A program made the translations under genes and the position numbers. DNA of 64,000 nucleotides from a virus: positions 102,639-166,638 of IMG/VR virus record IMGVR_UViG_3300048835_000830. One strand, written 5' to 3'. Under the pieces are notes generated by a model. It had not been told where the DNA came from and made no database searches. It saw nothing but the letters and a program-made list of their open reading frames with translations. The number at the start of each line of letters is the position of its first letter. Positions within the stretch are counted from its first letter, which is position 1. Below, piece by piece: positions 1-64,000 of this stretch.

Positions 1-1020
1 CACGGCGGCCTTGGGGTCTGCCTCACCCTTTTTCTTGTCGATAGCCTTGAGACGCACTTCGGTGCTGAACTTTTTCCCGGAGATTTGCTCATAGGCTGCA
101 AACGCCTGCTGAACCTCGGGATCGTTCAGGATGTCCTGCGCGTCCTGCTTTCTTGCGGCCCCGGTATCGATGTCCACGACATCATCCGAAGAGCCTTCCG
201 GAAGAACCGGGAAGTGGTCCTCGAAGGGCCTTCTGTTTATCTCATCAGCCGTGGCTGGCAGAAGGAAAGAGGCCGTCTGGAACTGCTCGATCTTTCTTCG
301 GATCTCTTCGCCGTGAAGCTCATAAAGATTCTCATTTGGACGGATCTTCATGATGTGGTGGATCTTTGTCATGTCCACCCCGTTCTCCTGGTGCGTCGTC
401 ACCGTCTCGGATCGGTAAATCTTGAAGGGGAAGAACTTGATGCTTCCGCGTGTGCTCATGATATGGTGGATCTGGCTATCGAAGTTGTTGATCGAATGCC
501 AGCTCGATGTGTCGATCTCATAGGCCCCGTAGATGGATACGCGCGGCAGGATTACGATGGCCTTCATTGTTTGTCGGCATTTTTTAGCGATATAGTCAGG
601 GCACTCCTGACCCATGCAGGGGCGGATCGGGACCACTTTCGTAACAGGATCGCGCGCCGCAAAGTGCTGCGCTGTCCCGGGACTTGTGACAGGCACTTCG
701 TCGATCACGTCTGTTCTAGGGCCGTTACCCATGCAATTGAGTTTTCCACCTATAATGCGGCCCGTCTGGTCTTTGCGGCCCGCGCCGTAGGACTTGAACC
801 ACGTCGGCAGGACAATCTCAAGGTCGTCCCCCGGGAAAAAGGCGTCGAGTTCCTTCGGGTCTTTGCCATAAACCTCTTCGACACCGGGGGCGTCGGTCAG
901 GACAAAATACTCGACCTCAGCAGGATAGAGGCTTCCCTTGGAAGACTCCTTGCGCACGCCGAGGCGAATCTTTCCAAGGATAGGGAGACGGCGTCTTTGG
1001 GCAACCATTTGAATCGGCAT
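1..1020 (-). CDS. Recombination-directionality-factor-like phage protein (partial, C-terminus off window)
   Basis: An open frame of 340 codons runs from an ATG at 1020 to the left edge without a stop, so the C-terminus is missing. An AAGGAG box sits 8 nt before the ATG. The N-terminus (MPIQMVAQRRRLPILGKIRLG) followed by a YPAEVEYFVL segment and a YGKDPKELDAFFP segment resembles the phage family annotated as recombination directionality factor / Gp3-like, sometimes labelled hydrolase or metal-binding protein. A small Cys cluster (CMGQECPDYIAKKC, near residues 135-148) is typical of that family and probably binds a metal. In phages that carry serine integrases such proteins steer excision; no integrase is visible here, so the role may differ. 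The family assignment is from memory of motifs and is moderate. Confidence 0.5.
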   Translation of the reverse strand, partial: MPIQMVAQRRRLPILGKIRLGVRKESSKGSLYPAEVEYFVLTDAPGVEEVYGKDPKELDAFFPGDDLEIVLPTWFKSYGAGRKDQTGRIIGGKLNCMGNGPRTDVIDEVPVTSPGTAQHFAARDPVTKVVPIRPCMGQECPDYIAKKCRQTMKAIVILPRVSIYGAYEIDTSSWHSINNFDSQIHHIMSTRGSIKFFPFKIYRSETVTTHQENGVDMTKIHHIMKIRPNENLYELHGEEIRRKIEQFQTASFLLPATADEINRRPFEDHFPVLPEGSSDDVVDIDTGAARKQDAQDILNDPEVQQAFAAYEQISGKKFSTEVRLKAIDKKKGEADPKAAV

Positions 1021-1063
1021 ACTGATCAGCTCCTTGATCGGTTAAATGCTGCACAAAATTCTT

Positions 1064-1273
1064 TTACCCAAAGGTGGGCTTCTTTTTCAGGTCGTGCTCG
1101 GTCAGTTTTTGACGAACATCCAGGAGCCGCGACTGGACTCTTTGCGCCTCAGATTCCTCGGCTGCGGTCTTTTGATGCCGCGACATAAGGCTGGCCATCT
1201 TCCCCATGAGCTCAGCCTCTTCATTTCTAAGGGCGAGGGTCAGCTCGTCCTGCTCGATTCCATACTTCTCCAT
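1064..1273 (-). CDS. Small helical protein, unknown function
   Basis: A 69-residue charged protein, probably all helix, with heptad-like spacing of Leu and Ala in its second half (coiled coil likely). I use the ATG at 1273 because a GGAGA box lies 6-10 nt upstream; a GTG directly before it is also in frame. It lies 43 bp upstream of the RDF-like gene on the same strand and 12 bp after the zinc-ribbon gene, so it is probably co-transcribed with both. No domain recognised. Confidence 0.6.
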   Translation of the reverse strand: MEKYGIEQDELTLALRNEEAELMGKMASLMSRHQKTAAEESEAQRVQSRLLDVRQKLTEHDLKKKPTFG

Positions 1274-1288
1274 CACCGTCTCCTTTAA

Positions 1289-1660
1289 TCACGGGGCTGA
1301 CTCTGCGCCCCCTTTCACAGTTTGAATCGTTCCGAGAAGAAGACCCTGCTTCAGCCCATCGAAGTACATCATCATTCCGTACTCCAAAAGCTGAGCCGTG
1401 AGCACGGCCCGCGTCGCGGCGTTCATCGTGCTTCCACCAAAAGCGTCCGCGAGCGTCTGGTGGGCGAGCGTCGCTCCACGGAAAACGTCGCGGAGTTCAC
1501 CCGTGTCCCGAAGAAAGGCTTTGCCGTTTGCATCGAAGACGAAACCGCAGGCCGAGCAGCCGTAAACGGCAAGCGCCTGCTCCACCTTTTTAAGAGGGAT
1601 TATGAGAGAAGCGAGACCGCCGCATTTAGGACAGTCGGCCGTCTTTGTTGCTTCCGTCAT
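1289..1660 (-). CDS. Zinc-ribbon protein
   Basis: A 123-residue protein whose N-terminal third holds two CxxC pairs (CPKCGG near residue 10 and CSACGF near residue 35), a classic zinc ribbon. The rest is predicted helical with a hydrophobic GLLLGTI segment near the C-terminus. A GAGGAG box precedes the ATG at 1660. The start overlaps the stop of the upstream gene by 4 bp (ATGA), pointing to translational coupling. A nucleic-acid or protein-binding role is possible; the exact function is unknown. Confidence 0.65.
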   Translation of the reverse strand: MTEATKTADCPKCGGLASLIIPLKKVEQALAVYGCSACGFVFDANGKAFLRDTGELRDVFRGATLAHQTLADAFGGSTMNAATRAVLTAQLLEYGMMMYFDGLKQGLLLGTIQTVKGGAESAP

Positions 1661-2304
1661 AGCGTGAACTCCTCATGGCCTGTGAAATGCGAGGCTCGGC
1701 CTTTTCCAGTTTGAGTCTTGCGCCGACGGCGGGCCCGGTCATCCTCCGCTACAGGGGGCGGCGTGGGAAGACCTGAATGCTCGGCGAAAAGCTGCTCAGG
1801 CGTCTGATAGGAAGCTGAGCCAGTCAACTTTTTTTCCTTGATCGAACTCGCATCGACCTTGGCCTCGTGGTCGGGGTCGTTGATCCTCATGTCACGGTCG
1901 AGGGCTTCCTCTGTAAGGCCGCCCTGCGATGTGATGAAGGCCTCGGGGTCGCTCGTTCGAGCATCCTCCTCGATATCGTCATCCTGGTCAGCAAGACCTT
2001 CGGAGATGCCTGAAGCGTCAAAGGCGTCGAACTCACTCTCACTCGGGACAGGCACGGACGCCGACCGCGATCTCCGTCTGGAGGGTGAAAACGCAGGCGC
2101 GGTCTCCTGCGGCGCAGGCCTTGGTCCCGTATAGACAAACGGATAACGGCTATCGGGTACGAGCGTCCCTATGATTTCCTGAGTCACCCACTTTTCGAGG
2201 CCTTCGTTTACAATAGCGTCGATGCCTCCCTCAAGCGGGCGCAAAATGGCGAGCGCTTTGAATTTTTTCATAAGGTCTTCGCTGATTTCAATTTCAACCT
2301 TCAC
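1657..2304 (-). CDS. Acidic, disordered-tail protein, unknown function
   Basis: A 215-residue protein starting at a GTG (2304) with a good AAGGAG box. The first 45 residues (VEIEISEDLMKKFKALAI...) could form a small beta-helix-helix fold; the rest is low complexity, rich in Ser, Pro, Asp and Glu, and ends with an Arg-rich patch (RARRRRK). This points to a short folded head with a long disordered tail. The gene overlaps its neighbours by 4 bp at both ends within a tight leftward operon. No family recognised. Confidence 0.55.
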   Translation of the reverse strand: MKVEIEISEDLMKKFKALAILRPLEGGIDAIVNEGLEKWVTQEIIGTLVPDSRYPFVYTGPRPAPQETAPAFSPSRRRSRSASVPVPSESEFDAFDASGISEGLADQDDDIEEDARTSDPEAFITSQGGLTEEALDRDMRINDPDHEAKVDASSIKEKKLTGSASYQTPEQLFAEHSGLPTPPPVAEDDRARRRRKTQTGKGRASHFTGHEEFTL

Positions 2305-2570
2305 GCGTCATCTCCTTTTTGATCGGCGTCGAGCCGCTGCATTAGATCTTTATAGTCCTCGTCCGTTCCGGGATCCACCGTTCTTGAGCTTTCCATGTAC
2401 TCGATAAAGCGTGTGAGGGCCTCCTCGTGGGTTGAGCCCTTCGGTGGAGGCGCTTTCCCAAAGCACATATAAAGGACGATGAACTGACCATCTTTTGTGC
2501 GGTCGATCTCCACATCGCGCCCGCAAAGCTCGCGCGCCCTCTCATGGAGCGCCGTCAGACTTGTTTCCAT
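2301..2570 (-). CDS. Small conserved-type phage protein, unknown function
   Basis: An 89-residue soluble protein. The ATG at 2570 shares an ATGA overlap with the stop of the upstream gene. A central hydrophobic strand pair (QFIVLYMCFG) is followed by charged helices. No recognisable domain. It sits in the leftward operon of small genes and is likely translated by coupling. Confidence 0.6.
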   Translation of the reverse strand: METSLTALHERARELCGRDVEIDRTKDGQFIVLYMCFGKAPPPKGSTHEEALTRFIEYMESSRTVDPGTDEDYKDLMQRLDADQKGDDA

Positions 2571-2959
2571 CAAAGACCCTCCGGCCTTTCACCTTTGGTC
2601 AGAATGCGCCGCCCATCCATGAACCAGCTGCCCGGCGGATGGTCGAAAGCATTGGACGATTTGATTTGATAAACAGGCTTCCCCTCGACCGTGACGCCAT
2701 CGAGGAAGGCGCCTGGGATATACTGAAGTGCCTGCGAGGTCGATCGAGGTCCGCCTTGCGACGCGATAAGTTCCGACGAGGTTTGGATGAGAAGCCCCTG
2801 CCCACGAACGAGCGCAACCTTGGTCGAGTGCATCCACCCCTTCGCACCGGACGACGCCTTGGCTATGCAGATCCAAAACCCAGGGTCACCGTGTACCTCT
2901 ACGTCTGCAACTGCCGCGCGCAAACCCTCGGGGCTCGTGATACCAAGATCCTTATCCAT
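2570..2959 (-). CDS. Hypothetical protein
   Basis: A 129-residue soluble protein with mixed alpha/beta character (FWICIAKASSGAKGW, VALVRGQGLLIQTSSELIASQ). A GAGGAA box lies before the ATG at 2959. Its stop overlaps the next start as ATGA. Six Trp and Phe residues in short strands hint at a small beta-sheet fold. Function unknown. Confidence 0.6.
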   Translation of the reverse strand: MDKDLGITSPEGLRAAVADVEVHGDPGFWICIAKASSGAKGWMHSTKVALVRGQGLLIQTSSELIASQGGPRSTSQALQYIPGAFLDGVTVEGKPVYQIKSSNAFDHPPGSWFMDGRRILTKGERPEGL

Positions 2960-2998
2960 GGGGATTCCTCATGCCTGATAGGTTTTTCGATGTTTGAC

Positions 2999-3304
2999 CT
3001 ATCCTGCACTTTTCGCTCTTTTTCGGCCAGCGGCTTTTTTCGTGGCCTTTTTCTTTTTCGCGGGTTTAGGCTCCTCCGGCGGCGGCTTGGGAGGGCTCCA
3101 GCCCTTTTTTCGCATGCTGAAGTCAAGCTTTGCGAGGACGGTGCCCGTGCGGTCCAGACGGACTGTCATCGACCAGGGGCCGATCGTGACCCCGCAAAGA
3201 TCGGGCATTCTATGAAGGAGCTCCTTCAGAATCTCCGAGGCTTCGTAGGTTCCCATCCCACCCGTGTCCTCTGGCCACACCCGCGAAGGCGATTTCCGAC
3301 CCAT
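2999..3304 (-). CDS. Small protein with Lys/Pro-rich basic tail
   Basis: A 101-residue protein. The first 65 residues look folded (helix ILKELLHRM, then strands SMTVRLDRTGTVLAKLDF); the last 35 are an unstructured Lys/Pro/Ala-rich tail (PKPAKKKKATKKAAG) typical of nucleic-acid-binding tails. GTGAGG precedes the ATG at 3304. It overlaps the end of the next upstream gene by 95 bp, which is large, so an internal start at Met17 is possible. Confidence 0.5.
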   Translation of the reverse strand: MGRKSPSRVWPEDTGGMGTYEASEILKELLHRMPDLCGVTIGPWSMTVRLDRTGTVLAKLDFSMRKKGWSPPKPPPEEPKPAKKKKATKKAAGRKRAKSAG

Positions 3305-3428
3305 TTTGAAACCTCACAATAAAGCGCGGCTCGCCACACGCCGGGCAGTGCTCGTGGCAGCTGAGGCGCAGGGATTTGCAGCGACGGTCATAGCAAACGT
3401 ACTCAAGACTTCTTGCGAGTTTGGTCAT
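3210..3428 (-). CDS. Small putative zinc-binding protein
   Basis: A 72-residue protein with six Cys or His in its first half (CYDRRC, then CHEHCPACG), consistent with a zinc knuckle or ribbon. It overlaps the HAD gene by 26 bp at its start and the basic-tail gene by 95 bp at its end. The overlap makes the last 30 residues uncertain. No family recognised. Confidence 0.4.
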   Translation of the reverse strand: MTKLARSLEYVCYDRRCKSLRLSCHEHCPACGEPRFIVRFQNGSEIAFAGVARGHGWDGNLRSLGDSEGAPS

Positions 3429-3882
3429 TGAAGAAATCCTTTGTCCACTGGAATTTCACGCCGGCCCTTATGGCCGCCATTTTATCCGTATCGCGGTCGC
3501 CCACCATAATCGACTTTTTAAGGTCAACGCCGTGCTTGTCGCGGAGTGCGTGGATCATGCCCGGATTGGGCTTTCGGAAAGGGTCGTTCTTCTCCGGGTG
3601 CGCCGGTGCGTAGAGAATATCGTCGAAAGCGCCGTCGAGCTTTTGGTTGAGGTCCCTGAGACAGTCCTCGCACTCTTTTTTCGAGATAAGGCCCATCCCG
3701 ATCCCGCCCTGGTTTGTCACGCCAAAAACCTTATAGCCCTTGTTTTTCCACTCCCAGATCTTCTCATAGCGTCCCTCCATGAGCTCCTGCTCGTGGGGAG
3801 CGCGCGGATAGGAGCGCCCTTTGACGTTTGTCGTGCGAACCGTGCTGTCCAGATCTAAAAAAAGAGCGGGGTGCTTGCTCAT
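3403..3882 (-). CDS. HAD-superfamily phosphatase (HisB-N/GmhB- or PNKP-like)
   Basis: About 159 residues, the usual size for a stand-alone HAD-IIIA phosphatase. All four HAD motifs are visible: motif I DLDST (two catalytic Asp), motif II VTNQGG, motif III Lys in FRKPNPGM, and motif IV GDRDTD. The Cys cluster that binds zinc in GmhB and HisB is replaced by HPEKNDPF, so it is either a metal-free relative or closer to polynucleotide kinase 3'-phosphatases, which also lack it. I place the start at 3882 because GGAGGT lies just upstream; an in-frame ATG at 3900 would bury that box. A nucleic-acid end-repair role is plausible in a phage but not proven. Confidence 0.75.
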   Translation of the reverse strand: MSKHPALFLDLDSTVRTTNVKGRSYPRAPHEQELMEGRYEKIWEWKNKGYKVFGVTNQGGIGMGLISKKECEDCLRDLNQKLDGAFDDILYAPAHPEKNDPFRKPNPGMIHALRDKHGVDLKKSIMVGDRDTDKMAAIRAGVKFQWTKDFFNDQTRKKS

Positions 3883-4178
3883 TCGGGCTCGGACCTCCAT
3901 ACGTGGATGATGTTTGTCTGCCTCCCGATTTTACCACCCTGGAAGATCTGGTTACACTCAAACTCAAGACCGGCGGCGTGGAGAAGCTCCGCCAGCTCCT
4001 TTTCGGACTCCGGGTAAAGGTGCGCATCAAGTACGATGGTCTTGATGAAGGGCTGGCCGGACTTTCTAAGCCTCGGCCTTCTCTCCCAGTCCTTTATCAC
4101 GGCAGCCGCAAGGGTTTCGGCGTATGTTCTTTTACATGACGGGGGCGTCGGAGACTGTGACTGTGACATCGGCGACAT
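3879..4178 (-). CDS. Hypothetical protein
   Basis: A 99-residue protein; residues 45-95 look like an alpha/beta fold (IKTIVLDAHLYPESEKELAELLHAAGLEFEC). The first 17 residues overlap the upstream gene by 47 bp and are low complexity, so the true start may be later. The stop overlaps the HAD start (ATGA). Function unknown. Confidence 0.5.
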   Translation of the reverse strand: MSPMSQSQSPTPPSCKRTYAETLAAAVIKDWERRPRLRKSGQPFIKTIVLDAHLYPESEKELAELLHAAGLEFECNQIFQGGKIGRQTNIIHVWRSEPE

Positions 4179-4377
4179 CCCCCAGCTCAGAGAGCATTTC
4201 CATCAGTTTTGCGCGGATTTTTTTGCACTCGTCCGCGTAGTAGAGGGCCATGTTCTTGAAGTAGTCCGCGTCATCCTTGGCGAGAGTCCCCGAGAGGATT
4301 TTGTCTTCAAAAACTTCCTGACGCTTTGAGAGGGCTGCGAGGTCTTTTCGCAGATCCTTTACGATTGCCTGGCTCAT
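4132..4377 (-). CDS. Small coiled-coil protein, unknown function
   Basis: An 81-residue helical protein, strongly charged, with heptad-like repeats (LRKDLAALSKRQEVFEDKIL...KKIRAKLMEMLSEL). GGAGAC precedes the ATG at 4377. It is probably a helical hairpin, perhaps oligomeric. No family recognised. Confidence 0.6.
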   Translation of the reverse strand: MSQAIVKDLRKDLAALSKRQEVFEDKILSGTLAKDDADYFKNMALYYADECKKIRAKLMEMLSELGDVADVTVTVSDAPVM

Positions 4378-4432
4378 GATGTCTCCTATTTTTTAGGAAT
4401 TTAGCATGAGCCGGTCTTTTCGTTAAGTCTTT

Positions 4433-4867
4433 TCACATCCTCACAGGAGGCTTCCTGAAGATGGCCGATACTGTCTGCATTGCCTTTTCAGCCAGATCCT
4501 CAGCCGACTCCTCCTCGATGATCTCTTCAGGGAACCGGACGGCGTCCCAGTCGATATCATCAGGTGGATCCTGGGCTTCACCTTTAAAATGCGCCTTTAC
4601 CTGGTCTTCGACTTTTCTATACTTTTTCAAAAACTCCTCGCGCTCGGGCGCGCGGCCTTCGGTCTTCATCACATCCCTTGTGATGTTATTTACAATGAAG
4701 TCGAGCGTTTCATGGAAATAAAGAATCTGAAGAGGTTTTCTGCTCTTTGTGAAATCGTGATCGCCCGCGTAGATGCCTAGGCCAAGAATGTCAAGGTCCG
4801 GCCCTGACTGGATCACTCTTAAAATGACGGCTGTTTGTCCGCTTGCTTCATCCATTATTTTGATCAT
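4433..4867 (-). CDS. Hypothetical acidic protein
   Basis: A 144-residue protein with an N-terminal beta-rich half (AVILRVIQSGPDLDILGLGIYAG) and an acidic helical C-terminal half. AAAGGAAG lies before the ATG at 4867. It follows the 136-residue gene by 11 bp and is likely co-transcribed with it. Function unknown. Confidence 0.6.
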   Translation of the reverse strand: MIKIMDEASGQTAVILRVIQSGPDLDILGLGIYAGDHDFTKSRKPLQILYFHETLDFIVNNITRDVMKTEGRAPEREEFLKKYRKVEDQVKAHFKGEAQDPPDDIDWDAVRFPEEIIEEESAEDLAEKAMQTVSAIFRKPPVRM

Positions 4868-4878
4868 AGTGTCTTCCT

Positions 4879-5289
4879 TTAGGGTGCTGTGTTTTCAGTG
4901 GCCAGAAGCGCTTCACGAAGCGTGCGCCCCGTGTGATGGCAGGCCTTAAGAATGGCTGCGACTCTTTCGTCAGGCATATGAGGGTCGTCCTCTCGAAGCG
5001 ATCCCTCGGTCTCAGCCTCAAGACGTTTTGCTATATCTGCGATGTTCTTTCTAAAAAGCGAGACAACCCCCGCCACAGATATATACCCAACCTCTTTATC
5101 GTCGCTATCGTAACAGATGAGACCGGCAGAGTCGCAGGCGTCTTTAACAAACGCGGTGAGCACCTGATAGACGGTGGGCACCACCACGATCGAGTGCGAT
5201 CGCAGACGCGCCGCCTCCTTTTGAAGAGCATCATTAAGCTCGATGACGTACTGCGCGTCCTCGGTAAAGTCTTTCAGTTCATCTCTCAT
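4879..5289 (-). CDS. Hypothetical protein
   Basis: A 136-residue soluble protein, mostly helical, with a central SIVVVPTVYQVLTAFV strand-helix. A GAGGAC box precedes the ATG at 5289. It sits in the middle of a leftward run of small genes. No domain recognised. Confidence 0.6.
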   Translation of the reverse strand: MRDELKDFTEDAQYVIELNDALQKEAARLRSHSIVVVPTVYQVLTAFVKDACDSAGLICYDSDDKEVGYISVAGVVSLFRKNIADIAKRLEAETEGSLREDDPHMPDERVAAILKACHHTGRTLREALLATENTAP

Positions 5290-5326
5290 GCAATCGAAGT
5301 CCTCAAAGTTAAGGTTTGCCGAACGC

Positions 5327-5923
5327 TCAAAGAAGCGCCCGCAGCTGCTCGCTCATTTCCATCAGAAGCTCACCCCCATCGACAGCTTCATCCGTCAAAA
5401 GACCAGGAAATTTTTTACAAAGGTCGATGACAACAGCTTTCGCTTTCTCAGGGTCGATATCCTCGACCGTCGTTGCCTCTTTGCCGATGCTCAGGCGAAT
5501 GGTGATGTGGTCGAGGGGGACAACCGGGCGAAGGGTTTCCTCGATCACGAGCCGCTCGCCATAGATGTCGTCAGGCGTTCCATCCGTATGCACGGCCGCC
5601 TGGGTTGTGCTTTTCACGAGCCTTCCCGTTATGAGGTCCGCCCATGCGGCCACCGATTTTTGTGGGATGTTTGGCGGCAGCGGGAACGCCGCCAGGTTTT
5701 TTGCAAGCTCATAGACAACGCCGGCGGCCTTCGTATAGAGCTTCATGTACTCACGCGGTCTCCACGTGCCGCCGCCCACGATAGCCGTCATCGTAAGGCT
5801 GGGATCGCGGCCTTTAAGGAGCATGGCGATCGCATGAATAACGGCAGCCTCCTCGTCAGTGTAGCTGTGCCCGCCGAGATCATTATTCTTCCAATGGTTT
5901 GGTGTGTTTCCAGAGTCCGTCAT
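5327..5923 (-). CDS. Hypothetical protein, about 198 aa
   Basis: The frame opens at 5968, but a strong GGAGG box fits the ATG at 5923, giving 198 residues. Helix-rich, with TDEEAAVIHAIAMLLKGRDPSL near the N-terminus and a beta segment (DHITIRLSIGK) in the last third. The start overlaps the end of the Cys-cluster gene by 41 bp. No family recognised. Confidence 0.6.
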   Translation of the reverse strand: MTDSGNTPNHWKNNDLGGHSYTDEEAAVIHAIAMLLKGRDPSLTMTAIVGGGTWRPREYMKLYTKAAGVVYELAKNLAAFPLPPNIPQKSVAAWADLITGRLVKSTTQAAVHTDGTPDDIYGERLVIEETLRPVVPLDHITIRLSIGKEATTVEDIDPEKAKAVVIDLCKKFPGLLTDEAVDGGELLMEMSEQLRALL

Positions 5924-6656
5924 CTTCAGGTATCCTCCGTAAAAGCTGTTGGGGAAGGTTATCATCACTCGGATCGTCTTTCATTTCCAGGGCCATCATC
6001 GCGGATACTGCGCCTTCGGCTCCCGGCGCGACGATAATCCCCGAAGCTTCAGAAAGCCTCATGTCGCACATCCACGCGGGCGTCGCCACCATATACTTCC
6101 TGCAGACAAGAGGTCTAGCCTCGTAAGCTCGGCAGTTGCCGTCCTCCCCTAAAATCGGGCATGCGCGTTTTTCGTAAGGCATCTTCACATGAGCTAGATT
6201 ATCCCTGCCATGCTCGAACTGGTGAAGAACAAGACTTCGATCGAGCTTCACATCTTTTTCACGAAGGTGCCTTACGAGCACATCAGCCTCACTGTCAGTC
6301 AGTGTCACCTGTATGTGACAGCAGGCCGAACAGCCTGATTTGCAAGTAGGCGGCGGATCGCCATTTTGTTTCCTTTTGGAAAGGCCCTGTGCGATCTTTT
6401 TATTTACTTCAGTTAAAGCTCTCTCGCCGCGCTCCACTCCTTTCGGGTAACACTCAAGCGACTCGAACGTCGTCCGAAAGGAGGCTCTAAACGCTTTCAT
6501 ACCCAGGACTGCCAAGGCTGGGTTGAACTCCTCGGTCTGCGCGATGAAATCGACGAAAGTGCTCGTGCCCGGGATGCCTATGGGCTCGCCTTTCATGGCT
6601 TTGTCCCTGAGGGTTTTCGGCAGGTCGTCTATGCCGATGCCCAAATCCTGTTCCAT
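5883..6656 (-). CDS. YkgJ-family Cys-cluster (zinc/iron-chelating) protein
   Basis: A 257-residue protein with the full Cys pattern of the YkgJ / Fe-S or zinc chelating family: CKSGCSACCH (residues 105-114), then CPIL...CRAYEARPLVCRKY near residues 168-190. The N-terminal 100 residues are extra to the core family and not recognised. It is transcribed away from the short rightward gene at 6696, so the 39-bp gap must hold divergent control signals. Members of this family occur in many phages and bacteria; the reaction is not established. Confidence 0.75.
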   Translation of the reverse strand: MEQDLGIGIDDLPKTLRDKAMKGEPIGIPGTSTFVDFIAQTEEFNPALAVLGMKAFRASFRTTFESLECYPKGVERGERALTEVNKKIAQGLSKRKQNGDPPPTCKSGCSACCHIQVTLTDSEADVLVRHLREKDVKLDRSLVLHQFEHGRDNLAHVKMPYEKRACPILGEDGNCRAYEARPLVCRKYMVATPAWMCDMRLSEASGIIVAPGAEGAVSAMMALEMKDDPSDDNLPQQLLRRIPEDDGLWKHTKPLEE

Positions 6657-6695
6657 TTTCTATCCTTATTGTGAATGATGGTGCTGGAGGTTTTT

Positions 6696-6962
6696 ATGCC
6701 CTCATGCTGCGGAAATCCTTATAAGCACCTGGGCCGTGCCCAGGATCTGACCTACACTCTTCTCAGAACGCTACGAAGTATTGCGAATGGTAATGGGGCG
6801 GGTGTGACGGAGATAACCTTACGCGAGCGCCTTGAGATTTGCGCCGCGTGCGAAGAAAAGCGAGGTCTTCGCTGTCAAAAATGTGGGTGCTTCGTAAGCG
6901 TCAAGGCAGCGCTTTTTGAAGCCGAGTGCCCGCTTCAAAAATGGCCGCTACCTCGCAGGTAG
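6696..6962 (+). CDS. Small Cys-rich protein, isolated on the plus strand
   Basis: An 88-residue protein with a C-terminal Cys cluster (CAACEEKRGLRCQKCGCF...CPLQKW) matching small phage proteins with a CxxC-CxxCxC-C pattern that end in CPxxKW. I choose the ATG at 6696 because GGAGG lies 5 nt before it; the frame itself opens at 6675. It is the only rightward gene in the first 22 kb and converges on the next leftward gene with a 15-bp overlap. A zinc-binding role is likely; function unknown. Confidence 0.65.
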   Translation: MPSCCGNPYKHLGRAQDLTYTLLRTLRSIANGNGAGVTEITLRERLEICAACEEKRGLRCQKCGCFVSVKAALFEAECPLQKWPLPRR

Positions 6963-7283
6963 CCCAAAGGCTATCCAGAATACGACGAGAGCAAACACCA
7001 GCGACATCAAAATTGCAACCCCAATCGGAAGAAGAGCATCGCTTTTACTTGCGCTTAATGTTTGCGTCATAAAGCGTGCTTCCGTGGGTTTTTCGCTGTG
7101 TCCGCACTTTGGGCAAAGATGGTCATACTTTGGTGAATGGAATTCGAGACGGCGGGAATACTGGCATGCAGGGCATGTCCTAAGACGAAGCAGCATAAGT
7201 GCCTCCTCGAAATTTCTGCCGCGATGGGCGTTCGCCCCTTTTTCGGAATTCGCCAGAATTTGATTAGCCTCTCCCGAAATCAT
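6948..7283 (-). CDS. Zinc-ribbon protein with C-terminal membrane anchor
   Basis: A 111-residue protein. Residues 37-60 carry two CxxC pairs (CPAC and CPKCG, 20 residues apart) forming a zinc ribbon. Residues 84-107 (LLPIGVAILMSLVFALVVFWIAF) form one transmembrane helix at the C-terminus, so the ribbon probably faces the cytoplasm. AAGGAGT precedes the ATG at 7283. It lies 17 bp downstream of the SbcC-like ATPase and is likely in its operon. Confidence 0.7.
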   Translation of the reverse strand: MISGEANQILANSEKGANAHRGRNFEEALMLLRLRTCPACQYSRRLEFHSPKYDHLCPKCGHSEKPTEARFMTQTLSASKSDALLPIGVAILMSLVFALVVFWIAFGLPAR

Positions 7284-7300
7284 GCCGCTTACTCCTTCCT

Positions 7301-8968
7301 TTACACGTAGTTGGAAAGGCCTACGCTGAGCTCAGAAAGGCCCACGTGGGCCGAGAAGATCTGAATTGCCCCGGGGGTGTCCCGGAGAAGGTCCGACCAG
7401 TCGGCAAGATCAAAGTCGTCCAGGAAAATCATCCCCACCTTGCGTTCGAGCAGCGCGTTGATTCTGAGACACAGCTCAAAGTCTGCACGCATGCGGGCAC
7501 CGCGCGAGAGGATCTCGTAGGGGCAGCCGTTGCGGTCCCAAAGCTGAAGACCTTCGCCTACGCGGATGTCAAAGCCCGGAAGAGAAAGGTGCGCCTTTTG
7601 CTCTTCAAGCTCCTCGTCAGGCAGCTGCTTGAGCGCAGCTTCGTGAGCCCTAAGAAGGTCCACCTCGGCCGCGGCATCGATGATGGCCTGCTCAAGTTCG
7701 ATGAGCCTCAGCTCTGAGCTGGCCGCCGATTTCTGCCAGCTCTCGAAAGCGCCGAGCTGCCGCTGATATTCCTGAGCGATCCTATTCATCTCAGCATAGC
7801 GCTCCTTTGAAAATTCATCACGCGGCCTTTTCGCCTCGACGCCCTCGCCTCCTGGCATCGCGCGCAGCGTCTCTTCAAGCATCCGTCGTCTGTGCTCGAT
7901 TCGCAGGTTGGTGGCCTTCGCTTCGGCAAACGCCCGATCGCGCGCTTCCTTTGCCGCCATGTAGGCTTTTGACTCTGTGCTCCACGCCTCAAGGTTTTTT
8001 AGCCAGGCTGCGTGCTCGACCTCATAAGCCGCGCGAAGCCTGTCGTTGTGGGCCCGGACGAGTTCCCTATGTTTCATTCCAACCGTCTGACCGCACGCAG
8101 GGCAGCGGTCCCTCTCCTCATCGGGAAGGTAAAGGGGCGTCCTGGGCTCGACGGGGCGCTCAAGATCGAAGGGTTTCATCACAGGCGGCAGCGGGACCTC
8201 ACGGAGTTCGGAAAGTTCGGCTTCGATCTGCTCTCTTGAAAGACTTGCCTCATAGACGATCCACTCGCGGCGAAGCTTCTCCTCGGCCTCAAGGAGTTTA
8301 ACCTCGGGCGGCTCAACCGGCTTTGATGGCAGCATGGAAAGTCGCTCGCGGAGAACCTTCTGCTCGCCGCGAAGTTCGGCTGTGCGGTTTGTGATTTTGT
8401 TCCTCTGGTCGGCAAGCCTTTTTTGAAGGATGTGCGGCTGAAGGGAGTAATCAAGGTCAAGGGTCATCGAGGGCGGATAGCCCGTCAGACGCTCGACGAT
8501 GGCCCGCCTGTCAACCGGAGGAAGAACGTAGGAGAGGACCGCCGTCTGCCGGTTTTTGGGAAGCGTCCCCATGAGGTAGCCCGGAACGAGGACGGAGAGA
8601 AAAACGTCTGCGGGGCAGAGCATCGTCTCAAGCTCCGCCTGAGAGAGGACCCTCTGGGCACCGCTTGTCATGATCCAAAGGTGACCGCCCCCCTGCATGG
8701 TGAGGCGTCTGTTGATGACGGCGCCCTTTCTCGTCATCACCTCCACCTCGCAGGCGTCCTCGCCGAAGCTGATAAGGTGCGTCGGTTTGGTGCTGCCCTG
8801 ACTATCCCTCCCTGTGAAAGCGAAGGCTATGGCTTCGCGTATGGTAGTCTTTCTGGCACCGTTTCGCCCTTTAAGCTGCACACGCGAGGCGACACCCTTT
8901 GACGGATCGCCAAGATGAACTTGAGAGTCCACCCCACGGAAGTTTGACATTTTGACGTAGAGAAGCAT
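7301..8968 (-). CDS. SMC/SbcC-like ATPase with zinc-hook motif
   Basis: A 555-residue protein with the layout of SbcC/Rad50-type ATPases in short form. Walker A is GRNGARKTT (residues 34-42, with Arg where Ser or Gly is usual). Two helical arms flank a CPACGQ zinc hook near residue 289. The C-terminal half carries a signature-like LSRGARMR segment and Walker B MIFLDDFD near residue 520. It is much shorter than bacterial SbcC (about 1000 residues), as in phage gp46-like proteins. No nuclease partner (SbcD/gp47) is seen nearby. Role inferred: handling of DNA ends during phage replication or recombination. The gene lies just downstream of the GTCACC cluster, which probably contains its promoter. 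Confidence 0.8.
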   Translation of the reverse strand: MLLYVKMSNFRGVDSQVHLGDPSKGVASRVQLKGRNGARKTTIREAIAFAFTGRDSQGSTKPTHLISFGEDACEVEVMTRKGAVINRRLTMQGGGHLWIMTSGAQRVLSQAELETMLCPADVFLSVLVPGYLMGTLPKNRQTAVLSYVLPPVDRRAIVERLTGYPPSMTLDLDYSLQPHILQKRLADQRNKITNRTAELRGEQKVLRERLSMLPSKPVEPPEVKLLEAEEKLRREWIVYEASLSREQIEAELSELREVPLPPVMKPFDLERPVEPRTPLYLPDEERDRCPACGQTVGMKHRELVRAHNDRLRAAYEVEHAAWLKNLEAWSTESKAYMAAKEARDRAFAEAKATNLRIEHRRRMLEETLRAMPGGEGVEAKRPRDEFSKERYAEMNRIAQEYQRQLGAFESWQKSAASSELRLIELEQAIIDAAAEVDLLRAHEAALKQLPDEELEEQKAHLSLPGFDIRVGEGLQLWDRNGCPYEILSRGARMRADFELCLRINALLERKVGMIFLDDFDLADWSDLLRDTPGAIQIFSAHVGLSELSVGLSNYV

Positions 8969-9016
8969 GGTCGAAAACTCCTTTTGCGCACACTTGGCGC
9001 ATTCTGAAATGGATTT

Positions 9017-9481
9017 GTCACCGCTCCGCGGAGCGGAACTTGTCCGTCGATCGTTTTTTGAAAGGGCTGGTGATTTGGGTGGTGCCGTATTTTTCAGTTA
9101 TTTCGTTACATTACATCCGTTGTCACCGTGTCACCAGTGAAATTTTTGCGATTTTTGCGCAACGGTGACGCTTTTTTTGAAACCATATCGGAGGCTTACC
9201 CGATTCTGTCACCGCGTCACCGCGAAAACCCCCTTTTTAAACCCCCTATGTGAAAAACATCGCTAATTGTTTTTACTCAGAGCGCCAATCCGGGTGTGCA
9301 TGAAATCGGGAAAGAGACGCGAAAAAAATCCTCTATGGGAAAAAGAATGACTCTTGCGGTGACACGGTGACATTTATATGTTTTGATTTATATGGGGCTT
9401 TAATCATTGGCTTTTATGCGGATTTTTTTTGTCACCGATTCTGTCACCGGAGAGGCTTTCTGTCACCGATCCAGCGGTGAC
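9017..9481. repeat. GTCACC word cluster (possible origin or operator region)
   Basis: A 680-bp gene-free stretch (8969-9651) holds twelve copies of GTCACC within 465 bp. Direct copies start at 9017, 9122, 9130, 9208, 9216, 9431, 9443 and 9462; inverted copies (GGTGAC) start at 9164, 9358, 9366 and 9476. Three pairs are spaced exactly 8 bp apart (9122/9130, 9208/9216, 9358/9366). AT-rich tracts lie between them. A 16-bp perfect palindrome covers 9021-9036. Clustered words on both strands next to AT-rich DNA are typical of iteron origins or multi-site operators. No gene for a known initiator sits beside it; a role in replication or in control of the SbcC-like operon is inferred. Confidence 0.65.
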
Positions 9482-9520
9482 ATTTACGTTTTTTTTATTT
9501 TGTTAGTGCCAAAGTGGCCG

Positions 9521-9552
9521 AAAAACCCAGGCCCCGGAGCCCGAAGCCTGGG
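9521..9552 (-). terminator. Intrinsic terminator of the 10.65-9.65 kb operon
   Basis: Read leftward, a perfect 7-bp stem (CCCAGGC / GCCTGGG, 9546-9552 with 9526-9532) is followed by five T. It lies 100 bp after the stop of the 9652 gene and before the GTCACC cluster, so it isolates the two leftward transcription units. Confidence 0.75.
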
Positions 9553-9651
9553 TAAAATCAAGGTTTATGCAAGGGCCTTCGTTCCTAACGACAAAAGTTT
9601 GGAATCGGCATAAACCGGGATGTCGGTACTCTGCTTGATTTGACGCAGTTG

Positions 9652-10110
9652 TCAGGAGGGCGAGAGGCGGTCCCTGAGGCGCTTTTGGATCTCGACGAGA
9701 TATTCCGCAGCGCGGGCGGCATCCTCGCGGCTCATGCCCGTTTTCACGGTCAGGCGGACCCTTTCGAGGTCGGCCTCGGTCATGAGATGGGGGTAGTAGC
9801 AGCGGAGCCTGGCCGCCGTCTCCTCCTTGTGGACAAGGGCGGCCATTATTACGCTTTTGGAAAGATCGCGGTAACTCTCGGCCGCGCCTATGGGGCCAAG
9901 GCCAACGCCATCGCTCAGAGATTCGAGAAGGGCGATCTCAAGATAACGAAGCCGCGTCACGGCACGAATGAGCCTATGAAGCTCGGGCTCGTTTTCAGGC
10001 CCCGTGAAAAGACCATCCATCAGATCTGTCAGACAGCGGGGATTGCCGGCGACCTCGCGCATGATCTGAAGAAAGTCGAGTGCAAACGCGTCCGAATCGA
10101 ATTTTTCCAT
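9652..10110 (-). CDS. Hypothetical helical protein
   Basis: A 152-residue, mostly helical soluble protein with a pair of heptad-rich helices at the C-terminus (AARAAEYLVEIQKRLRDRL). GGGAGG precedes the ATG at 10110, and a TATAAG promoter-like element lies 35 nt further upstream. A terminator follows, so this gene may form its own transcript. No family recognised. Confidence 0.6.
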   Translation of the reverse strand: MEKFDSDAFALDFLQIMREVAGNPRCLTDLMDGLFTGPENEPELHRLIRAVTRLRYLEIALLESLSDGVGLGPIGAAESYRDLSKSVIMAALVHKEETAARLRCYYPHLMTEADLERVRLTVKTGMSREDAARAAEYLVEIQKRLRDRLSPS

Positions 10111-10144
10111 GGGCCTCCCGATCCTTTAAAAATGTCACAAAACT

Positions 10145-10152
10145 CTTATACC
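10145..10152 (-). promoter_or_regulatory. Promoter-like element GGTATAAG (copy 1)
   Basis: On the minus strand GGTATAAG followed by AGTTTTGT, with the start codon of the downstream gene 35 nt away. The same 8-mer occurs at 16422, 17383 and 32584, each time in the gap before a leftward gene. TATAAG would serve as a -10 box. No clear -35 is seen, so an extended -10 or a phage sigma factor may be used. Confidence 0.5.
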
Positions 10153-10160
10153 GAAAACTT

Positions 10161-10652
10161 CTAGCGCCGTGGGCGCTGAAGCCTCGCAAGCACGAGATAG
10201 ACGATCGTGCAGAGAACGGCCGCTGCAAGACCGATGATGAGAAGGGTCAGGGCGAAATCATCCTGACGGCGCCTTGCGTCGAGCTGCCCCTGAACGATGC
10301 TGATTTGCTTTGAGAGAGCCTCGATTCCCCCGTCAGGGCTGCTTTTGCAGGTGACGGAAAGCTTTTGTGAGATGGCCTCAGTCAGAATTTCTGTGAACTC
10401 TGTGGCCACAGGCCCTGTGCCGAAAAGGGAGTCTCCTCCGCGGTCGATCTCCATCGCCTTTACGTAGCCGGCTGGCGTTTTGATAAGGACAAGAACGTCG
10501 GGCCTTCCCTCGGGGATTTTTACCGTGTCGGCCACAGGCTCAGAACCATCCATGACCCAGGACGCCTTGGAGGCCGGTTTTTGCGGGAGAGTCGCCTGCG
10601 CGATCGGTTTTTGCGGAAGAGGGGGAACTTTGACATTGATCTCTGTGGCCAC
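10161..10652 (-). CDS. Membrane-anchored protein, possibly lysis related
   Basis: A 163-residue protein starting at GTG (10652) after AAAGGA. The first 35 residues are Pro/Lys-rich and contain a repeated PLPQKPIAQATLPQKPA motif. Residues 130-157 form one C-terminal transmembrane helix (FALTLLIIGLAAAVLCTIVYLVL), followed by a basic tail. It lies directly downstream of the CHAP endolysin gene (28-bp gap), so a part in lysis (spanin, holin or anti-holin) is possible by position only. Confidence 0.55.
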   Translation of the reverse strand: MATEINVKVPPLPQKPIAQATLPQKPASKASWVMDGSEPVADTVKIPEGRPDVLVLIKTPAGYVKAMEIDRGGDSLFGTGPVATEFTEILTEAISQKLSVTCKSSPDGGIEALSKQISIVQGQLDARRRQDDFALTLLIIGLAAAVLCTIVYLVLARLQRPRR

Positions 10653-10680
10653 CGGGTATCCTTTGGCGGCGGCCGCGAGG

Positions 10681-11346
10681 TCAGCTCTGCTTTACCTCCG
10701 GGCGCTCGACCGAGTCGGGGTTGAATGGGGCAATAAAGCCGACGAGGCGCATTTTGCCAATCTGTTTTGTTGACCTTATCTTACGATAAACCCCATCGCC
10801 CTCACGCTCAATCGTATTGTCGTCAGGCGAGGTGTTCCCCTCAATAGTTTCGATTGTAAACTCGTCGATCACCCGACTCACAATCCCGATGTGCCCGCTC
10901 GCTGTCCCCTCGTAGTTCCAGATGACGACAAAGCCCGCCTTGGGTGAACGGTGGCGATGGACACCTGGAGTTCTATTCCAGATCGTCATGCAGTGCTCGC
11001 TGACGGCCATGACGAGGGTCGCTCCAAAGCGCATCTGGACTTCTTTCACACAAAACTGGACGAAACAGGCACACCACGGCTCGCCGAGCGCCTTGCCATC
11101 GACCGCTTTTTGGAACCGCACGACCTCGGGCCCTTTGTTGTTGCCTCCCGCCTCGTGCACGCCGATCCACTTTTCCGCCTCGCGTATGAGTTCACGGCGG
11201 AAGTCCACGAGGATGAAAAGAGGGGGAGCCGCCCTCGCCTTTTCAGGAGCATCGGAAACGGGAGGGGGCTCAGGCATTCTTTCCGGGTCCCTCCGACCAA
11301 AGGAACGCGTCGCCATCCAATCGATCAGCTTTTTGACCCAGTTCAT
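10681..11346 (-). CDS. CHAP-domain endolysin / peptidoglycan hydrolase
   Basis: A 221-residue protein. Residues 55-205 match the CHAP / NlpC-like amidase-peptidase pattern found in phage lysins: a helix with IREAEKWIGVHE, catalytic Cys within PWCACFVQFC (near residue 94), catalytic His within GHIGIVSRV (near residue 152), and the acidic/Asn partner in IEGNTS. The N-terminal 40 residues are Pro-rich and contain a short amphipathic start. No signal peptide, so it would need a holin. It would cleave cell-wall peptides or amide bonds at the end of infection. GAGGGGG precedes the ATG at 11346. Confidence 0.8.
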   Translation of the reverse strand: MNWVKKLIDWMATRSFGRRDPERMPEPPPVSDAPEKARAAPPLFILVDFRRELIREAEKWIGVHEAGGNNKGPEVVRFQKAVDGKALGEPWCACFVQFCVKEVQMRFGATLVMAVSEHCMTIWNRTPGVHRHRSPKAGFVVIWNYEGTASGHIGIVSRVIDEFTIETIEGNTSPDDNTIEREGDGVYRKIRSTKQIGKMRLVGFIAPFNPDSVERPEVKQS

Positions 11347-11363
11347 CGAGCCCCCTCGAAATC

Positions 11364-11786
11364 CTATGACAGTTGCGATACTGTCGGCACGTTTGAGGCA
11401 AGAGTAAAGGTTTCCAATGCGTAAAAATAAGAAAGAACTGCATCGACAAGCACCTGAACCCCATCCGTCTTCCGAACAAAGGCTTTTGGTTTAAGAGCCA
11501 TCAGCGGAAGAAGGTTTCTGGCCGGCGAAGCGCTAAAAATAAAAAGGGGAAGCTCTGTTGTTTCAGAGACTTCCCGGGCGTAGTCCGAAAGCGGCCAACC
11601 CTGGACTTCGCCGTCAAGGATGACGAAGTCAAAGGCCGGACTCTGTATCAGACTCATATACATGGCGCGATTTGCAGCGACCTGCAGAAAAGCACTGCTT
11701 CTGAAACCTCTTTGAACAAGTCTTGCGGTCAGTTCATCGTCCTCGACGTAAAGCCCCCGAAGCCTTCTCATGTCAGGCCCTTCCAT
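11364..11786 (-). CDS. Orphan receiver-domain (response-regulator-like) protein
   Basis: A 140-residue protein with the shape of a CheY-like receiver and no output domain. Visible marks: acidic pair in LYVEDDE (residues 12-18), phospho-acceptor Asp in FVILDGE (near residue 58), Ser in IFSAS, and the conserved Lys in FVRK after a KPKA loop. The usual Pro after the Lys is missing. No histidine kinase is seen nearby, so it may listen to a host kinase or act by unphosphorylated binding. An ATG at 11771 is an alternative start. It lies 17 bp upstream of the endolysin gene. Confidence 0.65.
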   Translation of the reverse strand: MEGPDMRRLRGLYVEDDELTARLVQRGFRSSAFLQVAANRAMYMSLIQSPAFDFVILDGEVQGWPLSDYAREVSETTELPLFIFSASPARNLLPLMALKPKAFVRKTDGVQVLVDAVLSYFYALETFTLASNVPTVSQLS

Positions 11787-11896
11787 TGTGAAGTTGCGGT
11801 TAAGCGACTTTGAACTTTTCGGAAGGAAAAATCCAGCACGTTCATACTTGTAGGTATTTTACCGCGTTTGGGGGATTTTGACCAAAACCTTTTCCA

Positions 11897-12316
11897 TCAG
11901 GATTTTCGCGTGCTTCCAAGAGTTGCGAGTTTTCGGTTCACAGGTTCGCCGAGTGCCGAGGTGATAATGATTAGAGCCTCCTTGCCTTCGATCTCCTCCG
12001 GGGTAAGGTCGATCTGAAACTCCTCGGCGATCCACTTTGCACAACTGTCCAGGAACTCTGCGTAGCTGCCGCACTTAAGAACCGTGCCCGGCCGCGCCGT
12101 TACAAAAGCTGTGGAAAGATTCGCACTGAGGACGACGTAGTCCACCGACGACCGCGCCCCGATCCCGCGCCACATTTTTTTTGTGTAGGCCTTTATGTTG
12201 GGAATCTGCTTTGTCAGAAGCATTTTGGTTTTGGGGTCATTTGCGAATAGGGAGGGGATCAGTTCGAGAGTTTCGGTAAGCAAAAGATCAATCGAGATGT
12301 CTATAGGCTCCTGCAT
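11897..12316 (-). CDS. Hypothetical protein
   Basis: The frame opens at 12370, but AGGAGA fits the ATG at 12316, giving 139 residues. Helical N-terminal half (IDLLLTETLELIPSLFANDPKTKMLL) and a mixed C-terminal half. It overlaps the previous gene by 29 bp, indicating coupling. No family recognised. Confidence 0.55.
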   Translation of the reverse strand: MQEPIDISIDLLLTETLELIPSLFANDPKTKMLLTKQIPNIKAYTKKMWRGIGARSSVDYVVLSANLSTAFVTARPGTVLKCGSYAEFLDSCAKWIAEEFQIDLTPEEIEGKEALIIITSALGEPVNRKLATLGSTRKS

Positions 12317-12572
12317 GATGTCTCCTGATAGTGTTCTGACAATCCTTAATTTCTCTGAAAAGAGCCTCAAACAGCTCTTCGGGAATCGTCACGATATCAC
12401 GCCCTACGGTAAGGCGCAGCCTTTTTCTACCCTGACAGAGGTCGCGTAAAAGCCCGGCGGGCGGTATTTCCAGGTGTCTGGAAAGAAGGTCCCCTGTCGG
12501 CGTTTCAATAGAGATGTCAAATGTCCATTCACATAGATCAACCGCGAGCGTTGAATGATACTGTCCCGTCAT
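12288..12572 (-). CDS. Hypothetical protein
   Basis: A 94-residue protein with an N-terminal beta hairpin (TLAVDLCEWTFDISIETPTG) and a helical C-terminus (EELFEALFREIKDCQNTIRRHH). AAGGAGA lies just upstream of the GTG/ATG pair at 12575/12572. Overlaps both neighbours. Function unknown. Confidence 0.5.
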   Translation of the reverse strand: MTGQYHSTLAVDLCEWTFDISIETPTGDLLSRHLEIPPAGLLRDLCQGRKRLRLTVGRDIVTIPEELFEALFREIKDCQNTIRRHHAGAYRHLD

Positions 12573-12915
12573 CACTGATCTCCTTCGTTTCAGGTGTCTT
12601 CATGTAGCTTCTGATCGAAAGGGCAAGACTCAGGGGCCAAAGAACCCAGCCCGAGACTGCAAAAAGGGAGAGGACGAAGCCCCTGGCGTGCGGAAAGCAG
12701 TAGATGAGAGCCTTCTCCATGGAGCGCGAGGCTTTCTCCATACCCCTCACCCGTCTCTGAAAAGCGGCTCGCGCTCTTTCTTCCGATTTACCGCGCGCCG
12801 AAAGAATTTCGTCAGCCAGAAATTGCTCCAGCATTCGCCGGAAAGTATCCTGCATCATCGAAAGAATCGAGTAGGTGAGAAGAAGGACGAGGAAGTGTGC
12901 GGTTTCGGTACTCAT
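12538..12915 (-). CDS. Two-helix membrane protein, possible holin
   Basis: A 125-residue protein with an N-terminal hydrophobic segment (HFLVLLLTYSILSMM, residues 7-21), a basic middle (EERARAAFQRRVRGMEKA) and a C-terminal hydrophobic segment (GFVLSLFAVSGWVLWPLSLAL, residues 79-99). Size, two membrane helices and a charged end suit a class II holin, and it lies about 1 kb upstream of the endolysin in the same leftward run. Sequence gives no family match, so this is by architecture only. A long hairpin occupies its leader. Confidence 0.45.
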   Translation of the reverse strand: MSTETAHFLVLLLTYSILSMMQDTFRRMLEQFLADEILSARGKSEERARAAFQRRVRGMEKASRSMEKALIYCFPHARGFVLSLFAVSGWVLWPLSLALSIRSYMKTPETKEISDDGTVSFNARG

Positions 12916-12934
12916 GTTTGTCTCCAGGGGAATG

Positions 12935-12983
12935 GCTCAACCTACAAGGAACAGGATCGACTTCTGCCCCTTGTTGGTTGAGC
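12935..12983. other. Long imperfect hairpin in the leader of the 12915 gene
   Basis: GCTCAACC (12935-12942) pairs perfectly with GGTTGAGC (12976-12983); inside it CAAGG (12945-12949) pairs with CCTTG (12969-12973), separated by a 2x2 internal loop. It starts 20 bp before the start codon at 12915. No T-run follows on either strand, so it is more likely a leader structure than a terminator. The remaining gap 12984-13222 shows nothing else I can support. Confidence 0.5.
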
Positions 12984-13222
12984 GCTGAAAGGTTTACCAG
13001 GAGAATCAAAGGCCTGCGTGAAGCCTTATGCTTTTTGCACATCAGGGCGAAGACTTTGACCCTGCGGAAGAGCTTGAAACCATGGACTCTTTGGGAAGCG
13101 CCTTTAGATTGTGTGCAAAAAAGAAATCTGGCGAGAAGGTGCTTTGGAGAGGAAAAGATCGCTCGCCGCGGTGAGATGCCGCCCTCGAGTCGTTCACGGT
13201 GAACACCGAAGGCAGCCGTTTC

Positions 13223-14797
13223 TTACTTGCGAACGCAAAAGTAGTTGGCCGTGTCGCTGGCCGTTTTTAGAGCGCCGACGCTAGCCCCCATGATAGCGAT
13301 GTAATAGCTCATCGAGTATGTGCTCGACGTCCACGAGCCATACCATGCGACAACGCTGTTTTCGGCGGCACCGTGGGTTGAGAGCGTGATAGCCTCATCG
13401 GAGGAAGGAAGACGCCAATCATCGAAACCGCCGTAGACGAGGTTCAGACAACCGTTGACGGCTGTGTTGCGGTTACCGCTACCCATTTGCTTGGACACGT
13501 ACAGTCCCGAGATGCGGTCCTTCCACATGCAGTTGGAGGGGTCCCCGGCGCAGGTCGATGCTGTCGAAGACGAGAGCGAGGTCAGGTCCTGCCAGATTTC
13601 ATTTTGAGCACAGCTTTCGCCAACGGGAACGGTCCCGCTGTCGTGAGTCCGGCAGTGAGCCTTGAGTTTACCCGAGACACCATTGACAGTCTTGCCGAAG
13701 CGAAGATCCCACGGGTCGATCGTGATTTCACTTGCGGGTTCAAGAGTACCCGAGACATTGAAGAGGGTCACATCGGATTTAATGTTTTCGGCTGTCAAGG
13801 CCGAGTTACCTGTCTGGGTATGGCGGGCGCCGGTTGAATCAAAGTATTCAAATTGGGCGTCCGATTTGATCTTCAGGTTGAACGTGGCCGCATCGAGGTC
13901 GGCAGTTGCGGTGGCCGAGGCCAGAGGGGCCGAAGCCGAAGGGTAGGTACCGGTCACACCGGCGACGGCCACACCATTTTTGAGGTTTGCAGCCACAAGG
14001 TTTGTAAGGTCAGCGGCCTTGTAGGTCTCGCCCGTAACGCAACCCGTTTGACCGTTGCTAGTACAGTCCGAGTGCGACTCAACGACGAGCGAACCGGAAA
14101 CGCCAGCAATCGTCACACCCGACTTTACGTTGGCAGCCGAGAGGTTTGCAATATCAGCGGCTTTGTAGGTGGATGTGGCGACGCAGCCCGACTGACCGTT
14201 TGCGCTGCAGTCGACATGCGACTCCACGGCAAGCGATCCGGTGATGCCAGCGATCGTCACACCCGACTTTACGTTGGCAGCTGAAAGGTTACTGAGGTTG
14301 GCAGCTTTGAAGCTGGCGTTCGTTACGCAGCCTTCCTCGCCGTTGGCCGAGCAGGAGCTGTAGGAAGCGCCAGCATAGTTTCCTGTGACACCGGCAATCG
14401 TCACACCCGATTTTACGTTTCCGGCTGTGAGGTTGCTAAGGTCAGGGGCGGCGGGGATGACAAGCGTACCCGTGGCGATCGTGCCGTCGCAGAGCATCAG
14501 CTGAACACCGGTTTTGACTTCGGCCAGGTTGGGGTCAACGCAGTCCGGGTCTGTGAGCTTCAAAGCCTTGGCAGGAGCAGTCTCCTCGACTGCGGGGGTC
14601 GCCGTCTTTTGAGCTTCGATAGGGGCTTCGACTTTGCTTTCAGCCTTCGCCTCTACTTTGGCTTCATCAGTTGGTTTTGCGACCGGTGCTGGAACGCTGG
14701 TGGGAAGGGTTACGGGCGCCACACCGGAGCCGGAATCGGCACCGCAGGCGGCAAGGGTACTGTAGAGAACGAGCGAATACAAAAGTTGCGATTTCAT
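13223..14797 (-). CDS. Repeat-bearing lipoprotein with C-terminal DUF1566 (Lcl-like) domain
   Basis: A 524-residue protein with a lipoprotein signal (hydrophobic LLYSLVLYSTLAAC, lipobox LAAC at residues 15-18) followed by a Ser/Pro/Glu linker. Residues 105-285 hold at least five near-copies of a motif ending SGVTIAGVTG, separated by Cys pairs (CSANGEEGC and similar). The last 150 residues match DUF1566: Cys-rich with GGFDDWRLPSS and a WTSSTYS segment. It would be exported and anchored in the outer envelope of a host. Such genes in phages are often lysogenic- or superinfection-type surface changers, but that is inference. It follows a terminator, so it may rely on read-through or a weak promoter. 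Confidence 0.7.
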   Translation of the reverse strand: MKSQLLYSLVLYSTLAACGADSGSGVAPVTLPTSVPAPVAKPTDEAKVEAKAESKVEAPIEAQKTATPAVEETAPAKALKLTDPDCVDPNLAEVKTGVQLMLCDGTIATGTLVIPAAPDLSNLTAGNVKSGVTIAGVTGNYAGASYSSCSANGEEGCVTNASFKAANLSNLSAANVKSGVTIAGITGSLAVESHVDCSANGQSGCVATSTYKAADIANLSAANVKSGVTIAGVSGSLVVESHSDCTSNGQTGCVTGETYKAADLTNLVAANLKNGVAVAGVTGTYPSASAPLASATATADLDAATFNLKIKSDAQFEYFDSTGARHTQTGNSALTAENIKSDVTLFNVSGTLEPASEITIDPWDLRFGKTVNGVSGKLKAHCRTHDSGTVPVGESCAQNEIWQDLTSLSSSTASTCAGDPSNCMWKDRISGLYVSKQMGSGNRNTAVNGCLNLVYGGFDDWRLPSSDEAITLSTHGAAENSVVAWYGSWTSSTYSMSYYIAIMGASVGALKTASDTANYFCVRK

Positions 14798-14819
14798 TTT
14801 GGACTCCTAAGTTTTTTGA

Positions 14820-14846
14820 AATAAAAGGCCAGCCCGAAGGCCGGCC
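14820..14846 (-). terminator. Intrinsic terminator after the 15.6-14.9 kb lipoprotein gene
   Basis: Leftward, GGCCGGCC-TTCG-GGCTGGCC forms an 8-bp stem with one G-U pair and a TTCG tetraloop, followed by TTTTATTT. It lies 31 bp after the stop at 14878. Confidence 0.8.
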
Positions 14847-14877
14847 TCAAGTGAATCCTACACCTACCAAAGAGAGA

Positions 14878-15612
14878 TCAGTCGAGCACGTTGCCGTACT
14901 CGTCGACCTTAACGGGCTTGTAAATGTAAGCGGTTCCTGGCTGAACGACTTCGATTCTGACAGCGCCTGAGCGGGCTTTGTTTTCAGCCTGGATCTCGAA
15001 AGCATCACCAACTGAGTTCTCACCCTTCCGGGTTTCAACCCATTTGCCGTTGCTTGTGAAATAGCCTTCAGCCATCACACGTTCACTGGGAAGACCTGCC
15101 TTGTTCCGGGCTATGCCCAGCTTGAACATGCATTCCTCGTGTTGGCGTTTGACGACCTTTAGCATCTTGCGGAGGCTCACGTCGTAGCTCCTGGCGGCCT
15201 TAAGACGGTCCACGTAATAGCTTTTGCGGACAATTTTAAGATCGCCATCTTCAGCGAGGCCAAACTCCTCTTTGACCTTTTCAAAGGGGCGCATGTCGTA
15301 GTCGATTTCCGCTGGCAGTTCACCGCGGCCACCAAGGCGGGGGTCGGCGAGGTCCGTCATGCAGCGCTTGATCTCAGCAGCTTCGCTTGCAATCTTTTCT
15401 TCAAAATAGGCGTTCACGTTTTCAGCGATACGCAGCTCGTCCTGGGCACGAACTTCTTCCTGAAGAATGGCTTCGTTTTCGCCGTTGAGTCCAAGCTTTT
15501 GGCCGTTCACATTCCCTTTGAGATCGAGTGCGGTCGAGATGGTTTTGACTTTGTAGTCATTGGTAGCACATGCGTTAAGAGCCAAAGCGGCAAGGATCAT
15601 AATGGTTTTCAT
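14878..15612 (-). CDS. Putative lipoprotein
   Basis: A 244-residue protein with a short lipoprotein signal (MKTIMILAALALNAC, lipobox LNAC). The mature part is helical and charged, with a long coiled-coil-like stretch (residues 45-80) and a C-terminal beta-rich region containing VEVVQPGTAYIYKPV. AGGAGA precedes the ATG at 15612 in a leader almost identical to that of the small gene just upstream. A terminator follows. Function unknown; export and anchoring to the envelope are predicted. Confidence 0.65.
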   Translation of the reverse strand: MKTIMILAALALNACATNDYKVKTISTALDLKGNVNGQKLGLNGENEAILQEEVRAQDELRIAENVNAYFEEKIASEAAEIKRCMTDLADPRLGGRGELPAEIDYDMRPFEKVKEEFGLAEDGDLKIVRKSYYVDRLKAARSYDVSLRKMLKVVKRQHEECMFKLGIARNKAGLPSERVMAEGYFTSNGKWVETRKGENSVGDAFEIQAENKARSGAVRIEVVQPGTAYIYKPVKVDEYGNVLD

Positions 15613-15636
15613 GTTGCGTTCTCCTGGTTGTTATTT

Positions 15637-15762
15637 TTAGTAGCGATTCAGATTTTCCCACACCGTTTTGCGGCGGGCTTTGGAAGGATCGAAAACTGCA
15701 TGCAGAGCTTGACCGATTGATTTTATTTTGTAGGAAAGAGACTTAAGTATAATGGGTTTCAT
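15637..15762 (-). CDS. 41-residue small protein
   Basis: A short frame, MKPIILKSLSYK...WENLNRY, read from the ATG at 15762 to TAA at 15637-15639. It has a strong AGGAGA box at the usual spacing. The 20 bp around its start (AGGAGAATGCAACATGAAA) are nearly identical to the start of the lipoprotein 25 bp downstream, so the two leaders look duplicated. The protein is basic with one amphipathic helix. Function unknown. Confidence 0.55.
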   Translation of the reverse strand: MKPIILKSLSYKIKSIGQALHAVFDPSKARRKTVWENLNRY

Positions 15763-15794
15763 GTTGCATTCTCCTGGTAGTTTGTTTGTCAAAT

Positions 15795-16076
15795 TCAAAT
15801 ATCTCGGCCTTTTATTTCCAGGACCAGTTCGCGTAGAGCGGTTCTCATTAGTTTGATGGCGACCATTTTCAACTCAATTTCTTTCCGTCTCTCAGCTTCC
15901 CGAGCCAGTAGTCTTTTCTGCGATTTTGTTGCGTATCGCTGGCTCCATTTCCGAAAGGATGCCAAGTGGATGCCGTTAAGTTTGCAGTACCGTGTACCGG
16001 TAATGCCAGATTTCCTGGCATCGTCTATAACTTTCTTCCAGTAGTTCCGGGTTTCTTTGTGAGTCAGACCTTTCAT
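15795..16076 (-). CDS. IS66 TnpA-like helix-turn-helix protein
   Basis: A 93-residue protein. Residues 10-48 (YWKKVIDDARKSGITGTRYCKLNGIHLASFRKW) follow the pattern of the helix-turn-helix found at the start of IS66-type TnpA and related transposon proteins (W...SG-hydrophobic-T...YC...GI...F..W). The rest is a basic helix. No transposase partner or terminal repeats are seen, so it is probably a domesticated DNA-binding protein. AAGGAG precedes the ATG; the start overlaps the previous stop by 4 bp. Confidence 0.6.
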   Translation of the reverse strand: MKGLTHKETRNYWKKVIDDARKSGITGTRYCKLNGIHLASFRKWSQRYATKSQKRLLAREAERRKEIELKMVAIKLMRTALRELVLEIKGRDI

Positions 16077-16336
16077 TTTCTGCTCCTTGAAACGCGAAGC
16101 TCGTCAGGAACGAAGAGAGCGCTGACATAGCTCTCCCAGTTGAACCAGTGGTTCAGAGCTGGAATCCAAAGCCACTGGAGCACGCTGGTTACCGCGAGTG
16201 CGTACCAGAAGCCGAAGGGAAGGATAAAGGCAAATGCAGCAATCTGAGTTCCGATGCAAAGAAGAAACATCGACCAGTAGAAGCGACTCTGAGACTTAAT
16301 AATAGCTTTGAATATCTCTTTGACTAGACTAAGCAT
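16073..16336 (-). CDS. Small two-helix membrane protein
   Basis: The frame opens at 16375; CAGGAGT fits the ATG at 16336, giving 87 residues. Two hydrophobic segments (SMFLLCIGTQIAAFAFILPF and FWYALAVTSVLQWLWIPAL) with a basic N-terminus and a charged tail. It could be an inner-membrane effector or holin-like protein; no family match. A promoter-like element and a terminator-like hairpin precede it. Confidence 0.55.
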   Translation of the reverse strand: MLSLVKEIFKAIIKSQSRFYWSMFLLCIGTQIAAFAFILPFGFWYALAVTSVLQWLWIPALNHWFNWESYVSALFVPDELRVSRSRK

Positions 16337-16373
16337 AACGACTCCTGATGTATAAATTTTTCGATTCCCAAAC

Positions 16374-16403
16374 AAAAAAATGCAGCAGCCCGAGGCATGC
16401 TAC
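16374..16403 (-). terminator. Terminator-like hairpin between a promoter-like element and the 16336 gene
   Basis: Leftward, GTAGCATGCC pairs with GGGCTGCTGC (one bulge, one G-U) and is followed by seven T. It lies after the GGTATAAG element at 16422 and before the start codon at 16336, so it may act as an attenuator of the 16336-15795 operon or as a plain terminator for the 16912 gene. Confidence 0.6.
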
Positions 16404-16421
16404 ATTTTCTCCTACAGTAAC

Positions 16422-16429
16422 CTTATACC
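16422..16429 (-). promoter_or_regulatory. Promoter-like element GGTATAAG (copy 2)
   Basis: Minus-strand ATTGGTATAAGG, followed by TGTAGGA and then the hairpin at 16374-16403. The arrangement is repeated at 17383-17390, down to the ATTGGTATAAGG and TGTAGGA words. It starts 19 bp beyond the stop of the 16448 gene. Confidence 0.5.
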
Positions 16430-16447
16430 AATAATTCCAGGGATTTT

Positions 16448-16912
16448 TCAGACAAGCCTGATCATAACCCTTCGCGCCAGATCCTCCCGAAGTCTTTTGC
16501 TCTTCGCCATCTCCTTAAGTCTTGCGATCATAAGGCTCTGACCTTTGAGCATGAGGTATTCTGGCGAGTGTCCTGTGTCGATCTCAAAACTGCTGACCGT
16601 CATAAGGTCCTTGAAGGCCTCCGGATAAGCGAGCGTAGGCTCCTGCCGCGCTCCTTCCTTGCAGGCCTCCGTCACGACCTTGTGGTACTCGTCGGAACTG
16701 ATCTCGATCTCGGGCAGCAGTGCTTCATAGCGCTCGGCCTCCTTTTCCAGCTCCGAGCGCCTGCTTTCCCTGGCCTCAAACTCAAGGCCCCAATCCTCTT
16801 TCCTTGAGCCCCTCAGCATGGCCTCCCAGGTTTTGCAGCGCCCTGTAAAATCCATACCCTGGGTCATCCCCTCAAGAACGGCCCGCATCATTCGCATCTC
16901 TTCCTTTGTCAT
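16448..16912 (-). CDS. Hypothetical helical protein
   Basis: A 154-residue, Met- and Glu-rich helical protein (MTKEEMRMMRAVLEGM..., SELEKEAERYEALLPEIEI). The ATG at 16912 overlaps the stop of the upstream gene as ATGA. It follows a membrane-anchored protein gene and may be its partner. No family recognised. Confidence 0.55.
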   Translation of the reverse strand: MTKEEMRMMRAVLEGMTQGMDFTGRCKTWEAMLRGSRKEDWGLEFEARESRRSELEKEAERYEALLPEIEISSDEYHKVVTEACKEGARQEPTLAYPEAFKDLMTVSSFEIDTGHSPEYLMLKGQSLMIARLKEMAKSKRLREDLARRVMIRLV

Positions 16913-17301
16913 CACGCAATCTCCTCATAGTCGAGTTCAAGCTCCGACCGCTGCTTGTCAACAACCTCCTTTACAAGTCTCTCAAGCTGCGGGAGTATCT
17001 CCGCAAGCCCACCGGATCCGGCAGCCTTGGCCTCGACAAGGTCGCGGTGCACAGCTTCCAGCGTTCGCATCACATTGTAAAGGGCCAGTGCGGGTGCCGG
17101 GTCTTTCAGGGGCCACTCGGCACTCCTGAGGTTGCGAGCTACGTAATCCATGAGATTTTTCAGACGGCCCAGATTTACATCCTCGGTGGGCGAAGCGTGC
17201 TTTTCTTTCTGACGGAAAAGAATTATGAGCAGAACAACAACGGGTACGATGCTGAACGTAATAGCCTGCAAAACGCTTTCAGATCCAAAATCCAAATTCA
17301 T
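16912..17301 (-). CDS. Membrane-anchored helical protein
   Basis: A 129-residue protein with one N-terminal membrane helix (AITFSIVPVVVLLIILF, residues 13-29) and a cytoplasmic helical domain of about 90 residues. AGGAGA precedes the ATG at 17301. The leader contains a promoter-like element and a strong terminator-like hairpin. Function unknown. Confidence 0.55.
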   Translation of the reverse strand: MNLDFGSESVLQAITFSIVPVVVLLIILFRQKEKHASPTEDVNLGRLKNLMDYVARNLRSAEWPLKDPAPALALYNVMRTLEAVHRDLVEAKAAGSGGLAEILPQLERLVKEVVDKQRSELELDYEEIA

Positions 17302-17333
17302 GCGCTCTCCTGATTTAAATTTTTATGTTTCAA

Positions 17334-17371
17334 AATTAAAAAGAGGACTCAGCTCAAAGCTAAGTCCTCTT
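17334..17371 (-). terminator. Terminator-like hairpin between a promoter-like element and the 17301 gene
   Basis: Leftward, AAGAGGACT and its perfect complement AGTCCTCTT enclose an inner AGCT pair, followed by TTTTTAATTTT. It lies downstream of GGTATAAG (17383) and 33 bp before the start at 17301. It could end the array transcript or attenuate the 17301 operon. Confidence 0.7.
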
Positions 17372-17382
17372 CCTACAAAAGC

Positions 17383-17390
17383 CTTATACC
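17383..17390 (-). promoter_or_regulatory. Promoter-like element GGTATAAG (copy 3)
   Basis: Minus-strand ATTGGTATAAGG followed by TGTAGGA and the hairpin at 17334-17371, the same order as copy 2. It sits 40 bp past the last array hairpin. Confidence 0.5.
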
Positions 17391-17429
17391 AATTTCCCGC
17401 GTGAAATTACAGAAATTGGCACACTCGCT

Positions 17430-18831
17430 CGCGCCTTCCGGCACGCATCAATTTATGATTAAATCCTTCTACCGCTCTCAGAGCCTTCTGCGAGGCCGAC
17501 CTAATGCCGCTTTCTGCTATCGCTCTTTCGAGCCTTCTTGAAACCCTATCCGTAATCTTGCCGCTTATCGCTCCTTTGAGCTTTCCGATTTCCCGCCTTC
17601 TAAGGCTTGTTTCGTAACGCTCTTTCGAGCACAGCCGACCATGTAAATGAATTTATAGTTCCTCTATCGCTCCTTCGAGCTTTAATCAAATCCCTGCTCC
17701 TGCACTTGTCTCCTAACGCTCCAAAGCGAGCAGGTCATGCCCATCGGTCTAAGGAGGCCTACCTTCCATCTAACGCTCCACGGAGCAAGGCTGGCCCACA
17801 GTGAGGTTGAATGTCTGCTATCGCTCCAAGGAGCTCACTGCATAGCTAACTTTTAGCTGTCCTTTTCTATCGCTCATCGAGCATTACGGGACTTCGTTTC
17901 AGCTGACCTTTATCGCTCTTTCGAGCCGTAGTGGTGCGATATCGTCTATTTTTCTAACGTTCCAAAGAACACTCTGCCGCTCGCACGGTCACCGTCTAAC
18001 GCTTCTGAAGCCTTTGTTCGCATCGTGAAATGCACCGTCTATCGCTCCTTCGAGCCAATCAAGCACGCAAACTTATCCTGCCTATCGCTCGGTAGATGTG
18101 GAGCTTTCATTCCACCCGCCCACCAGCCCTGCCTATCGCTCCCAAGGGAGCCCTCCACAGAAACACAGTCTTTCCGTCTATCGCTCTTTCGAGCCGCTGT
18201 GAACATTAAGGTCCTTTCAAATACCGCTCGCGTAAGAGCTGCCCTCTATGGGGATTTCCGTGGACTTCCTCCTACCGCTCTTGCGAGCGCTGGTATAGCG
18301 CTCCACGAGCAAAGGCGTTGCTTGGCGTGCCTTCTATCCCTTTAACGCTCCCGAAGGAGCTTTGCAGGCCGCGTTTCGCGGATCCTTTCCTTCTATCGCG
18401 CCTTTCACGATGTTCCCCGCTCTATCTCCTATCGCGCACCGTGTGCACCAAATACTGGCTTATTTGCCTAACGCTCTCACGAGCAGGGAGTCACAGCTTC
18501 GATACTCTTCTAGCGCTCTCACGAGCTGAAATATATCTGGTTTCTCGACTATTCTCTCCTAGCGCTCCCTATTGAGCGGACGGGCGTCTGTCGCATCATT
18601 TTCTCTTTTCTAACGCTCTTTACCGAGCGGCGTGCCCTTGCCCAAGCTTCTACTCTTTTCTAACGCTCTTTCGAGCCTGATTTTTTATTTCCTACCTTCA
18701 CCTACCGCGCACGCCTTGTGCGCGACCTGACGCCCCCTTTTTTGGGGCCGCGAGAGCCGATGTAAGCGACGCATAACGCTCCGAGGAGCAAAGCTCTCAA
18801 TGCACAGGATTATTAGCTCATTCTACCGCTC
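17430..18831 (-). CRISPR. CRISPR-like array of ultra-short covarying hairpin repeats
   Basis: No open gene fits this 1.4 kb. Plus-strand hairpin starts: 17474, 17522, 17570, 17619, 17669, 17718, 17775, 17823, 17872, 17915, 17959, 18001, 18044, 18087, 18138, 18183, 18226, 18277, 18300, 18347, about 18395 (decayed), 18434, 18473, 18515, 18564, 18615, 18665, 18707, 18778; a last tag without a full hairpin lies at 18820-18831, and a 6-bp GGAA-loop hairpin at 17430-17446 may close the array. Spacing is 36-57 bp with outliers of 23 and 71, mean near 47. On the minus strand each unit reads GCTC-loop-GAGC then GNTAGRNR then a unique spacer (22-37 nt, one about 4). Stems covary: GTTC/GAAC at 17959, GCTTC/GAAGC at 18001, GCGCAC/GTGCGC at 18707, GCTCCC/GGGAGC at 18138. 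Eight loops are GNRA on the minus strand only. The tag resembles the type I-F crRNA handle. The array follows the cas-like genes on the same strand. Confidence 0.8.
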
Positions 18832-19929
18832 CTCCTCCTCGCTGCCCGCTTCTGTCTTTACCCTTGGAAAATCGACGCCCGCGGCTTTTAGAGAAGCCTC
18901 GCTTAAAACAGGGAAACTCGCATCGAAATCGCCCTTTGGCAAGCTGTATTCGAGAGACACAAAACCTGTGCCCCACTTGCCGTAAAAGCAGCTCATGGGG
19001 CCACTTCGTACACGCGCCTCCTCTTCTTCGGTCAGATTTTCAATGAGAAGGTCGAAATCCGTGGTCGCAAAAGTCATGGGTGCGCCGCGAACATAAAGGA
19101 CACGTTCCGGCGGGATATCCACCCACTGGCCGGTGTGCTGCGGATAAGGAATGATCGAGAACTTCGTGGATTTCACATCGTTCAACCGGTCGCGCCATGT
19201 GGGGTCGCCGCAGAGGCGGTGAATCTCCCCGAGCAGCTCAAAGTGGGTCTTTGATACCGGAATCTTTCGTCCGGAAAAGCCATTGTGGATATACCCTGCG
19301 GCCTGCCCCAGGTATTCGAGGAACTTGCTCTCTATTTTGGAAGTCGCATTAAAACGGTCGAGCTTTGGTACGGCGGCTTCGAGCTCGTCCTTGTAGCGAA
19401 GCGCCAGAAGATCGACTTCTTTCAACTCCTTGCCTTCGCTCTTTTTCTTCAGTGCCACATGAAATCGCCTCTGTCTCACCGCGGACACCGAGAGGGCATC
19501 CTGGAGGGCCGCATTCACGTCGCCAAGGCTCTCGGCGCCCGTGACCCTCGTCAGTGCAGGGCGGAGGTGCGCGATGAGCGTATTCGCATATTGCCAGCCG
19601 AAATCGTCAATCCTTATTTTGCTCGGAAGGACCTTCGACGAATACTGTCCGAAGACCGTGTGGCAAAAGGGCTCTCTTACAACGCGGCACTTCATCCGCG
19701 CGAGCATGGTCTCGCGCATGGGGTCATCGAAAAGGGGCGGCTCGGAGTGCTTGGCATGCACTCGCCTCACCTCACCAAGGATATAAGAGAGCATTCCCCG
19801 GCGCATCGACTCGCCGCAGAGGGGCAGAAACCTTTCCCCCTCACCCTCGCAAAGGTCCATGGCGCAGTAGCCGTTTGTGTCCGTTTTTATAATGAGCCCG
19901 CCGCTGCGCGCCCGAATGAGAAGGTGCAT
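18823..19929 (-). CDS. Cas5-like (or Cas8/large-subunit-like) protein of the array operon
   Basis: A 368-residue protein, third gene of a tight operon, starting 2 bp after the Cas7-like stop. I do not recognise it by sequence with certainty. It begins with a beta-strand start (HLLIRARSGGLIIKT), has a long basic helical middle (RQRRFHVALKKKSEGKELKEVDLLALRYKDELEAAV) and a C-terminal Gly-containing strand region (CFYGKWGTGFVSLEYSLP) like a RAMP fold. In type I-F2 (I-Fv) systems a Cas5 of similar size replaces the large subunit; size, order and context fit that. The last codons are four Glu, Arg and TAG, and the TAG lies inside the first repeat tag (GAGC-GGTAGAAT), so gene and array are physically joined. 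Alternatives: type IV Csf3-like, or an unrelated array partner. Confidence 0.5.
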   Translation of the reverse strand: MHLLIRARSGGLIIKTDTNGYCAMDLCEGEGERFLPLCGESMRRGMLSYILGEVRRVHAKHSEPPLFDDPMRETMLARMKCRVVREPFCHTVFGQYSSKVLPSKIRIDDFGWQYANTLIAHLRPALTRVTGAESLGDVNAALQDALSVSAVRQRRFHVALKKKSEGKELKEVDLLALRYKDELEAAVPKLDRFNATSKIESKFLEYLGQAAGYIHNGFSGRKIPVSKTHFELLGEIHRLCGDPTWRDRLNDVKSTKFSIIPYPQHTGQWVDIPPERVLYVRGAPMTFATTDFDLLIENLTEEEEARVRSGPMSCFYGKWGTGFVSLEYSLPKGDFDASFPVLSEASLKAAGVDFPRVKTEAGSEEEER

Positions 19930-19931
19930 GC

Positions 19932-20855
19932 TTACTCCGCGGCTTTGTAGGCTTTATAGAACGAGAGCGTATCGAGCGTTGCGATGAAGGTCCCAAAGTC
20001 CATCGACTTCGATTGGTTGCCATCGCTGAGCGTCACACGGATCGTCTCCGGAAGAAGCCTGAGGCTCGACCCGGCTTTGGCAATCTCTATTCTCTGAATG
20101 CGGTCAAAAAGATAGCCGAGCACGCGCCGTATCTGAAGGTCGTTGAGAAGAACCCCGTGCTGCGTGGCTTTTACGACGGCTGTTTTGTGGACGTACTTCC
20201 CAGGCGTTACGCGACCCTCCTCGCCGAGGCTTTCAAACATCCTGTTCATCTGCTCGATATAGGCAGTCTCGTCCTCCCGGCTTATAATGGCGTCGTCGCC
20301 GTAGTTGAGCGAGATAAAGCTCAGAGCGGAGAAATCGATTTTGGCTTCAAAATCCTGAAGACGCCTGCCGGCGTTGTCCTTGCTCCAAAAGCTCGTGTCG
20401 CTTACTTTTTCGCCTTTTTTATTCGTGAGGTTTGTCTCCTGCGGCTTTGAGCTGCGGCCAATGTCACTGAATGTGGCCCGATAAGCCCGCGCATCAAGCC
20501 CCTCAGTGGTCTTCCTTTGGCGCGTGTATTCCTTTCGCGTGTAGGCATCAAGAACGCAAAGAGGGCTCGTCCTTTTGCAGCCGCGCTCAGGCATCATGAG
20601 CCCTCGTACAATCCCTATCATGGAAGCCGCGATGGGCACCGCGTTGTCATACATCTCGCGGGTTGCCGGCTGACGCGGCATGAGGTCAGCGAAGATCGTC
20701 CGCCGAAGAAGGCGGCTCGACGTGAAGTCAAAGCCGAGGGCGTCCCTTTTTGCGAAGAGATGGTTTTTTTGCTTGGCCGTCGTCGAGCGGCCGTTCATGT
20801 TGACGATACCGATTACGTCGAGGTCGGCTTTCACTGTGATCGTTTTGATTTGCAT
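19932..20855 (-). CDS. Cas7-like backbone protein
   Basis: A 307-residue protein between the Cas6-like and Cas5-like genes. The start (IKTITVKADLDVIGIVNMNGRS) is the first strand and loop of a Cas7-type RRM, followed by a basic region with LLRRTIFADLMPRQPATR, which resembles the thumb and palm of I-F-type Cas7. The last third ends in a long amphipathic helix pair. No catalytic motif of Cas7 type III (no Asp in a target-cleaving loop) is apparent. The expected role is a filament of several copies along the spacer part of the guide RNA. GGGAAC precedes the ATG at 20855, 12 bp after the Cas6-like stop. The call rests on fold-like motifs plus gene order, not on a database match. Confidence 0.6.
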   Translation of the reverse strand: MQIKTITVKADLDVIGIVNMNGRSTTAKQKNHLFAKRDALGFDFTSSRLLRRTIFADLMPRQPATREMYDNAVPIAASMIGIVRGLMMPERGCKRTSPLCVLDAYTRKEYTRQRKTTEGLDARAYRATFSDIGRSSKPQETNLTNKKGEKVSDTSFWSKDNAGRRLQDFEAKIDFSALSFISLNYGDDAIISREDETAYIEQMNRMFESLGEEGRVTPGKYVHKTAVVKATQHGVLLNDLQIRRVLGYLFDRIQRIEIAKAGSSLRLLPETIRVTLSDGNQSKSMDFGTFIATLDTLSFYKAYKAAE

Positions 20856-20867
20856 GAGGTTCCCATC

Positions 20868-21359
20868 TTATTTGAAATCTTTGATGATGATCAGACCAAA
20901 GCCGTACGAGCGGCGCCCGCCGACCCCGTTGAAATATGCGTTGTCGAATAGCTCCCGGTTGACAATATTGAATTGGCCGTAGATGCGGAAAGCCGTTCGG
21001 ATCGTGAACTTGTGGGTTTCAAGAAGGCCGAGGTTATAGATCTCTGAGTCTATAGGCTTGAGGCCGGCCTGCGCCGTGAACATGGCAAAGGCCTCGTGCG
21101 TCCGCCACTCCTTTCGGAAAATGCCTTGGCTCTTGCTATCAAAGACGACATTGCACGACAGCTCAACCTCAACAGTGCCCTCGGGGAGGCGCAGCATATC
21201 AAAGGTGGCGTCCGGGGTTACGAGCGGCGTCTCGGTTGTGGCAACGTAAACCCTGGTACCCTCGACGCTTACAGCAACCCGCTCTTTGAATGCCTTTCTT
21301 ATAATCGCATGCACATCGTTTAAATCTGGCGGCCTGCCAGTATCGTAGCAATAGAGCAA
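20868..21359 (-). CDS. Cas6-like RNA endonuclease
   Basis: A 163-residue protein with the hallmark Gly-rich loop of Cas6/RAMP proteins near the C-terminus: G-V-G-GRRSY-G-F-G, which fits GhGxxxxxGhG exactly with two Arg in the middle. His17, on the first predicted helix (NDVHAIIRKAF), is a good candidate for the catalytic residue of Cas6 enzymes. The length is short for Cas6 (usually 180-240), which may suit the very short hairpins of the neighbouring array. The start is a TTG at 21359 with GAGGGA upstream; no ATG fits. First gene of the array operon. Expected role: cutting the array transcript at the 3' base of each hairpin and leaving an 8-nt tag. Confidence 0.7.
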   Translation of the reverse strand: MLYCYDTGRPPDLNDVHAIIRKAFKERVAVSVEGTRVYVATTETPLVTPDATFDMLRLPEGTVEVELSCNVVFDSKSQGIFRKEWRTHEAFAMFTAQAGLKPIDSEIYNLGLLETHKFTIRTAFRIYGQFNIVNRELFDNAYFNGVGGRRSYGFGLIIIKDFK

Positions 21360-21538
21360 CGCTATTCCCTCGACTTGAAGTTTTTCGGTTTTATCTTATG
21401 TGACCCGTTCACGGAAAATATTCAAGCTCAGGTTTTTCGGAAGGATGGGCCTTGTGGAGAAAGCGCGGACCCCCAACTCTCCTGCATCTGCCTTGAAAAG
21501 GCGTCCGGGAGATGGGCGAAGGACTCTTCACCCTGTCA

Positions 21539-22321
21539 CTGCTCGGGGGAGCAGGTCTATGCTGTGGACATCGGTGGGCTCATGGAAACCTGGGGCGCAT
21601 CTATCTCCCCGTTTTGCATCATGCAGTGATGAGCTCAGCCAACTGCGAAGTGGAGCCGGAATGGGACCGGGTTGCCTAGGCCCGATCATTCCTGGTTCCC
21701 AAAGACCCTTGCGGGGCCCTGTCGCCCTACCCTCTGTCCATCGTTCCAAGCCCCGGGGGTCCTTTATCACTGGCGGGGTCATTCGCAGTTTCCAGTGTCT
21801 CCAAAGGATTCAATCCCGGAACTCGGGTCGGGTCATCTGACCCTTGGCCTCTTTGATTCATGGCAGCCTTTACCGTGTCCATGTGCCTTTGCCTATGGGG
21901 AGTTCTGGCAAGGAAGATCTCCCCGACTACCGGTTTCGTCGCAGCCGATTCCGCACCGGCCAAACCACGGGGATATGGGTGTAGGTTTTTCAGAGCAGGT
22001 TAAATCCCGAAGACGGTTTGAGGACTGATTTCCGTGCCTTGTGGAGATCGCACGAAAACGCAAAGATCTTCGCTTGACTGTGAAGCGAGGTCGTAATAGA
22101 AACCGTTCCAGGGATTTATCGTGCGCGTCCTGAGAAAATTCACACGGCAGATCCATGGTATAGCAATCTATGATTTGCATGGCCGGGATGAAAAAATCCA
22201 CGTTAATTTTGGGATGAAGCGTCCCGGCCATACTCATCAAGCCTTCCAGCCTCAAGCACGCCTCTGACGCACTTCCAATTACCATCACCCAAAAGTTGAA
22301 GCTCTACGGAAAAGACCGTAG
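21539..22321 (+). ncRNA. Candidate large structured RNA
   Basis: Between the divergent starts at 21359 and 22467 lie 1.1 kb with no convincing gene. The plus strand folds in many places: CTGCTC-GGGG-GAGCAG (21539-21554); GAGCC and GGAATG (653-663 of 21.6 kb) with CATTCC and GGTTC (up to 21697), with an inner CGGG/CCCG and one G-U that favours the plus strand; CACTGG (21768) with CCAGTG (21792); GGGTC-ATCT-GACCC (21830-21843); TCGCTT/AAGCGA near 22070; a 10-bp ATGGCCGGGA/TCCCGGCCAT near 22178-22234; and CTACGG-AAAAGA-CCGTAG (22304-22321) followed by GTCAGTATTTTT, which looks like its end. Phages carry large ornate RNAs of unknown role (GOLLD, ROOL) near tRNA genes; membership is not shown. A short leftward frame at 21893-22288 has poor coding character. 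Confidence 0.45.
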
Positions 22322-22389
22322 GTCAGTATTTTTCGCGTCTATGCCAATTCCATGCAATGACTGAAAATTGATTGAAGGCGGGTTTTTGT

Positions 22390-22431
22390 GCTGGTAGGGT
22401 TGCCGGCGCAGGAAGGGAGTCCTGCACCAGC
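22390..22431 (+). promoter_or_regulatory. Hairpin in the leader of the 22467 gene
   Basis: GCTGGT (22390-22395) pairs with ACCAGC (22426-22431), and inside it GCAGGA (22408-22413) pairs with TCCTGC (22420-22425), forming one continuous 12-bp 3' side opposite a bulged 5' side. It lies 36 bp before the start codon and just before a strong AAGGAGG box, so it may control translation. Confidence 0.45.
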
Positions 22432-22466
22432 GAGGCGAAACGTTTTACCTGATAAGGAGGCAAACG

Positions 22467-23663
22467 ATGTCCCGAGAGAAAGTCGCACAGTTTAGAGCCC
22501 GAATCAAGGACCCTCAGGTTAGAAAATCCGTGGATAACGCCATCAGCTATCGACGCGGCCGCGATGTCCGCGAAGAGGATATTTTGGCTTTTCTCCAGCG
22601 GGAGTATGGTGCGCATCTGCCAGCAGAAACCGGTAATTTTGATGGATCGTCAGCTCTCAAAGTGGAGCCTCTGAATTCAGATCCGGAGTCAGAATCCGAT
22701 ACTGACACGGAAAGTCCTGGCATACTGAACTCAGAGCCGCCTCCCCCTGAAAGGGAGATTACCGAGGCGGAAGTGGCTGCGATGATCGAGCAGATGCAGT
22801 CCATCAGAGTCAGCCACCTGCACCATATCGGAGAGGGTGTTGTGATCGAAATGCCGCCGCAGAAAAAACGTGCTGAGGCAGAACCTGAACTTCAGAAGGC
22901 TGCTGAACCCCTGAAGGACAAGGATTCTGAGTCACCAGCCGCCGACGCGCCGATGCCGAAGAAAAAGTCAGTTCTGAATTCAGTGCGCCGAGTGAAAAGG
23001 GTGAAACTGAACTCAGAAAGGTCGGAGGAAAAGGAAAAAACGGCTGGGACGAGCCCCATGCGTTTGGTGCCCCAGCCGTCGCCGACCAAAACCGTTTTCA
23101 GCACTCTCGTGCTTCTGACCCTGATTGGCTTTATGTCCTATTATCTCATAGCCGCCACCGAGGCGCTCTATGGAACAGGCATCGCCACGCTTTTAGTGCT
23201 GATTCCTCTGGCCTTTGTCTTTTTTGTCAAAATCCCGGTTGTGCGCTACCTGGCGCTGGCCCTCTTCCTCGGGGTGGACCTATTGTCGGTCGGGGCCCTC
23301 CATAAGATCGAAACCGCAGGGATCAGTGTTTCAACGCTCGACGGCAACGCTGAATACCAGAGACTGAAAATTCAGTACGCCAAGGGAGAGCTGGAGCGCG
23401 ATGGGATCAACCTCAGAACGCACCCGACACTCCGCGATCAGAAAGCCGAAGAGCTAAAAAAAATCTCTGCTCGAATGACAGAGATTGAAGGCGGGAGTCG
23501 GCAGACTGTGGAGGCCACCGCCGAGAAGTCGCGGGCTGACGTGACCCTTGGTGTCAGGGCCCTTCTTCTCGTTGCGGCAGCCGTTTTTGCTCACGCGCTC
23601 CTCCACTATACGATCAGCATCGACTTCGACAAGTGGGTGAGAAAGGCCTTTGGGAGAGGCTAG
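22467..23663 (+). CDS. Multi-pass membrane protein with disordered N-terminal half
   Basis: A 398-residue protein with an AAGGAGG box before the ATG. Residues 1-55 form a basic helical domain; residues 60-205 are acidic and low complexity, then Lys/Arg-rich. Residues 210-280 hold three membrane helices (TLVLLTLIGFMSYYLIA, TLLVLIPLAFVFFV, YLALALFLGVDLLSVGAL); a soluble coiled-coil loop follows, and a fourth helix (ALLLVAAAVFAHALL) near residue 375. The acidic region contains four LNS motifs encoded by CTGAAYTCAG palindromes. No family recognised. It is the only rightward gene between 7 and 32.6 kb, and it converges with the next gene. Confidence 0.6.
   Translation: MSREKVAQFRARIKDPQVRKSVDNAISYRRGRDVREEDILAFLQREYGAHLPAETGNFDGSSALKVEPLNSDPESESDTDTESPGILNSEPPPPEREITEAEVAAMIEQMQSIRVSHLHHIGEGVVIEMPPQKKRAEAEPELQKAAEPLKDKDSESPAADAPMPKKKSVLNSVRRVKRVKLNSERSEEKEKTAGTSPMRLVPQPSPTKTVFSTLVLLTLIGFMSYYLIAATEALYGTGIATLLVLIPLAFVFFVKIPVVRYLALALFLGVDLLSVGALHKIETAGISVSTLDGNAEYQRLKIQYAKGELERDGINLRTHPTLRDQKAEELKKISARMTEIEGGSRQTVEATAEKSRADVTLGVRALLLVAAAVFAHALLHYTISIDFDKWVRKAFGRG
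22671..23016. repeat. Four CTGAAYTCAG palindromes inside a gene
   Basis: Copies at 22671-22680, 22725-22734, 22974-22983 and 23007-23016, alternating AT and AC at the centre. All lie in the low-complexity part of the membrane-protein gene and in the same reading frame. Confidence 0.5.
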
Positions 23664-23938
23664 CTCAGCATGGAGCGCTCGATCCGTGCGAGGCGTTCGA
23701 GCGCTTTTTCGCTGAACGGGTGGCCACTTTCAGCAATACACGACCGCAACTCCTGCATGCGCTGGCGGCATCGGTCTTTTTCTACGACGTGGCTGTAGGT
23801 CAGCCCGAGCAGGTCGGATCGGAATGTGCCGTCGAGCTCCATGAGCGCAAAAATCTTTTCGTGGGCCTTGGTTGGGAAGTATTCAGGATGACGGAAATTT
23901 GTTAGGGCGCGGTTTACGTAATAATCTGTGCTGTGCAT
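23660..23938 (-). CDS. Small protein, paralogue of the 25.4 kb gene
   Basis: A 92-residue helical protein. It shares with the 25217-25459 product a pattern: FxHPEYF/FHPDCF, then EKIFALMELDGTFRSDLLGLT/EKIFAILHLAGGYQWGLLGIT, then a His, then charged helices with C-terminal HP and LERLARI/LEKFREI. The two are clear paralogues. GGAG precedes the ATG at 23938. Function unknown. Confidence 0.6.
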   Translation of the reverse strand: MHSTDYYVNRALTNFRHPEYFPTKAHEKIFALMELDGTFRSDLLGLTYSHVVEKDRCRQRMQELRSCIAESGHPFSEKALERLARIERSMLS

Positions 23939-24073
23939 GAAAACTCCAAATCAGCTTTGGTTTGTGGATGACGATTGACATTGGGCCAGGTATGCTGGCT
24001 TCGCAATGGTACGCTGCAATCCCGGAAGGCCAGAAACGCTGCCAGCGCTTGGGGTCTCCGGGACCAAGCCCGA

Positions 24074-24460
24074 GGGCCTGTAATGGTTTCGACGGGAGGC
24101 GAAGAGTGCCGGTGCATGCCGGGCGTGTCTTGGGGCCCGATAACAACCGAGGCAAAACCTAAATGACACCGATAATGTCATCCGCGTAGAGTTCGGCCGC
24201 AAGGCTGAAAAGGTCGCGCTGGCCGCCTAATCGCAGCCAGGGAGCGTGCTGGCCCGTGCCGTTATCCGACCAGCCCCGTCGCCGTCAGCGGGTCATCTGA
24301 GGGCAAAAGCGGCCGCCAGGAGCCGTAGCCAGATCCTGGCTGGTGGAGCTGCACCCTAACCGGTGCACCCTTCCTCGCCCCGGAGTTGACCCGGGGACAA
24401 GCATGTAGAGCTGTCATTGCCTTTGTCTTTCGGACGCGGGTTCAACTCCCGCCAGGTCCA
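24074..24460 (+). ncRNA. ssrA: tmRNA (transfer-messenger RNA)
   Basis: A 387-nt one-piece tmRNA. The 5' end GGGCCTG (24074-24080) pairs over 7 bp with CAGGTCC (24453-24459), followed by the discriminator A. TTCGACGGG near the 5' end and GGACGCGGGTTCAACTCCCGCC near the 3' end are canonical tmRNA blocks. CCA is not encoded. The tag frame ends in GCG CTG GCC GCC TAA (ALAA, stop at 24228-24230); upstream in frame are NDTDNVIRVEFGRKAEKV, so the tag is unusually long unless the resume codon lies inside. It tags products of stalled ribosomes for proteolysis and frees the ribosome; carried on a phage it would support late translation. Confidence 0.9.
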
Positions 24461-24465
24461 CTTAC

Positions 24466-24623
24466 GGCGGGAGTATGCAAGTGGCAAAGCAGGGGGACAT
24501 TCAGGAAATCCCCTGTCTCTGATGCGGGTCTGGCGCCGGGCCCCGTCGGCTGAGATTTCCGGCCGTGCACGGCTGAGCATTTCAGTCTTTGAGGCTTCGC
24601 AGGTTCGAGTCCTGCCTCCCCCA
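24466..24623 (+). tRNA. tRNA-like gene with oversized internal region
   Basis: Five nt after the tmRNA. The 3' part is a canonical T-arm (GCAGG-TTCGAGT-CCTGC, 24599-24615) plus acceptor strand CTCCCCC and A73 at 24623. The 5' part (24466 on) gives an acceptor GGCGGGAG pairing with one bulge, T8-A9, and a canonical D-arm TGC-AAGTGGCAAA-GCA with G18G19. An anticodon-like stem GGGGA/TCCCC follows, with an 11-nt loop that contains CAG. About 90 nt of extra sequence separate this from the T-arm. Total 158 nt is far above a normal tRNA. It may be a Leu-type relic, carry an insertion, or be a tRNA mimic. Confidence 0.4.
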
Positions 24624-24654
24624 CTTCTGATCATCGTGAGACGCGTTAAAGGTG

Positions 24655-24705
24655 CCCCGAAGACGATCCGCGCTGCAGCAGACAGGAAAAGTCCAGGGTT
24701 CGGGG
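24655..24705. other. Stem-loop after the tRNA-like gene
   Basis: CCCCGAA (24655-24661) pairs perfectly with TTCGGGG (24699-24705), enclosing 37 nt. It may end the tmRNA/tRNA-like transcript or be part of a further RNA. The gap 24624-24760 holds nothing else I can support. Confidence 0.4.
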
Positions 24706-24760
24706 TTTAATGGGTACGGTCAGCCTTGTGGGGAAGTGACGCTCCCCCGTCTCGCAATGG

Positions 24761-24922
24761 TCAGAGAGCCATGAGGTAATGCAGGAAAGCGAGTGAGATA
24801 AAGTCGGCTGCTCGATTTTCAAGGACAGAGAGCAGCTTGCGCGGACGCCAGACCTCCAGTGATCTTAGGAACTCCGCGTCAAGCTCGTCTTGAATCATTT
24901 GAACTATGGATTTACCTGACAT
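24761..24922 (-). CDS. 53-residue small protein
   Basis: A short frame, MSGKSIVQMIQDELDAEF...FLHYLMAL, from the ATG at 24922 to TGA at 24761-24763. It begins 11 bp after the stop of the 24933 gene, with a modest GAGGG box. It is predicted to be entirely helical with an amphipathic C-terminus. Function unknown. Confidence 0.45.
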   Translation of the reverse strand: MSGKSIVQMIQDELDAEFLRSLEVWRPRKLLSVLENRAADFISLAFLHYLMAL

Positions 24923-24932
24923 CGGCACGCCC

Positions 24933-25187
24933 TCACCGGACGGGCTGACGGTTGGAGGGCCATGTGGCTGGATGGTCGCCGATCAGATACTCCGCGAACT
25001 GCGGATAGCGGTGCGGGGCTTTTCGGACTTTATCTCTTAGCCTTTTACGCGAAGGTTTTCGTGTCCAGGCGAACCCCAGACCAACCTGCATTGGAATGCG
25101 CATAGCGGAAACGAAGCCCGCCTGTAAAATGTCCTCACGCGTTACCGATGCGCTTTCGTCCACGATTATGGCGTTTGAATCTGGCAT
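24933..25187 (-). CDS. Small basic protein
   Basis: An 84-residue protein. The frame opens at 25220 but AAGGAGG fits the ATG at 25187. The N-terminal 30 residues are folded (IIVDESASVTREDILQAGFV); the C-terminal half is basic (RKPSRKRLRDKVRKAPHR), suggesting nucleic-acid binding. Part of the leftward operon that starts near 31.4 or 32.5 kb. Confidence 0.55.
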   Translation of the reverse strand: MPDSNAIIVDESASVTREDILQAGFVSAMRIPMQVGLGFAWTRKPSRKRLRDKVRKAPHRYPQFAEYLIGDHPATWPSNRQPVR

Positions 25188-25216
25188 TTGAACCTCCTTC
25201 ATGTTCTGCGCCCAAT

Positions 25217-25459
25217 TCACGCTGCACCCGTGATCTCACGGAATTTCTCCAGCGCTTCGTCCGCCCTGGGATGGCAGCTCCTCTCGATGAGTCGGCGCAC
25301 GCGTTCAAATTCCGCTTCCCTCTTCTCTTTGTCAAGAAAATGCAGCTGCGTAATCCCGAGAAGCCCCCACTGATATCCGCCGGCAAGGTGCAAAATGGCA
25401 AAGATCTTTTCGGCCGCCTCGTCTTTGAAGCAGTCCGGATGAAAAAACGTATCGCTCAT
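25217..25459 (-). CDS. Small protein, paralogue of the 23.9 kb gene
   Basis: An 80-residue helical protein with the pattern FHPDCF...EKIFAILHLAGG...LLGITQLHFLDKEKR...HPRADEALEKFREI, matching the 23660-23938 product in order and spacing. AAGGAGA precedes the ATG at 25459. Function unknown. Confidence 0.6.
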   Translation of the reverse strand: MSDTFFHPDCFKDEAAEKIFAILHLAGGYQWGLLGITQLHFLDKEKREAEFERVRRLIERSCHPRADEALEKFREITGAA

Positions 25460-25468
25460 GAAATCTCC

Positions 25469-25855
25469 TTAAACAGCCCAGTCGATCTTTGTGGGGACAG
25501 CGCCCCACTTTTCAAGCACAAGGTCATAGATCTGGTTCAAAGAGAGGCGTATCGGATCCTCTCCTTTTTTTACAGCAACCGCGTTCAGGCGCACCACCGC
25601 ACGAGCCGGGTAGACGACGTTTTCCATCACAATCGCCACGTCGTCAGCAGACAGGACTGCCGCAAGGTCCCGCAGGATATCACCAACGATAGGCCTTCCG
25701 TCGGCTCCCTGATGAGCCCTTGGGATCCCCGGCGACTCCTTCCCTACCCGCTTAAAGCCGAAGCGATCGCCGTCCCGCCTCAGCGGCGTAAGGTCCCACT
25801 TTTTCACAAACCGCTCAAACTCTTTCTCATCTGAAACCCGAAAGAAGTTGGACAT
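25469..25855 (-). CDS. Hypothetical protein, about 128 aa
   Basis: Starting at the ATG at 25855 gives MSNFFRVSDEKEFERFVKKWDL..., a start common in small phage and plasmid proteins that resemble part of a ferredoxin-like fold. The frame itself opens at 25909, overlapping the upstream gene; no strong ribosome site separates the two options. The C-terminal half includes a DDVAIVMENVVYPARAVV strand pair. Function unknown. Confidence 0.5.
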   Translation of the reverse strand: MSNFFRVSDEKEFERFVKKWDLTPLRRDGDRFGFKRVGKESPGIPRAHQGADGRPIVGDILRDLAAVLSADDVAIVMENVVYPARAVVRLNAVAVKKGEDPIRLSLNQIYDLVLEKWGAVPTKIDWAV

Positions 25856-25865
25856 GACCAGTGCG

Positions 25866-26126
25866 TTAACCACGTCTTGCCGCCTCCGCCTTGGCTTTTT
25901 TGATCTCACTGTCGAGAAGGTTGAGGGCCGCCTCGTAGTGAAGAGGGTCGTGCAGTTTCAGGTTTCCGTGGATGGCGTCTTTGCCGACGAGGTGGGAAAT
26001 GTGAAGACGCGCCGCCTCGTACACAAGATGGTCAAAGGTTTGTGGGCTGGCGAGCTGCCCAACAAGAAGACCAGCTTTTTTGCAGATCGCCGTCACGACT
26101 CTTTCGACTTCCTCGCTCGTCATCAT
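25866..26126 (-). CDS. Hypothetical helical protein
   Basis: An 86-residue helical protein (SEEVERVVTAICKKAGLLVGQL...FDHLVYEAARLHISHLV). CGGAG precedes the ATG pair at 26126. It is located 40 bp downstream of the primase-helicase and is probably translated from the same message. Confidence 0.55.
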   Translation of the reverse strand: MMTSEEVERVVTAICKKAGLLVGQLASPQTFDHLVYEAARLHISHLVGKDAIHGNLKLHDPLHYEAALNLLDSEIKKAKAEAARRG

Positions 26127-26165
26127 TTTGCTCCGTTTGGTTCCGGGTCTTCCTGACCCGGGTTG

Positions 26166-29100
26166 TTAGAAAATCCCATAGCCGTCCATCATGGCCTTCT
26201 GCCCCTGGCGAAGCGGAACGACTGTGCTTTTCGGCGATTCCGTTTCCTGCACGACATCCGGATCGATGAGCTCCAGTGCAACGTGGTCGATCACCCAGAC
26301 GCGGATGCGGGCGTTGCCCTTGCGAACGAGCTTTGTGCTCCGATCGCTATCCACCTCTTTGATGATCTTGGCATCGAGCAGCTGACGACCAACCGTCTTT
26401 TTCGGAAGGCTTGTCCCCTGCTGCCGCATCACCTCGTTGATCTCGTTCATGACCGTCTCGGGGTAGTAGTAGCCCGTCTTCGGATCGCTGGGGTCAGGCA
26501 GATAGCCGACAACGGGTGCCCTGAGAGCCTCGACACTCTGGTGAAGACCTTCGACCCGCACCTTGCCCGAAAGGATGAGAGCGAGAAGAATCGACTTGAA
26601 GTTGGTCGCCTCCTGCTCCTCTTCGCAGCGAAAGACCATCCGGTGATAGAGCGACTGGCAGATGGCCCAATGCCGCTCGTTCATCTGGTCACGCTCGGAT
26701 GTTGTGATCACGGCCGAGTCCTCCATGAACGAGGTGAAAAGCCTCCAGGTCAGGTGGTTTCCGGCCACGTTCTCGGCAATGCGGCTCGCGTTCTGCCGGC
26801 CTTTGGCAAAGCGGTAGAGCGTTATGCGGAGAGCTTCGTAGTCATCCTGAAGGATCTTCGCTTCGCGGCCCAAAAGCCAGTGAAGAAAACGAGGGGTGAT
26901 CCCTGCGTAGTTTTTCGCCATCTTTTGCACGCGGAAATAGGCTTCGTGGGTCATGTCGTTATTGAAGCGGTGGACCTCAAGGAGAAGCGTTCGGGCCACA
27001 ACGGACGCCTGATGCTGGATGAAGCCTTCGCCTGACATGATGAGAGTTGCCCGGTTTTTCCGGGCCTTTCTCGCCGTCGAATCGCGGTTGAGTTTTCCCG
27101 TTGAGCTGCCGTCGTAGCCATACTGGATCTGGTGCATCACAGCGTTTTTCTGCTGAGGCGTAATCCCCTTGAAGTCGTCGAGAACAAGGCAGGCATCGTT
27201 AAACTCGTGGGCCATCTCTTCGAGGTATTTTTGCGTGACCGTGAGGTTTACAAGGGAGGAAAAGTTGCCCCAGAACATCTGGAGGATCTTGAGGAGCTCT
27301 GACTTTCCAATGCCCGAAAGCCCGTCGTAGAAAAGCGTCGGAAAGTGAGACCAGCCCATGACCTTCATCATAAGGGGCCGCATGACGTGGGCAAGGCCGA
27401 TGTAGGTCCACTCATCAGGCCACGCCGAGAGAAAGTCATCTTTGATGTGACGGAGGGTCTCCTGGAAAACGTCGTCTTCGAGGATTTTCCAGTCGAGGTT
27501 TTTGACAACGTCCTTGTGCGAGGTGTCGAGAACTCCGGATTTTGTCGGGCGAAGCCCGCCGGCGTCGACCGTCACTGAAGGCATGAGGTAGGTCCCCTCA
27601 TAGAAGCCCTGGGTAAGGAGCGAGGAAACCTTTTGCATGAGGTTTTTCTTTTCGCTCCAGCCGAGGACAGCCTGCTTCACATCGTCGATCTGCTTTCGTT
27701 TGGGCTGAAACTTCGGGCCTATAAGCTTTGTGAAAAACTTCACAAAATCCGAATCGGTTGACCACACGTCGGTATCAATCTCAAACGACTTTTCCCCGTC
27801 GGCGTCTTTTACGATGCCCCGGTAGACCGTTCGACTGATGCCGCTCTCTTCCATGTAGTAGCGCACCTCATGGATCAGGATATCGACCTCCAGAAGAAGG
27901 GTTTCGGTGAGCTGGTCCTTGCCCTTTGTGATCTGGTAGTACCCATATTTTCCACCACCATAACGCTTTCTGTAAACATAGGAGCCCACCTCGTAGACGG
28001 AGCTATCCTCTTCGAGCATGACCTTTTCCAGCTCGAACTTGGCTTCCTCGGCGGCTTTGAACATGGGGCCGATCTTGTTCTTTGGCACCTTGAGGGGCTT
28101 TTGAATGCGATCGACGTACTCTTTGAACTGCTTGACCTTGGGCTTGTCGAGGGCCTGGGCTCGCCGTGCAAGCTCGCGGAGTCCGTCCTCTTTTTGAAGC
28201 TGATCCTCAACCTGAAGAAGCGAGTCTGCCCCTTTTGTGAGCTCGTGAAGAAGCTCCGCGCCTTGGCTAAAGGCAAAGCGGTAGGGGTTATACTCCTTTT
28301 GATCCTGTTCATTGAGGTCTTCGAGCGCACCTTCAGTGATCTCGGCTTCGCCCGGTTTTGCCTTGGGGCGGGGCGCCGCCTCAATGCAAAGACCCTGCTT
28401 GTGGCAGATCCCCTGCTCTTTCATGGTGCTGCAGCTATGCGGCCGGTAGTTCTTTTTGATCGAGAACTCGAGCTGCTTGGCTTCGCTCTGCGTCCGCCCC
28501 CAGGTCGTGACGTTTTTTTGAAACCAGTCCTTGCCGTCGACGGTGTTGATAGCCAAATGCCAGAGCGCCATCCCCTCGACGTGCGAGGGCTCATGGCCTT
28601 CGCCTCTGATGCGGGCCGTAAGATCACGGAAAGCCTCGCACCCATAAAGCACCTTTTCAATGTGCCCGTGGGGTCTTGCACTGCCATCGCCTACGATCTG
28701 CCGACTGGCGCTCTCCACAGCTCTTTTCTTCAGTACCGCAATGTCCTCGATCTTGAGCGCATAGTGCTCGATGATCTTTTCAAAGGCGGCCGGATCCGCC
28801 CACGGAAGGTTTTCGAGATGGTCCCACTGGGCGTCGATCATGGCCTGGCCGTCTTCGATCTCCTGGCCGATCATGACATCGTTGTCATCGACCCAGCACT
28901 TTTTCCCCTTCATCATAAGGGGCTCGATCATGGGTGGAGTGATGCCGTTGCCGAGAAAGCCCTGGCTCACGTAGTCCTGCTTGGGAAAGATCTCGGGGAA
29001 GGCCGGTTTTGCACGCTCTTTCACATAAATGTCAAAGCCTGCCGCCTCAAAAAACTTCGACATGACCGCGCGAAAGCGGACTGCAGGGTAAGGCTCTTTG

Positions 29101-29546
29101 AAGAAGACGTAGACGTGGTAGCCGTTGTTTGTGCTGCGGGCGATGCCGTAGTCGATGCCGCGCGCTTTAAGGATTTTGCAGAACTTTTTCACCTCGAAAA
29201 AGCTATAGCCCTGCGCTTCCTTGCCCGGCTTATAATCGAAGTCTATTGCCCCAAACCGAATCATCCCCTCGTCGAGGACGAGATAGTAGTTGTGGACGTG
29301 GTGAGCCGTGATGTGCTGTTTGACGTTTTGGTCTGAGACCGGCTCCCACAGCTGGTTCTCGCAGTCACTGCAGGGGACGCCGGTCCCCCGCTCGATATGG
29401 CAGACGGAGGTCCAGATGTTATTGCAAACGGGCGAGTAAACCGTTCTCTCTTCGCCTTCCTTGCCGACCTTCCTTGCGCGGCCAAAGATGTCCTGCCGTC
29501 CGTGAAAGCGCGCGCGAAAAACTTCGATCTTCCGTGCCATATCCAT
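26166..29546 (-). CDS. AEP-type primase fused to an AAA+/SF3-like helicase
   Basis: An 1126-residue protein. Residues 8-210 resemble the archaeo-eukaryotic primase module known from TOTE conflict elements: FRARFHGRQDIFGRARK, a catalytic acidic motif GAIDFDY (near residue 100), and RSTNNGYHVYVFF as the basic-His motif. A Cys cluster CSDCENQ lies ahead of the catalytic core, another pair CSTMKEQGICHKQGLC near residue 375. Residues 660-930 are an ATPase: Walker A GLSGIGKSE (near residue 745), Walker B CLVLDDF, and a sensor in ATLIMSGEG. Together this is a priming and unwinding enzyme for phage DNA replication. Start ATG at 29546 with a GGGGAT box. It is followed by short genes and preceded by an SNF2-type helicase, 4 bp away. 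Confidence 0.75.
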   Translation of the reverse strand: MDMARKIEVFRARFHGRQDIFGRARKVGKEGEERTVYSPVCNNIWTSVCHIERGTGVPCSDCENQLWEPVSDQNVKQHITAHHVHNYYLVLDEGMIRFGAIDFDYKPGKEAQGYSFFEVKKFCKILKARGIDYGIARSTNNGYHVYVFFKEPYPAVRFRAVMSKFFEAAGFDIYVKERAKPAFPEIFPKQDYVSQGFLGNGITPPMIEPLMMKGKKCWVDDNDVMIGQEIEDGQAMIDAQWDHLENLPWADPAAFEKIIEHYALKIEDIAVLKKRAVESASRQIVGDGSARPHGHIEKVLYGCEAFRDLTARIRGEGHEPSHVEGMALWHLAINTVDGKDWFQKNVTTWGRTQSEAKQLEFSIKKNYRPHSCSTMKEQGICHKQGLCIEAAPRPKAKPGEAEITEGALEDLNEQDQKEYNPYRFAFSQGAELLHELTKGADSLLQVEDQLQKEDGLRELARRAQALDKPKVKQFKEYVDRIQKPLKVPKNKIGPMFKAAEEAKFELEKVMLEEDSSVYEVGSYVYRKRYGGGKYGYYQITKGKDQLTETLLLEVDILIHEVRYYMEESGISRTVYRGIVKDADGEKSFEIDTDVWSTDSDFVKFFTKLIGPKFQPKRKQIDDVKQAVLGWSEKKNLMQKVSSLLTQGFYEGTYLMPSVTVDAGGLRPTKSGVLDTSHKDVVKNLDWKILEDDVFQETLRHIKDDFLSAWPDEWTYIGLAHVMRPLMMKVMGWSHFPTLFYDGLSGIGKSELLKILQMFWGNFSSLVNLTVTQKYLEEMAHEFNDACLVLDDFKGITPQQKNAVMHQIQYGYDGSSTGKLNRDSTARKARKNRATLIMSGEGFIQHQASVVARTLLLEVHRFNNDMTHEAYFRVQKMAKNYAGITPRFLHWLLGREAKILQDDYEALRITLYRFAKGRQNASRIAENVAGNHLTWRLFTSFMEDSAVITTSERDQMNERHWAICQSLYHRMVFRCEEEQEATNFKSILLALILSGKVRVEGLHQSVEALRAPVVGYLPDPSDPKTGYYYPETVMNEINEVMRQQGTSLPKKTVGRQLLDAKIIKEVDSDRSTKLVRKGNARIRVWVIDHVALELIDPDVVQETESPKSTVVPLRQGQKAMMDGYGIF

Positions 29547-29550
29547 AAGA

Positions 29551-31422
29551 TTATCCCCGATAAGCGTTAAGGAGCGTCGTGTTTATTGATTGTTGCTGAG
29601 AGATGAGTTCGCTCTGGGCGGAGAGCTTGTCTTTGACGACCTGATGGATGTCCTCATCGATGGAGGGCGACTTTGAATACTGGCGCTTTGCCAAAAGATA
29701 ATAAACGAACATGGCATGCTGCTGACCCCCTCTTTCGATGCGCTTGACGCACTGGTAGTTGTTTTCTGCCGAATAGCTTTGCGAATAAAAGATCATGTAG
29801 TGAGCGTTTACGAACGTGATCCCGTGAGCGGCGGACTTCGGGTGAAGCACCGCGAGCCGGATGGCGGGATCGTTTATGAAGGCTTTGACGTTGGCGAGGT
29901 TTTGCGCCCCGCTGTTGCCGCCGTAGACGGAAACAATTCCATGCTTCTTATACCGCCGAACGATCTCTTCTATTTCATAGACATACTCGGCATAGATAAT
30001 GACCTTTTTGCTTGAGTCGATTTCCTCGTCGATCAGCACGTCAAGCGCCTCCATCTTTGGATTGACGGCAAGCGGGTGCACTGTGTCGGTCTGATCGATG
30101 AGAAAGCCGCCGGTTATCTGGCGGAGTTTCATGATGGCATGAAGCTTCTGGTCCACTGAAATGAATTCGTCGTTGACGATGGTGCTGAGGCTTTTGCGCA
30201 TCTCCTCGTAGTGGAGCTCCTGCTTTTTATCCATCGGTACCTTGCGGATGATGGTTGTCAGAGGAGGCAGGTCCTTCAGGTGCTCCCTAAGCTCCGCCCT
30301 AAAGACGTAGGGGTTTATGATGGAGGCCACTTTCTCGGCGGAGCCCTTCAGTTGAACCCACTTTTTCATTTCAATGGGCTCTTTCGCAGGCATCCCTGGA
30401 AGGGACGGGCTGCGCTCGCGCGAGCCCACGTAGACCTGGTCCATGAAGGTCGTTCTGAAGTCGTGAAAGTTCGGCTCCAGTAGAAAGCCGTTCGGATCGA
30501 TAAAATAAAACTGGCCCCACAGCCCCTCGATGCCATTGCTGGCCGGTGTTCCCGACATGATCACGCGCCAGCTGGCTTTGGCTGCGACCCGAAGAAGGGA
30601 TTTGCCGATCTTGCCGGATTTGGAGAGCTCGCCGTGATAGCCCTGAAGAACCGTGCTCTCGTCGACCACGACCTTCTCAAACTCCTTCGCCACTAGCTCC
30701 TCTTCGAGTACGGGAACCCCTTCGTGGTTGATGACGTAAACGTCAGCCTCCTCCGCCAGGAGCTTTCGGAGCTTTTCCTTTCTCTTCGTGCCTGGCGGCA
30801 GCCAGAGCATGACGACCTTAAGGTTTGTGAATTTTTTCGCATCCTCAAGCCAGCCCGTTTCGAGGGTCATAAGCTTGCCGCAGATGAGCGTTTTGCCCCG
30901 CCCGACGGTTCCAGCATTGATCTGGATCTCGGTTGAGACAAGGACCATGTACGTCTTTCCAAGGCCGCAGTCGGCGAAAAGCCCGGCTGCGCGCATGTTT
31001 AAAAGGAAGACGATGGCTTGATGCTGGTAGAGCCCGCGGGGTGGGCATTTGAAGGGAAGAGGCTCGGGCGATGGGTCCTGCTTGATGCGAAGCGCAGCGG
31101 CGCGCATCGCCCGAAACTCTTCAAATTTTGATCGAATCTCATTCAATTTTTCGCGGCCGCCTGACACCTCGAAGTCGCCAAACTGCTTTTTGAGCCGAAA
31201 GAGGTTCTGGCCGGAAAACGTCATTACGAACATTTTCCGCTTCTCGGAGAACCGCGCGTAGGCACCGACCGAGCGCCAGTAAACGCGGATCGCCTCGAAG
31301 GGGTCCCATTTCTCTTTTTCCGTTTCGTCCAGATCTTCGTAGGCTTTTTGCAGTTCGGGCGGAAGGATTTTGTCCCAGTGAAGAAGGATGGCATCTTTCC
31401 AAAAGGTTACCGAGACCCGCAT
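29551..31422 (-). CDS. SNF2-type (SF2) DNA helicase / translocase
   Basis: A 623-residue protein with SF2 motifs in order: Q-like LYQHQAIVFLL, Walker A DCGLGKT (near residue 165), Walker B VVVDEST (DEST for DExx), motif III SGTPASNG, motif V region AHGITFVNAHY and motif VI QCVKRIERGGQ. The layout resembles phage SNF2 helicases. It lacks an HD domain, so it is not a Cas3. It likely remodels DNA in replication or repair with the adjacent primase-helicase. It ends 4 bp before that gene starts. Confidence 0.8.
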   Translation of the reverse strand: MRVSVTFWKDAILLHWDKILPPELQKAYEDLDETEKEKWDPFEAIRVYWRSVGAYARFSEKRKMFVMTFSGQNLFRLKKQFGDFEVSGGREKLNEIRSKFEEFRAMRAAALRIKQDPSPEPLPFKCPPRGLYQHQAIVFLLNMRAAGLFADCGLGKTYMVLVSTEIQINAGTVGRGKTLICGKLMTLETGWLEDAKKFTNLKVVMLWLPPGTKRKEKLRKLLAEEADVYVINHEGVPVLEEELVAKEFEKVVVDESTVLQGYHGELSKSGKIGKSLLRVAAKASWRVIMSGTPASNGIEGLWGQFYFIDPNGFLLEPNFHDFRTTFMDQVYVGSRERSPSLPGMPAKEPIEMKKWVQLKGSAEKVASIINPYVFRAELREHLKDLPPLTTIIRKVPMDKKQELHYEEMRKSLSTIVNDEFISVDQKLHAIMKLRQITGGFLIDQTDTVHPLAVNPKMEALDVLIDEEIDSSKKVIIYAEYVYEIEEIVRRYKKHGIVSVYGGNSGAQNLANVKAFINDPAIRLAVLHPKSAAHGITFVNAHYMIFYSQSYSAENNYQCVKRIERGGQQHAMFVYYLLAKRQYSKSPSIDEDIHQVVKDKLSAQSELISQQQSINTTLLNAYRG

Positions 31423-31456
31423 TCAAAGCCCTTTCTCGTTTACCGGCAGCCTGCGC

Positions 31457-32107
31457 CTATGAAAGACCGCGACGCGGGTGGTGCATGCACTTTTCAACTG
31501 TGCACTCATCGCATAAGGAGGGGTCTCCCTCGGAGCGGACCTGCGCGCTTTCGCTGTAGCTGACGCAATGATTGCATAGATTGGTGATAGTTCCCGAGTA
31601 TGCCCTCTTCACTTCTGTCAGGCAATGGGACGTTATGCTGCACCCTTCGCAGATGCCCTTGGGCTTTTCATGATAGTGTACCGAAGAAATCGGAACGGGG
31701 CGCCTTTCAGCGATGCACCCCTGGTAAAAGTATATATCCCTTGATTTTACTGGCTTGACATTTTCCTGGAGTTCGCGCAGGCATCGCACCGGGATCGATT
31801 GACCGCCCGGGGCGCAGTGCTCCATATTGAGGCATAAATCCCAGCCTGAGCACTTTTCGTGGGTGGTAACTTCGTACTGCCTTTCGTCGAGCCCCCTTTC
31901 AATCTCAAAATGAAAAAGACGGCCCCCAAATTCAAGGCCGTCTTCTGTGGTCTGCATCCATTTAAAGGTCGCCGCTAATATTGTTGGCAGCCAGCGCTCC
32001 GGAATAACCTCAGGTGGGCACCCGTCCGCCAGCAGTTGCTGTCGCACCCCCGCCAGGACTTTCAGAGGCGGAAAATACCTGTCCAGCCTCTCCTGTTTTT
32101 CCATCAT
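31457..32107 (-). CDS. Cys-rich protein with several zinc-binding clusters
   Basis: A 216-residue protein. The C-terminal 150 residues carry about 16 Cys in CxxC or CxnC pairs (CSGWDLC, CEGCSITSHC, CNHC, CDECTVEKCMHH). This suggests two or three structural zinc sites or an Fe-S cluster. GGGAGGAAG precedes the ATG at 32107, and the gene overlaps the upstream gene by 98 bp. No family recognised. Confidence 0.55.
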   Translation of the reverse strand: MMEKQERLDRYFPPLKVLAGVRQQLLADGCPPEVIPERWLPTILAATFKWMQTTEDGLEFGGRLFHFEIERGLDERQYEVTTHEKCSGWDLCLNMEHCAPGGQSIPVRCLRELQENVKPVKSRDIYFYQGCIAERRPVPISSVHYHEKPKGICEGCSITSHCLTEVKRAYSGTITNLCNHCVSYSESAQVRSEGDPSLCDECTVEKCMHHPRRGLS

Positions 32108-32549
32108 CGTATAAACTTCCTCCCGCTTTAATGTACTGGTCTATGGTTTCGGCAAGTTTTCCTATCGCTCGTGCTGAGGCGACAATTCTTTTGAGTCTTG
32201 GCCCATCAATTCTCGAGTGAAGGGCGTGGCTCAGGATGAGATGAGCATCGAACAGCGCGGCGGCCAGAACCTCGGGCTCCGCCTCACGCACGAAGTTTGT
32301 CAGATCATCGCGTGCCTCTGCAATTCTCTTCAAGGCCTCCGCTGGGGACTGCTGTCCGGGCTTGAGGTCGCCGAGTTTAATGGCATCGTCCTTTTGAAAG
32401 GCGAGATAGTCCGGGCACTCGAAAAATCTGGAGGCCGGCTTTTTCTCAGCTGAAAGAGACGTTTGGCAGTGTGGGCATTTTAGGGGCCTCGGATCGGGCA
32501 AAGCCTCTTCGCATCGCGGACAGAGCTTGACTGGAGTAGCGGTTGCCAT
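32010..32549 (-). CDS. Double zinc-ribbon protein
   Basis: A 179-residue protein whose first 30 residues hold CPRCEE and CPHCQT, a zinc ribbon, followed by a helical region (AEALKRIAEARDDLTNFV, then a helix bundle ILSHALHSRIDGPRLKRIVASARAI) and a Gly/Thr-rich tail. I start at the ATG at 32549, 35 nt past the TATAAG element; the frame opens at 32618 across the promoter. It heads the leftward replication operon. Confidence 0.6.
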   Translation of the reverse strand: MATATPVKLCPRCEEALPDPRPLKCPHCQTSLSAEKKPASRFFECPDYLAFQKDDAIKLGDLKPGQQSPAEALKRIAEARDDLTNFVREAEPEVLAAALFDAHLILSHALHSRIDGPRLKRIVASARAIGKLAETIDQYIKAGGSLYDDGKTGEAGQVFSASESPGGGATATAGGRVPT

Positions 32550-32583
32550 TGGGGACCTCATGCTGTAGGATTTCTGACAAACT

Positions 32584-32591
32584 CTTATACC
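32584..32591 (-). promoter_or_regulatory. Promoter-like element GGTATAAG (copy 4)
   Basis: Minus-strand GGTATAAGAGTTTGT located 35 nt before the start at 32549, the same distance as for copy 1. It sits in the 57-bp divergent gap between the leftward early-type and rightward virion-type genes. Confidence 0.55.
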
Positions 32592-32606
32592 ATGCGGAGC
32601 GATTTT

Positions 32607-33308
32607 ATGAAGACTCACGGGTCAAGCCGGAGCAGAATTTCCGGCTCTTTTGGCATTCCTGACCAGATGAAGGAAGCGCATAAGTCTTTCGTCGAGAAAC
32701 GCGACTCTCAAAATATGCCGCCCGACGCTGAAGGCGAAGATGAAGGCGAGGAGCAGGAGGCGGAAGAGGGCGAGGCTCAAAGCGAGGAGCCGGAAACCGC
32801 CAAGGAGACAAAATCGCAGGACCCGCTTGATTTTACGCGCATGTCGCCCCGCAAGGCTCTTGCCAGCGTCGGCATTACGATGACCGATGAGGACTTTCAT
32901 AGCGTTCTCTATCGCGGCTTCGTCGAAAAAAACGTGGAGCTGACGCCGGCTCTCGGCTCAGTCAAGCCCATGGTGGCCAAGATCAAAACCCTCACCCCTG
33001 ACGAATATAATACGGTCGACGAGCTTGTGGCCGAGGACATTGAAAGCATCAAAGGCACGACCGCCGGCTTTCAGGTGCGGCGCGAGCTTTGGACCGTGGC
33101 CTTTGCCGTCATTGAAATCAACGGCCGCGAGATCGCCAAGGTCAAGCGAAGCAAGGATGGCGAAGCCGATATCAAGGAGCTTGCACGCGAGCGGCAGAAG
33201 ATGCTGAAGCAGCTTTCGCCGGCCGTCATCAACAAGATCATACGCACGGTTCAGGTGATGGGGTGGGCGATCGCTGCGATCGTCGAGGACCCCAAGGCAA
33301 ATTTTTAA
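32607..33308 (+). CDS. Tail assembly chaperone, short form
   Basis: A 233-residue protein just upstream of the tape-measure gene, the usual place for a gpG-like tail chaperone. The N-terminal 75 residues are acidic and disordered; the folded part starts at DPLDFTRMSPRKAL. The reading frame ends in GCA AAT TTT TAA with a slippery A AAT TTT in frame, so a share of ribosomes shifts to the next frame. I use the ATG at 32607 (GGAG 8 nt upstream) rather than 32592. First gene of the rightward operon. It would coat and hold the tape measure during tail assembly. Confidence 0.7.
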   Translation: MKTHGSSRSRISGSFGIPDQMKEAHKSFVEKRDSQNMPPDAEGEDEGEEQEAEEGEAQSEEPETAKETKSQDPLDFTRMSPRKALASVGITMTDEDFHSVLYRGFVEKNVELTPALGSVKPMVAKIKTLTPDEYNTVDELVAEDIESIKGTTAGFQVRRELWTVAFAVIEINGREIAKVKRSKDGEADIKELARERQKMLKQLSPAVINKIIRTVQVMGWAIAAIVEDPKANF

Positions 33309-33337
33309 AAAGAGCCCTCCAGACTCCGCGCGGGCTC
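33299..33337 (+). promoter_or_regulatory. Programmed -1 ribosomal frameshift signal
   Basis: Slippery heptamer A-AAT-TTT at 33299-33305 in the zero frame, directly before the TAA stop at 33306. After a 6-nt gap, GAGCCC (33312-33317) pairs with GGGCTC (33332-33337). Slippery site, spacer and stem-loop are all in the usual arrangement. Confidence 0.8.
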
Positions 33338-33721
33338 GCACGATTGGAGTTCGCTTATCGGGGGCTCAAAATTCCATACGGCAGCACCGATGAAAGTCTT
33401 GCGATGCTTGCCCACGACAGAGAGCAGCAGATCCGCTTTTACAGCGTTCTCTCGGTCGTCAGTGCTATTATATCGACAGGCAATAAAATCATTCAGACCC
33501 TCGCCAACCAGCCCGGCGACGACAAGGCTGGCAAGCAGATGGGTGAAGTTATGTCAGCGCTCCGGCAGCTTCTTTTGCCCGAAGACAGTTTCGAGGCAGA
33601 GAAGAAAATCAACCGGATCAAGGAAACGCTGGAAAGAGAAGTGGCGAAAGGCCCGATAAGCATTCGTCCGCAGTCCGGCAAGAAAAGAAAGCGTGCGCTG
33701 GCCAAAAAAAGTCAGGAGTAG
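33299..33721 (+). CDS. Frameshift extension of the tail assembly chaperone (gpGT-like)
   Basis: Reached by a -1 slip at 33299-33305. It adds about 139 residues (LKRALQTPRGLARLEFAYRGL...) to the short form: a helical domain and a Lys-rich tail (GKKRKRALAKK). The frame has no good start of its own; the ATG at 33263 lies inside the upstream gene without a ribosome site. The G/GT ratio is a fixed feature of tail assembly in many phages. It ends 3 bp before the tape-measure start. Confidence 0.7.
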   Translation, partial: KFLKRALQTPRGLARLEFAYRGLKIPYGSTDESLAMLAHDREQQIRFYSVLSVVSAIISTGNKIIQTLANQPGDDKAGKQMGEVMSALRQLLLPEDSFEAEKKINRIKETLEREVAKGPISIRPQSGKKRKRALAKKSQE

Positions 33722-33724
33722 CCC

Positions 33725-36700
33725 ATGCCCTACGGCGACCCATCCCTCTATTACGGCAATCAATCGCCTGATGAAATGCAAATGTATGGCAACGAGCAGG
33801 CGAATTTCACGGGCATGCGGGCGTCCTATGGGGACATCCCTGCCTACATGATGACCGGTGCAGGCACGGTCGCCGGCGGGGCCTATGGCGGCGTTCGCAA
33901 TATGTTCTCGGATCTCGGCGGCATGATAAGGCCTGTAACCTACACCCCGCCCGCCCGGGTCAACGTCGGCTACTACGGTCAGGCGGTCCAGCAGACCGGC
34001 TTTTTCCGTGGGCTTACGGGGACGATGGGGTTCAATGATGCGCCCAGGGGGGCCTACTCCTATGACTACGGCCTTCGCCAGGCCTCCGATTTCGGGGAAA
34101 GGGTCGGTGGCGGCCTGATGGCCGGAGCCACCACGGGGCTCGGGCTGGCCGTAGGAGCCACGGCGGGTTCTGCGGTGGCCGGGGCAGCCGGTGGCTTTCT
34201 CGGATCGGCCCTGGGGCCGGTAGGCTCAGCTGCGGGGCGTTTTATGGGGGCAGCCTTTGGAGGGTATGCCCTCGGCCTTGCCGGGGCGGATTACATCAAT
34301 GACGCCCTGGCGCAAAGGCGTCAGATCAGCAATTATCTGGAATCGACATCCTTTCGCTACGTTGGCGCAGGCAGTCCCATGGCTGACCCGCGGACCGGCA
34401 GCGGCATGAGCATCGGCAGCCGACAGCGTGCGGTTGAGATGATCCGCGGCATGGATATCGCTGACCCCACCCTCGCAACCGAGGACCTTAGCCGGATACT
34501 CGAGCAGGGCACACAGCTCGGCATGTTCCAGGGTGCCAACACCATGGACAACTTCAAAAAGAAATTCAAAGACCTCGTCGATAGCGTGAAGACCGTCACC
34601 AAGGTCTTTCAGACGACCCTCGAAGATGGCATGAAAATCATAAAGGACTTCAAAGGCATTGGCGTCGAGGCGGCCGGCGTCCCGCAGCTTGCGCAGATGT
34701 CGGACGCGATAGGTCGCGCCACGGGAAGGACGGCCCAGGAGGTCATGGGGCTCGGTCTTCAGGGCGCTGAGATGTTTCGTGGCACCGGCGTTCAGATGTC
34801 GATTGGCTATCAGGCGAGCGTGATGAACCTCGCCTCTGTACGGGCTTCGCGGGATGCCCAGCTCTTATCGCAGGAGGCCGTCAGCCAGGCAGGTGGTGAG
34901 GAGGCTCTCGCCGCGCGCATGACGGCGAGCGGGCTGCAGTTCGCGCAGTCGGCTCTTGGTCGCGGTTTCGCCGCCACCTTCTTTGGCAAGGGAGGCTTTA
35001 ACCAGAGCGCCTTCCGTGAGGCCATGATGGGCGGCAATTTCAACTATAACGACCTTGCCCTCCAGGCGACGAAAAACATCGGAACGCCGGAAGCCCTCAT
35101 TGCCTACCAGGCCAATCAGGAGAAGTTTCTCTCAAAGGCCGGTTCCGAAATGGGCGGCATGGGCCTTCAGATGATGCAGAACATGGAGGCCATGTCGAGA
35201 GCCACTTACATGGTGCAGTCGGGCGCAACGAGAAACATGCAGGATGCGCTCCGCTTTAGCTTCCAGGAGATGGGGATGAGCAACCCCGAGATCGAAACGC
35301 GCATTGCGAGCATGAAGAACGCGCAAGGCGAGTTCGACGCGCGTCAGGCAGGGGCACAGGCCACGCGGCTTCGGACGCTCGAAGAGGAGGCGCAGTCCAA
35401 CTTCCTTCTTTTCCGCGCCAAGGACCGGGTGTCCGATGCCGTGAAGAGTGTGGCGGATCAGGTCGTGGCTCCGATGAGCAACTACATTGACCGCATGCAG
35501 GAACGGACGATGGACTTTTATCAGCGCCAGACGGTTGGCATCGTGCGCGCTGATGTCAGCGGGGTCGATTACACCTCGTTTGCGGGAACGGCTGAGCTTG
35601 ACCCAAGAACTCCGCGCCGGCAGCGCCGTGCCCTTGATATCGATCAGGGCGGCGCCTTTCTTTCAAAGTCAGCAGGTGAAAAACTCGCCGACGCCCTGGA
35701 GGATGGGCTTCTTCGGGACTTCGGTCTTGAAGCAAAAACTCTTGGGCAGTCCGAGACGGCAACGGCTGAGCAGCTCATTATCGACAAAGGGACCTTCGGT
35801 TCAAAAACCGTGGTGCAAAGGGCCGAGCTTGAAAGAGCCGTGGCTGCTTCGCGGAACGCCCTCATGACTGTCTCCGAAGCTCAAAAGATGAAGGATGAGG
35901 GCCAGCTTAAAAACGTGGAGCCCGGCCTTGCCAGTGCTCTTCGGCAAAGAAAGGTGAGCTCCTACTCGAACGTCAACCAGATCGCGCAGGCGACCTACGG
36001 GAAGGACTTTTCCAAGCTTTCAAGGCAGGAGTACGCGGGCCTTCTTCTTGAAGCGCAGGCATTCCCGCAAATGAAAGAGACTCTTGAAAACGCGAGACGG
36101 GGCGCCATTTCCCTTCAAACGGTCGATAGCGCAGTCGCGGTCGAGGAGCATACGCAGAATCTCCGCGACATTGAAGAGGCAAGGACGACCGCCACCGGGA
36201 GGCTGGGCTTTGAGTTCTCACCCGAAGCTTTCAACCTCGTCTCTCTTGCAAGAGCCAAAAAGGATAGTGACCCGAAAGAGTCCGAGCGGCTTTTGGATCA
36301 GGCGATGCGCGTTCAAAGCGCCGAGGCCCAGCGGCAGGGGGTTTTCAACAACCAAACCTCGGGCCAGATATCCCAGGCCTTGGCGCGTTTCATGCGGGAT
36401 GACAGCTTTGTCCGCGAGGCTGGTATCGTGCAGAGGGCTGCCGGCGAGATCGCGCGAACCCAGGTGCGTCGCGGTATGGAAACGCTCGCCGGATCGCTCG
36501 ACATCGACCTCAAAACGAGCCAGATGGCCCTTCCCGATCAAGAGCGCGCTCGTGCGACACTGACCCGTCTTCAGTCGGCCAGGCCTCAGGATCTCGTCGA
36601 TCTTCCGGAAGATGACGTGAAGCTTCTGCGCGAAACCAATACAGGACGCGCGCTTCTTCAGCAGCGTGACGTCCAAAAACGCATTATGGACCTTCAGGAA

Positions 36701-37027
36701 AGTCAGGCTATACAGGCAGCCGAGAGTCCAGAAAAGAGAAAAGAGCTTTTCAAAAAAGGCATGAAAAATCTCCCCGGCGTGAGCGAAGAGCAGATTGCCC
36801 GGCTCGCCGACACCTTTACAGGCAAGGGAGGCGCGGCTGCTGCAGCCGAGCAGGCCTTCACTCAGTTCACCTCGCAGCTGGCCGGTGACGTGGTCACGGC
36901 AGCACCTGCTGGCGGCCTTCGTGAAACAGAGAAGGGTACCGGCGAGGAGCAGATGCAGCTTCAGATGAACATCAACCTTCAAATTCTCACAGCGCTCCAG
37001 GCGCTTTCAGCACAGCTTAGGAGGTAA
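33725..37027 (+). CDS. Tail tape measure-like protein
   Basis: An 1100-residue, mostly helical protein that directly follows the chaperone frameshift pair. Residues 125-190 hold a long hydrophobic Gly/Ala stretch (GLAVGATAGSAVAGAAGGFLG), as in many tape measures where it may enter the host membrane. Long Gln/Glu/Ala-rich helices fill the rest. No lysozyme or peptidase domain is seen. At about 1.5 angstrom per residue the tail would be near 165 nm, an estimate only. Confidence 0.7.
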   Translation: MPYGDPSLYYGNQSPDEMQMYGNEQANFTGMRASYGDIPAYMMTGAGTVAGGAYGGVRNMFSDLGGMIRPVTYTPPARVNVGYYGQAVQQTGFFRGLTGTMGFNDAPRGAYSYDYGLRQASDFGERVGGGLMAGATTGLGLAVGATAGSAVAGAAGGFLGSALGPVGSAAGRFMGAAFGGYALGLAGADYINDALAQRRQISNYLESTSFRYVGAGSPMADPRTGSGMSIGSRQRAVEMIRGMDIADPTLATEDLSRILEQGTQLGMFQGANTMDNFKKKFKDLVDSVKTVTKVFQTTLEDGMKIIKDFKGIGVEAAGVPQLAQMSDAIGRATGRTAQEVMGLGLQGAEMFRGTGVQMSIGYQASVMNLASVRASRDAQLLSQEAVSQAGGEEALAARMTASGLQFAQSALGRGFAATFFGKGGFNQSAFREAMMGGNFNYNDLALQATKNIGTPEALIAYQANQEKFLSKAGSEMGGMGLQMMQNMEAMSRATYMVQSGATRNMQDALRFSFQEMGMSNPEIETRIASMKNAQGEFDARQAGAQATRLRTLEEEAQSNFLLFRAKDRVSDAVKSVADQVVAPMSNYIDRMQERTMDFYQRQTVGIVRADVSGVDYTSFAGTAELDPRTPRRQRRALDIDQGGAFLSKSAGEKLADALEDGLLRDFGLEAKTLGQSETATAEQLIIDKGTFGSKTVVQRAELERAVAASRNALMTVSEAQKMKDEGQLKNVEPGLASALRQRKVSSYSNVNQIAQATYGKDFSKLSRQEYAGLLLEAQAFPQMKETLENARRGAISLQTVDSAVAVEEHTQNLRDIEEARTTATGRLGFEFSPEAFNLVSLARAKKDSDPKESERLLDQAMRVQSAEAQRQGVFNNQTSGQISQALARFMRDDSFVREAGIVQRAAGEIARTQVRRGMETLAGSLDIDLKTSQMALPDQERARATLTRLQSARPQDLVDLPEDDVKLLRETNTGRALLQQRDVQKRIMDLQESQAIQAAESPEKRKELFKKGMKNLPGVSEEQIARLADTFTGKGGAAAAAEQAFTQFTSQLAGDVVTAAPAGGLRETEKGTGEEQMQLQMNINLQILTALQALSAQLRR

Positions 37028-37032
37028 CGGCG

Positions 37033-37251
37033 GTGGAAAAAAAAGAGGTCAATGGCGGCGGAAAAAAGGCTCCTTCCGTAAGCTCATCCGACACCTACGT
37101 ACTCACGGGTATGTCGGACAAGATTTTATCGGAAAACAAAAGCGTCCTCTCGCAGCTGAAGGAGCTGAACCTCGGCTTTCAGGAAAGCCCGATCGCCGAT
37201 GAGTTTCTGCAAAGGCTTAGGCGCGAAGGCACAAGAGGAGGGATGGCATGA
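37033..37251 (+). CDS. Small tail-region protein
   Basis: A 72-residue protein starting at GTG (37033) right after AGGAGG. Low-complexity Gly/Lys N-terminus, then a helix (KSVLSQLKELNLGF). It lies between the tape measure and a structural protein and overlaps the next start by 4 bp. Likely a minor virion or assembly protein; family unknown. Confidence 0.55.
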   Translation: MEKKEVNGGGKKAPSVSSSDTYVLTGMSDKILSENKSVLSQLKELNLGFQESPIADEFLQRLRREGTRGGMA

Positions 37252-37487
37252 GCGAGGTCGTATCGCAGTCATCGTATGTTGTGAGCGCAGATATTGGGCT
37301 TTTTCAGGTTCGCCTTAAAACAGTGGTTGGCTATGACGTCGAGGATATAGTCCAGGATAAGGCATTCTCTCAGGCGCGTGCGGTCCAGATGCTGAACCTT
37401 GGTAAGCAGATCGACCAGGGAAAACCCGTGGCGCAGCGCACGATCAGTTCTGTGTGGCTTAATAACACTGAGGAGCTCGGAACCTGA
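37248..37487 (+). CDS. Small tail-region protein
   Basis: A 79-residue protein with beta strands (YVVSADIGLFQVRLKTVVGYD) and a helix. Overlaps both neighbours (TGATG at its end). It is in the tail module and probably structural or an assembly factor. No family recognised. Confidence 0.55.
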   Translation: MSEVVSQSSYVVSADIGLFQVRLKTVVGYDVEDIVQDKAFSQARAVQMLNLGKQIDQGKPVAQRTISSVWLNNTEELGT

Positions 37488-38389
37488 TGGGACAATTTGC
37501 AGCCTTCGGAACAGACCCCGGGAGTCTTTTGCAGCAGCCTCTTCAGGGGCGCGTCAGTCAGCTTCTGGCAAATGAAGCCAGCCCAGTACGGGAAGTGGAG
37601 AAAAAAGAACTCTTCCCGACGATTGCCACCGGCTCCATCCCCACCGCACCCGTCTCGGAGCCCTTCGAGCAGGTTGCCGATTATTACAGATTCGGTAAGT
37701 TTGCTACGGGAACCGATGGAGTTTACGAGACGCAGCCGCGGACCTTCGATGATCCTGCCGAGGATCAGAGGCCGGCTTCGATAAGGCTTTTCGGACAAAG
37801 GCCAAAGGATAAAAGGCCGTCGGATATCCTGCCGGCCTACACCAAATTCTTCATAGAATCCGTGCAGGAGGCTCATGTCGAGCGCTCCCAGATTGTGGAG
37901 ACCTTTGGTAATTTTTACGTCTTCATGTTTGGCGAGAGGCCTCCCGTCTATTCCTTTTCGGGAAAACTCGTCAACACACGCAATGCCAACTGGCTCTCTG
38001 ATTTCATGTTCATGTACCGCACCTATCTGCGCGGGACAAAGTGCGTGGAGCTCAACAGCCGCCTCATCCTTACCTATGGCGGTCGCCAGATCGAAGGGCT
38101 CATGCTCAATGTGAACACGGCCACCCAGGCCGCCATCGAAGGCTCCGTCGAGTTTTCCTTTCAGGTGGTGGTCTTCGATCGTAAATTCCTTGGCTTTTCC
38201 GACGATTTCGGGTTTGCTACGAGTGACAATCAAAATCTAAAAGCCGACCAGCAGTTTCTTAAGATGCTCAACCAGGTGACGGGCGGGACCACAGGGGCCG
38301 GCAGCTCGCAGCCAGGGGTTTCCTCGGCACAAAGCGCTGTTCGGAAAACCATGGCAGGTGCACCTGCCGTCGGACTTCTCATCGGGTGA
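37487..38389 (+). CDS. Virion structural protein (tail/baseplate region)
   Basis: A 300-residue protein. Its central part (FYVFMFGERPPVYSFSGKLVNT...FMFMYRTYLRGTKCVE) resembles tail or baseplate hub-connecting proteins of large myophages in style, beta rich with conserved aromatic residues. The C-terminal 50 residues are Gly/Ser/Thr-rich. Located between tape measure and hub-like genes. Name not certain. Confidence 0.5.
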   Translation: MGQFAAFGTDPGSLLQQPLQGRVSQLLANEASPVREVEKKELFPTIATGSIPTAPVSEPFEQVADYYRFGKFATGTDGVYETQPRTFDDPAEDQRPASIRLFGQRPKDKRPSDILPAYTKFFIESVQEAHVERSQIVETFGNFYVFMFGERPPVYSFSGKLVNTRNANWLSDFMFMYRTYLRGTKCVELNSRLILTYGGRQIEGLMLNVNTATQAAIEGSVEFSFQVVVFDRKFLGFSDDFGFATSDNQNLKADQQFLKMLNQVTGGTTGAGSSQPGVSSAQSAVRKTMAGAPAVGLLIG

Positions 38390-38395
38390 GGACTC

Positions 38396-40465
38396 ATGGC
38401 ACAAGGAAGGCCACTAGGCGCCAAGCTTCTGATTGAAGGTATTGAGGTCCCTTTCATAGGGGCCACGATCAACACGGGGGTCAACCAGGCATCGATCGCC
38501 TATGTGGACCTTGTCCCGCATCAGACGATCAACTCGATCAAGCCCCGCTCGCTCGTTCAGATCTTTGTCCGCAACTACATGGATACGGCGGCCGGCACCA
38601 ACTCGGGGACGCCCTTCCCTTATATTCTCGCCTGGCAGGGTGAGGTCTTCGGGTATAACTTTGGCAAGACCGCATCGGACAGGACTTTCTCAATCTCCTG
38701 CATCGATGAGAGCTCCTACTGGGATAACGTACTCTCCTACTTTTTCAACGCGCAGCAGAGTCTCGGCAAAGGCACAAACGAGCTATCTGGGCAGGCACTC
38801 GACCGTACTGATGCGGAAAAGCAAGGCATAAAAATCCAGCCCGTGGTACCTGCACAGTCAAGTTTTTATAGGCAAAAGATCGCTGACGTCCTGAAGGATC
38901 CCACGAAAGATTTTCTTGATGCTTTCGTCGAGCTTTATAAAAGTTTTTCGGTCGTGAACGATTTCTATAAGAACGCAGAGGAGCGGCTCCGCATCATAGA
39001 CAGGATCGTTTTGCGATCGAGCGGTAAGCTGCAGCAACTACTGGAGCAGAACGAGGCGCTTGAATGGTTTGAGGGGATTGTGGGGCGCAACTCAGGTTAC
39101 ACCTCGCTCCGCTCGATCATTCAAGATTTGATGTCGCTCATCTTCCACGATATGATCACCGTGCCTTTCCCCGGCCGCGTAAAAAGTAAAATCAAAAATC
39201 CTCTGCCCGGTGTGAGTAGCAATGCTCAGACCATCGGCAGTTTTGTGTTCAAGCCTAACCTTTACATGATGCCGCCTCCAGTCTGTAATATCTTTTTCCC
39301 CGATGAATATTCGAGCTTTCAGTTTAGCAGAAACTTTTTTGAAGAGCCAACGCGCCTCATCTATACGCCGGAGCTTCCCGCGCGACTAGGCGCCGCGAGC
39401 AGCGTCGTCTTTCTGCCTCATGTCTACGAACCGCCGAGCTTTGCAAACTTCATGTTGCGCGAGCAGCCCTCCGCTAATTTTGCGGGTGGCGATGCCCTCC
39501 AGACACCTGTGGGCGTCGATTACGGGAAGTTCTATGACGATGACTCGTCGGCAGCGGCTTCGGTCAACAACGCTAAAAAACGCGAGGCTCAGTTCCTCAC
39601 AAACGAAGAGATCTACAAGGGGATATGGGTGGCGAGGGAAAGTATGATGCCCGCGACCACCCAGTTCCGCTCAGCCCTCGACGATCATGGGAAGAAGGAG
39701 TTCACGCAGCGCGTCGCGCGTTACCTCTTTTTTAAAAAGCGGTTTCAGAAGCGGCAGCTTCAGATCACGAGCCACCTTAAAATGTCGGTTGTGCCCGGCT
39801 TCCCCGTCCTCATCCTTGATAAAAGCGATGCCGACCAGACCGTCACGGCCTACTGCGCATCGGTCACCCACAGGATCTACGCAACCGAGGGCGGCTACAC
39901 AAACGTGCAGCTGACCTACGCCCGCACCGTCGCAGAGCAGGACGTATCGAGCAGCTTTGGAACGCAGCTTCTTATCCCGCCCTGGTTTGACGAGGCCATC
40001 TTTGGTGCCGTGACAACGCCTCCCCCCTCGGAGGCGGCCCCGAAGGAGGTTAAAAGCCTTGGAAATCAGCACGTCTCCACTGCGAGACTTTCGGAGTTCT
40101 ACGCGGATCTTCTCGGTGCCAAGGGCTCAAAGGCGCTCACGAATTACTATGCGGGCGAGACAACGCTTCTTGGGGCCTCGCGCAAGCTCCTTCAGGAATA
40201 TGCGAAGAAGCGCGAGCAGAACGCTGATATCATGGGATACATAGCTTCTGTGACTTCTCGTGATTATGTTAAAATGCGTGACGCCATGACTTTTATAAGC
40301 GCGACGACCGGAGTCAAGGACCTGGAAAACGCCCAGTTCATTGAATTCTCGGGCAACCAGTTCCTTCGGGTCGGGCAGGCCGACCAATCGGTTATCACGC
40401 TCAAGCGCAATGTGATTGTGCGGTACCGGGACATCCTCAAAAAGCAGAGGGGCTTCAATGGCTGA
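38396..40465 (+). CDS. Baseplate hub-like protein
   Basis: A 689-residue protein. The N-terminal 110 residues (LLIEGIEVPFIGATINTG...YILAWQGEVFGYNFGKT...SISCIDESSYW) look like a gp27/gpD-type hub domain start, and the last third contains further beta domains (MSVVPGFPVLILDK, YCASVTHRIYATEGGYTNVQLTY). The SVVPGFPV...GYTNVQLTYAR segment is a common hub-protein motif. It follows the tape measure module and precedes the baseplate wedge genes, as expected. Confidence 0.55.
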   Translation: MAQGRPLGAKLLIEGIEVPFIGATINTGVNQASIAYVDLVPHQTINSIKPRSLVQIFVRNYMDTAAGTNSGTPFPYILAWQGEVFGYNFGKTASDRTFSISCIDESSYWDNVLSYFFNAQQSLGKGTNELSGQALDRTDAEKQGIKIQPVVPAQSSFYRQKIADVLKDPTKDFLDAFVELYKSFSVVNDFYKNAEERLRIIDRIVLRSSGKLQQLLEQNEALEWFEGIVGRNSGYTSLRSIIQDLMSLIFHDMITVPFPGRVKSKIKNPLPGVSSNAQTIGSFVFKPNLYMMPPPVCNIFFPDEYSSFQFSRNFFEEPTRLIYTPELPARLGAASSVVFLPHVYEPPSFANFMLREQPSANFAGGDALQTPVGVDYGKFYDDDSSAAASVNNAKKREAQFLTNEEIYKGIWVARESMMPATTQFRSALDDHGKKEFTQRVARYLFFKKRFQKRQLQITSHLKMSVVPGFPVLILDKSDADQTVTAYCASVTHRIYATEGGYTNVQLTYARTVAEQDVSSSFGTQLLIPPWFDEAIFGAVTTPPPSEAAPKEVKSLGNQHVSTARLSEFYADLLGAKGSKALTNYYAGETTLLGASRKLLQEYAKKREQNADIMGYIASVTSRDYVKMRDAMTFISATTGVKDLENAQFIEFSGNQFLRVGQADQSVITLKRNVIVRYRDILKKQRGFNG

Positions 40466-41189
40466 AGATCGCAAGAAAACCGAGATTGATCTTTACAACC
40501 AGTGGAAGCAGACGGGCTCAAAAGAGGCGTTCCAGGGTCTCTATAACAGCATGAAACCGCTTCTTTTCGATGCCGCCCGCAAGGCCTCCTACGGCTCAAC
40601 GATCCCCCAAAGTGCCCATCAGATCTGGGCAGCTCAAAACATGCTCGATGCACTCAGGACGTTTAAACCTGAGGGCGGGGCGTCGCTGCAAAGCCACGTC
40701 TATACTGCCGTCAATCAAAAGGGAAAACGCCTCAACTATCTTTATGCGAACGTCGGAAAGATGAGCGAGCCGCGAGCGACCCGTATCGGGCTTTTCCAAA
40801 ACGAGACGGAGAATCTGCGCGCCGAGCTTGACCGGCAGCCGTCTGCCGTGGAGCTTGCCGACCGGCTGGGGTGGAGCGTCAAGACCGTGGAGCTTACGCA
40901 GCGCGAGATTCACAAAAACCTTTCCATCTCCGACGGGGTTGAGACTCATCCGTTTTATGAATCAAGTATTGACCGCGCGATCATCTCGGACCTTTACTAT
41001 AGCCTCCCTGGTGATGAGCAGGTCGTCTACGATTTCATAACGGGCGAGCACGGCAAACCCAAGATGGTCAAGGCCAACGGCAAGATTGACTTTGAAGGTA
41101 TCGGGCAGAGAAATGGATGGTCGGCGTCCAAGGTTCGGGCGCTTCACGCACGGATCCGCGAGCGCGCGGAGAAGGCTTTCAAAAAATGA
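40458..41189 (+). CDS. Sigma-70-like RNA polymerase sigma factor
   Basis: A 243-residue protein inside the baseplate operon. Residues 20-95 look like sigma region 2 (helical, with LYANVGKMSEPR near the end); residues 105-145 match region 3 (LRAELDRQPSAVELADRLGWSVKTVEL); the C-terminal 60 residues form a region-4-like helix-turn-helix (LPGDEQVVYDF...IDFEGIGQRNGWSASKVRALHARI). ATG at 40458 after AGAGGGG; the frame opens at 40416. It could direct host polymerase to phage promoters, maybe those with the GGTATAAG element. Overlaps the next start (ATGA). Confidence 0.7.
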   Translation: MAEDRKKTEIDLYNQWKQTGSKEAFQGLYNSMKPLLFDAARKASYGSTIPQSAHQIWAAQNMLDALRTFKPEGGASLQSHVYTAVNQKGKRLNYLYANVGKMSEPRATRIGLFQNETENLRAELDRQPSAVELADRLGWSVKTVELTQREIHKNLSISDGVETHPFYESSIDRAIISDLYYSLPGDEQVVYDFITGEHGKPKMVKANGKIDFEGIGQRNGWSASKVRALHARIRERAEKAFKK

Positions 41190-43411
41190 GTCTTGGCGCG
41201 TACTTCGTTAAAAAATGTACCGATAACATTATTGAAAACCTGGCGCTGCTTCAGATGAAGCTCTCTGACCCGGGGAACCTTGTGACGTTTGAGCTTTCCG
41301 GCAAGCTCGTCGATGCAGCGTCAGGGGGCCTCGGTCCCCTTTCGTCATTTGCGGGCGAATATCTTAGGCAGAACACAGGCGTCGTCCTCATTGAAGCGCT
41401 GCAGGCGACAGGGCTTGAGGATACAGCTCAGCAGGCCTTCAACCTCGCCAACAACATTCTCGCGGCGAGCATCATGGCTAACAACGAGCTCGTGATGTAC
41501 TTCGTGCGGCGACTGGCGACCAATACCATCACGCTTTTGCGGGAAAAGCAGGAGATCCTTGCCGAGCTATCATCAAAGGTCACAGAGCTTTATAACCTTC
41601 TTAAAATTCTCACTCAGGGAAACCCGGTCTATGACCCTTACATCGCCCAGCTTCGACGAGCCCTCCTTGACGTGCGCTCGGCTCGTACCGATCTTCTTCT
41701 GGTCCGAAATACGTTCGTCCGTAGGGATCTATGGCTTTCAAGGCGCTTTGATTCGGCGAAGGCTTCGCTCGAAAGAGCCAGGTCGCTCGTCACGCCACCC
41801 CTCCCGAACCAAAGCATCAACCGCGGCGTGGCCGGCGGAACTGTCAACAAGAGCACACTGACAAGCGTTGTCAATAACCCCCTTGCCAACGGCACGACGG
41901 GGAACAGCGCGGTCGATGCCGTGAAAGCCGGGCAAATCGCGGCCATAGGGCTTTTTGAGAACCCGCCTGTGCCGACCACAGAGCAGCAGGTTCAGGCCAC
42001 GATCTCAATCCCCAAGGTTTCAAAACAGGTGATTGAGGCTGCGGAAGGTTACTTTGAAATCGTGGTCAACATCAATGCGCGAATCGCTGCCTTCATCTCG
42101 GCTCTAAGTCAGATGACGAGCGGTCTTCCCGCCTACTACAAAAAATATATCCTCTCACTCTTTGACCCTCTCCTTAACCGGGTGGATAACGTCGCGGGCT
42201 CCATGGCTGATATCCTCAACGGTTCGCCTACGGCCTTTGCGGGGCCTATCGGCGGCTTTAAGCCTCAGCCTCTGACCGCCTCCGTTCAAGCGTTCAAGTG
42301 GGGGATGGACCTCAGTATAATCCTTGAAAACTTTAAGACGATACCAACCGGGCAGTTTACGACCTACGTGCAAGCTGCCACGATTGTCGCCATCGGGACG
42401 GCTGAGATTCCAGGCGCACTGGCAAAGGTCTCTGTCGGGGCCAACCAGATACTCATTTTGAGTGCAGGCCTGCCCCGGACTCCGAAACAGGGTGATCGCA
42501 TCACTGTGCTTGGAGCATCAATTGCGGCCAACAATGTGGTCACAACGCTGGCACGGGTGCACGCCGCCACACTTAGTCAGGAGAACGATGTCGTGCTTCT
42601 TACGCTGGCTGGTCGCCTTGAGCCGGAATATCCGACTTTCGCAAGGGCTAAACTGGAGTCGCCGTCCGGGGCACTTGATGCTTTGAACATAAGTCAGCAG
42701 TCGGCAAACGCCTATCAAACAGCAGTCGTCAACCTCAAAAAGCTTGACGATATCAAGATCGAAGGGGCGGTCTTCCGGGCAACCGATGCCCAGGAGCAGA
42801 CGGCCGAGCTTGAAAGTCAGCTCCTCGTCTTTCTTCTTGAGGCAAATAATGCCCCTATCAGTGCCACGGTGCGGACGGAAGTGCTGGGCGTGGCCCGCTC
42901 GGTCCTCAAAAGACTCGCCATCACCGTTTCCCGCGACAACGAGATAGCCGCCATCCTCCAGCGGTTTGTCGATACTCCCTTTGAGCTTGAGGACACCATA
43001 AAAAAGATCGGCGACGGAATCTTTGCGCTTCTTCAAAGCGCTGGGCTCGATAACGCGCAGGAGCTTTTGGAGTCCGGCGATTTTAACAAATTCTTTAAGC
43101 TCAACAGCAAAGAGGCGACGTTTGTGGGTGCCGCTCTCGCATCCGTGGCACTTTTAAAGCAGTGCTTTCCTGACCAGGCGAGCCGCGACAAGCTTAGTCA
43201 GATCGAGTTCGAGTTGGAAAAGGATGCCGATCTTCTCAATATCCAGTTCTCCATCGACTTCGATCTTGCCATCTTCAAAAACCTCCAGGACTGCCTTCGC
43301 TTCAACAGCCTCGGTGGTTCCTTCAGTATCCAGGAGGCGTTCTGCGGGATCATCTCCAGCAGCGGCGTCGGCCAGTCCCTTGCAAGGCTTAAAGACGTAC
43401 TCAGCTTCTAA
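41186..43411 (+). CDS. Large structural protein (baseplate/tail)
   Basis: A 741-residue protein, mainly helical, with beta-rich inserts (SVGANQILILSAGLPRTPKQGDRITVLG). I use the ATG at 41186, after GAGAAGG; the frame opens 69 bp earlier inside the sigma gene. Position between hub and gp25-like genes suggests a baseplate component. No family recognised by sequence. Confidence 0.55.
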   Translation: MSLGAYFVKKCTDNIIENLALLQMKLSDPGNLVTFELSGKLVDAASGGLGPLSSFAGEYLRQNTGVVLIEALQATGLEDTAQQAFNLANNILAASIMANNELVMYFVRRLATNTITLLREKQEILAELSSKVTELYNLLKILTQGNPVYDPYIAQLRRALLDVRSARTDLLLVRNTFVRRDLWLSRRFDSAKASLERARSLVTPPLPNQSINRGVAGGTVNKSTLTSVVNNPLANGTTGNSAVDAVKAGQIAAIGLFENPPVPTTEQQVQATISIPKVSKQVIEAAEGYFEIVVNINARIAAFISALSQMTSGLPAYYKKYILSLFDPLLNRVDNVAGSMADILNGSPTAFAGPIGGFKPQPLTASVQAFKWGMDLSIILENFKTIPTGQFTTYVQAATIVAIGTAEIPGALAKVSVGANQILILSAGLPRTPKQGDRITVLGASIAANNVVTTLARVHAATLSQENDVVLLTLAGRLEPEYPTFARAKLESPSGALDALNISQQSANAYQTAVVNLKKLDDIKIEGAVFRATDAQEQTAELESQLLVFLLEANNAPISATVRTEVLGVARSVLKRLAITVSRDNEIAAILQRFVDTPFELEDTIKKIGDGIFALLQSAGLDNAQELLESGDFNKFFKLNSKEATFVGAALASVALLKQCFPDQASRDKLSQIEFELEKDADLLNIQFSIDFDLAIFKNLQDCLRFNSLGGSFSIQEAFCGIISSSGVGQSLARLKDVLSF

Positions 43412-43420
43412 GGAGTCGCC

Positions 43421-43831
43421 GTGGAAATACTCGTGATTTATACCGACCCTAACACGCGCCGGGTGACCTTTAAAATCCAGCCAAAGGTCGCCTCTGGCAT
43501 TTTAAAACTCACTCAAATCGTGCTACTATCGCTCTTAAATATACCAGGACAGGACGTTTTGGACCCTGAGTTGGGCGGTGGAATCCCTGAGCTGATCAGC
43601 TTTAACTTCGGAGCGGGTGATTTCAACGAGATTGCAGCCGAAGTCACACGCCGGGTTCGCAAGACCGAGGCTGAAGTGCTGGAGCAGCAAATAGGCCTCA
43701 CGGTTCCCGCTTCAGAGCGTCTGCAGGAGATTCAAATCGTCAGTATTGAAGAGGGCGATGCTATCGACGCGGTGTTCGTCAGGCTTCGGATTACAAACGA
43801 ACTCGGGCAACAGCAGGATGTGGTGATATAA
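43421..43831 (+). CDS. gp25-like baseplate wedge protein
   Basis: A 136-residue protein with the gp25/W-type pattern: a helix with LKLTQIVLLSLLNIPGQDVLDPELGGGIPEL, then helix DFNEIAAEVTRRVRKTEAEVLEQQ, then beta strands at the end. Size and place (just before the gpJ-like wedge) are as in contractile-tail phages. Starts at GTG (43421) after AAGGAG. It forms part of the wedge core that joins the sheath. Confidence 0.7.
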   Translation: MEILVIYTDPNTRRVTFKIQPKVASGILKLTQIVLLSLLNIPGQDVLDPELGGGIPELISFNFGAGDFNEIAAEVTRRVRKTEAEVLEQQIGLTVPASERLQEIQIVSIEEGDAIDAVFVRLRITNELGQQQDVVI

Positions 43832-43832
43832 C

Positions 43833-46286
43833 ATGGCACAACTACCGATTGCGGATTTTCTGCGAACACGTCTTACGGAGTACGATCCCAAGTTTGACGT
43901 GCGCCCAGGCACGGGGTTTGAAGCGCTTTTCTTCAAGCCGATGCAGTTTATTCTGCAGCCGTTTGCTGACGAAGCCAACACGCTCGAAATCGCACAAAGC
44001 TTCCGCCGGATCCTTCAGCAGGACGACCCCAACTCCTTCTCCGAGGAGGCTGTTGACGCACTGGCCAGCAACCTCTACGTTCCACGTGTTGAGGGCGACC
44101 AAGCCGGCGGCACAGCGCGTGTCTACTACGTCTCGCCTGTCGATAGAGAATGGCCTGCTGAAGGTGCGCTTTTCACGGGGAGCAACGGGAAAACCTACAC
44201 CAACCCCTCCCCCTTCGCAATCCTCGCAACGGAAATGTCCGCTCAAATCGAAGACGGGAATTACTACTACGATATCCCGGTGGTCTGCACCGAGCTTGGG
44301 ACTGACGGGGATCTTGACGCCGGCGGCCTCATTGAAATCACAAACGACTCGGAAGCTGTTCTTGTCACAAACAAGCTCGCTTTCGAGGGCGGTGCCTCAC
44401 GCGAAACCAACATCGACTACATAGATAGAGTCAAAAACTCGATCGGCGTCAGAGATCTCGTCACCGGCAAGGGTATCAACGCCATTCTTTTTGAAAACTT
44501 TGCCACGTTCCTGAAGCAGATCACCCCCATAGGTTTCGGGGATCCCGAGATGATGCGGGACATTCAATATAATGTTCACATCGGCGGCAAGGTGGATGGC
44601 TTCGTGAAAACGACATCTGTGCGGGTGGGCGAGAAAAACTTCGTCGCCGTTCTCACAGACACGTCGCGGCAGGCCTACGGCAGCAGCAACATACAGCTCA
44701 ACGGGACGTCTTACGTCAACGTTCGCGCTACAAATCTCGACCGCACTGGCGGAAAGAATCCTATCGTCCAGCAGGTGAAGCCCGCGTCCGCGGCCTCGTA
44801 CCTCAGCCCTGTAAACATGAACTCGCCTCTCAATCTCGCTTTGGCTCAATATGTCTACATCGGGATCGGCGGTGTTTTCTTTAACATCAAGGTCGCCGGG
44901 GCGGTGCCTTCCGCGACATCCCGTCAGGAGATTATTGTCGCCATCAACCAGGCATTTGGCTTCAACGTGGCGTTTGCGTCCGGTAACTCGATCCGTATCA
45001 CCTCGCCGACCCAGGGTCTCACCTCAGAGATCGTGCTCGACGATCCTATCTCAGGCACATCGGCTCTTAACGCAGTCTTTGGTCTCACCAACGGCGGCGG
45101 CCCGTATGTCTACTTCGGAGACGGGCCAATCGTTTTTACAGAGATCACTCATTACGAGGTCGATGATCCAAACGGCAATATTCGCCGCGTGATCGGTCCC
45201 TCTGTGCTGGGCGCCCAGACCACAGGCGTCACGGTCGATGGCGACAACACCTTCTCCGACCCAACCCCGGGCGTCTTTCTCAACGTCCTTGCCAATGACA
45301 TCGTAACGATCACGACAGGTGATGACGTCGGCGATTACAGGGTTCTTGAGAAAATTGACGACAATACCCTTGTGCTCGATGCTGAGCTTACCGATTCGGC
45401 GTCGGGCATCAACTACTACATTCGCCGTACGGGGATAAAAGACGGCGAAGTCGTCTACGTCCAATTTTGGTACAACCCACTTTCGATCGACATAGGCCCC
45501 CTCGTAAAACTCGATGACACGGGCTATACGCGCGGCATTCGTCCCGGTCGGGAGGATTTCACAATTACCGACGTGGCCTTTCTACGGATTCGGGCCATCG
45601 AGATTATCGACCCGTTGACGCTTGAGCCCACCGGAGAATTCCTTGATGGGCGCGCGGGCTTTGGTCTCGGCGGTTTCGGTCAAGGCCCGTTCGGTATAGG
45701 CGCTGGTGCGGATTACAGGCTTGTCGTAAACTCGCCGACGGACCGTTTCTCGGCCTTTGAAGACTCGTACATCGTCTTCAATTCCGGCCTCATCGGTCTT
45801 TCATTCCGCGTGGAATACGACTACGTGCCGGAGATTCTCGATCTTCACAACTTCTGCCGGTCCGATCAGGAGCGGGTCCTCGACGGGGACTTTCTGATTC
45901 GCCACTATCTGCCGGCGTTTGTGTCAGGCACCATCGAGTACCGCGTGGACGAGACGGACACCAGCATTCCTGATAATGAGACGCTCACCGAGCTCGTCAA
46001 AGACTTTATCAACGCGCAGAAGGCTGGGACTGATCTCGAATACTCCGACATCGTCCAGTTCATCCAACAGACGACCGACCCCTACCGTCGCTACGGGACA
46101 TTCATTCGCTCGTTTACGCTGGAGGCCGTCGTGCACATGACGGACGGGTCCACCACCGTCATCACTGGTCAGGATTACCTCCGCGTGGAGGCGCCGGACC
46201 CCTTCCCCCGGTACACGACAAGCCCGATCAGCCCGAGAATAACGCACTGGCTGGCCGATAACATTGTTTTGACGAGGCTTGACTGA
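43833..46286 (+). CDS. Baseplate J-like (gp6-type) wedge protein
   Basis: An 817-residue protein. The N-terminus (LRTRLTEYDPKFDVRPGTGFEALFFKPM) and the block RETNIDYIDRVKNSIGVRDLVTGKGI are typical of baseplate J-like proteins. C-terminal half is beta-rich with repeated Ig-like strands. Starts 1 bp after the gp25-like stop. It would form the baseplate ring. Confidence 0.75.
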   Translation: MAQLPIADFLRTRLTEYDPKFDVRPGTGFEALFFKPMQFILQPFADEANTLEIAQSFRRILQQDDPNSFSEEAVDALASNLYVPRVEGDQAGGTARVYYVSPVDREWPAEGALFTGSNGKTYTNPSPFAILATEMSAQIEDGNYYYDIPVVCTELGTDGDLDAGGLIEITNDSEAVLVTNKLAFEGGASRETNIDYIDRVKNSIGVRDLVTGKGINAILFENFATFLKQITPIGFGDPEMMRDIQYNVHIGGKVDGFVKTTSVRVGEKNFVAVLTDTSRQAYGSSNIQLNGTSYVNVRATNLDRTGGKNPIVQQVKPASAASYLSPVNMNSPLNLALAQYVYIGIGGVFFNIKVAGAVPSATSRQEIIVAINQAFGFNVAFASGNSIRITSPTQGLTSEIVLDDPISGTSALNAVFGLTNGGGPYVYFGDGPIVFTEITHYEVDDPNGNIRRVIGPSVLGAQTTGVTVDGDNTFSDPTPGVFLNVLANDIVTITTGDDVGDYRVLEKIDDNTLVLDAELTDSASGINYYIRRTGIKDGEVVYVQFWYNPLSIDIGPLVKLDDTGYTRGIRPGREDFTITDVAFLRIRAIEIIDPLTLEPTGEFLDGRAGFGLGGFGQGPFGIGAGADYRLVVNSPTDRFSAFEDSYIVFNSGLIGLSFRVEYDYVPEILDLHNFCRSDQERVLDGDFLIRHYLPAFVSGTIEYRVDETDTSIPDNETLTELVKDFINAQKAGTDLEYSDIVQFIQQTTDPYRRYGTFIRSFTLEAVVHMTDGSTTVITGQDYLRVEAPDPFPRYTTSPISPRITHWLADNIVLTRLD

Positions 46287-47176
46287 TGCCCTTTAAATCG
46301 ATGGCGCAAAGGCGCAAGTTCTACGCCCTCAAGGCTGAGGGGAAGATGAGTCAGAAAACGATCGACGAGTGGGAGAAGGAAACCCCCGAGGACCTTCCCG
46401 AGCGTCTTAAGAAAACAGGAGCCATGGCAATGAATTTCTGGGCTGGATTTGAAAAACGTGCAGCGGAAACCTATGTGCAGGCTGAGCCGGCCGACCCCAT
46501 GATTGAGGGCGCCAGTCCTGGTGGGGTTGCTCCTGAGAAAATGCTCAAGTGGAACGAGCTTGGCGGCGTTGACCCGCGCACCCCAGAGGACATGGAGGCC
46601 GGCGCTGCAGTTGGACTTATCACTTTGCCTGCCGAGATCGAGGGCGGCAACTGCGGCAACTGCATGCATTTCCGCGCCTTGAATCCCCAGCTCGGATCGG
46701 GTTTTTGCACCAACCCTGCGATCAAGCAGGACGTGACAGCTCGTATGCTCTGCGGCCACTGGTCGCATCCCGGGGCTTATTCCGCGGCCGAGGCTGCCGC
46801 AGAGGAAGCTGCGATGCAGGAGCAGGCGGCGCAGGAGGCTGCGATGGCCGGTCAGGCCTACGCCGAAGGCGACCCCACAGCTCAAAATATCATGTCAGAC
46901 TTCCAGGGTGGCGGTGAGGGTCCGATGCCGATGGAAGGCGAGGGCGGCCCTGCCGGCGAGTCTAGCATGGAGGAGGGCGGTGCCCCGGGGGTTGCGGAAT
47001 CGAGCCCGGAAGGTGGAAATTCAAAACCGAAGCCCAAAACAAAAAAAGACAGTGATTCCAAGGGCTCGGGCAAAAAGTCCGAAGGCAAGGGCGGTCATAC
47101 CATCAACATAAACGTCGGCAAGGAGAAGGTCGCCACCGACGCATTCCTCGCCGGTTTTGCGGGGCGGGCGCGGTGA
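46286..47176 (+). CDS. Virion-operon protein with MPFKSMAQRRKFYAL start and FWxGFxKRA motifs
   Basis: A 296-residue protein. The start MPFKSMAQRRKFYALKAEGKM is a motif seen in several phage proteins. Residue 49 on reads MNFWAGFEKRAAE, a short motif repeated in three neighbours. A Cys cluster (CGNCMHFRAL...CTNPAI...CGHW) near residues 112-152 suggests zinc or Fe-S binding. The C-terminal half is low complexity (Gly/Glu/Ser/Lys). The last residues DAFLAGFAGRAR repeat the motif again. Overlaps the next start (GTGA). Function unknown. Confidence 0.6.
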   Translation: MPFKSMAQRRKFYALKAEGKMSQKTIDEWEKETPEDLPERLKKTGAMAMNFWAGFEKRAAETYVQAEPADPMIEGASPGGVAPEKMLKWNELGGVDPRTPEDMEAGAAVGLITLPAEIEGGNCGNCMHFRALNPQLGSGFCTNPAIKQDVTARMLCGHWSHPGAYSAAEAAAEEAAMQEQAAQEAAMAGQAYAEGDPTAQNIMSDFQGGGEGPMPMEGEGGPAGESSMEEGGAPGVAESSPEGGNSKPKPKTKKDSDSKGSGKKSEGKGGHTININVGKEKVATDAFLAGFAGRAR

Positions 47177-47442
47177 AAAGCTTCTGGTGCGGATTTATCA
47201 AGCGAGCGGAGGCCTTCACGGGTGGTGGAGGCTTTTCGTCTTCCGGCAAGGGCTCAATCTACGGCGAATACGAGTTTGATGGCCCTCTGGCGTCAAGCAC
47301 GAACGTCTCGGGCGAAAACCCGCGAAATCAGCTTATGACGGACAAAACGCTTCTCGACAGGGAGCGTAACCCGAGAGATTTCGGTGTCGGAAACCAGGGG
47401 CCGGTTTTCCAGGCCGACAGCAACCCCCACCTTTTATACTGA
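47173..47442 (+). CDS. Small protein with N-terminal FWxGFxKRA motif
   Basis: An 89-residue protein starting at GTG (47173) that overlaps the previous stop. Begins MKSFWCGFIKRAEAF, then Gly/Ser-rich sequence. No further domain. Likely a small virion-associated or delivered protein, by position and motif only. Confidence 0.55.
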   Translation: MKSFWCGFIKRAEAFTGGGGFSSSGKGSIYGEYEFDGPLASSTNVSGENPRNQLMTDKTLLDRERNPRDFGVGNQGPVFQADSNPHLLY

Positions 47443-47450
47443 GGCGGATC

Positions 47451-48260
47451 ATGCAAAACCCTTTGAAAAACCCCATGGTGATGCTCCCTCTTCTGGGCGC
47501 AGGAGCAGCCGGCGCGACGAACTATCTTTCGACCAGGCTCACTCTTGACGAAAAAGACATCCGCTACGACTCCGATTTCATGAAAAAGGTGCGGCGCGAG
47601 GCCGCGAAAAAGGGCATTAAGCCCGACACGCCGGAGCTGAAAGCTTTCGAGGACGAGGCTGTGAAAAAAGAGCTGAAGGATGCGCCCCGGCGTGACGCCC
47701 TTATCGGTGCGCTGTCAGGGGGCATGGCGGGTCTTTGGGCGAGCTCCTTGACCTCGGGTTCCAGAGGCTACCGCCAGCAGGGTCGCCAGGAATACCGGAA
47801 TCAGAGCTACGAGCAGAGCTGGCATCGCGCCGGAAACTGGAACCGGGGCTCGGCCTCGGTGAGCGATCTTAAAAAAACGCTCGACTTATCCGGCAACGAA
47901 ACGACAAAGCGCGAGGTGAGGCGCGCTTTTCACAATCTTGCCATGAAACACCACCCCGACAAGGGCGGGAGCGAGGAGACCATGTCGAAAATCAATGCAG
48001 CCTGGCAAGCCATTCAGGAGACCGACTGGTTTCAAAAACTGGCTTTCGAGAAGGGCTTTTGGCTCGGCTTCGAGAAAAAGGCCAATATCGCCGCCGAACT
48101 GGGCGGGCTTGGTCTTCTCGCTGTGCCGAGCATCCAAAATCTCCGTGGAAAACCGATGAACGAGCACACGAAAGACAAGTTCGAGCTTGCCGGTCTCGGC
48201 ACGCTTGCGGCACCATATGCAGTTCAAGGTGCCAAAAAACTTTTGAGAAGAGGACGCTGA
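47451..48260 (+). CDS. J-domain (DnaJ-like) protein with FWxGFxKKA motif
   Basis: A 269-residue protein. The N-terminal 30 residues contain a hydrophobic Gly/Ala stretch (VMLPLLGAGAAGATNYL) and residues 83-103 another, so it may be membrane-linked. Residues 137-195 form a J-domain with the HPD signature (AMKHHPDKGG) and the helix-turn before it. GFWLGFEKKA lies at residues 202-211. It would stimulate the host DnaK chaperone, possibly in virion assembly or after injection. Gene ends TGATG overlapping the next. Confidence 0.7.
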   Translation: MQNPLKNPMVMLPLLGAGAAGATNYLSTRLTLDEKDIRYDSDFMKKVRREAAKKGIKPDTPELKAFEDEAVKKELKDAPRRDALIGALSGGMAGLWASSLTSGSRGYRQQGRQEYRNQSYEQSWHRAGNWNRGSASVSDLKKTLDLSGNETTKREVRRAFHNLAMKHHPDKGGSEETMSKINAAWQAIQETDWFQKLAFEKGFWLGFEKKANIAAELGGLGLLAVPSIQNLRGKPMNEHTKDKFELAGLGTLAAPYAVQGAKKLLRRGR

Positions 48261-48529
48261 TGCCGCTTTTTGTCTGTGACCTTTGCCAGTGTGTTGAAAA
48301 CACCGCCCTCGGACACTACTGGGGAAGAGACCAGGACTACTTTGGAAAGCCTGAGCTTGTGGGAAAAGCCCTCTGCAGTGAGTGTTCGCCTGACACCTAC
48401 AAGGACGGGTCGAAAAACTCCGACGGCGGCAGGTGGCACGGCAAGTTCCCAAAGCGCAAGGTGACCCCGGAAGACCTGAAAGGCGGCGGCTTTATGGATC
48501 GTAACGGCAATCTCATGCGCGGGAAGTAA
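48260..48529 (+). CDS. Small zinc-binding protein
   Basis: An 89-residue protein starting at the ATG at 48260, overlapping the J-domain stop. Two CxxC pairs (CDLCQC at residue 6 and CSEC at residue 41) and a basic GKFPKRK tail suggest a small zinc fold. It lies between the J-domain and a tail structural gene. Function unknown. Confidence 0.6.
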   Translation: MPLFVCDLCQCVENTALGHYWGRDQDYFGKPELVGKALCSECSPDTYKDGSKNSDGGRWHGKFPKRKVTPEDLKGGGFMDRNGNLMRGK

Positions 48530-48531
48530 CG

Positions 48532-50118
48532 ATGTCGTCACCGCAGTATTTCGATTTTCTTGGCACTGTCTGGGATGAGCTTTCCGAGGAAGACCGGGAG
48601 CGGATGGGCGAGACGTGGCACGGCTTCGAGCAGGTCATTGCCGCTGTCTACCAGCAGTTTGCTGAGGTTAACCTAAACATTGCGGTGCGCGATCTGCAGG
48701 CCTTCGCCACGGAGCGCTGGCTCAACTACAGTTTCACCTCCGACAATTTCATCACGAAACCCTCCGTCATCACGGGAAACCAGGATATAGGCAGCGGTAT
48801 CAATCTTACCTCCAAATACCTTCTCCGCTTTGCCATCAACGGCGGGTCGCCTATTGAGGTCAACCTGCAAGGGCTTGTGCCTATACAGACGACCATTGAC
48901 GAGATCGTGACAAAGATCAATATCGCAGCGGGATTTGACTTTGCGCGTGCGATTTTTGAAAACACTATTCTTCAGCTCGTCTCCAACGTGGCTGGCGTAT
49001 CAAGCTCCATTGAGATCCTGCCGACCTCGATTCCTCTCGCAAACTGCTGCGAATTTATCCTTGGTGTTGATGCCGAATCTCTACCCACGACCTTCCCAGA
49101 GTTCCGCTACCCTTACGCCCACGGGCGGGAGAGGGTTGTCTCCATCCCTGAAATGCGGGACGCGGTGCGGGATGAGAGTGTAACGGTATCGCTCGTTGAG
49201 GGTACCGACTACGCAGTCGATCGGCACACGGGAATTATCAGCTTTGCGGAGCCACCGCCGGCCATCCTCTGGGCGAAAAGAACGCTCGTCGATAAGGAAA
49301 CGCCGTGGAATAACTTCGGCTTTCTCATCGACATCTATCAGGAGAACAGCCCTCGCTATGTGCAGGTTATTCAAGGCCTCTGGTACGCGTTCTGGAATGG
49401 CCCCACCCCCGAAAACGTAAGGCGCGCCCTCTACCTTCTCTTCGGCCTCCCCGTTGCGCAGGAGGACGGCACGGTTCTCTCCGCCACCCCAACTGAGGTC
49501 GTAACGCTCGGTGATAACGGTGTTGAGAGGACATTTGAAGTGCCGACCGGGCTGGCCCCGGACGTCGTGACTGGCGAGCGGGTTTTAAGGTTTGATCCCC
49601 TAGTCACGGGCATAACGGTCTTCGATAAAGTCAACTACCCCGGCTTTATCGAAGCGGAAGTCGGACGCTTTGGTATTGAGCGGTTTTTGACCGAGGACGC
49701 GACCCGGGGTCCCGGCGACACCGACGAGACCAAGGCTTTGACGATGCTCGAGGAATACACATTCCTCCCGCAGATTTCGGTCAATGCCTTTATTTACCCC
49801 GACATCGACCTTTCCAATGTCGTGACGTTTCTTGAAGCCATAAAACCGAAGAACAAAACCTACCTTTTTCAGATTATCGTGGGCGAGTTTCAGGATGAGA
49901 TTTCCCTCGGGGAGATGGCCGGGTTCTCACCCGACATCGACCTCACGCCGAGCCTTGACTGGAACGAAACGACCTGGCAGACCCAGGCAACTCTTCTTTC
50001 CTATGAGACGGTGGCCAACGAGGGTCTCGATACCGATCCCGAGACGGTTTTGTTCAACGAGTCTGTTGAGTTTGAGGTCCGTGAAGGGGGCACCCTAATT
50101 GATAGCTTCACGATCTAA
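48532..50118 (+). CDS. Tail/baseplate structural protein
   Basis: A 528-residue protein. The N-terminal half has helices (FEQVIAAVYQQFAEVNLNIAV) and a beta-domain; the C-terminal half includes LDFT-free beta segments with NNFGFLIDIYQENSPRYVQVIQGLWYAFWNGPT. The style is of baseplate-associated proteins that precede fibre genes, but I cannot name a family. Confidence 0.5.
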   Translation: MSSPQYFDFLGTVWDELSEEDRERMGETWHGFEQVIAAVYQQFAEVNLNIAVRDLQAFATERWLNYSFTSDNFITKPSVITGNQDIGSGINLTSKYLLRFAINGGSPIEVNLQGLVPIQTTIDEIVTKINIAAGFDFARAIFENTILQLVSNVAGVSSSIEILPTSIPLANCCEFILGVDAESLPTTFPEFRYPYAHGRERVVSIPEMRDAVRDESVTVSLVEGTDYAVDRHTGIISFAEPPPAILWAKRTLVDKETPWNNFGFLIDIYQENSPRYVQVIQGLWYAFWNGPTPENVRRALYLLFGLPVAQEDGTVLSATPTEVVTLGDNGVERTFEVPTGLAPDVVTGERVLRFDPLVTGITVFDKVNYPGFIEAEVGRFGIERFLTEDATRGPGDTDETKALTMLEEYTFLPQISVNAFIYPDIDLSNVVTFLEAIKPKNKTYLFQIIVGEFQDEISLGEMAGFSPDIDLTPSLDWNETTWQTQATLLSYETVANEGLDTDPETVLFNESVEFEVREGGTLIDSFTI

Positions 50119-50154
50119 ACCAGTGTAGGATAAGAGCAAATAAAGGAACACTCG

Positions 50155-50850
50155 ATGAAGCGAGCCTCGAAGGCACACAGCGGCGAAGGTCCGCAGTCCA
50201 TCACGGACGGACTGAAGCCTATCGGTATGGTCGAAATCTTTGTCTGTCAGGGCAAACCCGTCCTTTCCCTGGATAGTCCGCGTGCCCGGAAGCGAGGCGG
50301 CCCGATCATTGCCAAAGGGCATTCGCTGGACTTCAGTGGCTGCCGCATCCTCGATCAGATGAAGATCAAAAACATCATCGTCAACGTCGGCAAAGACAGC
50401 GTGATCGAATCGCTCACAAGCGGCGACTTCTTCCCTATTATGCGAATGGCCATTGGCGATCGGGGCACGATACCTTCGGACCCGACCGTTCCAAAAACAC
50501 CAGTTTCGACGATGACCGAGCTTTATAACGAGGTTTATCGGGCGGACATCGACGCCGTTATCCTCAACGTGGGGACGCCCACCGTGCACGAGGCGAAGTT
50601 CATAAAGACTTTCGCTGCCACGGATGTTCCGATCACAAGCTTTTCAAATCAAGCGGACCCTGTTGTGAATGAGGTGGGGCTGATTACGGCCAATCTCAAC
50701 GCTGCCCCGTTCCCGCGGCCAGCTGTCGCTGCGCCCAACGCGCCGGATTCGGACGAAGCGCTTTTCTCGATCCGCACCTATCGTTCCGTGCCCTTTGTAG
50801 CGGCGAACGACATCACGGTAACAATACGCTATACCATTTTCATTGAGTGA
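50155..50850 (+). CDS. Structural protein upstream of fibres
   Basis: A 231-residue protein; AAAGGAA precedes the ATG at 50155. Beta-rich with FPIMRMAIGDRGTIPSD, a segment like phage tail-collar or fibre-connector proteins. It lies just before the first fibre-like gene. Name uncertain. Confidence 0.5.
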   Translation: MKRASKAHSGEGPQSITDGLKPIGMVEIFVCQGKPVLSLDSPRARKRGGPIIAKGHSLDFSGCRILDQMKIKNIIVNVGKDSVIESLTSGDFFPIMRMAIGDRGTIPSDPTVPKTPVSTMTELYNEVYRADIDAVILNVGTPTVHEAKFIKTFAATDVPITSFSNQADPVVNEVGLITANLNAAPFPRPAVAAPNAPDSDEALFSIRTYRSVPFVAANDITVTIRYTIFIE

Positions 50851-50859
50851 AGGTGATAT

Positions 50860-52332
50860 ATGTCAACGAAGACGATTTATCTGGGTCTGGTGCTGCCGGG
50901 TAGCGGTGAATATGTCGATACGTGGCATATACCCGTCAATGAAAACATGCAAAAAATAGATGCCTTTGCAGACAGTACGGGCCAGGAGCTGAGCGACGCC
51001 CGCGGCTCTCAAGCGTCTCTCTCGGCCTTCCTGCTCGTCGCTCATAACCCCGATGGCTCGCTCAAGCCAACGACTTCAGAGGCTGAGGCATCGAGCTCTC
51101 AGGTTTACGGCTATCTTAATCCGGATACGAGCGACTTCTCTCTTAACGACCGCATCTCGGCCGGTGACGATGAAGTCTTCGATGCGCGCGAGGGCGCGGA
51201 CTCGCTCAGAGCAGCCCTGGCTGCTCGCGCCACCATCCCGAACCGCATCATATCGGGCTCGATGGACGGCAATGGATACCCCGCGTGGATGGGCTTTACT
51301 GCAAACAAGGTCCAGGTGGACGGTTCAGTCGATCTTCTTAAGCTTCAGATCGAGGGCTATGTCTCTCGCGTAAGAACACTGAAAGAAGTGACATTGACCG
51401 GCGGTTCAGGCGTAAAATACGTCTACGCAGACTTTCAGGCGAGTGGCGTCGAGGTAATAGATGGCGACCTCAGTCCTTCCGCCGGTAACGGCACGATCTC
51501 AACTGACGTAAACAATTACGCAGTTTACTTCAACGACGCCACGAAAGACTTTACAGCCGAGGACGTGCAGCCGGGAGATATTCTCGAACTTCTCGATAGC
51601 ACGAGCATAGGCATCTACATCGTAAAAACCGTGGCGCCTGGTGCGGTTGTGAGCCGCCTTGAGATTGTCGGTCTCTTCCCAACCTCGGGGATCAGCGGCA
51701 TCAATTACGTCGTCCGTGATGCTCTCGCGGTAACGCTTGGCTTTGATACGAGCGAAATACCCGCCACGGGACGCCTTTTCCTGGGCGAGGCGGATTTTGA
51801 CGGCTCGGCTGTCACAGCCGTAAGAGCAAGACATTTCGGAGACACTTTTGTCGGAGAATGGCGGGCCATTGACGTCAGCGGCACGCCGACTTTCGAGGAA
51901 ATCTATTCTCATAAGCTCGGCTCGGACAAGCTGGATTTTTCGGTGCAGGTCTCACTTGCAAACGACGGCAGCTCCCCGGTCGAAGAGCTCGACCTCGCAA
52001 CGCTCGTAAACACGACGGGCGTCTCCCTGAACAATACGCTTGGCGTCTCCATTACCAACGGCCTGATCTTCACGCCGGGCGTTTTCAACCCCGGAACGAC
52101 GGACGCTTCCTATATCCCTGGCTCCCTTACGGGGACCGTCACAGGAGCGCTTACGGGTTCTCTGAGCGCGTCGATCACGGGCAGTGTCGACATGGAACGC
52201 GCGATCCGGGTCAAATGGGACAAAAACCGCATCTGGATCAAAAACGTTGTCGGCAACGTCTTCTACACGGACTACGACGGCAACGATCAACAAATTGGCT
52301 TTCTTCGAGTGGTGGTTCGCAAGCGGGGGTAA
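50860..52332 (+). CDS. Tail fibre or fibre-connector protein
   Basis: A 490-residue beta-rich protein. The start MSTKTIYLGLVLPGSGEYVDTWHIPVNENMQKIDAF is a typical start for phage fibre or receptor-binding proteins. A Thr/Gly/Ser repeat (SLTGTVTGALTGSLSASITGS) near residues 425-445 precedes the C-terminal strand domain. It is followed by the giant fibre. Confidence 0.6.
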   Translation: MSTKTIYLGLVLPGSGEYVDTWHIPVNENMQKIDAFADSTGQELSDARGSQASLSAFLLVAHNPDGSLKPTTSEAEASSSQVYGYLNPDTSDFSLNDRISAGDDEVFDAREGADSLRAALAARATIPNRIISGSMDGNGYPAWMGFTANKVQVDGSVDLLKLQIEGYVSRVRTLKEVTLTGGSGVKYVYADFQASGVEVIDGDLSPSAGNGTISTDVNNYAVYFNDATKDFTAEDVQPGDILELLDSTSIGIYIVKTVAPGAVVSRLEIVGLFPTSGISGINYVVRDALAVTLGFDTSEIPATGRLFLGEADFDGSAVTAVRARHFGDTFVGEWRAIDVSGTPTFEEIYSHKLGSDKLDFSVQVSLANDGSSPVEELDLATLVNTTGVSLNNTLGVSITNGLIFTPGVFNPGTTDASYIPGSLTGTVTGALTGSLSASITGSVDMERAIRVKWDKNRIWIKNVVGNVFYTDYDGNDQQIGFLRVVVRKRG

Positions 52333-52335
52333 ACC

Positions 52336-55300
52336 GTGGCTGTTATCAAGATTACTGGCTTTCGCGCTCCATATTCAGCTAGCACGTTCCGGGATATCGT
52401 GGACTCCATCGAAGGCGTTCATGGCGTTCTCGATATGGACGGCCCAATTACTCAGGCGGGCCCCACGATTACGCTGCCGGCGTTTCGAGCTGTCCAGAAC
52501 GGGCTGATTTACGAAAAGGATGTCGCAACCACACTCACGGCCCCTTCCATGGCGGCCCCTTTTTATCTCGTGGTGACGGCACCGACGTCGAGCCCGATCG
52601 ATGACCTTCTTTTCACGTTCGCAAAAACCCCCGAGGACGTATCTGACAACGAGGTCATCCTTGGAACCTACGACGGCGTTGAGTGGCGTGTCCCGCAGAA
52701 GATCTCCATCAAGGGACTTCTTGATCTTCTGCGCCAGACCAATATTGACACTCTGCGCATTGGGCCATTCAGTGGGCTCCGCACCTCGCTCAATGGTGGC
52801 AATTATGATAACGCGCCAGGGACCCTGGTTGACAAACTGGGGGAAACGCAGCGGTTTGAAGAGATCGCCTCATTTCCTGTGGTCGCCGAGGACCCCGACT
52901 GGCCTCGTGTTGACAGAATTGTCTACCGTCGCCCAACAGACTACTCGCCGCGGATCGGAACGCGGCAGTTTCTTCTCGGCGGTACCTACGAAACAATCCC
53001 TGCATCGCTTGCTCCTGTCGAATCGTTCGACGACACGCTTGTTCGTCAAACGCAGAAGGTCCTGATCGATTCAGCCAACGCGGGGCATATCCTCACGCTG
53101 AGCGGCTCGGGAACCTCTTACGAGCTTGACTATACGAAGATTGCCTCCGATCGTCTGAGCGCCGACGTTGCGCCCACGACACTCATCACAGGCATCACTT
53201 CAAAGTATTTCAGCGCGGCCATCGATCCGGCTGACAATATCCACGTTGTCTACGTAAAATCGGGCAACATCTGCTATCAGAAGTTCGATGATGTTGGCGG
53301 TAACCTTGTGTCCGAGACGGTTCTCGACACGCAGGCAGGGGCGTGCGATCATCCGCGGGTTTCGATTGACCCGGCCGGCACCAAGGTCTTTGTCGTCTAT
53401 CAGGCCCTTATGGGTCCGAACAACAATCAGATCTTTTTTACAGCTCGTACACTGGCCGGCTCGCTCATAACGTCGCCAAAGAACCTGAACAGCTCGGCCC
53501 AGAACCTGATTACGCCCGATATTTTTGTAAGCGAGGACCTCTATGTTTTCGTCGCCTGGGAGAACGACACTCTCGGCTCAATTCTTTATCGCCGCTTTGA
53601 TGATATCGGCGATCCTCTTGATGGCAGCGCCACGACGGTCTCCACGGACGTCGAGCAGATCGGGGTGGGAACGCTCACAGGAAACGCGGCTGACCCTCGC
53701 ATCCTCGTGGCAGACAATCGTGAACTGTTTGTCCTTTTTCGACAGGATAAGGGTGGATCCGCCTTCGGCATATCTGTATATACCGGAAGCGGCGCCTTCA
53801 TGCAGGAGCTTTTGGCCCCGGCGGAAAACTTCACGGCATTCGACGTTCAGACGGACCCAATCTTCAATTCCCTCATGCTCACGCTCGTCCAGGCGTCGAG
53901 TGTTGACTTCGTCAAGATGTACGGAGAGGAAGTCAGCTTTTCGATAAACCTTGCAGCCTCAGGCAGTCGTGGGGTTTCTGTCGCACGTGACAAGCTCGGC
54001 TCCCTTCTTCATGCAGTGGCCGACGCTGCGGCAGGAACCTATACAAGCTACGATGCCGTAACTGACATCATAGCTTTCGGTGCAGTCAGCGTCATCGGCG
54101 GCATCACAACGATAAACGTCGATGCCAACCAATTTCTCGTGACGGCAGCCTCGCTTTCGCAGGCGCCCGACATCGACGATCAGGTTACGATCACAGGCTC
54201 CGGCATCGGCGGCAACAACTCGACCCGTCTCATCACAAACGTCGAGCTCTTGTCGCTTGACGCCATTGATGACGTCTACCGGGTCACCGTGCAAAACAAC
54301 TTCACGGCGTCCGAGGAGCCTGCAACCGCGAACGGTGATTTTCAGGCACCCGATGGCAACAACGCTTTTTACGTCAAATCCGTTTCCGAATCGCACGATC
54401 GGGTCTTTGGTCTATTCGAGCTGCCATCCGACATTCTTTTAAGCCGCATTGTGGCGCCGGGCACAGCGATCCTCAATTGGCTGCCGCCAGGGTCTGCGGG
54501 CGACCTCGCAGACTTTCTTGTGATCGGGGGCTCGGGCTCGGTTGATTGGGAGAAGACGGCAGCGGGCGAACTGACCCTTACAGGGACTGTGAAACTCACC
54601 AACATCTTCACAGCTACCGAGTTCCAGCTGACCTCGGGCGGCTATCCCATGACCGAGGGCGACGCGCTTTATGTGCCTCTCGACCCCTCGGACCTTACAC
54701 CAACTCCGCTTGTGACACCGATTCCCACGCTTCCCTGGAACGACGAGATCGGTGTGATCGGTATCATTGTCGATGGGAAATTTGAGCCCTCGATGGCCAA
54801 CCTCCGACCGCTCATCACGGGTGAGGAAATGGTCCTCGGTGAGAACCTCTCCGTCGATATAAAAAACCGACTCGGGATTATCGACGACGTGACTTTTGAG
54901 GCTTACACCTCAACCGAACACATCAATGCGGGCGATAACTACCCCGAGGCCATGAGTAACCTCGATACCGCCGTGCAAAACATTTTCGGCCAGATTCAGA
55001 TGACGGCTGAAAATCCCATCTCAACCAAGGTCCTGGTGTCGGGCGTGGACCGCACGCTCCTGAACGGTTCGATCTTCGGGATCAAGTACAAGGACCGGCT
55101 GATTGATTTCACGGGTGCGGTGATTGATTTTGCCACTGGCACAATCAACGAGGACGATGATGTCACCCCGCTCGGCGAGAACTTCACGCCAGTCATACCC
55201 GCAGCCGGCCAGTGGCGCTGGTATGCCGTGAATCTTCTTCCAGGAACGATCGGCTCTGACAACCGTCTTTCGATCAAGTTCAAGGTGACACCTGCCGCGA

Positions 55301-58300
55301 GCGATGGCGCGACGCAGGACTCTGCCCCGCGTGCGGCCTTTACAAATCAACCCGACGTCGGTCAGGTGGCTGTTTTCAGCAGTGACGGAATCACGATCGA
55401 TGCGATCGACTATACAAACCTTGTTAACCTCCTGACCAACTTTTCCACTTCGGAAGGATCCAGTGGTGGCGGCGGTCAGTTTCTGGTAAGCGGCGCCTTC
55501 AGCTATGACTGGGAGCTGACAGCAGCGGGTGAGTTTACATTCGGTGCAGGGTTTACCATCCGCGACCTTACCATCGGCGTGAGCTGGCTGCCTGTCGCTG
55601 GCGGCTATGCGATGGCCGAGGACGATGCTCTTTACATCGAACTTGATACAGCTGATCTCACCCCAACTCCGCAGGTCGTGACGCTTTCATCGCTACCCAC
55701 CACGCAAAACATCTATGTGATCGGTGTCATTCGAGGAGGGAGTTTCGTTCCGGCTGCGATGAACCTGGAGGTTCTTGAGCCTGGCGAGGAGAGGGTCTTC
55801 GGCGAAAGCCTTCCTGTCGCTCTCAAAGATCGAGCTGGCTTCACAAACGATGTGAACTTCGACGCCTACTCCTCGACGAAAAACCTTGCGGCGGGCGACA
55901 ACTACCCCGAGGCCATCAGTAATCTCGATCTCGTCATCAAGCAGATCCTGGAGCAGGTTTCGATTCTCCCGAAATCACCCAACTCCACGCGGGTCGTGAT
56001 CACGGGCGCCTATAAAACTCTCTTCTCAGGCAGCGTGCTCGGGGCGCAGGTCGAAAACCTTCTTGTGGAATTCGACGGCGCTGAGATCGATTTTGCGACG
56101 GGCGATATCTACGAGTCCGACGGGATCACGCCTCTTGGTCTCAACTTTACGCCGGTTGTCCCGGCTCTTGGCCTTTGGCGCTGGTTTGCAATCAACCTCG
56201 AGTCAACGACGCCGGACTCGGAAAACCAAATCCAGCTCCGGGTGATCGTCACGCCCGCGTCCGCTGACGGCGCCAGCCAGGCGGCTGCCGTCCGGGCGGA
56301 ATTTGACTCCGGTCCCAAGGTCGGTCAGGTGGCTATCACAAGCGCCGACGGCATAGCAATCGATCCGATCACTGACATCAACATCGTGAATCTTCTGACG
56401 CTCGATGTGGGTGGGGGCGGCGGATCCACCACGCTCAAAGCGCCTGCGGGCGAAAACCTGAGCGAAAATGACCTTGTCTATATGTCTCCCGGAAACGCAG
56501 CTGGCGATACGGGTAGAACCCAGGGCGATATTTACCTTGTGGACGCCGGAAACGCCTCGCCAGCCCTCGCAGCGATCCGGAGCCAGGCGATCGGCTTCTG
56601 CCAGGCAACGGTGCTCACAGGGGCCGATGTCAAGGTTGCGCTCGGTGGGCTCAGAAAAAACTTTGTAGGCCTGACGCCCGGTATTCAATATTACGCGGAC
56701 CCGTCCACTCCAGGCGCGATCACTTCAACTGCGCCGACGGCTGATGGCGAATGGCTTGTCCCTGTCGGAGTGCCTCGCAACGCCACGCAGCTCGACATCA
56801 ACCCTTCAATGTCATCAGATGCTGAGCTTATTGAGGTCGTGGCCAGCCCAACCGATTTTGATGCAAATCAGGTGGCACACGGCTTCACTGTAGGCCAGCC
56901 GGTTTACTTTGATGGGACCGACTGGCAGCTCGCTCAGGCCGATAGCGGCTACACCATGGCCGAGGGGATTGTCAAAGAAGTCACCGATGCTGATAACTTC
57001 ACGGTGCGCGTTGTCGGTCCGGTCGAAGGGTTGAGCGGCCTTACGCCGGGCGCCTACTACTTTGTGAGCAAGGATACGGCCGGCGCTCTTACAGTCACAG
57101 AGCCGACCGCCCCCTACTTTTCAAACCCTGTCGGATTTGCCCTCAGCGCCACGCAGCTCATGGTTTTGCCGCTCAGGCCGTCGAGTGGCGGCTCCAACGC
57201 GCTGACCTACTTTTTCACCGCGACAGCAGGGGAAAACCTTACCGAAGGCGATCTCGTCTATCTTTCGCCCGGCACAGCGCTTGGCGATACGGCGCGGACT
57301 CAGGGGCAGCTCTATAAGTGCGACGCTGGGAATGCAGACCCCGCTCTCGCGGAAATCAGGGCCAAAGCAATTGGCATCTGTACGGTGACGGCCACGGCGG
57401 GCAACGCCTCGCAAGCTCAGCTGGCGGGCGAGAAGGGTGGATTTGTCGGGCTTCTCGTGGGAATGGTCTACTATGCCGATCCCATCACGCCTGGGGCACT
57501 GACGACAACGAAACCCGTGACAGTTGGGCAGTGGAGTGTCCCGGTAGGTCTCGGCACGAGCGTTACGCAGCTTTGGATCAACCCCGCCATGGCTGCGAGA
57601 ACACAGCAGGTTGAAGCTGATACGGCACCCACGCTGGATTTCACTGCTGGCGAAAATCTGGCAGCTAATGAGCTGGTCTACATCAGTCCCGGAAACGCCA
57701 ACGGTGATACAGGGCGCACGCTCGGTCAGGTCCATAAGTGTGACGCAGGGAATGCCAACTCAACCTTGGCGGCAATTAGAAGCCAGGGAATTGGATTTGT
57801 GCAAACCACTGTGACTGCAGGAAACACCGCATCCGTTCAGTTTTCCCGGCCTATGGACGGCTTCAGTGCACTGACAGCCGGTCTGCTTTACTATGCTGAC
57901 CCTTCAACTCCTGGCGCCTTGACGGCAACGAGACCGACCACCTTAGGCCACTGGGTTGTGCCGGTTGGACTTGCAATCTCGGCAACTGAGATCCAGGTAA
58001 ACCCCTCGATGTCGCCCGACAGTTCGATTGTTTCGTTGCAATCGGGCGTCGAGACCATATCAGGTTTGGCTGGTGAGAACCTTACGGCAAATGAATTGGT
58101 CTATCTTTCGCCGGGCAATGCTGCGGGGGATACGGGCCGAACACAAGGTCAGTTCTACCTGGTCAATGCCGGGCACGCCACGCTTGCCGCCATTCGCTCT
58201 CAGGCTATAGGTTTTGTGCAGTCCACTGTCCTCTCCGGTGCGACAGTTACCGTTCAGCGTGCAGGACCTATGACCGGGTTTGCTGGTTTGACTCCAGGTC

Positions 58301-58752
58301 TTACATATTATGCCGATCCCGCAAGCGCAGGCGATCTTACTGCCACAAGACCAACAACACTGAATCAATATATCGTGCCCGTCGGATTCGCAAGAAGCTC
58401 GACAGACATTCAGATCAACCCGGCGATGTCCTCGGATGCGACACCGATTGCAGCCAGTGGGGGGCTTTCAACGCCAACGGTAAAGACTGCCGCGTATGAT
58501 CTGGTCGACGGCGACAGAATCATCGCAAACACTTCAGGGGGACCTTTTACGCTAACTCTTCCTCCAGCGCCTTCAGTCGGCGATGAGGTGGAGATCTGGG
58601 ACGGACAAAGCACGTGGGGTACGAACAACCTCACCGTCGCGCGCAACGGAAGTCAGATCGAAGGTGCAGCGTCAAATTTGGTCTGCAACGTAAGCGGGAG
58701 CAAGGTGCAGCTCGTTTATATGGCCGGATCAAGAGGGTGGGGCGTATTCTAA
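52336..58752 (+). CDS. Giant tail fibre with two tandem-repeat families
   Basis: A 2138-residue protein, GTG start. Two repeat sets: a 320-residue unit near residues 730 and 1050 (YDWELTAAGEFTF, then LTPTPQVV..., then NYPEAISNLD) and a 140-residue unit near residues 1371, 1632, 1771 and 1912 (GENLxxxxLVYxSPGxAxGDTxRTxG ... GLTPGxxYYADPxTPGAxTxTxPT ... VPVGxAxSxTxIxxNPxMS), with a diverged unit near 1509. The final 100 residues resemble a fibre tip (TLPPAPSVGDEVEIWDGQSTW). The repeats look like stacked beta domains along a fibre shaft. It probably binds the host surface. Confidence 0.75.
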   Translation: MAVIKITGFRAPYSASTFRDIVDSIEGVHGVLDMDGPITQAGPTITLPAFRAVQNGLIYEKDVATTLTAPSMAAPFYLVVTAPTSSPIDDLLFTFAKTPEDVSDNEVILGTYDGVEWRVPQKISIKGLLDLLRQTNIDTLRIGPFSGLRTSLNGGNYDNAPGTLVDKLGETQRFEEIASFPVVAEDPDWPRVDRIVYRRPTDYSPRIGTRQFLLGGTYETIPASLAPVESFDDTLVRQTQKVLIDSANAGHILTLSGSGTSYELDYTKIASDRLSADVAPTTLITGITSKYFSAAIDPADNIHVVYVKSGNICYQKFDDVGGNLVSETVLDTQAGACDHPRVSIDPAGTKVFVVYQALMGPNNNQIFFTARTLAGSLITSPKNLNSSAQNLITPDIFVSEDLYVFVAWENDTLGSILYRRFDDIGDPLDGSATTVSTDVEQIGVGTLTGNAADPRILVADNRELFVLFRQDKGGSAFGISVYTGSGAFMQELLAPAENFTAFDVQTDPIFNSLMLTLVQASSVDFVKMYGEEVSFSINLAASGSRGVSVARDKLGSLLHAVADAAAGTYTSYDAVTDIIAFGAVSVIGGITTINVDANQFLVTAASLSQAPDIDDQVTITGSGIGGNNSTRLITNVELLSLDAIDDVYRVTVQNNFTASEEPATANGDFQAPDGNNAFYVKSVSESHDRVFGLFELPSDILLSRIVAPGTAILNWLPPGSAGDLADFLVIGGSGSVDWEKTAAGELTLTGTVKLTNIFTATEFQLTSGGYPMTEGDALYVPLDPSDLTPTPLVTPIPTLPWNDEIGVIGIIVDGKFEPSMANLRPLITGEEMVLGENLSVDIKNRLGIIDDVTFEAYTSTEHINAGDNYPEAMSNLDTAVQNIFGQIQMTAENPISTKVLVSGVDRTLLNGSIFGIKYKDRLIDFTGAVIDFATGTINEDDDVTPLGENFTPVIPAAGQWRWYAVNLLPGTIGSDNRLSIKFKVTPAASDGATQDSAPRAAFTNQPDVGQVAVFSSDGITIDAIDYTNLVNLLTNFSTSEGSSGGGGQFLVSGAFSYDWELTAAGEFTFGAGFTIRDLTIGVSWLPVAGGYAMAEDDALYIELDTADLTPTPQVVTLSSLPTTQNIYVIGVIRGGSFVPAAMNLEVLEPGEERVFGESLPVALKDRAGFTNDVNFDAYSSTKNLAAGDNYPEAISNLDLVIKQILEQVSILPKSPNSTRVVITGAYKTLFSGSVLGAQVENLLVEFDGAEIDFATGDIYESDGITPLGLNFTPVVPALGLWRWFAINLESTTPDSENQIQLRVIVTPASADGASQAAAVRAEFDSGPKVGQVAITSADGIAIDPITDINIVNLLTLDVGGGGGSTTLKAPAGENLSENDLVYMSPGNAAGDTGRTQGDIYLVDAGNASPALAAIRSQAIGFCQATVLTGADVKVALGGLRKNFVGLTPGIQYYADPSTPGAITSTAPTADGEWLVPVGVPRNATQLDINPSMSSDAELIEVVASPTDFDANQVAHGFTVGQPVYFDGTDWQLAQADSGYTMAEGIVKEVTDADNFTVRVVGPVEGLSGLTPGAYYFVSKDTAGALTVTEPTAPYFSNPVGFALSATQLMVLPLRPSSGGSNALTYFFTATAGENLTEGDLVYLSPGTALGDTARTQGQLYKCDAGNADPALAEIRAKAIGICTVTATAGNASQAQLAGEKGGFVGLLVGMVYYADPITPGALTTTKPVTVGQWSVPVGLGTSVTQLWINPAMAARTQQVEADTAPTLDFTAGENLAANELVYISPGNANGDTGRTLGQVHKCDAGNANSTLAAIRSQGIGFVQTTVTAGNTASVQFSRPMDGFSALTAGLLYYADPSTPGALTATRPTTLGHWVVPVGLAISATEIQVNPSMSPDSSIVSLQSGVETISGLAGENLTANELVYLSPGNAAGDTGRTQGQFYLVNAGHATLAAIRSQAIGFVQSTVLSGATVTVQRAGPMTGFAGLTPGLTYYADPASAGDLTATRPTTLNQYIVPVGFARSSTDIQINPAMSSDATPIAASGGLSTPTVKTAAYDLVDGDRIIANTSGGPFTLTLPPAPSVGDEVEIWDGQSTWGTNNLTVARNGSQIEGAASNLVCNVSGSKVQLVYMAGSRGWGVF

Positions 58753-58773
58753 GTAAACTATGGGGTGCAAGTT

Positions 58774-61038
58774 ATGGCTCTTCTGTCTGAAATTTTACCT
58801 CCGGTGCCAGTCAGTCTCATAAGCGAGACCTATACGGACCTCCCAAGGATCGCTGCGCCCAACAGTATTGTCACAGGCCGTGGAACGGTCACTGATTTTA
58901 CTGCTGACGGTCTGCCAAAACATGGCGCGAGGCGTATCATCGTCGCGTCGCTCATTCGGATGCCGGCCGAGGTCGTTACGCCTGACAAGCCAGTCTTCAA
59001 GGCTGTGAACGACTTTGATGACATGCTGCGTTTTATCGGGAATTGGATTACTCAGACTGGAGCGAACGGCAGCTACGTAAGCACTACATCGGGCGCTGCT
59101 AATGGTGAAGCGGTAGAGATCACTTTTTATGGCACTGAACTTAACCTCCTTACCGTAACAGGAAACGGGAACGAGCGAAGTGTAGCTGTTACTATTGACG
59201 GTGTTGCCTCGGGAACTCTCATTTGGGATCTGTCCACCAACAGCGGAATTATGAACTCGAGAGGTTATGCGACCTACTCAATGGTGAATGTGGCGAGAGA
59301 CCTATCGCTGGGCATCCACACAATCAGGCTCACGCAAAACAACGGAACAAACCTTCACGTTTACGGTTTTGAGGTCGTCACCAACGCCACCTCGTATATG
59401 CCTGCTACAACAACCTACGGGACAAAAAAACTTCAGGTTTCCGCCGGCAGCTTTACCTACAACTCAGGATTTGAGTCCGGGACACTCGCAGGTCGTGGCG
59501 GTCATGTGCTGGTCTACCAGAAGTCGGACGGCTCCATCGGCAGAGCCTTGACACCGACCAGAGCTTCGGCAGCCTACCTCACCTCAACCGATCACGGCAC
59601 GGAGGAGACAAGGCGTGAGTATTACCTCGGCGAATTTCTGTCCATCTCGTTTGGAGGCCCCACGGAAAGTCAGACGACGATCCTTGACGATAACAGCACG
59701 TCTGTCCAAGGGCGCTTTCTGGCAAGGGCAAACCCGGGCAACAACGTCCACTGTTTTACGATAAATACCAGCGGTAGCATCTTCATAACCTTCGTAGGCG
59801 TAGGGCTCGATATTATTCGTGCGGACACTGCGAACGCCGCTGTCGATAGCTGTCAGGTTTATATCGACAGAACTCTTGTCGGGACTCTATCGAGCACCGG
59901 AAGCACGCTCTCACGAATAGAGAAGATCGCCAGTGGCCTACCGTACGGCACGCATACTGTGGAAATACGGTTGAACGTGGCAGCGACAGCCAACCGCCCT
60001 GGGTTTGTCGGCTTCCGGGTATATACTCCTGCCACACCCAGCCTTCCGGCGGGGGCTCAAGCCCTGGCCCGGTATTTCATACTTGCAAACTTTGTGAGTA
60101 ACAACCTCCACCAAGCCTTTAGCGTATCAACGGGGGTGATCCGAAAAACATACCACCGTGAGGCCTTCTATAACGGCACATTTACCCAGGTCAATTACAA
60201 CTACGGCAACAGCGGAAGCTTTTATTTCGGAGCAACCGCCAACGACTCGTATGGCGAGATTACTTTTTACGGGAGTGGTTTTGAATTCCGAAGCTACGCC
60301 GACGACTCTGACGTCAACTTTGCCTTTACTGTTGACGGCTTTGCGCTGAACGCCGGACCGAACGGGGCGTCCTCGAAAGCCATCTTTTCAAGCGCAGGCC
60401 TCGCATTCAGCGCCGCGGGTGTGGTTACAGGAACTGGGGACCAGGGAACGTGGATGGTGCGCGTCACTAACCTTCCACAGGGCTTTCACAAGCTGCGAGT
60501 CACGAGACAGGTTGGTTCCGCCGTATCCATGCTCTTTGACTGCGTGGACGTCATCACGCCTTTCCACTCCTACGAAGCACTAGGCCCTATGAGACACCAA
60601 AGCGTCTCTCATGTAGCGTCGTCCATCGGTGATTTAAGGACACTGCCGGCCGCCTATCGAACCCTAAAACCAGTCTCACAAGCAGTCGGAGCGTTGAACG
60701 GTCCCTCATACTCAGGAACCGCCCTTGCGCCTCTCCCAGACCTCACAACGGTTATAAAAACATCGGGAAATCCCATTGAGATCGCCTACCATTGTGTCGT
60801 TACCAACAATAACGTTGGTGCGATTACAGCGCTTATTCTCTGTGTCAACGGCGTCTTCTACAGCTTCACCGAAAGCGACGTCACGGTTTCCACCGCAGGC
60901 TACAGGCAGACGGTCTCCTGTAGAACCGTTGTACCCGTCCCCGCGGGTGAGAACCTGATTGAGGTCTTCTGGAACGTGACGGCTGGCACAGGCACGGCGC
61001 CAAGCACATATCGAACACTCAACGCGCGCGAACTTTGA
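58774..61038 (+). CDS. Fibre protein with three carbohydrate-binding-like domains
   Basis: A 754-residue beta-rich protein. Three copies of a domain (near residues 105-205, 340-430, 490-600) share the pattern EITFYGxExxxxxxxGN..VxxDG and an end block GxHTIRLT/GTHTVEIRL/GFHKLRVTR; this resembles small jelly-roll carbohydrate-binding folds. I start at the ATG at 58774 after GGGG; the frame opens at a GTG at 58765. It likely binds surface sugar. Confidence 0.6.
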   Translation: MALLSEILPPVPVSLISETYTDLPRIAAPNSIVTGRGTVTDFTADGLPKHGARRIIVASLIRMPAEVVTPDKPVFKAVNDFDDMLRFIGNWITQTGANGSYVSTTSGAANGEAVEITFYGTELNLLTVTGNGNERSVAVTIDGVASGTLIWDLSTNSGIMNSRGYATYSMVNVARDLSLGIHTIRLTQNNGTNLHVYGFEVVTNATSYMPATTTYGTKKLQVSAGSFTYNSGFESGTLAGRGGHVLVYQKSDGSIGRALTPTRASAAYLTSTDHGTEETRREYYLGEFLSISFGGPTESQTTILDDNSTSVQGRFLARANPGNNVHCFTINTSGSIFITFVGVGLDIIRADTANAAVDSCQVYIDRTLVGTLSSTGSTLSRIEKIASGLPYGTHTVEIRLNVAATANRPGFVGFRVYTPATPSLPAGAQALARYFILANFVSNNLHQAFSVSTGVIRKTYHREAFYNGTFTQVNYNYGNSGSFYFGATANDSYGEITFYGSGFEFRSYADDSDVNFAFTVDGFALNAGPNGASSKAIFSSAGLAFSAAGVVTGTGDQGTWMVRVTNLPQGFHKLRVTRQVGSAVSMLFDCVDVITPFHSYEALGPMRHQSVSHVASSIGDLRTLPAAYRTLKPVSQAVGALNGPSYSGTALAPLPDLTTVIKTSGNPIEIAYHCVVTNNNVGAITALILCVNGVFYSFTESDVTVSTAGYRQTVSCRTVVPVPAGENLIEVFWNVTAGTGTAPSTYRTLNAREL

Positions 61039-61065
61039 AAAATTGAAACTTTCGAGAGGTGATCC

Positions 61066-61584
61066 GTGCCCACACCAAATTCCATCGTTACATCAGGCGC
61101 CGGCGGAGGCATCTCAGACGGCTACCCAACAGTCCTCGTCTCCACGGCAACCGAGCTTGCCAACTCGCTCACATCGCTCGACGGGGCGGGTGGGATCATC
61201 TGTCTTCAGGATGATATCACCATCACCGCAGCACTGGTCGTGCCTGCCGGAGTCCTTCTGCTTGGGAAGTATGGGGCCCAAAAACTCACCATCGGTGTGG
61301 GCGGAAGTCTCAGCCTTGCTGCAAAGTCAGAGCTACGCGATCTCACCGTGATCTCGGGGAAAACCAGCGGAAACCTTGTTGAGATGCCCGAGACAAGGGC
61401 GATCATAAAGGACTGCTTTTTCCAGGTCGATAACGACGACCCGGTGACTTGTGTCTACGTGACCGGTAGCTATAATAGAATTCTGCAGACAACTTTCACA
61501 GGCGTTGTGGGCGTAGGTCCTGCTGCTGGTATTGATTACGCGGGCGGCACGGACAACCTCGATCAGGATTCATACTTTGAGTGA
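61066..61584 (+). CDS. Short fibre-associated protein, beta-helix-like
   Basis: A 172-residue protein from a GTG start at 61066. Repeated turns of the form (VLVSTATELANSL, GGIICLQDDITITAALVVPAGVLLLG, GGSLSLAAKSELRDLTVISG, RAIIKDCFFQVDND) look like a short right-handed beta helix, common in tail spikes. AGAGGTG precedes the start. Possible accessory spike or adhesin chaperone. Confidence 0.5.
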   Translation: MPTPNSIVTSGAGGGISDGYPTVLVSTATELANSLTSLDGAGGIICLQDDITITAALVVPAGVLLLGKYGAQKLTIGVGGSLSLAAKSELRDLTVISGKTSGNLVEMPETRAIIKDCFFQVDNDDPVTCVYVTGSYNRILQTTFTGVVGVGPAAGIDYAGGTDNLDQDSYFE

Positions 61585-61593
61585 GGCCGCTTC

Positions 61594-64000
61594 ATGCCGT
61601 CGATTAAAGCCACTGATCCCGCATCTTTCACGCAAAACCGTGCCGCTTTTGGTGTTCAAAGTGCGGTGCCCTTTCCGACGTTCGGAAGGGGCGTGGACGG
61701 AGACGTAACCTGGTCCGGGACGCAGGATATCAACACAACGCGCAGCGGCAGTAATGCCATCTACACGCGAACGGTCGATGCTCCAGCGGCGACTGTGACA
61801 GCCATATCCTGGCTTCAAATCACCATCACTGGCATTCTCTCGCCCGGTGTCATCACCGACTTTAAGGCTGGAGACTGCTGCCTTCTTATCAATCTTCAAG
61901 GCACAGTCTCCAACAATTCCAATGTGGGAAATTTTGAGTACGTGGTGATAGACGAGGTGATTGCGCCGGGAACGCTTAAGCTGAAAACCCCGGTACAAAA
62001 GCTTTACGGTGACACGGACAACTCCAGCATCGGCTCGCAGAAAGTCATGCTCATGCGCATGCCGGAGTTCAATAATCTCACAATGCCGGCAGCCTCCAAC
62101 CTTACCTGCTCTGCTTTCAACGGCACTCTGGGCGGTGTTGTTGCTTTTTTCGCGCGGTCCATTGACTGCTCTGGAGGCGGTAAAATTCACGCCGACGGTA
62201 AAGGCTATCGGGGAGCATCCGTGCAGTCGGGCTGCGGCGAAGGCATTGCTGGCGGACGCAACACAGTTCAAACCGCGGCCATCGTGAGCGCCGCCGGGGG
62301 CTCTGCTGGTGCGGTTTCCGGTGTTGCCGGTGCGGCGACAGGCAGCGCGACGCTCGAAAAAGTTTTTCTCGGCGGTGGTGGCTCTGCTGGGAGTAATGGA
62401 AACACAGGTGTTACAGGGACGTCCGGGACTCCGGGCGGTAACGGAACTCCGGGCGGGACAGGCGGGACTGGAAACACCGGAAGCCCAGGTGGCTCCGGAT
62501 TTGGTGGCGGCGGAGGTGGGGCTGGTGGATCTGCAAACTCTCCAGGGTACCCGTCCACCCCCATTGGCGGCGGAGGAAACTGGGTTTCCGGGACGCCGGC
62601 AAGCGGTTCCAGCGGTGGATCGGGCCCACCCGGCTACTCCAACCCGGGAGCTCCTGGGGTTCTTCTCGCGGGCGGAGGGCCTGGCGGAAGCGGGGGTGCC
62701 GGGAGCAGTGGCGGAAGCGGGGGTACCGGTGGGGCGGGATCTCCTGGTCCTGCCGGCACCTCGGGCGGCGCTGGCGGGGCGGGAGGGCCTGGCGGTACCT
62801 TTGGGTCAGGAGGGGCTGGCGGCGGTGCCGTATTTATTTACGCAAAAACGATTTCCAACCTCAGCTGCCAGTCTCTCGGCTCGGCAGGCACGAACTATAC
62901 GGCTGGCACTGCGGGCGGGGCTGGCGTGGCAGCGTTAGCAGCTTCGGCAGCAACCCCCGGCAACGCCGGGTCAGCGGGTAATGCCGCTTCAGCCGGGTCC
63001 AATGGCTCAGCAGGCAGTAACTCCGGGGCTGTTGTCGTCCAGATCGACCCTTCGACAACTGTCAACGCGTATTCAGGCGGTGGTGGCGGTGGTGGCGGCG
63101 GATCTGGTGGTCGCGGCGGAACAGGTGGAACCGGTGGTACAGGTGGCATCGGCGGCATGGGCGGGCAGGGCGGTAATGGCGGTTCAGGCGGCTCTGGTTC
63201 GCCTGGAGCCTCGGGCGGTAGCGGCGCCTCTGGCCAGGTAGTGATTGCATGTCAGACCCTCGGAACACTGAACGGAACCGCTACAGCGGTGGCGGCAGCG
63301 CTTGCCCCGACCGCAGGGACGCCTGGGCCTTCAGGTGCAGCGGCCGTTCCCGCGCCGAGGCCTCCTTACATTCCTGCCCCTACGCCTGCCCCTGTCAATG
63401 GGGCTGGGTGGCCAGGTCTGGCGGGCTCCACCGGCTCTACTGGCGCTTCCGGCTCGCCGGGTTTTGGTGGTGGCGGAGGCGGCTCCGGAGGCGCTTCAGG
63501 CGTCAACGGAATTCTCTTGGCGAACAACTCAACTGCGGCTACGGGCGGCGGAGCAGGGACTACGTCAGCTGGCGGCGGTGGTTCCGCGGGACTTTCTCCG
63601 GCAGACGTACCAGGGAACAATGGCTCCCCTGGGAGCGGCCAGACGGGCGGTAATGCGGGTCAAGGCGCTCAAATTGGCGACCCGACCGGGACCGCCTTGG
63701 GTGGTTTCGGAGGGCAGGGTAGCAACGCCCCAAACAGTTTCGGCGGCGGCGGGCAGTACAAAAGAGGTCAGATTTTTCCAACTCCCGTCCCCTACCTGAA
63801 TGCCGGTTCAGGCGGCGGTGGTGGTGGATCTGGTGGTTCAGGCGGTGCAGGAGGTCCTGGAGGCTCTGCCGGAGCCGCGGGCAATTTTGGGGCTGGCGGG
63901 ACATCCGGACCCGGTGGAGCAGGGGGCTCCCTTGTCAATATTGGGGTGGGCGGCTCGAGCGGGAGCGCTGGGAGCGTGAGTGGCCAGGGGGCTTTTGGAC
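61594..64000 (+). CDS. Glycine-rich adhesin-like tail protein (partial, C-terminus off window)
   Basis: An open frame of 802 codons from ATG 61594 runs past the right edge. Residues 1-215 form a beta-rich head (FNNLTMPAASNLTCSAFNG...). From residue 230 on, Gly reaches about half of all residues in GG-x and G-x-x patterns (GGSGGAGSSGGSGG, GGGGSGGRGGTGG), with short non-Gly beta segments (AVFIYAKTISNLSC; VVIACQTLGTLNG) in between. Such Gly-rich sequence forms polyglycine-II sandwiches in phage adhesins like the S16 gp38. It likely forms the receptor-binding tip. Confidence 0.65.
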   Translation, partial: MPSIKATDPASFTQNRAAFGVQSAVPFPTFGRGVDGDVTWSGTQDINTTRSGSNAIYTRTVDAPAATVTAISWLQITITGILSPGVITDFKAGDCCLLINLQGTVSNNSNVGNFEYVVIDEVIAPGTLKLKTPVQKLYGDTDNSSIGSQKVMLMRMPEFNNLTMPAASNLTCSAFNGTLGGVVAFFARSIDCSGGGKIHADGKGYRGASVQSGCGEGIAGGRNTVQTAAIVSAAGGSAGAVSGVAGAATGSATLEKVFLGGGGSAGSNGNTGVTGTSGTPGGNGTPGGTGGTGNTGSPGGSGFGGGGGGAGGSANSPGYPSTPIGGGGNWVSGTPASGSSGGSGPPGYSNPGAPGVLLAGGGPGGSGGAGSSGGSGGTGGAGSPGPAGTSGGAGGAGGPGGTFGSGGAGGGAVFIYAKTISNLSCQSLGSAGTNYTAGTAGGAGVAALAASAATPGNAGSAGNAASAGSNGSAGSNSGAVVVQIDPSTTVNAYSGGGGGGGGGSGGRGGTGGTGGTGGIGGMGGQGGNGGSGGSGSPGASGGSGASGQVVIACQTLGTLNGTATAVAAALAPTAGTPGPSGAAAVPAPRPPYIPAPTPAPVNGAGWPGLAGSTGSTGASGSPGFGGGGGGSGGASGVNGILLANNSTAATGGGAGTTSAGGGGSAGLSPADVPGNNGSPGSGQTGGNAGQGAQIGDPTGTALGGFGGQGSNAPNSFGGGGQYKRGQIFPTPVPYLNAGSGGGGGGSGGSGGAGGPGGSAGAAGNFGAGGTSGPGGAGGSLVNIGVGGSSGSAGSVSGQGAFG

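Follow-up and report, generated by a model that had tools for sequence, protein, structure and literature searches.

A phage-borne, CRISPR-derived guide array of mutually different hairpin repeats beside Cas7fv- and Cas6e-like genes

Type I-F2 CRISPR systems (I-Fv; Shewanella putrefaciens CN-32) need no large subunit, and their Cas5fv protein binds the 5' tag of the RNA (PMC6546366). Cas7 grips the RNA every 6 nt, and in the Shewanella I-Fv Cascade the length of the crRNA sets the number of Cas7 subunits (PMC11459484). Rare I-F variants, one of them between I-F1 and I-F2, are included in the 2025 classification (PMC12669027), and phages with CRISPR systems short of adaptation, nuclease or both are known (review PMC11656645).

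Loci with a Cas7fv, eighty from cells and one from a virus, served for comparison. Canonical I-F2 arrays proved to be very regular. In the 49 arrays detected, one of which was read on the wrong strand, 2,049 of 2,106 spacers are 32 nt long, and the general picture is one of about 2,000 spacers at 32 ± 1 nt and of a single repeat sequence in most arrays. Cas7 alignments in IMG/VR yielded a single viral match, the 363-kb virus contig IMGVR_UViG_3300021514_000002 (L032). Its I-F2 locus (5105-10868) has the order cas3-cas7fv-cas5fv-cas6f and nine near-identical 28-nt I-F repeats at 60-61 nt spacing; the Cas3 is without the Cas2 part, and no cas1 is found nearby.

The operon and its three proteins

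The window, that is the whole stretch of 64,000 nt that was analysed, covers positions 102,639-166,638 of the 166,638-bp virus record IMGVR_UViG_3300048835_000830. This 166.6-kb record is a tailed-phage contig, marked by a terminase large subunit, Baseplate J, a CHAP lysin, a portal, a head protease and helicases. The locus described here lies on the minus strand and has the following features, given in window coordinates:

20868..21359, minus strand: Cas6-like protein of the Cas6e type, predicted endoribonuclease, 163 aa, TTG start (PF08798, PADLOC, own Cas6e profile)
19932..20855, minus strand: Cas7fv-like backbone protein, 307 aa (NF040577, PDB 5o6u_C, I-F2 Cas7 profile)
18823..19929, minus strand: 368 aa, probable Cas5-like subunit (next gene after cas7, the place of cas5fv; C-terminal motif)
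17466..18827, minus strand: guide array of 30 GNTAGRNR tags, 29 of them with a preceding hairpin of 11-18 nt
17337..17375, minus strand: strong intrinsic terminator downstream of the array, with a T run after it (-25.5 kcal/mol, z -5.6)

The initial annotation, made from the sequence of the window, had placed about 29 hairpin units with unique spacers directly behind three tight genes of the same strand. This layout is correct in position and strand: the gaps between the genes measure 12 and 2 nt, the third gene ends within the first tag, and 30 tags were counted from 18827 to 17473, 29 of which have a hairpin (28 perfect, one imperfect).

The best supported of the three proteins is the second. 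The 307-aa protein matched the NCBIfam model NF040577 (Cas7fv) with an E value of 6.5e-20 and 71.7 bits; since the equivalog cut-off of this model is 200 bits, the protein is a homologue of Cas7fv and not an equivalog. It was also matched by the Cas7fv chain 5o6u_C of the PDB (E 5e-8) and found in an hmmsearch with a profile of 83 I-F2 Cas7 proteins (E 7e-15), its identity to any I-F2 Cas7 being only about 25%. From these matches, the 307-aa protein is classified as a divergent Cas7fv of type I-F2.

The 163-aa protein narrowly passed the cut-off of 25 of the Pfam family PF08798 (CRISPR_assoc; E 2.4e-5, 25.1 bits), and PADLOC labels it Cas6/Cas6e. With our own Cas6e profile it ranked first among the 1,381 open reading frames of the phage (E 2e-4, runner-up 0.39), and a global alignment to this profile spans all 163 residues (E 5e-6). 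The alignment pairs LNDVHAIIRKAF with the Cas6e segment bearing the invariant histidine, such that His17 falls on this residue (His in 17 of 19 rows), and includes the C-terminal glycine loop. An AF2 model of the protein alone reached a pLDDT of 31 and was unusable. Cas6f profiles gave no match, and identity as Cas6f was rejected. By profile and alignment, the protein is classed as a compact member of the Cas6 family, similar to Cas6e of type I-E, with predicted catalytic activity.

The 368-aa protein is probably Cas5-like, as suggested by its position and a C-terminal motif. Its gene lies directly behind cas7, as does cas5fv in cellular I-F2 systems, and its C-terminal SCFYGKWGTGFVS can be set against SSFYLGKKGLAYVS of Cas5fv. 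Among the 1,381 phage open reading frames it is the sole carrier of the motif GKxGx[AG][FY][VIL]. Cas5fv profiles showed no significant match to the protein, background reading frames and shuffled copies scoring equally high, and an AF2 model calculated with a Cas5fv alignment was poor (pLDDT 46) and gave no significant fold match.

These results modify the original interpretation, which saw a Cas5-Cas7-Cas6-like operon specifying a minimal I-F-related guide-RNA complex without a large subunit. The Cas7fv matches and the Pfam match to Cas6 support it, but the Cas6 is of the Cas6e and not of the Cas6f type, and the Cas5 assignment lacks a significant profile or fold match. Genes for Cas1, Cas2 and Cas3_HD were not detected in the 166.6-kb record, with positive controls matching for all three families; as the record is possibly incomplete, cas1 and cas3 could lie outside.

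Several other features of the record were recorded. Some 3 kb separate the cas operon from a full-length tmRNA gene (24074-24463, plus strand; Rfam E 1e-40; tag DTDNVIRVEFGRKAEKVALAA), the last 34 bases of which match enterobacterial phage sequences, in one phage inside an annotated repeat_region. A 1,126-aa protein (26166-29546, minus strand) contains a TOTE-type archaeo-eukaryotic primase domain and adjoins an SNF2-type helicase (29551-31422). In the structural region, a protein with an N-terminal carbohydrate-esterase 2 domain, possibly a tail depolymerase, is encoded at 58765-61038 (plus strand). The terminase large subunit (plus strand, record positions 22673-25690; L025 2673-5690) is split by an intein that contains a homing endonuclease domain of the LAGLIDADG type.

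Hairpin-tag units and the length of the guides

In 28 of the 30 cases, a perfectly paired stem, 4 bp or longer, closes exactly at the tag. At 18397 the hairpin is imperfect, and none precedes the first tag, which overlaps with the stop codon (TAG) of the 368-aa gene. On the minus strand, a strict pattern of hairpin plus GNTA[AG] was detected at 23 places, against none on the plus strand; in 500 dinucleotide shuffles the same pattern occurred 1.3 times on average and five times at most. The tag reads G-N-T-A-(mostly G) and keeps a UAG core, with the C before the tag and the G, T, and A inside it constant in all 30 copies. As GNTAGRNR it is similar to CTTAGAAA, the I-F tag in 48 canonical arrays. 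Nothing similar to the GTTCA start of I-F repeats is found in front of the phage stems.

Comparisons of the stems among each other showed that most arms are GCTC/GAGC, with paired replacements to GTTC/GAAC, GCTT/AAGC, GCGCAC/GTGCGC, and GTGCAC/GTGCGC. GNRA loops account for eight of the 17 four-base loops (binomial p ~1e-6) and for three of the ten distinct loops (p 0.015); UUCG and CUUG loops are also present, and the loops mostly differ from unit to unit. Because the stems change by paired substitutions and GNRA, UUCG, and CUUG loops recur, it is an RNA hairpin rather than a sequence that is conserved.

Standard definitions of CRISPR demand unique spacers beside cas genes, which the phage array has, and near-identical direct repeats, which it has not: all 28 hairpin-plus-tag units differ from one another. 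The repeats, initially described as ultra-short, are indeed reduced to a conserved part of about 12 + 8 nt, but they are not merely short, as every unit is different. A limited search of the open-access literature found no described array with repeats so short and so unlike each other, in line with the first impression. Copying by Cas1-Cas2 does not explain such an array, since it leaves mostly one repeat sequence in canonical arrays and here all units differ.

The spacers are mutually no more similar than shuffled spacers, and the claim that they are unique therefore holds. In 26 of 28 cases they start with a purine, and the tag may therefore comprise 9 nt. Two peculiarities were noted among the spacers: in one unit (window 18277-18299) the spacer is just 3 nt long, and in several spacers a GNTAG-like motif recurs about 8-11 nt past the tag.

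The distance from tag to stem was determined automatically by taking the smallest hairpin that closes at the tag. Of the 28 spacers measured, one is the 3-nt unit; the other 27 are 16, 22-25 (ten), 28-30 (fourteen), 35, and 46 nt long. In a scan of periods from 4 to 12, the best period was 6.0 (R 0.69, Rayleigh p 2e-6). In 5,000 draws from each of three null distributions (normal, uniform, smoothed) the observed periodicity was not reached once. The raw distances from tag to tag show the 6-nt step only weakly; since these include hairpins of varying size, the ruler extends from tag to stem and not from tag to tag. A mixture of two length components, outliers removed, was not favoured by BIC over a single component, and the case for a 6-nt step therefore rests on periodicity. 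The short units are clustered, eight of them being consecutive, and the lengths are for this reason possibly not fully independent. Inheritance of length through duplication of units could contribute to the ladder, although the spacers share no similarity. Considering the 6-nt steps together with the published Cas7 footprint, we infer that guides may be selected to accommodate whole numbers of Cas7 subunits.

Relationship to other systems

The locus shares with type I-F2 the Cas7fv homology, the order of cas7 and a gene of cas5fv size, and the lack of a large subunit among its three genes. A 3' hairpin and an 8-nt tag with a UAG core are also common to both, and crRNA length, which sets the length of the complex in I-Fv, would do so in the phage system as well. 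Unlike I-F2, the phage locus is without cas1 or cas2/3, and its cas6 is located upstream and is Cas6e-like. While I-F2 repeats are uniform and 28 nt long, those of the phage measure about 20 nt and are all different, and guides of 32 nt in I-F2 contrast with guides of 16-46 nt in steps of 6 nt. By the tests made, the locus is not a formal member of I-F2.

L032 resembles the phage locus in being a virus-borne I-F2-type effector with cas1 absent nearby, but it keeps Cas3, Cas6f, and canonical repeats, all of which are absent here. These three points suggest a series from cellular I-F2 through phage I-F2 without adaptation, with L032 as the intermediate, to the present locus; in the last step the nuclease would have been lost, Cas6 replaced, and the repeats set free to drift.

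The 163-aa protein is related to Cas6e (CasE/Cse3) of type I-E by its alignment over the whole length, the invariant histidine, and the C-terminal glycine loop. However, Cas6e proteins comprise about 200-230 aa, and the phage protein occurs beside Cas7fv and not in an I-E Cascade. The stem-loop arrays of TIGR-Tas (PMC12045711) are similar in being phage-borne, in their variable yet always palindromic stem-loops, and in their terminal terminator, but they are associated with Nop-domain proteins and have pairs of 8-12 nt spacers; since no Nop-domain protein was found for the phage locus, this identity was rejected. RNA anti-CRISPRs (Racrs) and viral mini-arrays are likewise phage-encoded crRNA-like RNAs, but they consist of one or two repeats identical to those of the host and have no Cas operon of their own, compared with 29 differing units here.

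Whether queried with the Cas6, with the 368-aa protein, with the Cas7 by itself, or with the primase, IMG/VR yielded no relatives. A DNA-pattern search for arrays of GAGCGNTAG units detected 23 stretches, and a stricter pattern none. Among the 23 stretches, L017 and L022 are period-9 tandem repeats resembling coding repeats and were rejected as similar arrays. L013 (IMGVR_UViG_2925711178_000005), another virus contig, whose tandem 27-base units combine a stem of 5 bp with the motif GGTAG, was rejected as an apparently ordinary tandem repeat. In L075, what had looked like an array with 45 unlike repeats was an ordinary array read from its other strand.

Possible mode of action and alternatives

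The locus is a real, unusual CRISPR-derived guide system, with an array, a conserved RNA structure, a length ladder, and homology to Cas7 and Cas6. It is probably the phage-borne descendant of a type I-F2 effector, stripped to the making of crRNA and the binding of targets, free of adaptation and nuclease, and silencing via hard-wired guides. A single transcript would cover the cas6-like gene, the cas7fv-like gene, the probably cas5-like 368-aa gene, and the array, and stop at the terminator. The Cas6e-like protein is predicted to bind each short hairpin and to cut at its 3' base. The processed RNA would then begin with GNUAGRNR as its 5' tag and end in a 3' hairpin, the guide between them measuring about 16-35 nt (in most units about 23 or 29, in one unit 46). 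The Cas5-like protein would hold the tag, Cas7 subunits would cover the guide at 6 nt each, and Cas6 would remain on the hairpin. Such complexes may bind complementary DNA, or possibly RNA, and block rather than shred it, because neither Cas3 nor Cas1-Cas2 is present in the record. The set of guides would be fixed and kept up by selection instead of spacer acquisition.

Given that nuclease and adaptation are absent from the record, the complexes most likely act by binding to genes of rival phages, plasmids, or the host and silencing them. The comparison of the spacers with sequence collections that the initial annotation had proposed yielded no target: matches to phage and plasmid collections are at chance level, no target was found in the fetched I-F2 loci, and self-targeting was rejected, as no spacer matches the phage's own record. 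For the more detailed picture we see an even chance. In it, about 28 guides evolve singly at lengths of whole Cas7 subunits of 6 nt and are served by a chimera of I-F2 Cas7 and I-E-type Cas6, which silences rather than cuts and has neither adaptation nor nuclease; the repeats drift freely so long as the fold and the UAG core stay.

Alternatively, the guides could bind RNA and silence messages of the host or of rival phages rather than DNA. Cas7 filaments of type III systems are able to pair with RNA, and neither PAM nor target came to light for the phage spacers. Against this, the I-F2 complexes, which are the nearest relatives, are PAM-dependent DNA binders (PMC6546366), which makes binding of RNA unlikely. 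Cutting of targets with a borrowed host Cas3 (or help from host Cas1-Cas2) would be in keeping with I-F2 systems normally using Cas2/3, which is missing from the phage record, and with known phages carrying partial CRISPR components (PMC11656645). It is distinctly unlikely: a match to host Cas3 is doubtful because the Cas7 is only about 25% identical to any I-F2 Cas7 and the Cas6 belongs to another family, and host Cas1-Cas2 is not copying the repeats because they are all different.

The hairpin RNAs and Cas proteins could also form dead complexes which titrate the CRISPR machinery of the host, as a multi-copy Racr. Single CRISPR repeats serve phages in this manner, with Cas6f and Cas7f as the proteins acted on (PMC10651486; review PMC11656645). 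Since Racrs copy the host repeat, the phage hairpins, which differ from each other and from I-F repeats, fit such a decoy badly, and it needs neither about 28 distinct spacers nor 6-nt length steps; it is very unlikely. Still less probable is a decayed, non-working I-F2 array and operon. Diverged repeats, odd units (3-nt spacer, imperfect hairpin), and missing cas1 and cas3 would be expected from decay, but an intact terminator, three closely packed genes that are all intact, compensatory changes of the stem pairs, the tag core C, G, T, A invariant in 30 of 30 copies, and the 6-nt length rule would not. That the hairpins are regulatory elements or protein-binding sites which by chance follow a RAMP-protein operon is scarcely credible: the repeats exceed standard definitions in shortness and variability, but the array continues directly from the Cas7/Cas6 operon, the tag resembles that of I-F, and the length period equals the Cas7 footprint.

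Taken as a guide system of silencing complexes, the locus is of interest in several respects. Natural three-protein, nuclease-free complexes could be of practical use for gene silencing. Similar arrays may be hidden in phage genomes, because standard CRISPR finders require near-identical repeats. The 6-nt ladder would be a genomic read-out of Cascade architecture and makes a directly testable prediction. The length and sameness of repeats are normally fixed through copying by Cas1-Cas2. This constraint is apparently gone here, and the needs of the effector itself would become visible: a stem that folds, a UAG-type tag, and a guide measuring whole Cas7 footprints.

Follow-up and report, generated by a model that had tools for sequence, protein, structure and literature searches.

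What defines the repeats of an array whose repeats differ from one another, and what would a phage use such an array for? These questions are raised by a locus in IMG/VR virus record IMGVR_UViG_3300048835_000830 (166,638 bases), of which positions 102639–166638 were analysed; this stretch of 64,000 nucleotides is referred to as the window, and coordinates are those of the window unless otherwise given. The record contains endolysin, terminase, baseplate, primase and DNA polymerase matches, and for this reason is assigned to a tailed phage. An earlier note, made from the DNA letters alone, had proposed that the repeats of this array are kept by structure and not by sequence, and that each RNA hairpin is under selection. 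The finding is real and is more interesting than first stated, and the locus is best read as a phage-borne, type I-F-derived CRISPR variant of a new sort; the headline of structure, not sequence, is too strong. The locus is laid out as follows.

20868–21359, minus strand: cas6, 163 aa, TTG start; Cas6/Cas6e similarity in the C-terminal part, with a glycine-rich loop (Pfam PF08798 2.4e-5, PADLOC Cas6 2.6e-6)
19932–20855, minus strand: cas7, 307 aa, a divergent Cas7fv family member (NCBIfam Cas7fv 6.5e-20, tblastn to plasmid Cas7fv 6e-8, hhalign 2e-69)
18823–19929, minus strand: gene for a 368-aa protein, in the same operon as cas6 and cas7; no family match, Cas5 by position only
17431–18828, minus strand: array of hairpins and handles, with 29 units, one degenerate unit and an incomplete unit at either end
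17341–17371, minus strand: terminator-like hairpin with a T-rich tail, past the array; recognised by eye and absent from the terminator scan listing

The spacings from cas6 to cas7 and from cas7 to the 368-aa gene are 12 and 2 nt, and the array lies directly downstream in the same orientation; together with the terminator-like hairpin these spacings fit one operon, and the promoter scan returned no consensus promoter on the minus strand. Two related phage records have the same neighbours (an SbcC-like gene, a lipoprotein and a primase), in which lipoprotein and primase lie about 3.4 and 2.0 kb apart, compared to 10.5 kb here, which places the module in a variable region. Cas7 was found in none of 13 phage records with a common portal protein, which is weak evidence of its absence from them, as most of these records are fragments.

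The surrounding DNA has several further features. The lipoprotein-like protein (524 aa, 13223–14797, minus strand) has 144-bp internal repeats and a weak Lcl_C match; repeats of this type are frequent among Bdellovibrio-like bacteria, and may be a hint to the host. The primase is an AEP-TOTE primase-domain protein (E 1e-34; 26166–29546, minus strand) that also matches CRISPR-associated PrimPol models, and is probably the phage replication primase, since it is matched in 3 of 13 related records. The same variable region holds a tmRNA gene (24074–24463, plus strand; Rfam RF00023, 104.6 bits; ARAGORN tag DTDNVIRVEFGRKAEKVALAA), flanked by two small ORFs (23660–23938 and 25217–25459, minus strand) that by eye look like diverged copies of each other; a tmRNA search of 10 bacterial genomes matched only the tRNA-like end, in two of them. 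The IMG/VR contig 3300048592_001136 is 100% identical to this phage over 14,674 bases (1–14674 of the contig, 1672–16345 of one phage stretch), and the shared stretch ends short of the array.

Judged by its sequence, Cas7 belongs to the Cas7fv lineage, with 22–29% identity to Cas7fv proteins and an alignment over its length, its NCBIfam Cas7fv match of 71.7 bits being below the curated cut-off of 200. The nearest models to Cas6 are general Cas6, Cas6e and type IV Cas6, and Cas6f (Csy4) gave an hhalign E of 0.21 and no hmmsearch match. For the 368-aa protein there was no match in Pfam, PADLOC, NCBIfam or PHROGs; its candidacy as a Cas5 was not supported, with no Cas5fv similarity by hhalign, hmmsearch or profile scoring and a short C-terminal alignment to Cas5fv that was not above chance, while a pair of AlphaFold runs was uninformative.

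The landmarks of the array, in the order in which they would be read on the minus strand, are these.

18820–18827, minus strand: first handle GGTAGAAT, with no proper stem; the TAG in this handle serves the 368-aa gene as stop codon
18778–18789, minus strand: first full hairpin unit, GCTC ctcg GAGC
18732–18748, minus strand: degenerate hairpin GCCCC..GGGGC followed by GTCA, not GNTA, splitting a 54-nt gap
18707–18723, minus strand: variant hairpin GCGCAC/GTGCGC, 6 bp
18434–18448, minus strand: variant hairpin GTGCAC/GTGCGC, 6 bp including one G-U
18398–18408, minus strand: weakest unit, GTG/CGC, 3 bp
18347–18360, minus strand: hairpin with a fifth pair and a TTCG loop
18277–18310, minus strand: pair of hairpins just 11 nt apart, with no room for a guide
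18138–18151, minus strand: hairpin with a fifth pair
18087–18104, minus strand: hairpin with a 10-nt loop
18001–18011, minus strand: variant hairpin GCTT/AAGC, 3-nt loop
17959–17970, minus strand: variant hairpin GTTC/GAAC
17474–17484, minus strand: last full unit, GCTC tga GAGC
17431–17444, minus strand: terminal stem GTGCC ggaa GGCGC, handle lost

Each unit consists, on the minus strand, of an arm, a loop of 3–10 nt, a second arm and then GNTAGRNR. There are 29 hairpin units at 17474–18789, where the earlier note had placed them, although the array itself reaches further, to the terminal stem at one end and the first handle at the other, and 28 of the 29 pair over 4 bp or more in a single register. 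An identical GCTC/GAGC core is present in 24 units, as had been said of most; the other five have GCGC/GCGC, GTGC/GCGC, GCTT/AAGC, a GTTC/GAAC pair and, at 18398 only, GTGA/GCGC with 3 bp. Right after the stem comes the foot, C|GNTA, of which the C, G, T and A are invariant in all 29 units, followed mostly by GRNRR, the 8th base past the stem being a purine in 28 units and the 9th in 27. Loops of the GNRA type occur in eight units (GAAA in five, GTGA in two, GCAA in one), hairpin length varies from 11 to 18 nt and the handle-to-handle distance from 23 to 71 nt. Local folding forms 25 of the 29 hairpins, and the minimum-energy structure of a single 1.4-kb transcript contains eight. The swapped arms reported at 17959 and 18707 and the extra pairs at 18138 and 18347 are all present, whereas the GCTTC/GAAGC stem proposed at 18001 would leave a 1-nt loop, the actual unit having a 4-bp stem and a 3-nt loop, and the loop range of 2–10 nt is corrected to the 3–10 nt given above. 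As to structure and not sequence, the first half holds, pairing being kept in register in all units but one, and the second does not, with most cores identical and four foot positions invariant. A better description is that the short stem is kept through pairing and the foot through sequence, while the loop is free.

Whether the changed arms are compensatory was judged with stem registers picked by best pairing; at 18778 a 6-bp alternative outscored the 4-bp stem used. In a covariation test on 25 distinct rows of arms plus handle with 500 shuffles, the units being paralogs of one array and not independent, 99% of cells were paired versus a shuffled mean of 91.8%, a value as high being reached in none of the shuffles. 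Two-sided change was seen at three of the four pairs (reached in 1 of 500 shuffles) and in five cells in all (0 of 500), the covariation score was 0.223 compared to 0.085 in shuffles (0 of 500 as high), and further pair types were weakly above shuffles (21 of 500); the signal was lost when the partner position was slid. When 3' arms were permuted 100,000 times, the number of fully paired units, 28 of 29 in the array, averaged 21.8 and never exceeded 27, and the chance of finding a partner in a random upstream stretch was 0.035–0.118 for each arm other than GCTC/GAGC. Compensatory change is therefore real but is carried by about four units, and selection on the RNA hairpin of each unit is supported by the two-sided changes above shuffles together with the 28 stems in register. 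Divergent repeats could plausibly also guard the array from recombination.

A second kind of order is found in the lengths between stems. Gaps were measured from the last base of one stem to the first base of the next, and so comprise the 8-nt handle and the guide; in order, the 28 gaps are 54, 30, 36, 37, 37, 30, 24, 25, 37, 36, 11, 37, 31, 31, 33, 31, 32, 30, 32, 32, 37, 36, 43, 37, 38, 37, 36 and 37 nt. These fall into classes about 6 nt apart, namely 24–25 (one of each), 30–33 (three each of 30, 31 and 32, one of 33), 36–38 (four of 36, eight of 37, one of 38) and 43 (one), besides the single values 54 and 11, which are not normal guides. At period 6 the 28 gaps together have a circular concentration R of 0.68, and the 26 without 11 and 54 one of 0.72. 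The observed R was reached in none of 20,000 smooth-null draws (bandwidth 2–4 nt), nor in 20,000 Gaussian or uniform draws; with any period from 4 to 10 allowed, it was reached in at most 0.00025 of 4,000 draws. No such order is seen in handle-to-handle distances (R 0.29) or from stem start to stem start (0.26), and when hairpin lengths were permuted among units the observed R was reached at 2e-5. Since hairpin length varies while the gap is kept, and the other distances are unordered, it appears to be the RNA segment between hairpins that is constrained, and not a DNA period.

The order rests on one array in one metagenomic phage, and its 28 lengths are not independent, because neighbours share a length class (17 of 25 neighbouring gaps, compared to a permuted mean of 9.5, P 0.0006), which hints that local duplication is still occurring. 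Collapsing the gaps to 9 runs, in bins of 6, with by eye the same runs under a 2-nt gap rule, gave R 0.89 and P 5e-5, and the most conservative test, on the four class means alone, gave P 0.005. With the 54-nt gap divided by the degenerate hairpin (29) and the segments at either end included (38 and 29), R fell to 0.63 for 29 values.

These two kinds of order bear on the simplest alternative, that this is an old type I-F array which has no acquisition genes and whose repeats are drifting. The absence of cas1 among the families listed would suit such decay, as would the weak stem at 18398, the degenerate hairpin at 18732–18748 and the double hairpin, but we regard it as distinctly unlikely, given that drift would break pairing and smear lengths. 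The two-sided changes exceed those in shuffles, the four foot positions are invariant throughout, the gaps keep to 6-nt classes, and the reading frames of cas6, cas7 and the 368-aa gene are open.

A step of six bases is the footprint of one Cas7. For type I-F1, the available text of PMC7296934 states that the first Cas7 covers 4 nt of the handle and 2 nt of the spacer and each other Cas7 6 nt, giving a spacer of 6N-4, and that complexes assemble down to a spacer of about 14 nt (N = 3); for the Shewanella I-Fv system, three Cas7fv on a 43-nt crRNA are cited in the corresponding portion of PMC6828817. With an 8-nt handle and the 6N-4 rule, the 26 gaps give N = 3 for two guides, 4 for ten, 5 for thirteen and 6 for one, with 2–5 nt left before the stem, and no guide is below N = 3 except for the 11-nt gap, where there is no room for one. 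The steps suggest guide complexes of several set sizes, in a system without the usual spacer-adding or DNA-cutting enzymes, and we infer that selection holds guide length to whole numbers of Cas7.

The proposed course of events is that the operon of cas6, cas7, the 368-aa gene and the array would be transcribed on the minus strand, that Cas6 would read the short hairpin and the invariant 3' foot bases and probably cut after the foot-side end of the stem, and that each crRNA would have an 8-nt 5' handle, GNUAGRNR, then a guide and a 3' hairpin. Cas7 would polymerise along the guide and, because it is proposed to take 6 nt per subunit, only guides whose length accommodates a whole number of subunits (3, 4, 5 or 6) would be retained. 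Without Cas3, the likeliest role of the resulting complexes would be to bind target DNA and thereby stop the host or rival elements from being transcribed or replicated. It seems fairly probable to us that the locus is a CRISPR effector module of type I-F descent carried by a phage, with neither adaptation nor nuclease genes, in which Cas6-processed guides of set length are loaded on Cas7 for DNA binding without cutting. Points against this reading are the single array with no sibling found, the failure of the spacers to match targets above chance, the lack of Cas5 similarity in the 368-aa protein, and the shortness of the stems, few of which form in the full-length transcript. A more far-reaching version, which we put forward as speculation with a low though appreciable probability, is a fixed, length-coded silencing program derived from type I-F Cascade, whose roughly 25 guides would have evolved by mutation and not acquisition, and whose guide lengths would set the Cas7 load (3 to 6) and the hold on the target, giving graded repression of several genes of the host or a rival without cutting.

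Among the families listed (25 of 28 and 25 of 42 for PADLOC, 25 of 27 for Pfam), Cas1, Cas2, Cas3 and Cas8 were not found in 150 of the 157 ORFs of at least 110 aa, the other seven being cas6, cas7, the 368-aa gene, one short ORF and three very long ones, and the count covering ORFs within stretch borders and outside 100001–102638 of the record. One phage protein matches Cas4 models, and a SNF2/helicase and a PD-(D/E)XK protein are encoded elsewhere in the phage. The latter two would be in keeping with guides that rely on a nuclease from the host, or on one that escaped recognition, to destroy rival DNA as in ICP1; according to the available part of PMC11656645, phage I-F loci directed against rivals are known. 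We give this a small probability, as there is no Cas3 among the families listed and the guides have no target in public phages or plasmids. Silencing by binding would be the likeliest use, given that no nuclease turned up and that repression has been proposed, in the accessible text of PMC7162821, for phage CRISPR systems without interference genes; the array could also use a host nuclease or act as a decoy.

Searches for spacer targets gave nothing above chance in the phage's own DNA (including a search with every sixth base left free), in relatives and other loci (1.58 Mb), in 395 genomes of one phylum, or in public phages and plasmids at E up to 10, where the best matches had E 1–5, those at E 1–2 consisting of an A-rich stretch plus stem located between genes in a phage and a plasmid. 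The idea that guides are copies of ribosome-binding sites plus start codons came from inspection by eye, had no match behind it and was dropped. This lack of targets would agree with an RNA decoy, in which the hairpins titrate host Cas6 or Cas7 and the segments between them are literal spacers coated by whole numbers of Cas7, since 6-nt steps need only Cas7 coating; phage RNA anti-CRISPRs that bind Cas6f or Cas7f are described in the available text of PMC11656645. We nevertheless see only a slight probability of a decoy here, as the phage encodes its own Cas6 and Cas7, and the known decoys, as that same text presents them, are solitary units or mini-arrays that mimic the host repeat and not thirty diverged ones. 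A TIGR-type stem-loop guide array, for which phage arrays with variable palindromic stems provide a parallel (in the part of PMC12045711 available), is extremely improbable, as the TGATGA box C is absent from both strands of the array, the neighbours are Cas6, Cas7 and a 368-aa protein without a Pfam match, with no Nop protein, and the gaps are of 24–43 nt and not two short spacers.

Sibling arrays were sought in several ways. Searches of IMG/VR with Cas7, with the 368-aa protein and with Cas6 alone found no siblings; one of two Cas7 alignment searches gave none and the other gave one canonical phage I-Fv locus. Searches with the polymerase and portal proteins, aimed at the host, found only distant phages. 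In the loci compared, scans for clusters of a stem plus CGNTA (or CANTA in one scan) revealed no other non-coding array. Two array-pattern searches were set aside, having returned only isolated chance matches and repeats within coding sequence. In two large phage contigs, collagen-like coding repeats resemble the hairpin+GNTAG units, and are a source of false positives in array searches.

Natural CRISPR spacers are of one length because the adaptation machinery, Cas1-Cas2, measures them. In the array described here no adaptation gene was seen and the lengths lie on a ladder of whole Cas7 numbers, so that the effector, and not the adaptation machine, would be the ruler, and the array would supply Cascades in a naturally occurring range of sizes. 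In the literature searched, which was largely without subscription journals and without bioRxiv preprints, we found no array in nature whose spacers differ by 6-nt steps. CRISPR finders based on identity would probably miss such arrays, because what defines the repeat is a hairpin with a four-base foot, not identity; a hairpin plus short foot, with gaps in 6-nt steps, provides a search recipe for others that have been overlooked.

The locus has the wide-sense features of Class 1 type I systems, i.e. an array of hairpin repeats with a constant 5' handle beside cas6 and cas7, and on this anatomy the array would work like a type I guide array. The closest comparison is with type I-Fv (I-F2; Cas7fv/Cas5fv/Cas6f), with which it shares a Cas7 of the Cas7fv family, the layout of 5' handle and 3' hairpin and a small effector set. 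In bacterial Cas7fv loci an array is detectable in 59 of 83, and repeat spacings are 60 (2368), 61 (51), 59 (6) or 62 (2) among 2427; the phage module, in contrast, has no detectable Cas5fv, Cas6f, Cas1 or Cas3 among the families listed, no identical repeats and no 60-nt period. It is not a member of type I-Fv, because Cas5fv, Cas6f, Cas1/Cas3 and a near-identical 28-nt repeat at about 60 nt were not found.

A phage-borne Cas7fv is also present in the canonical I-Fv locus of IMG/VR contig 3300021514_000002, which likewise has no cas1 in the stretch read, but that locus encodes an 861-aa Cas3-like protein, Cas5fv and Cas6f and has identical repeats at 60–61 nt. The contig is of 363 kb, with the locus at 7695–10873 and nine repeat copies, and its Cas7 reads RKRTSPL where others have CKRTSPL or CKRSSPL.

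TIGR-Tas systems, as described in the available text of PMC12045711, are alike in having variable palindromic stems between guides and in occurring in phages, and differ in that this array has no box C/D and no Nop protein but Cas6 and Cas7 instead. The CRISPR systems of huge phages are similarly phage-encoded, mostly without Cas1/2 and often without interference genes, with repression without cleavage proposed; their arrays, detected by MinCED and CRISPRDetect, are compact, with a median of six repeats, and structure-defined repeats or 6-nt steps do not feature in the accessible part of PMC7162821. The nearest likeness to the length ladder is the engineered length-variant type I-F1 Cascade, with spacers in 6-nt increments and proportional Cas7; those variants were hand-made, and natural I-F1 spacers, according to the available text of PMC7296934, are of 32 bp with a few of 31, 33 and 56.
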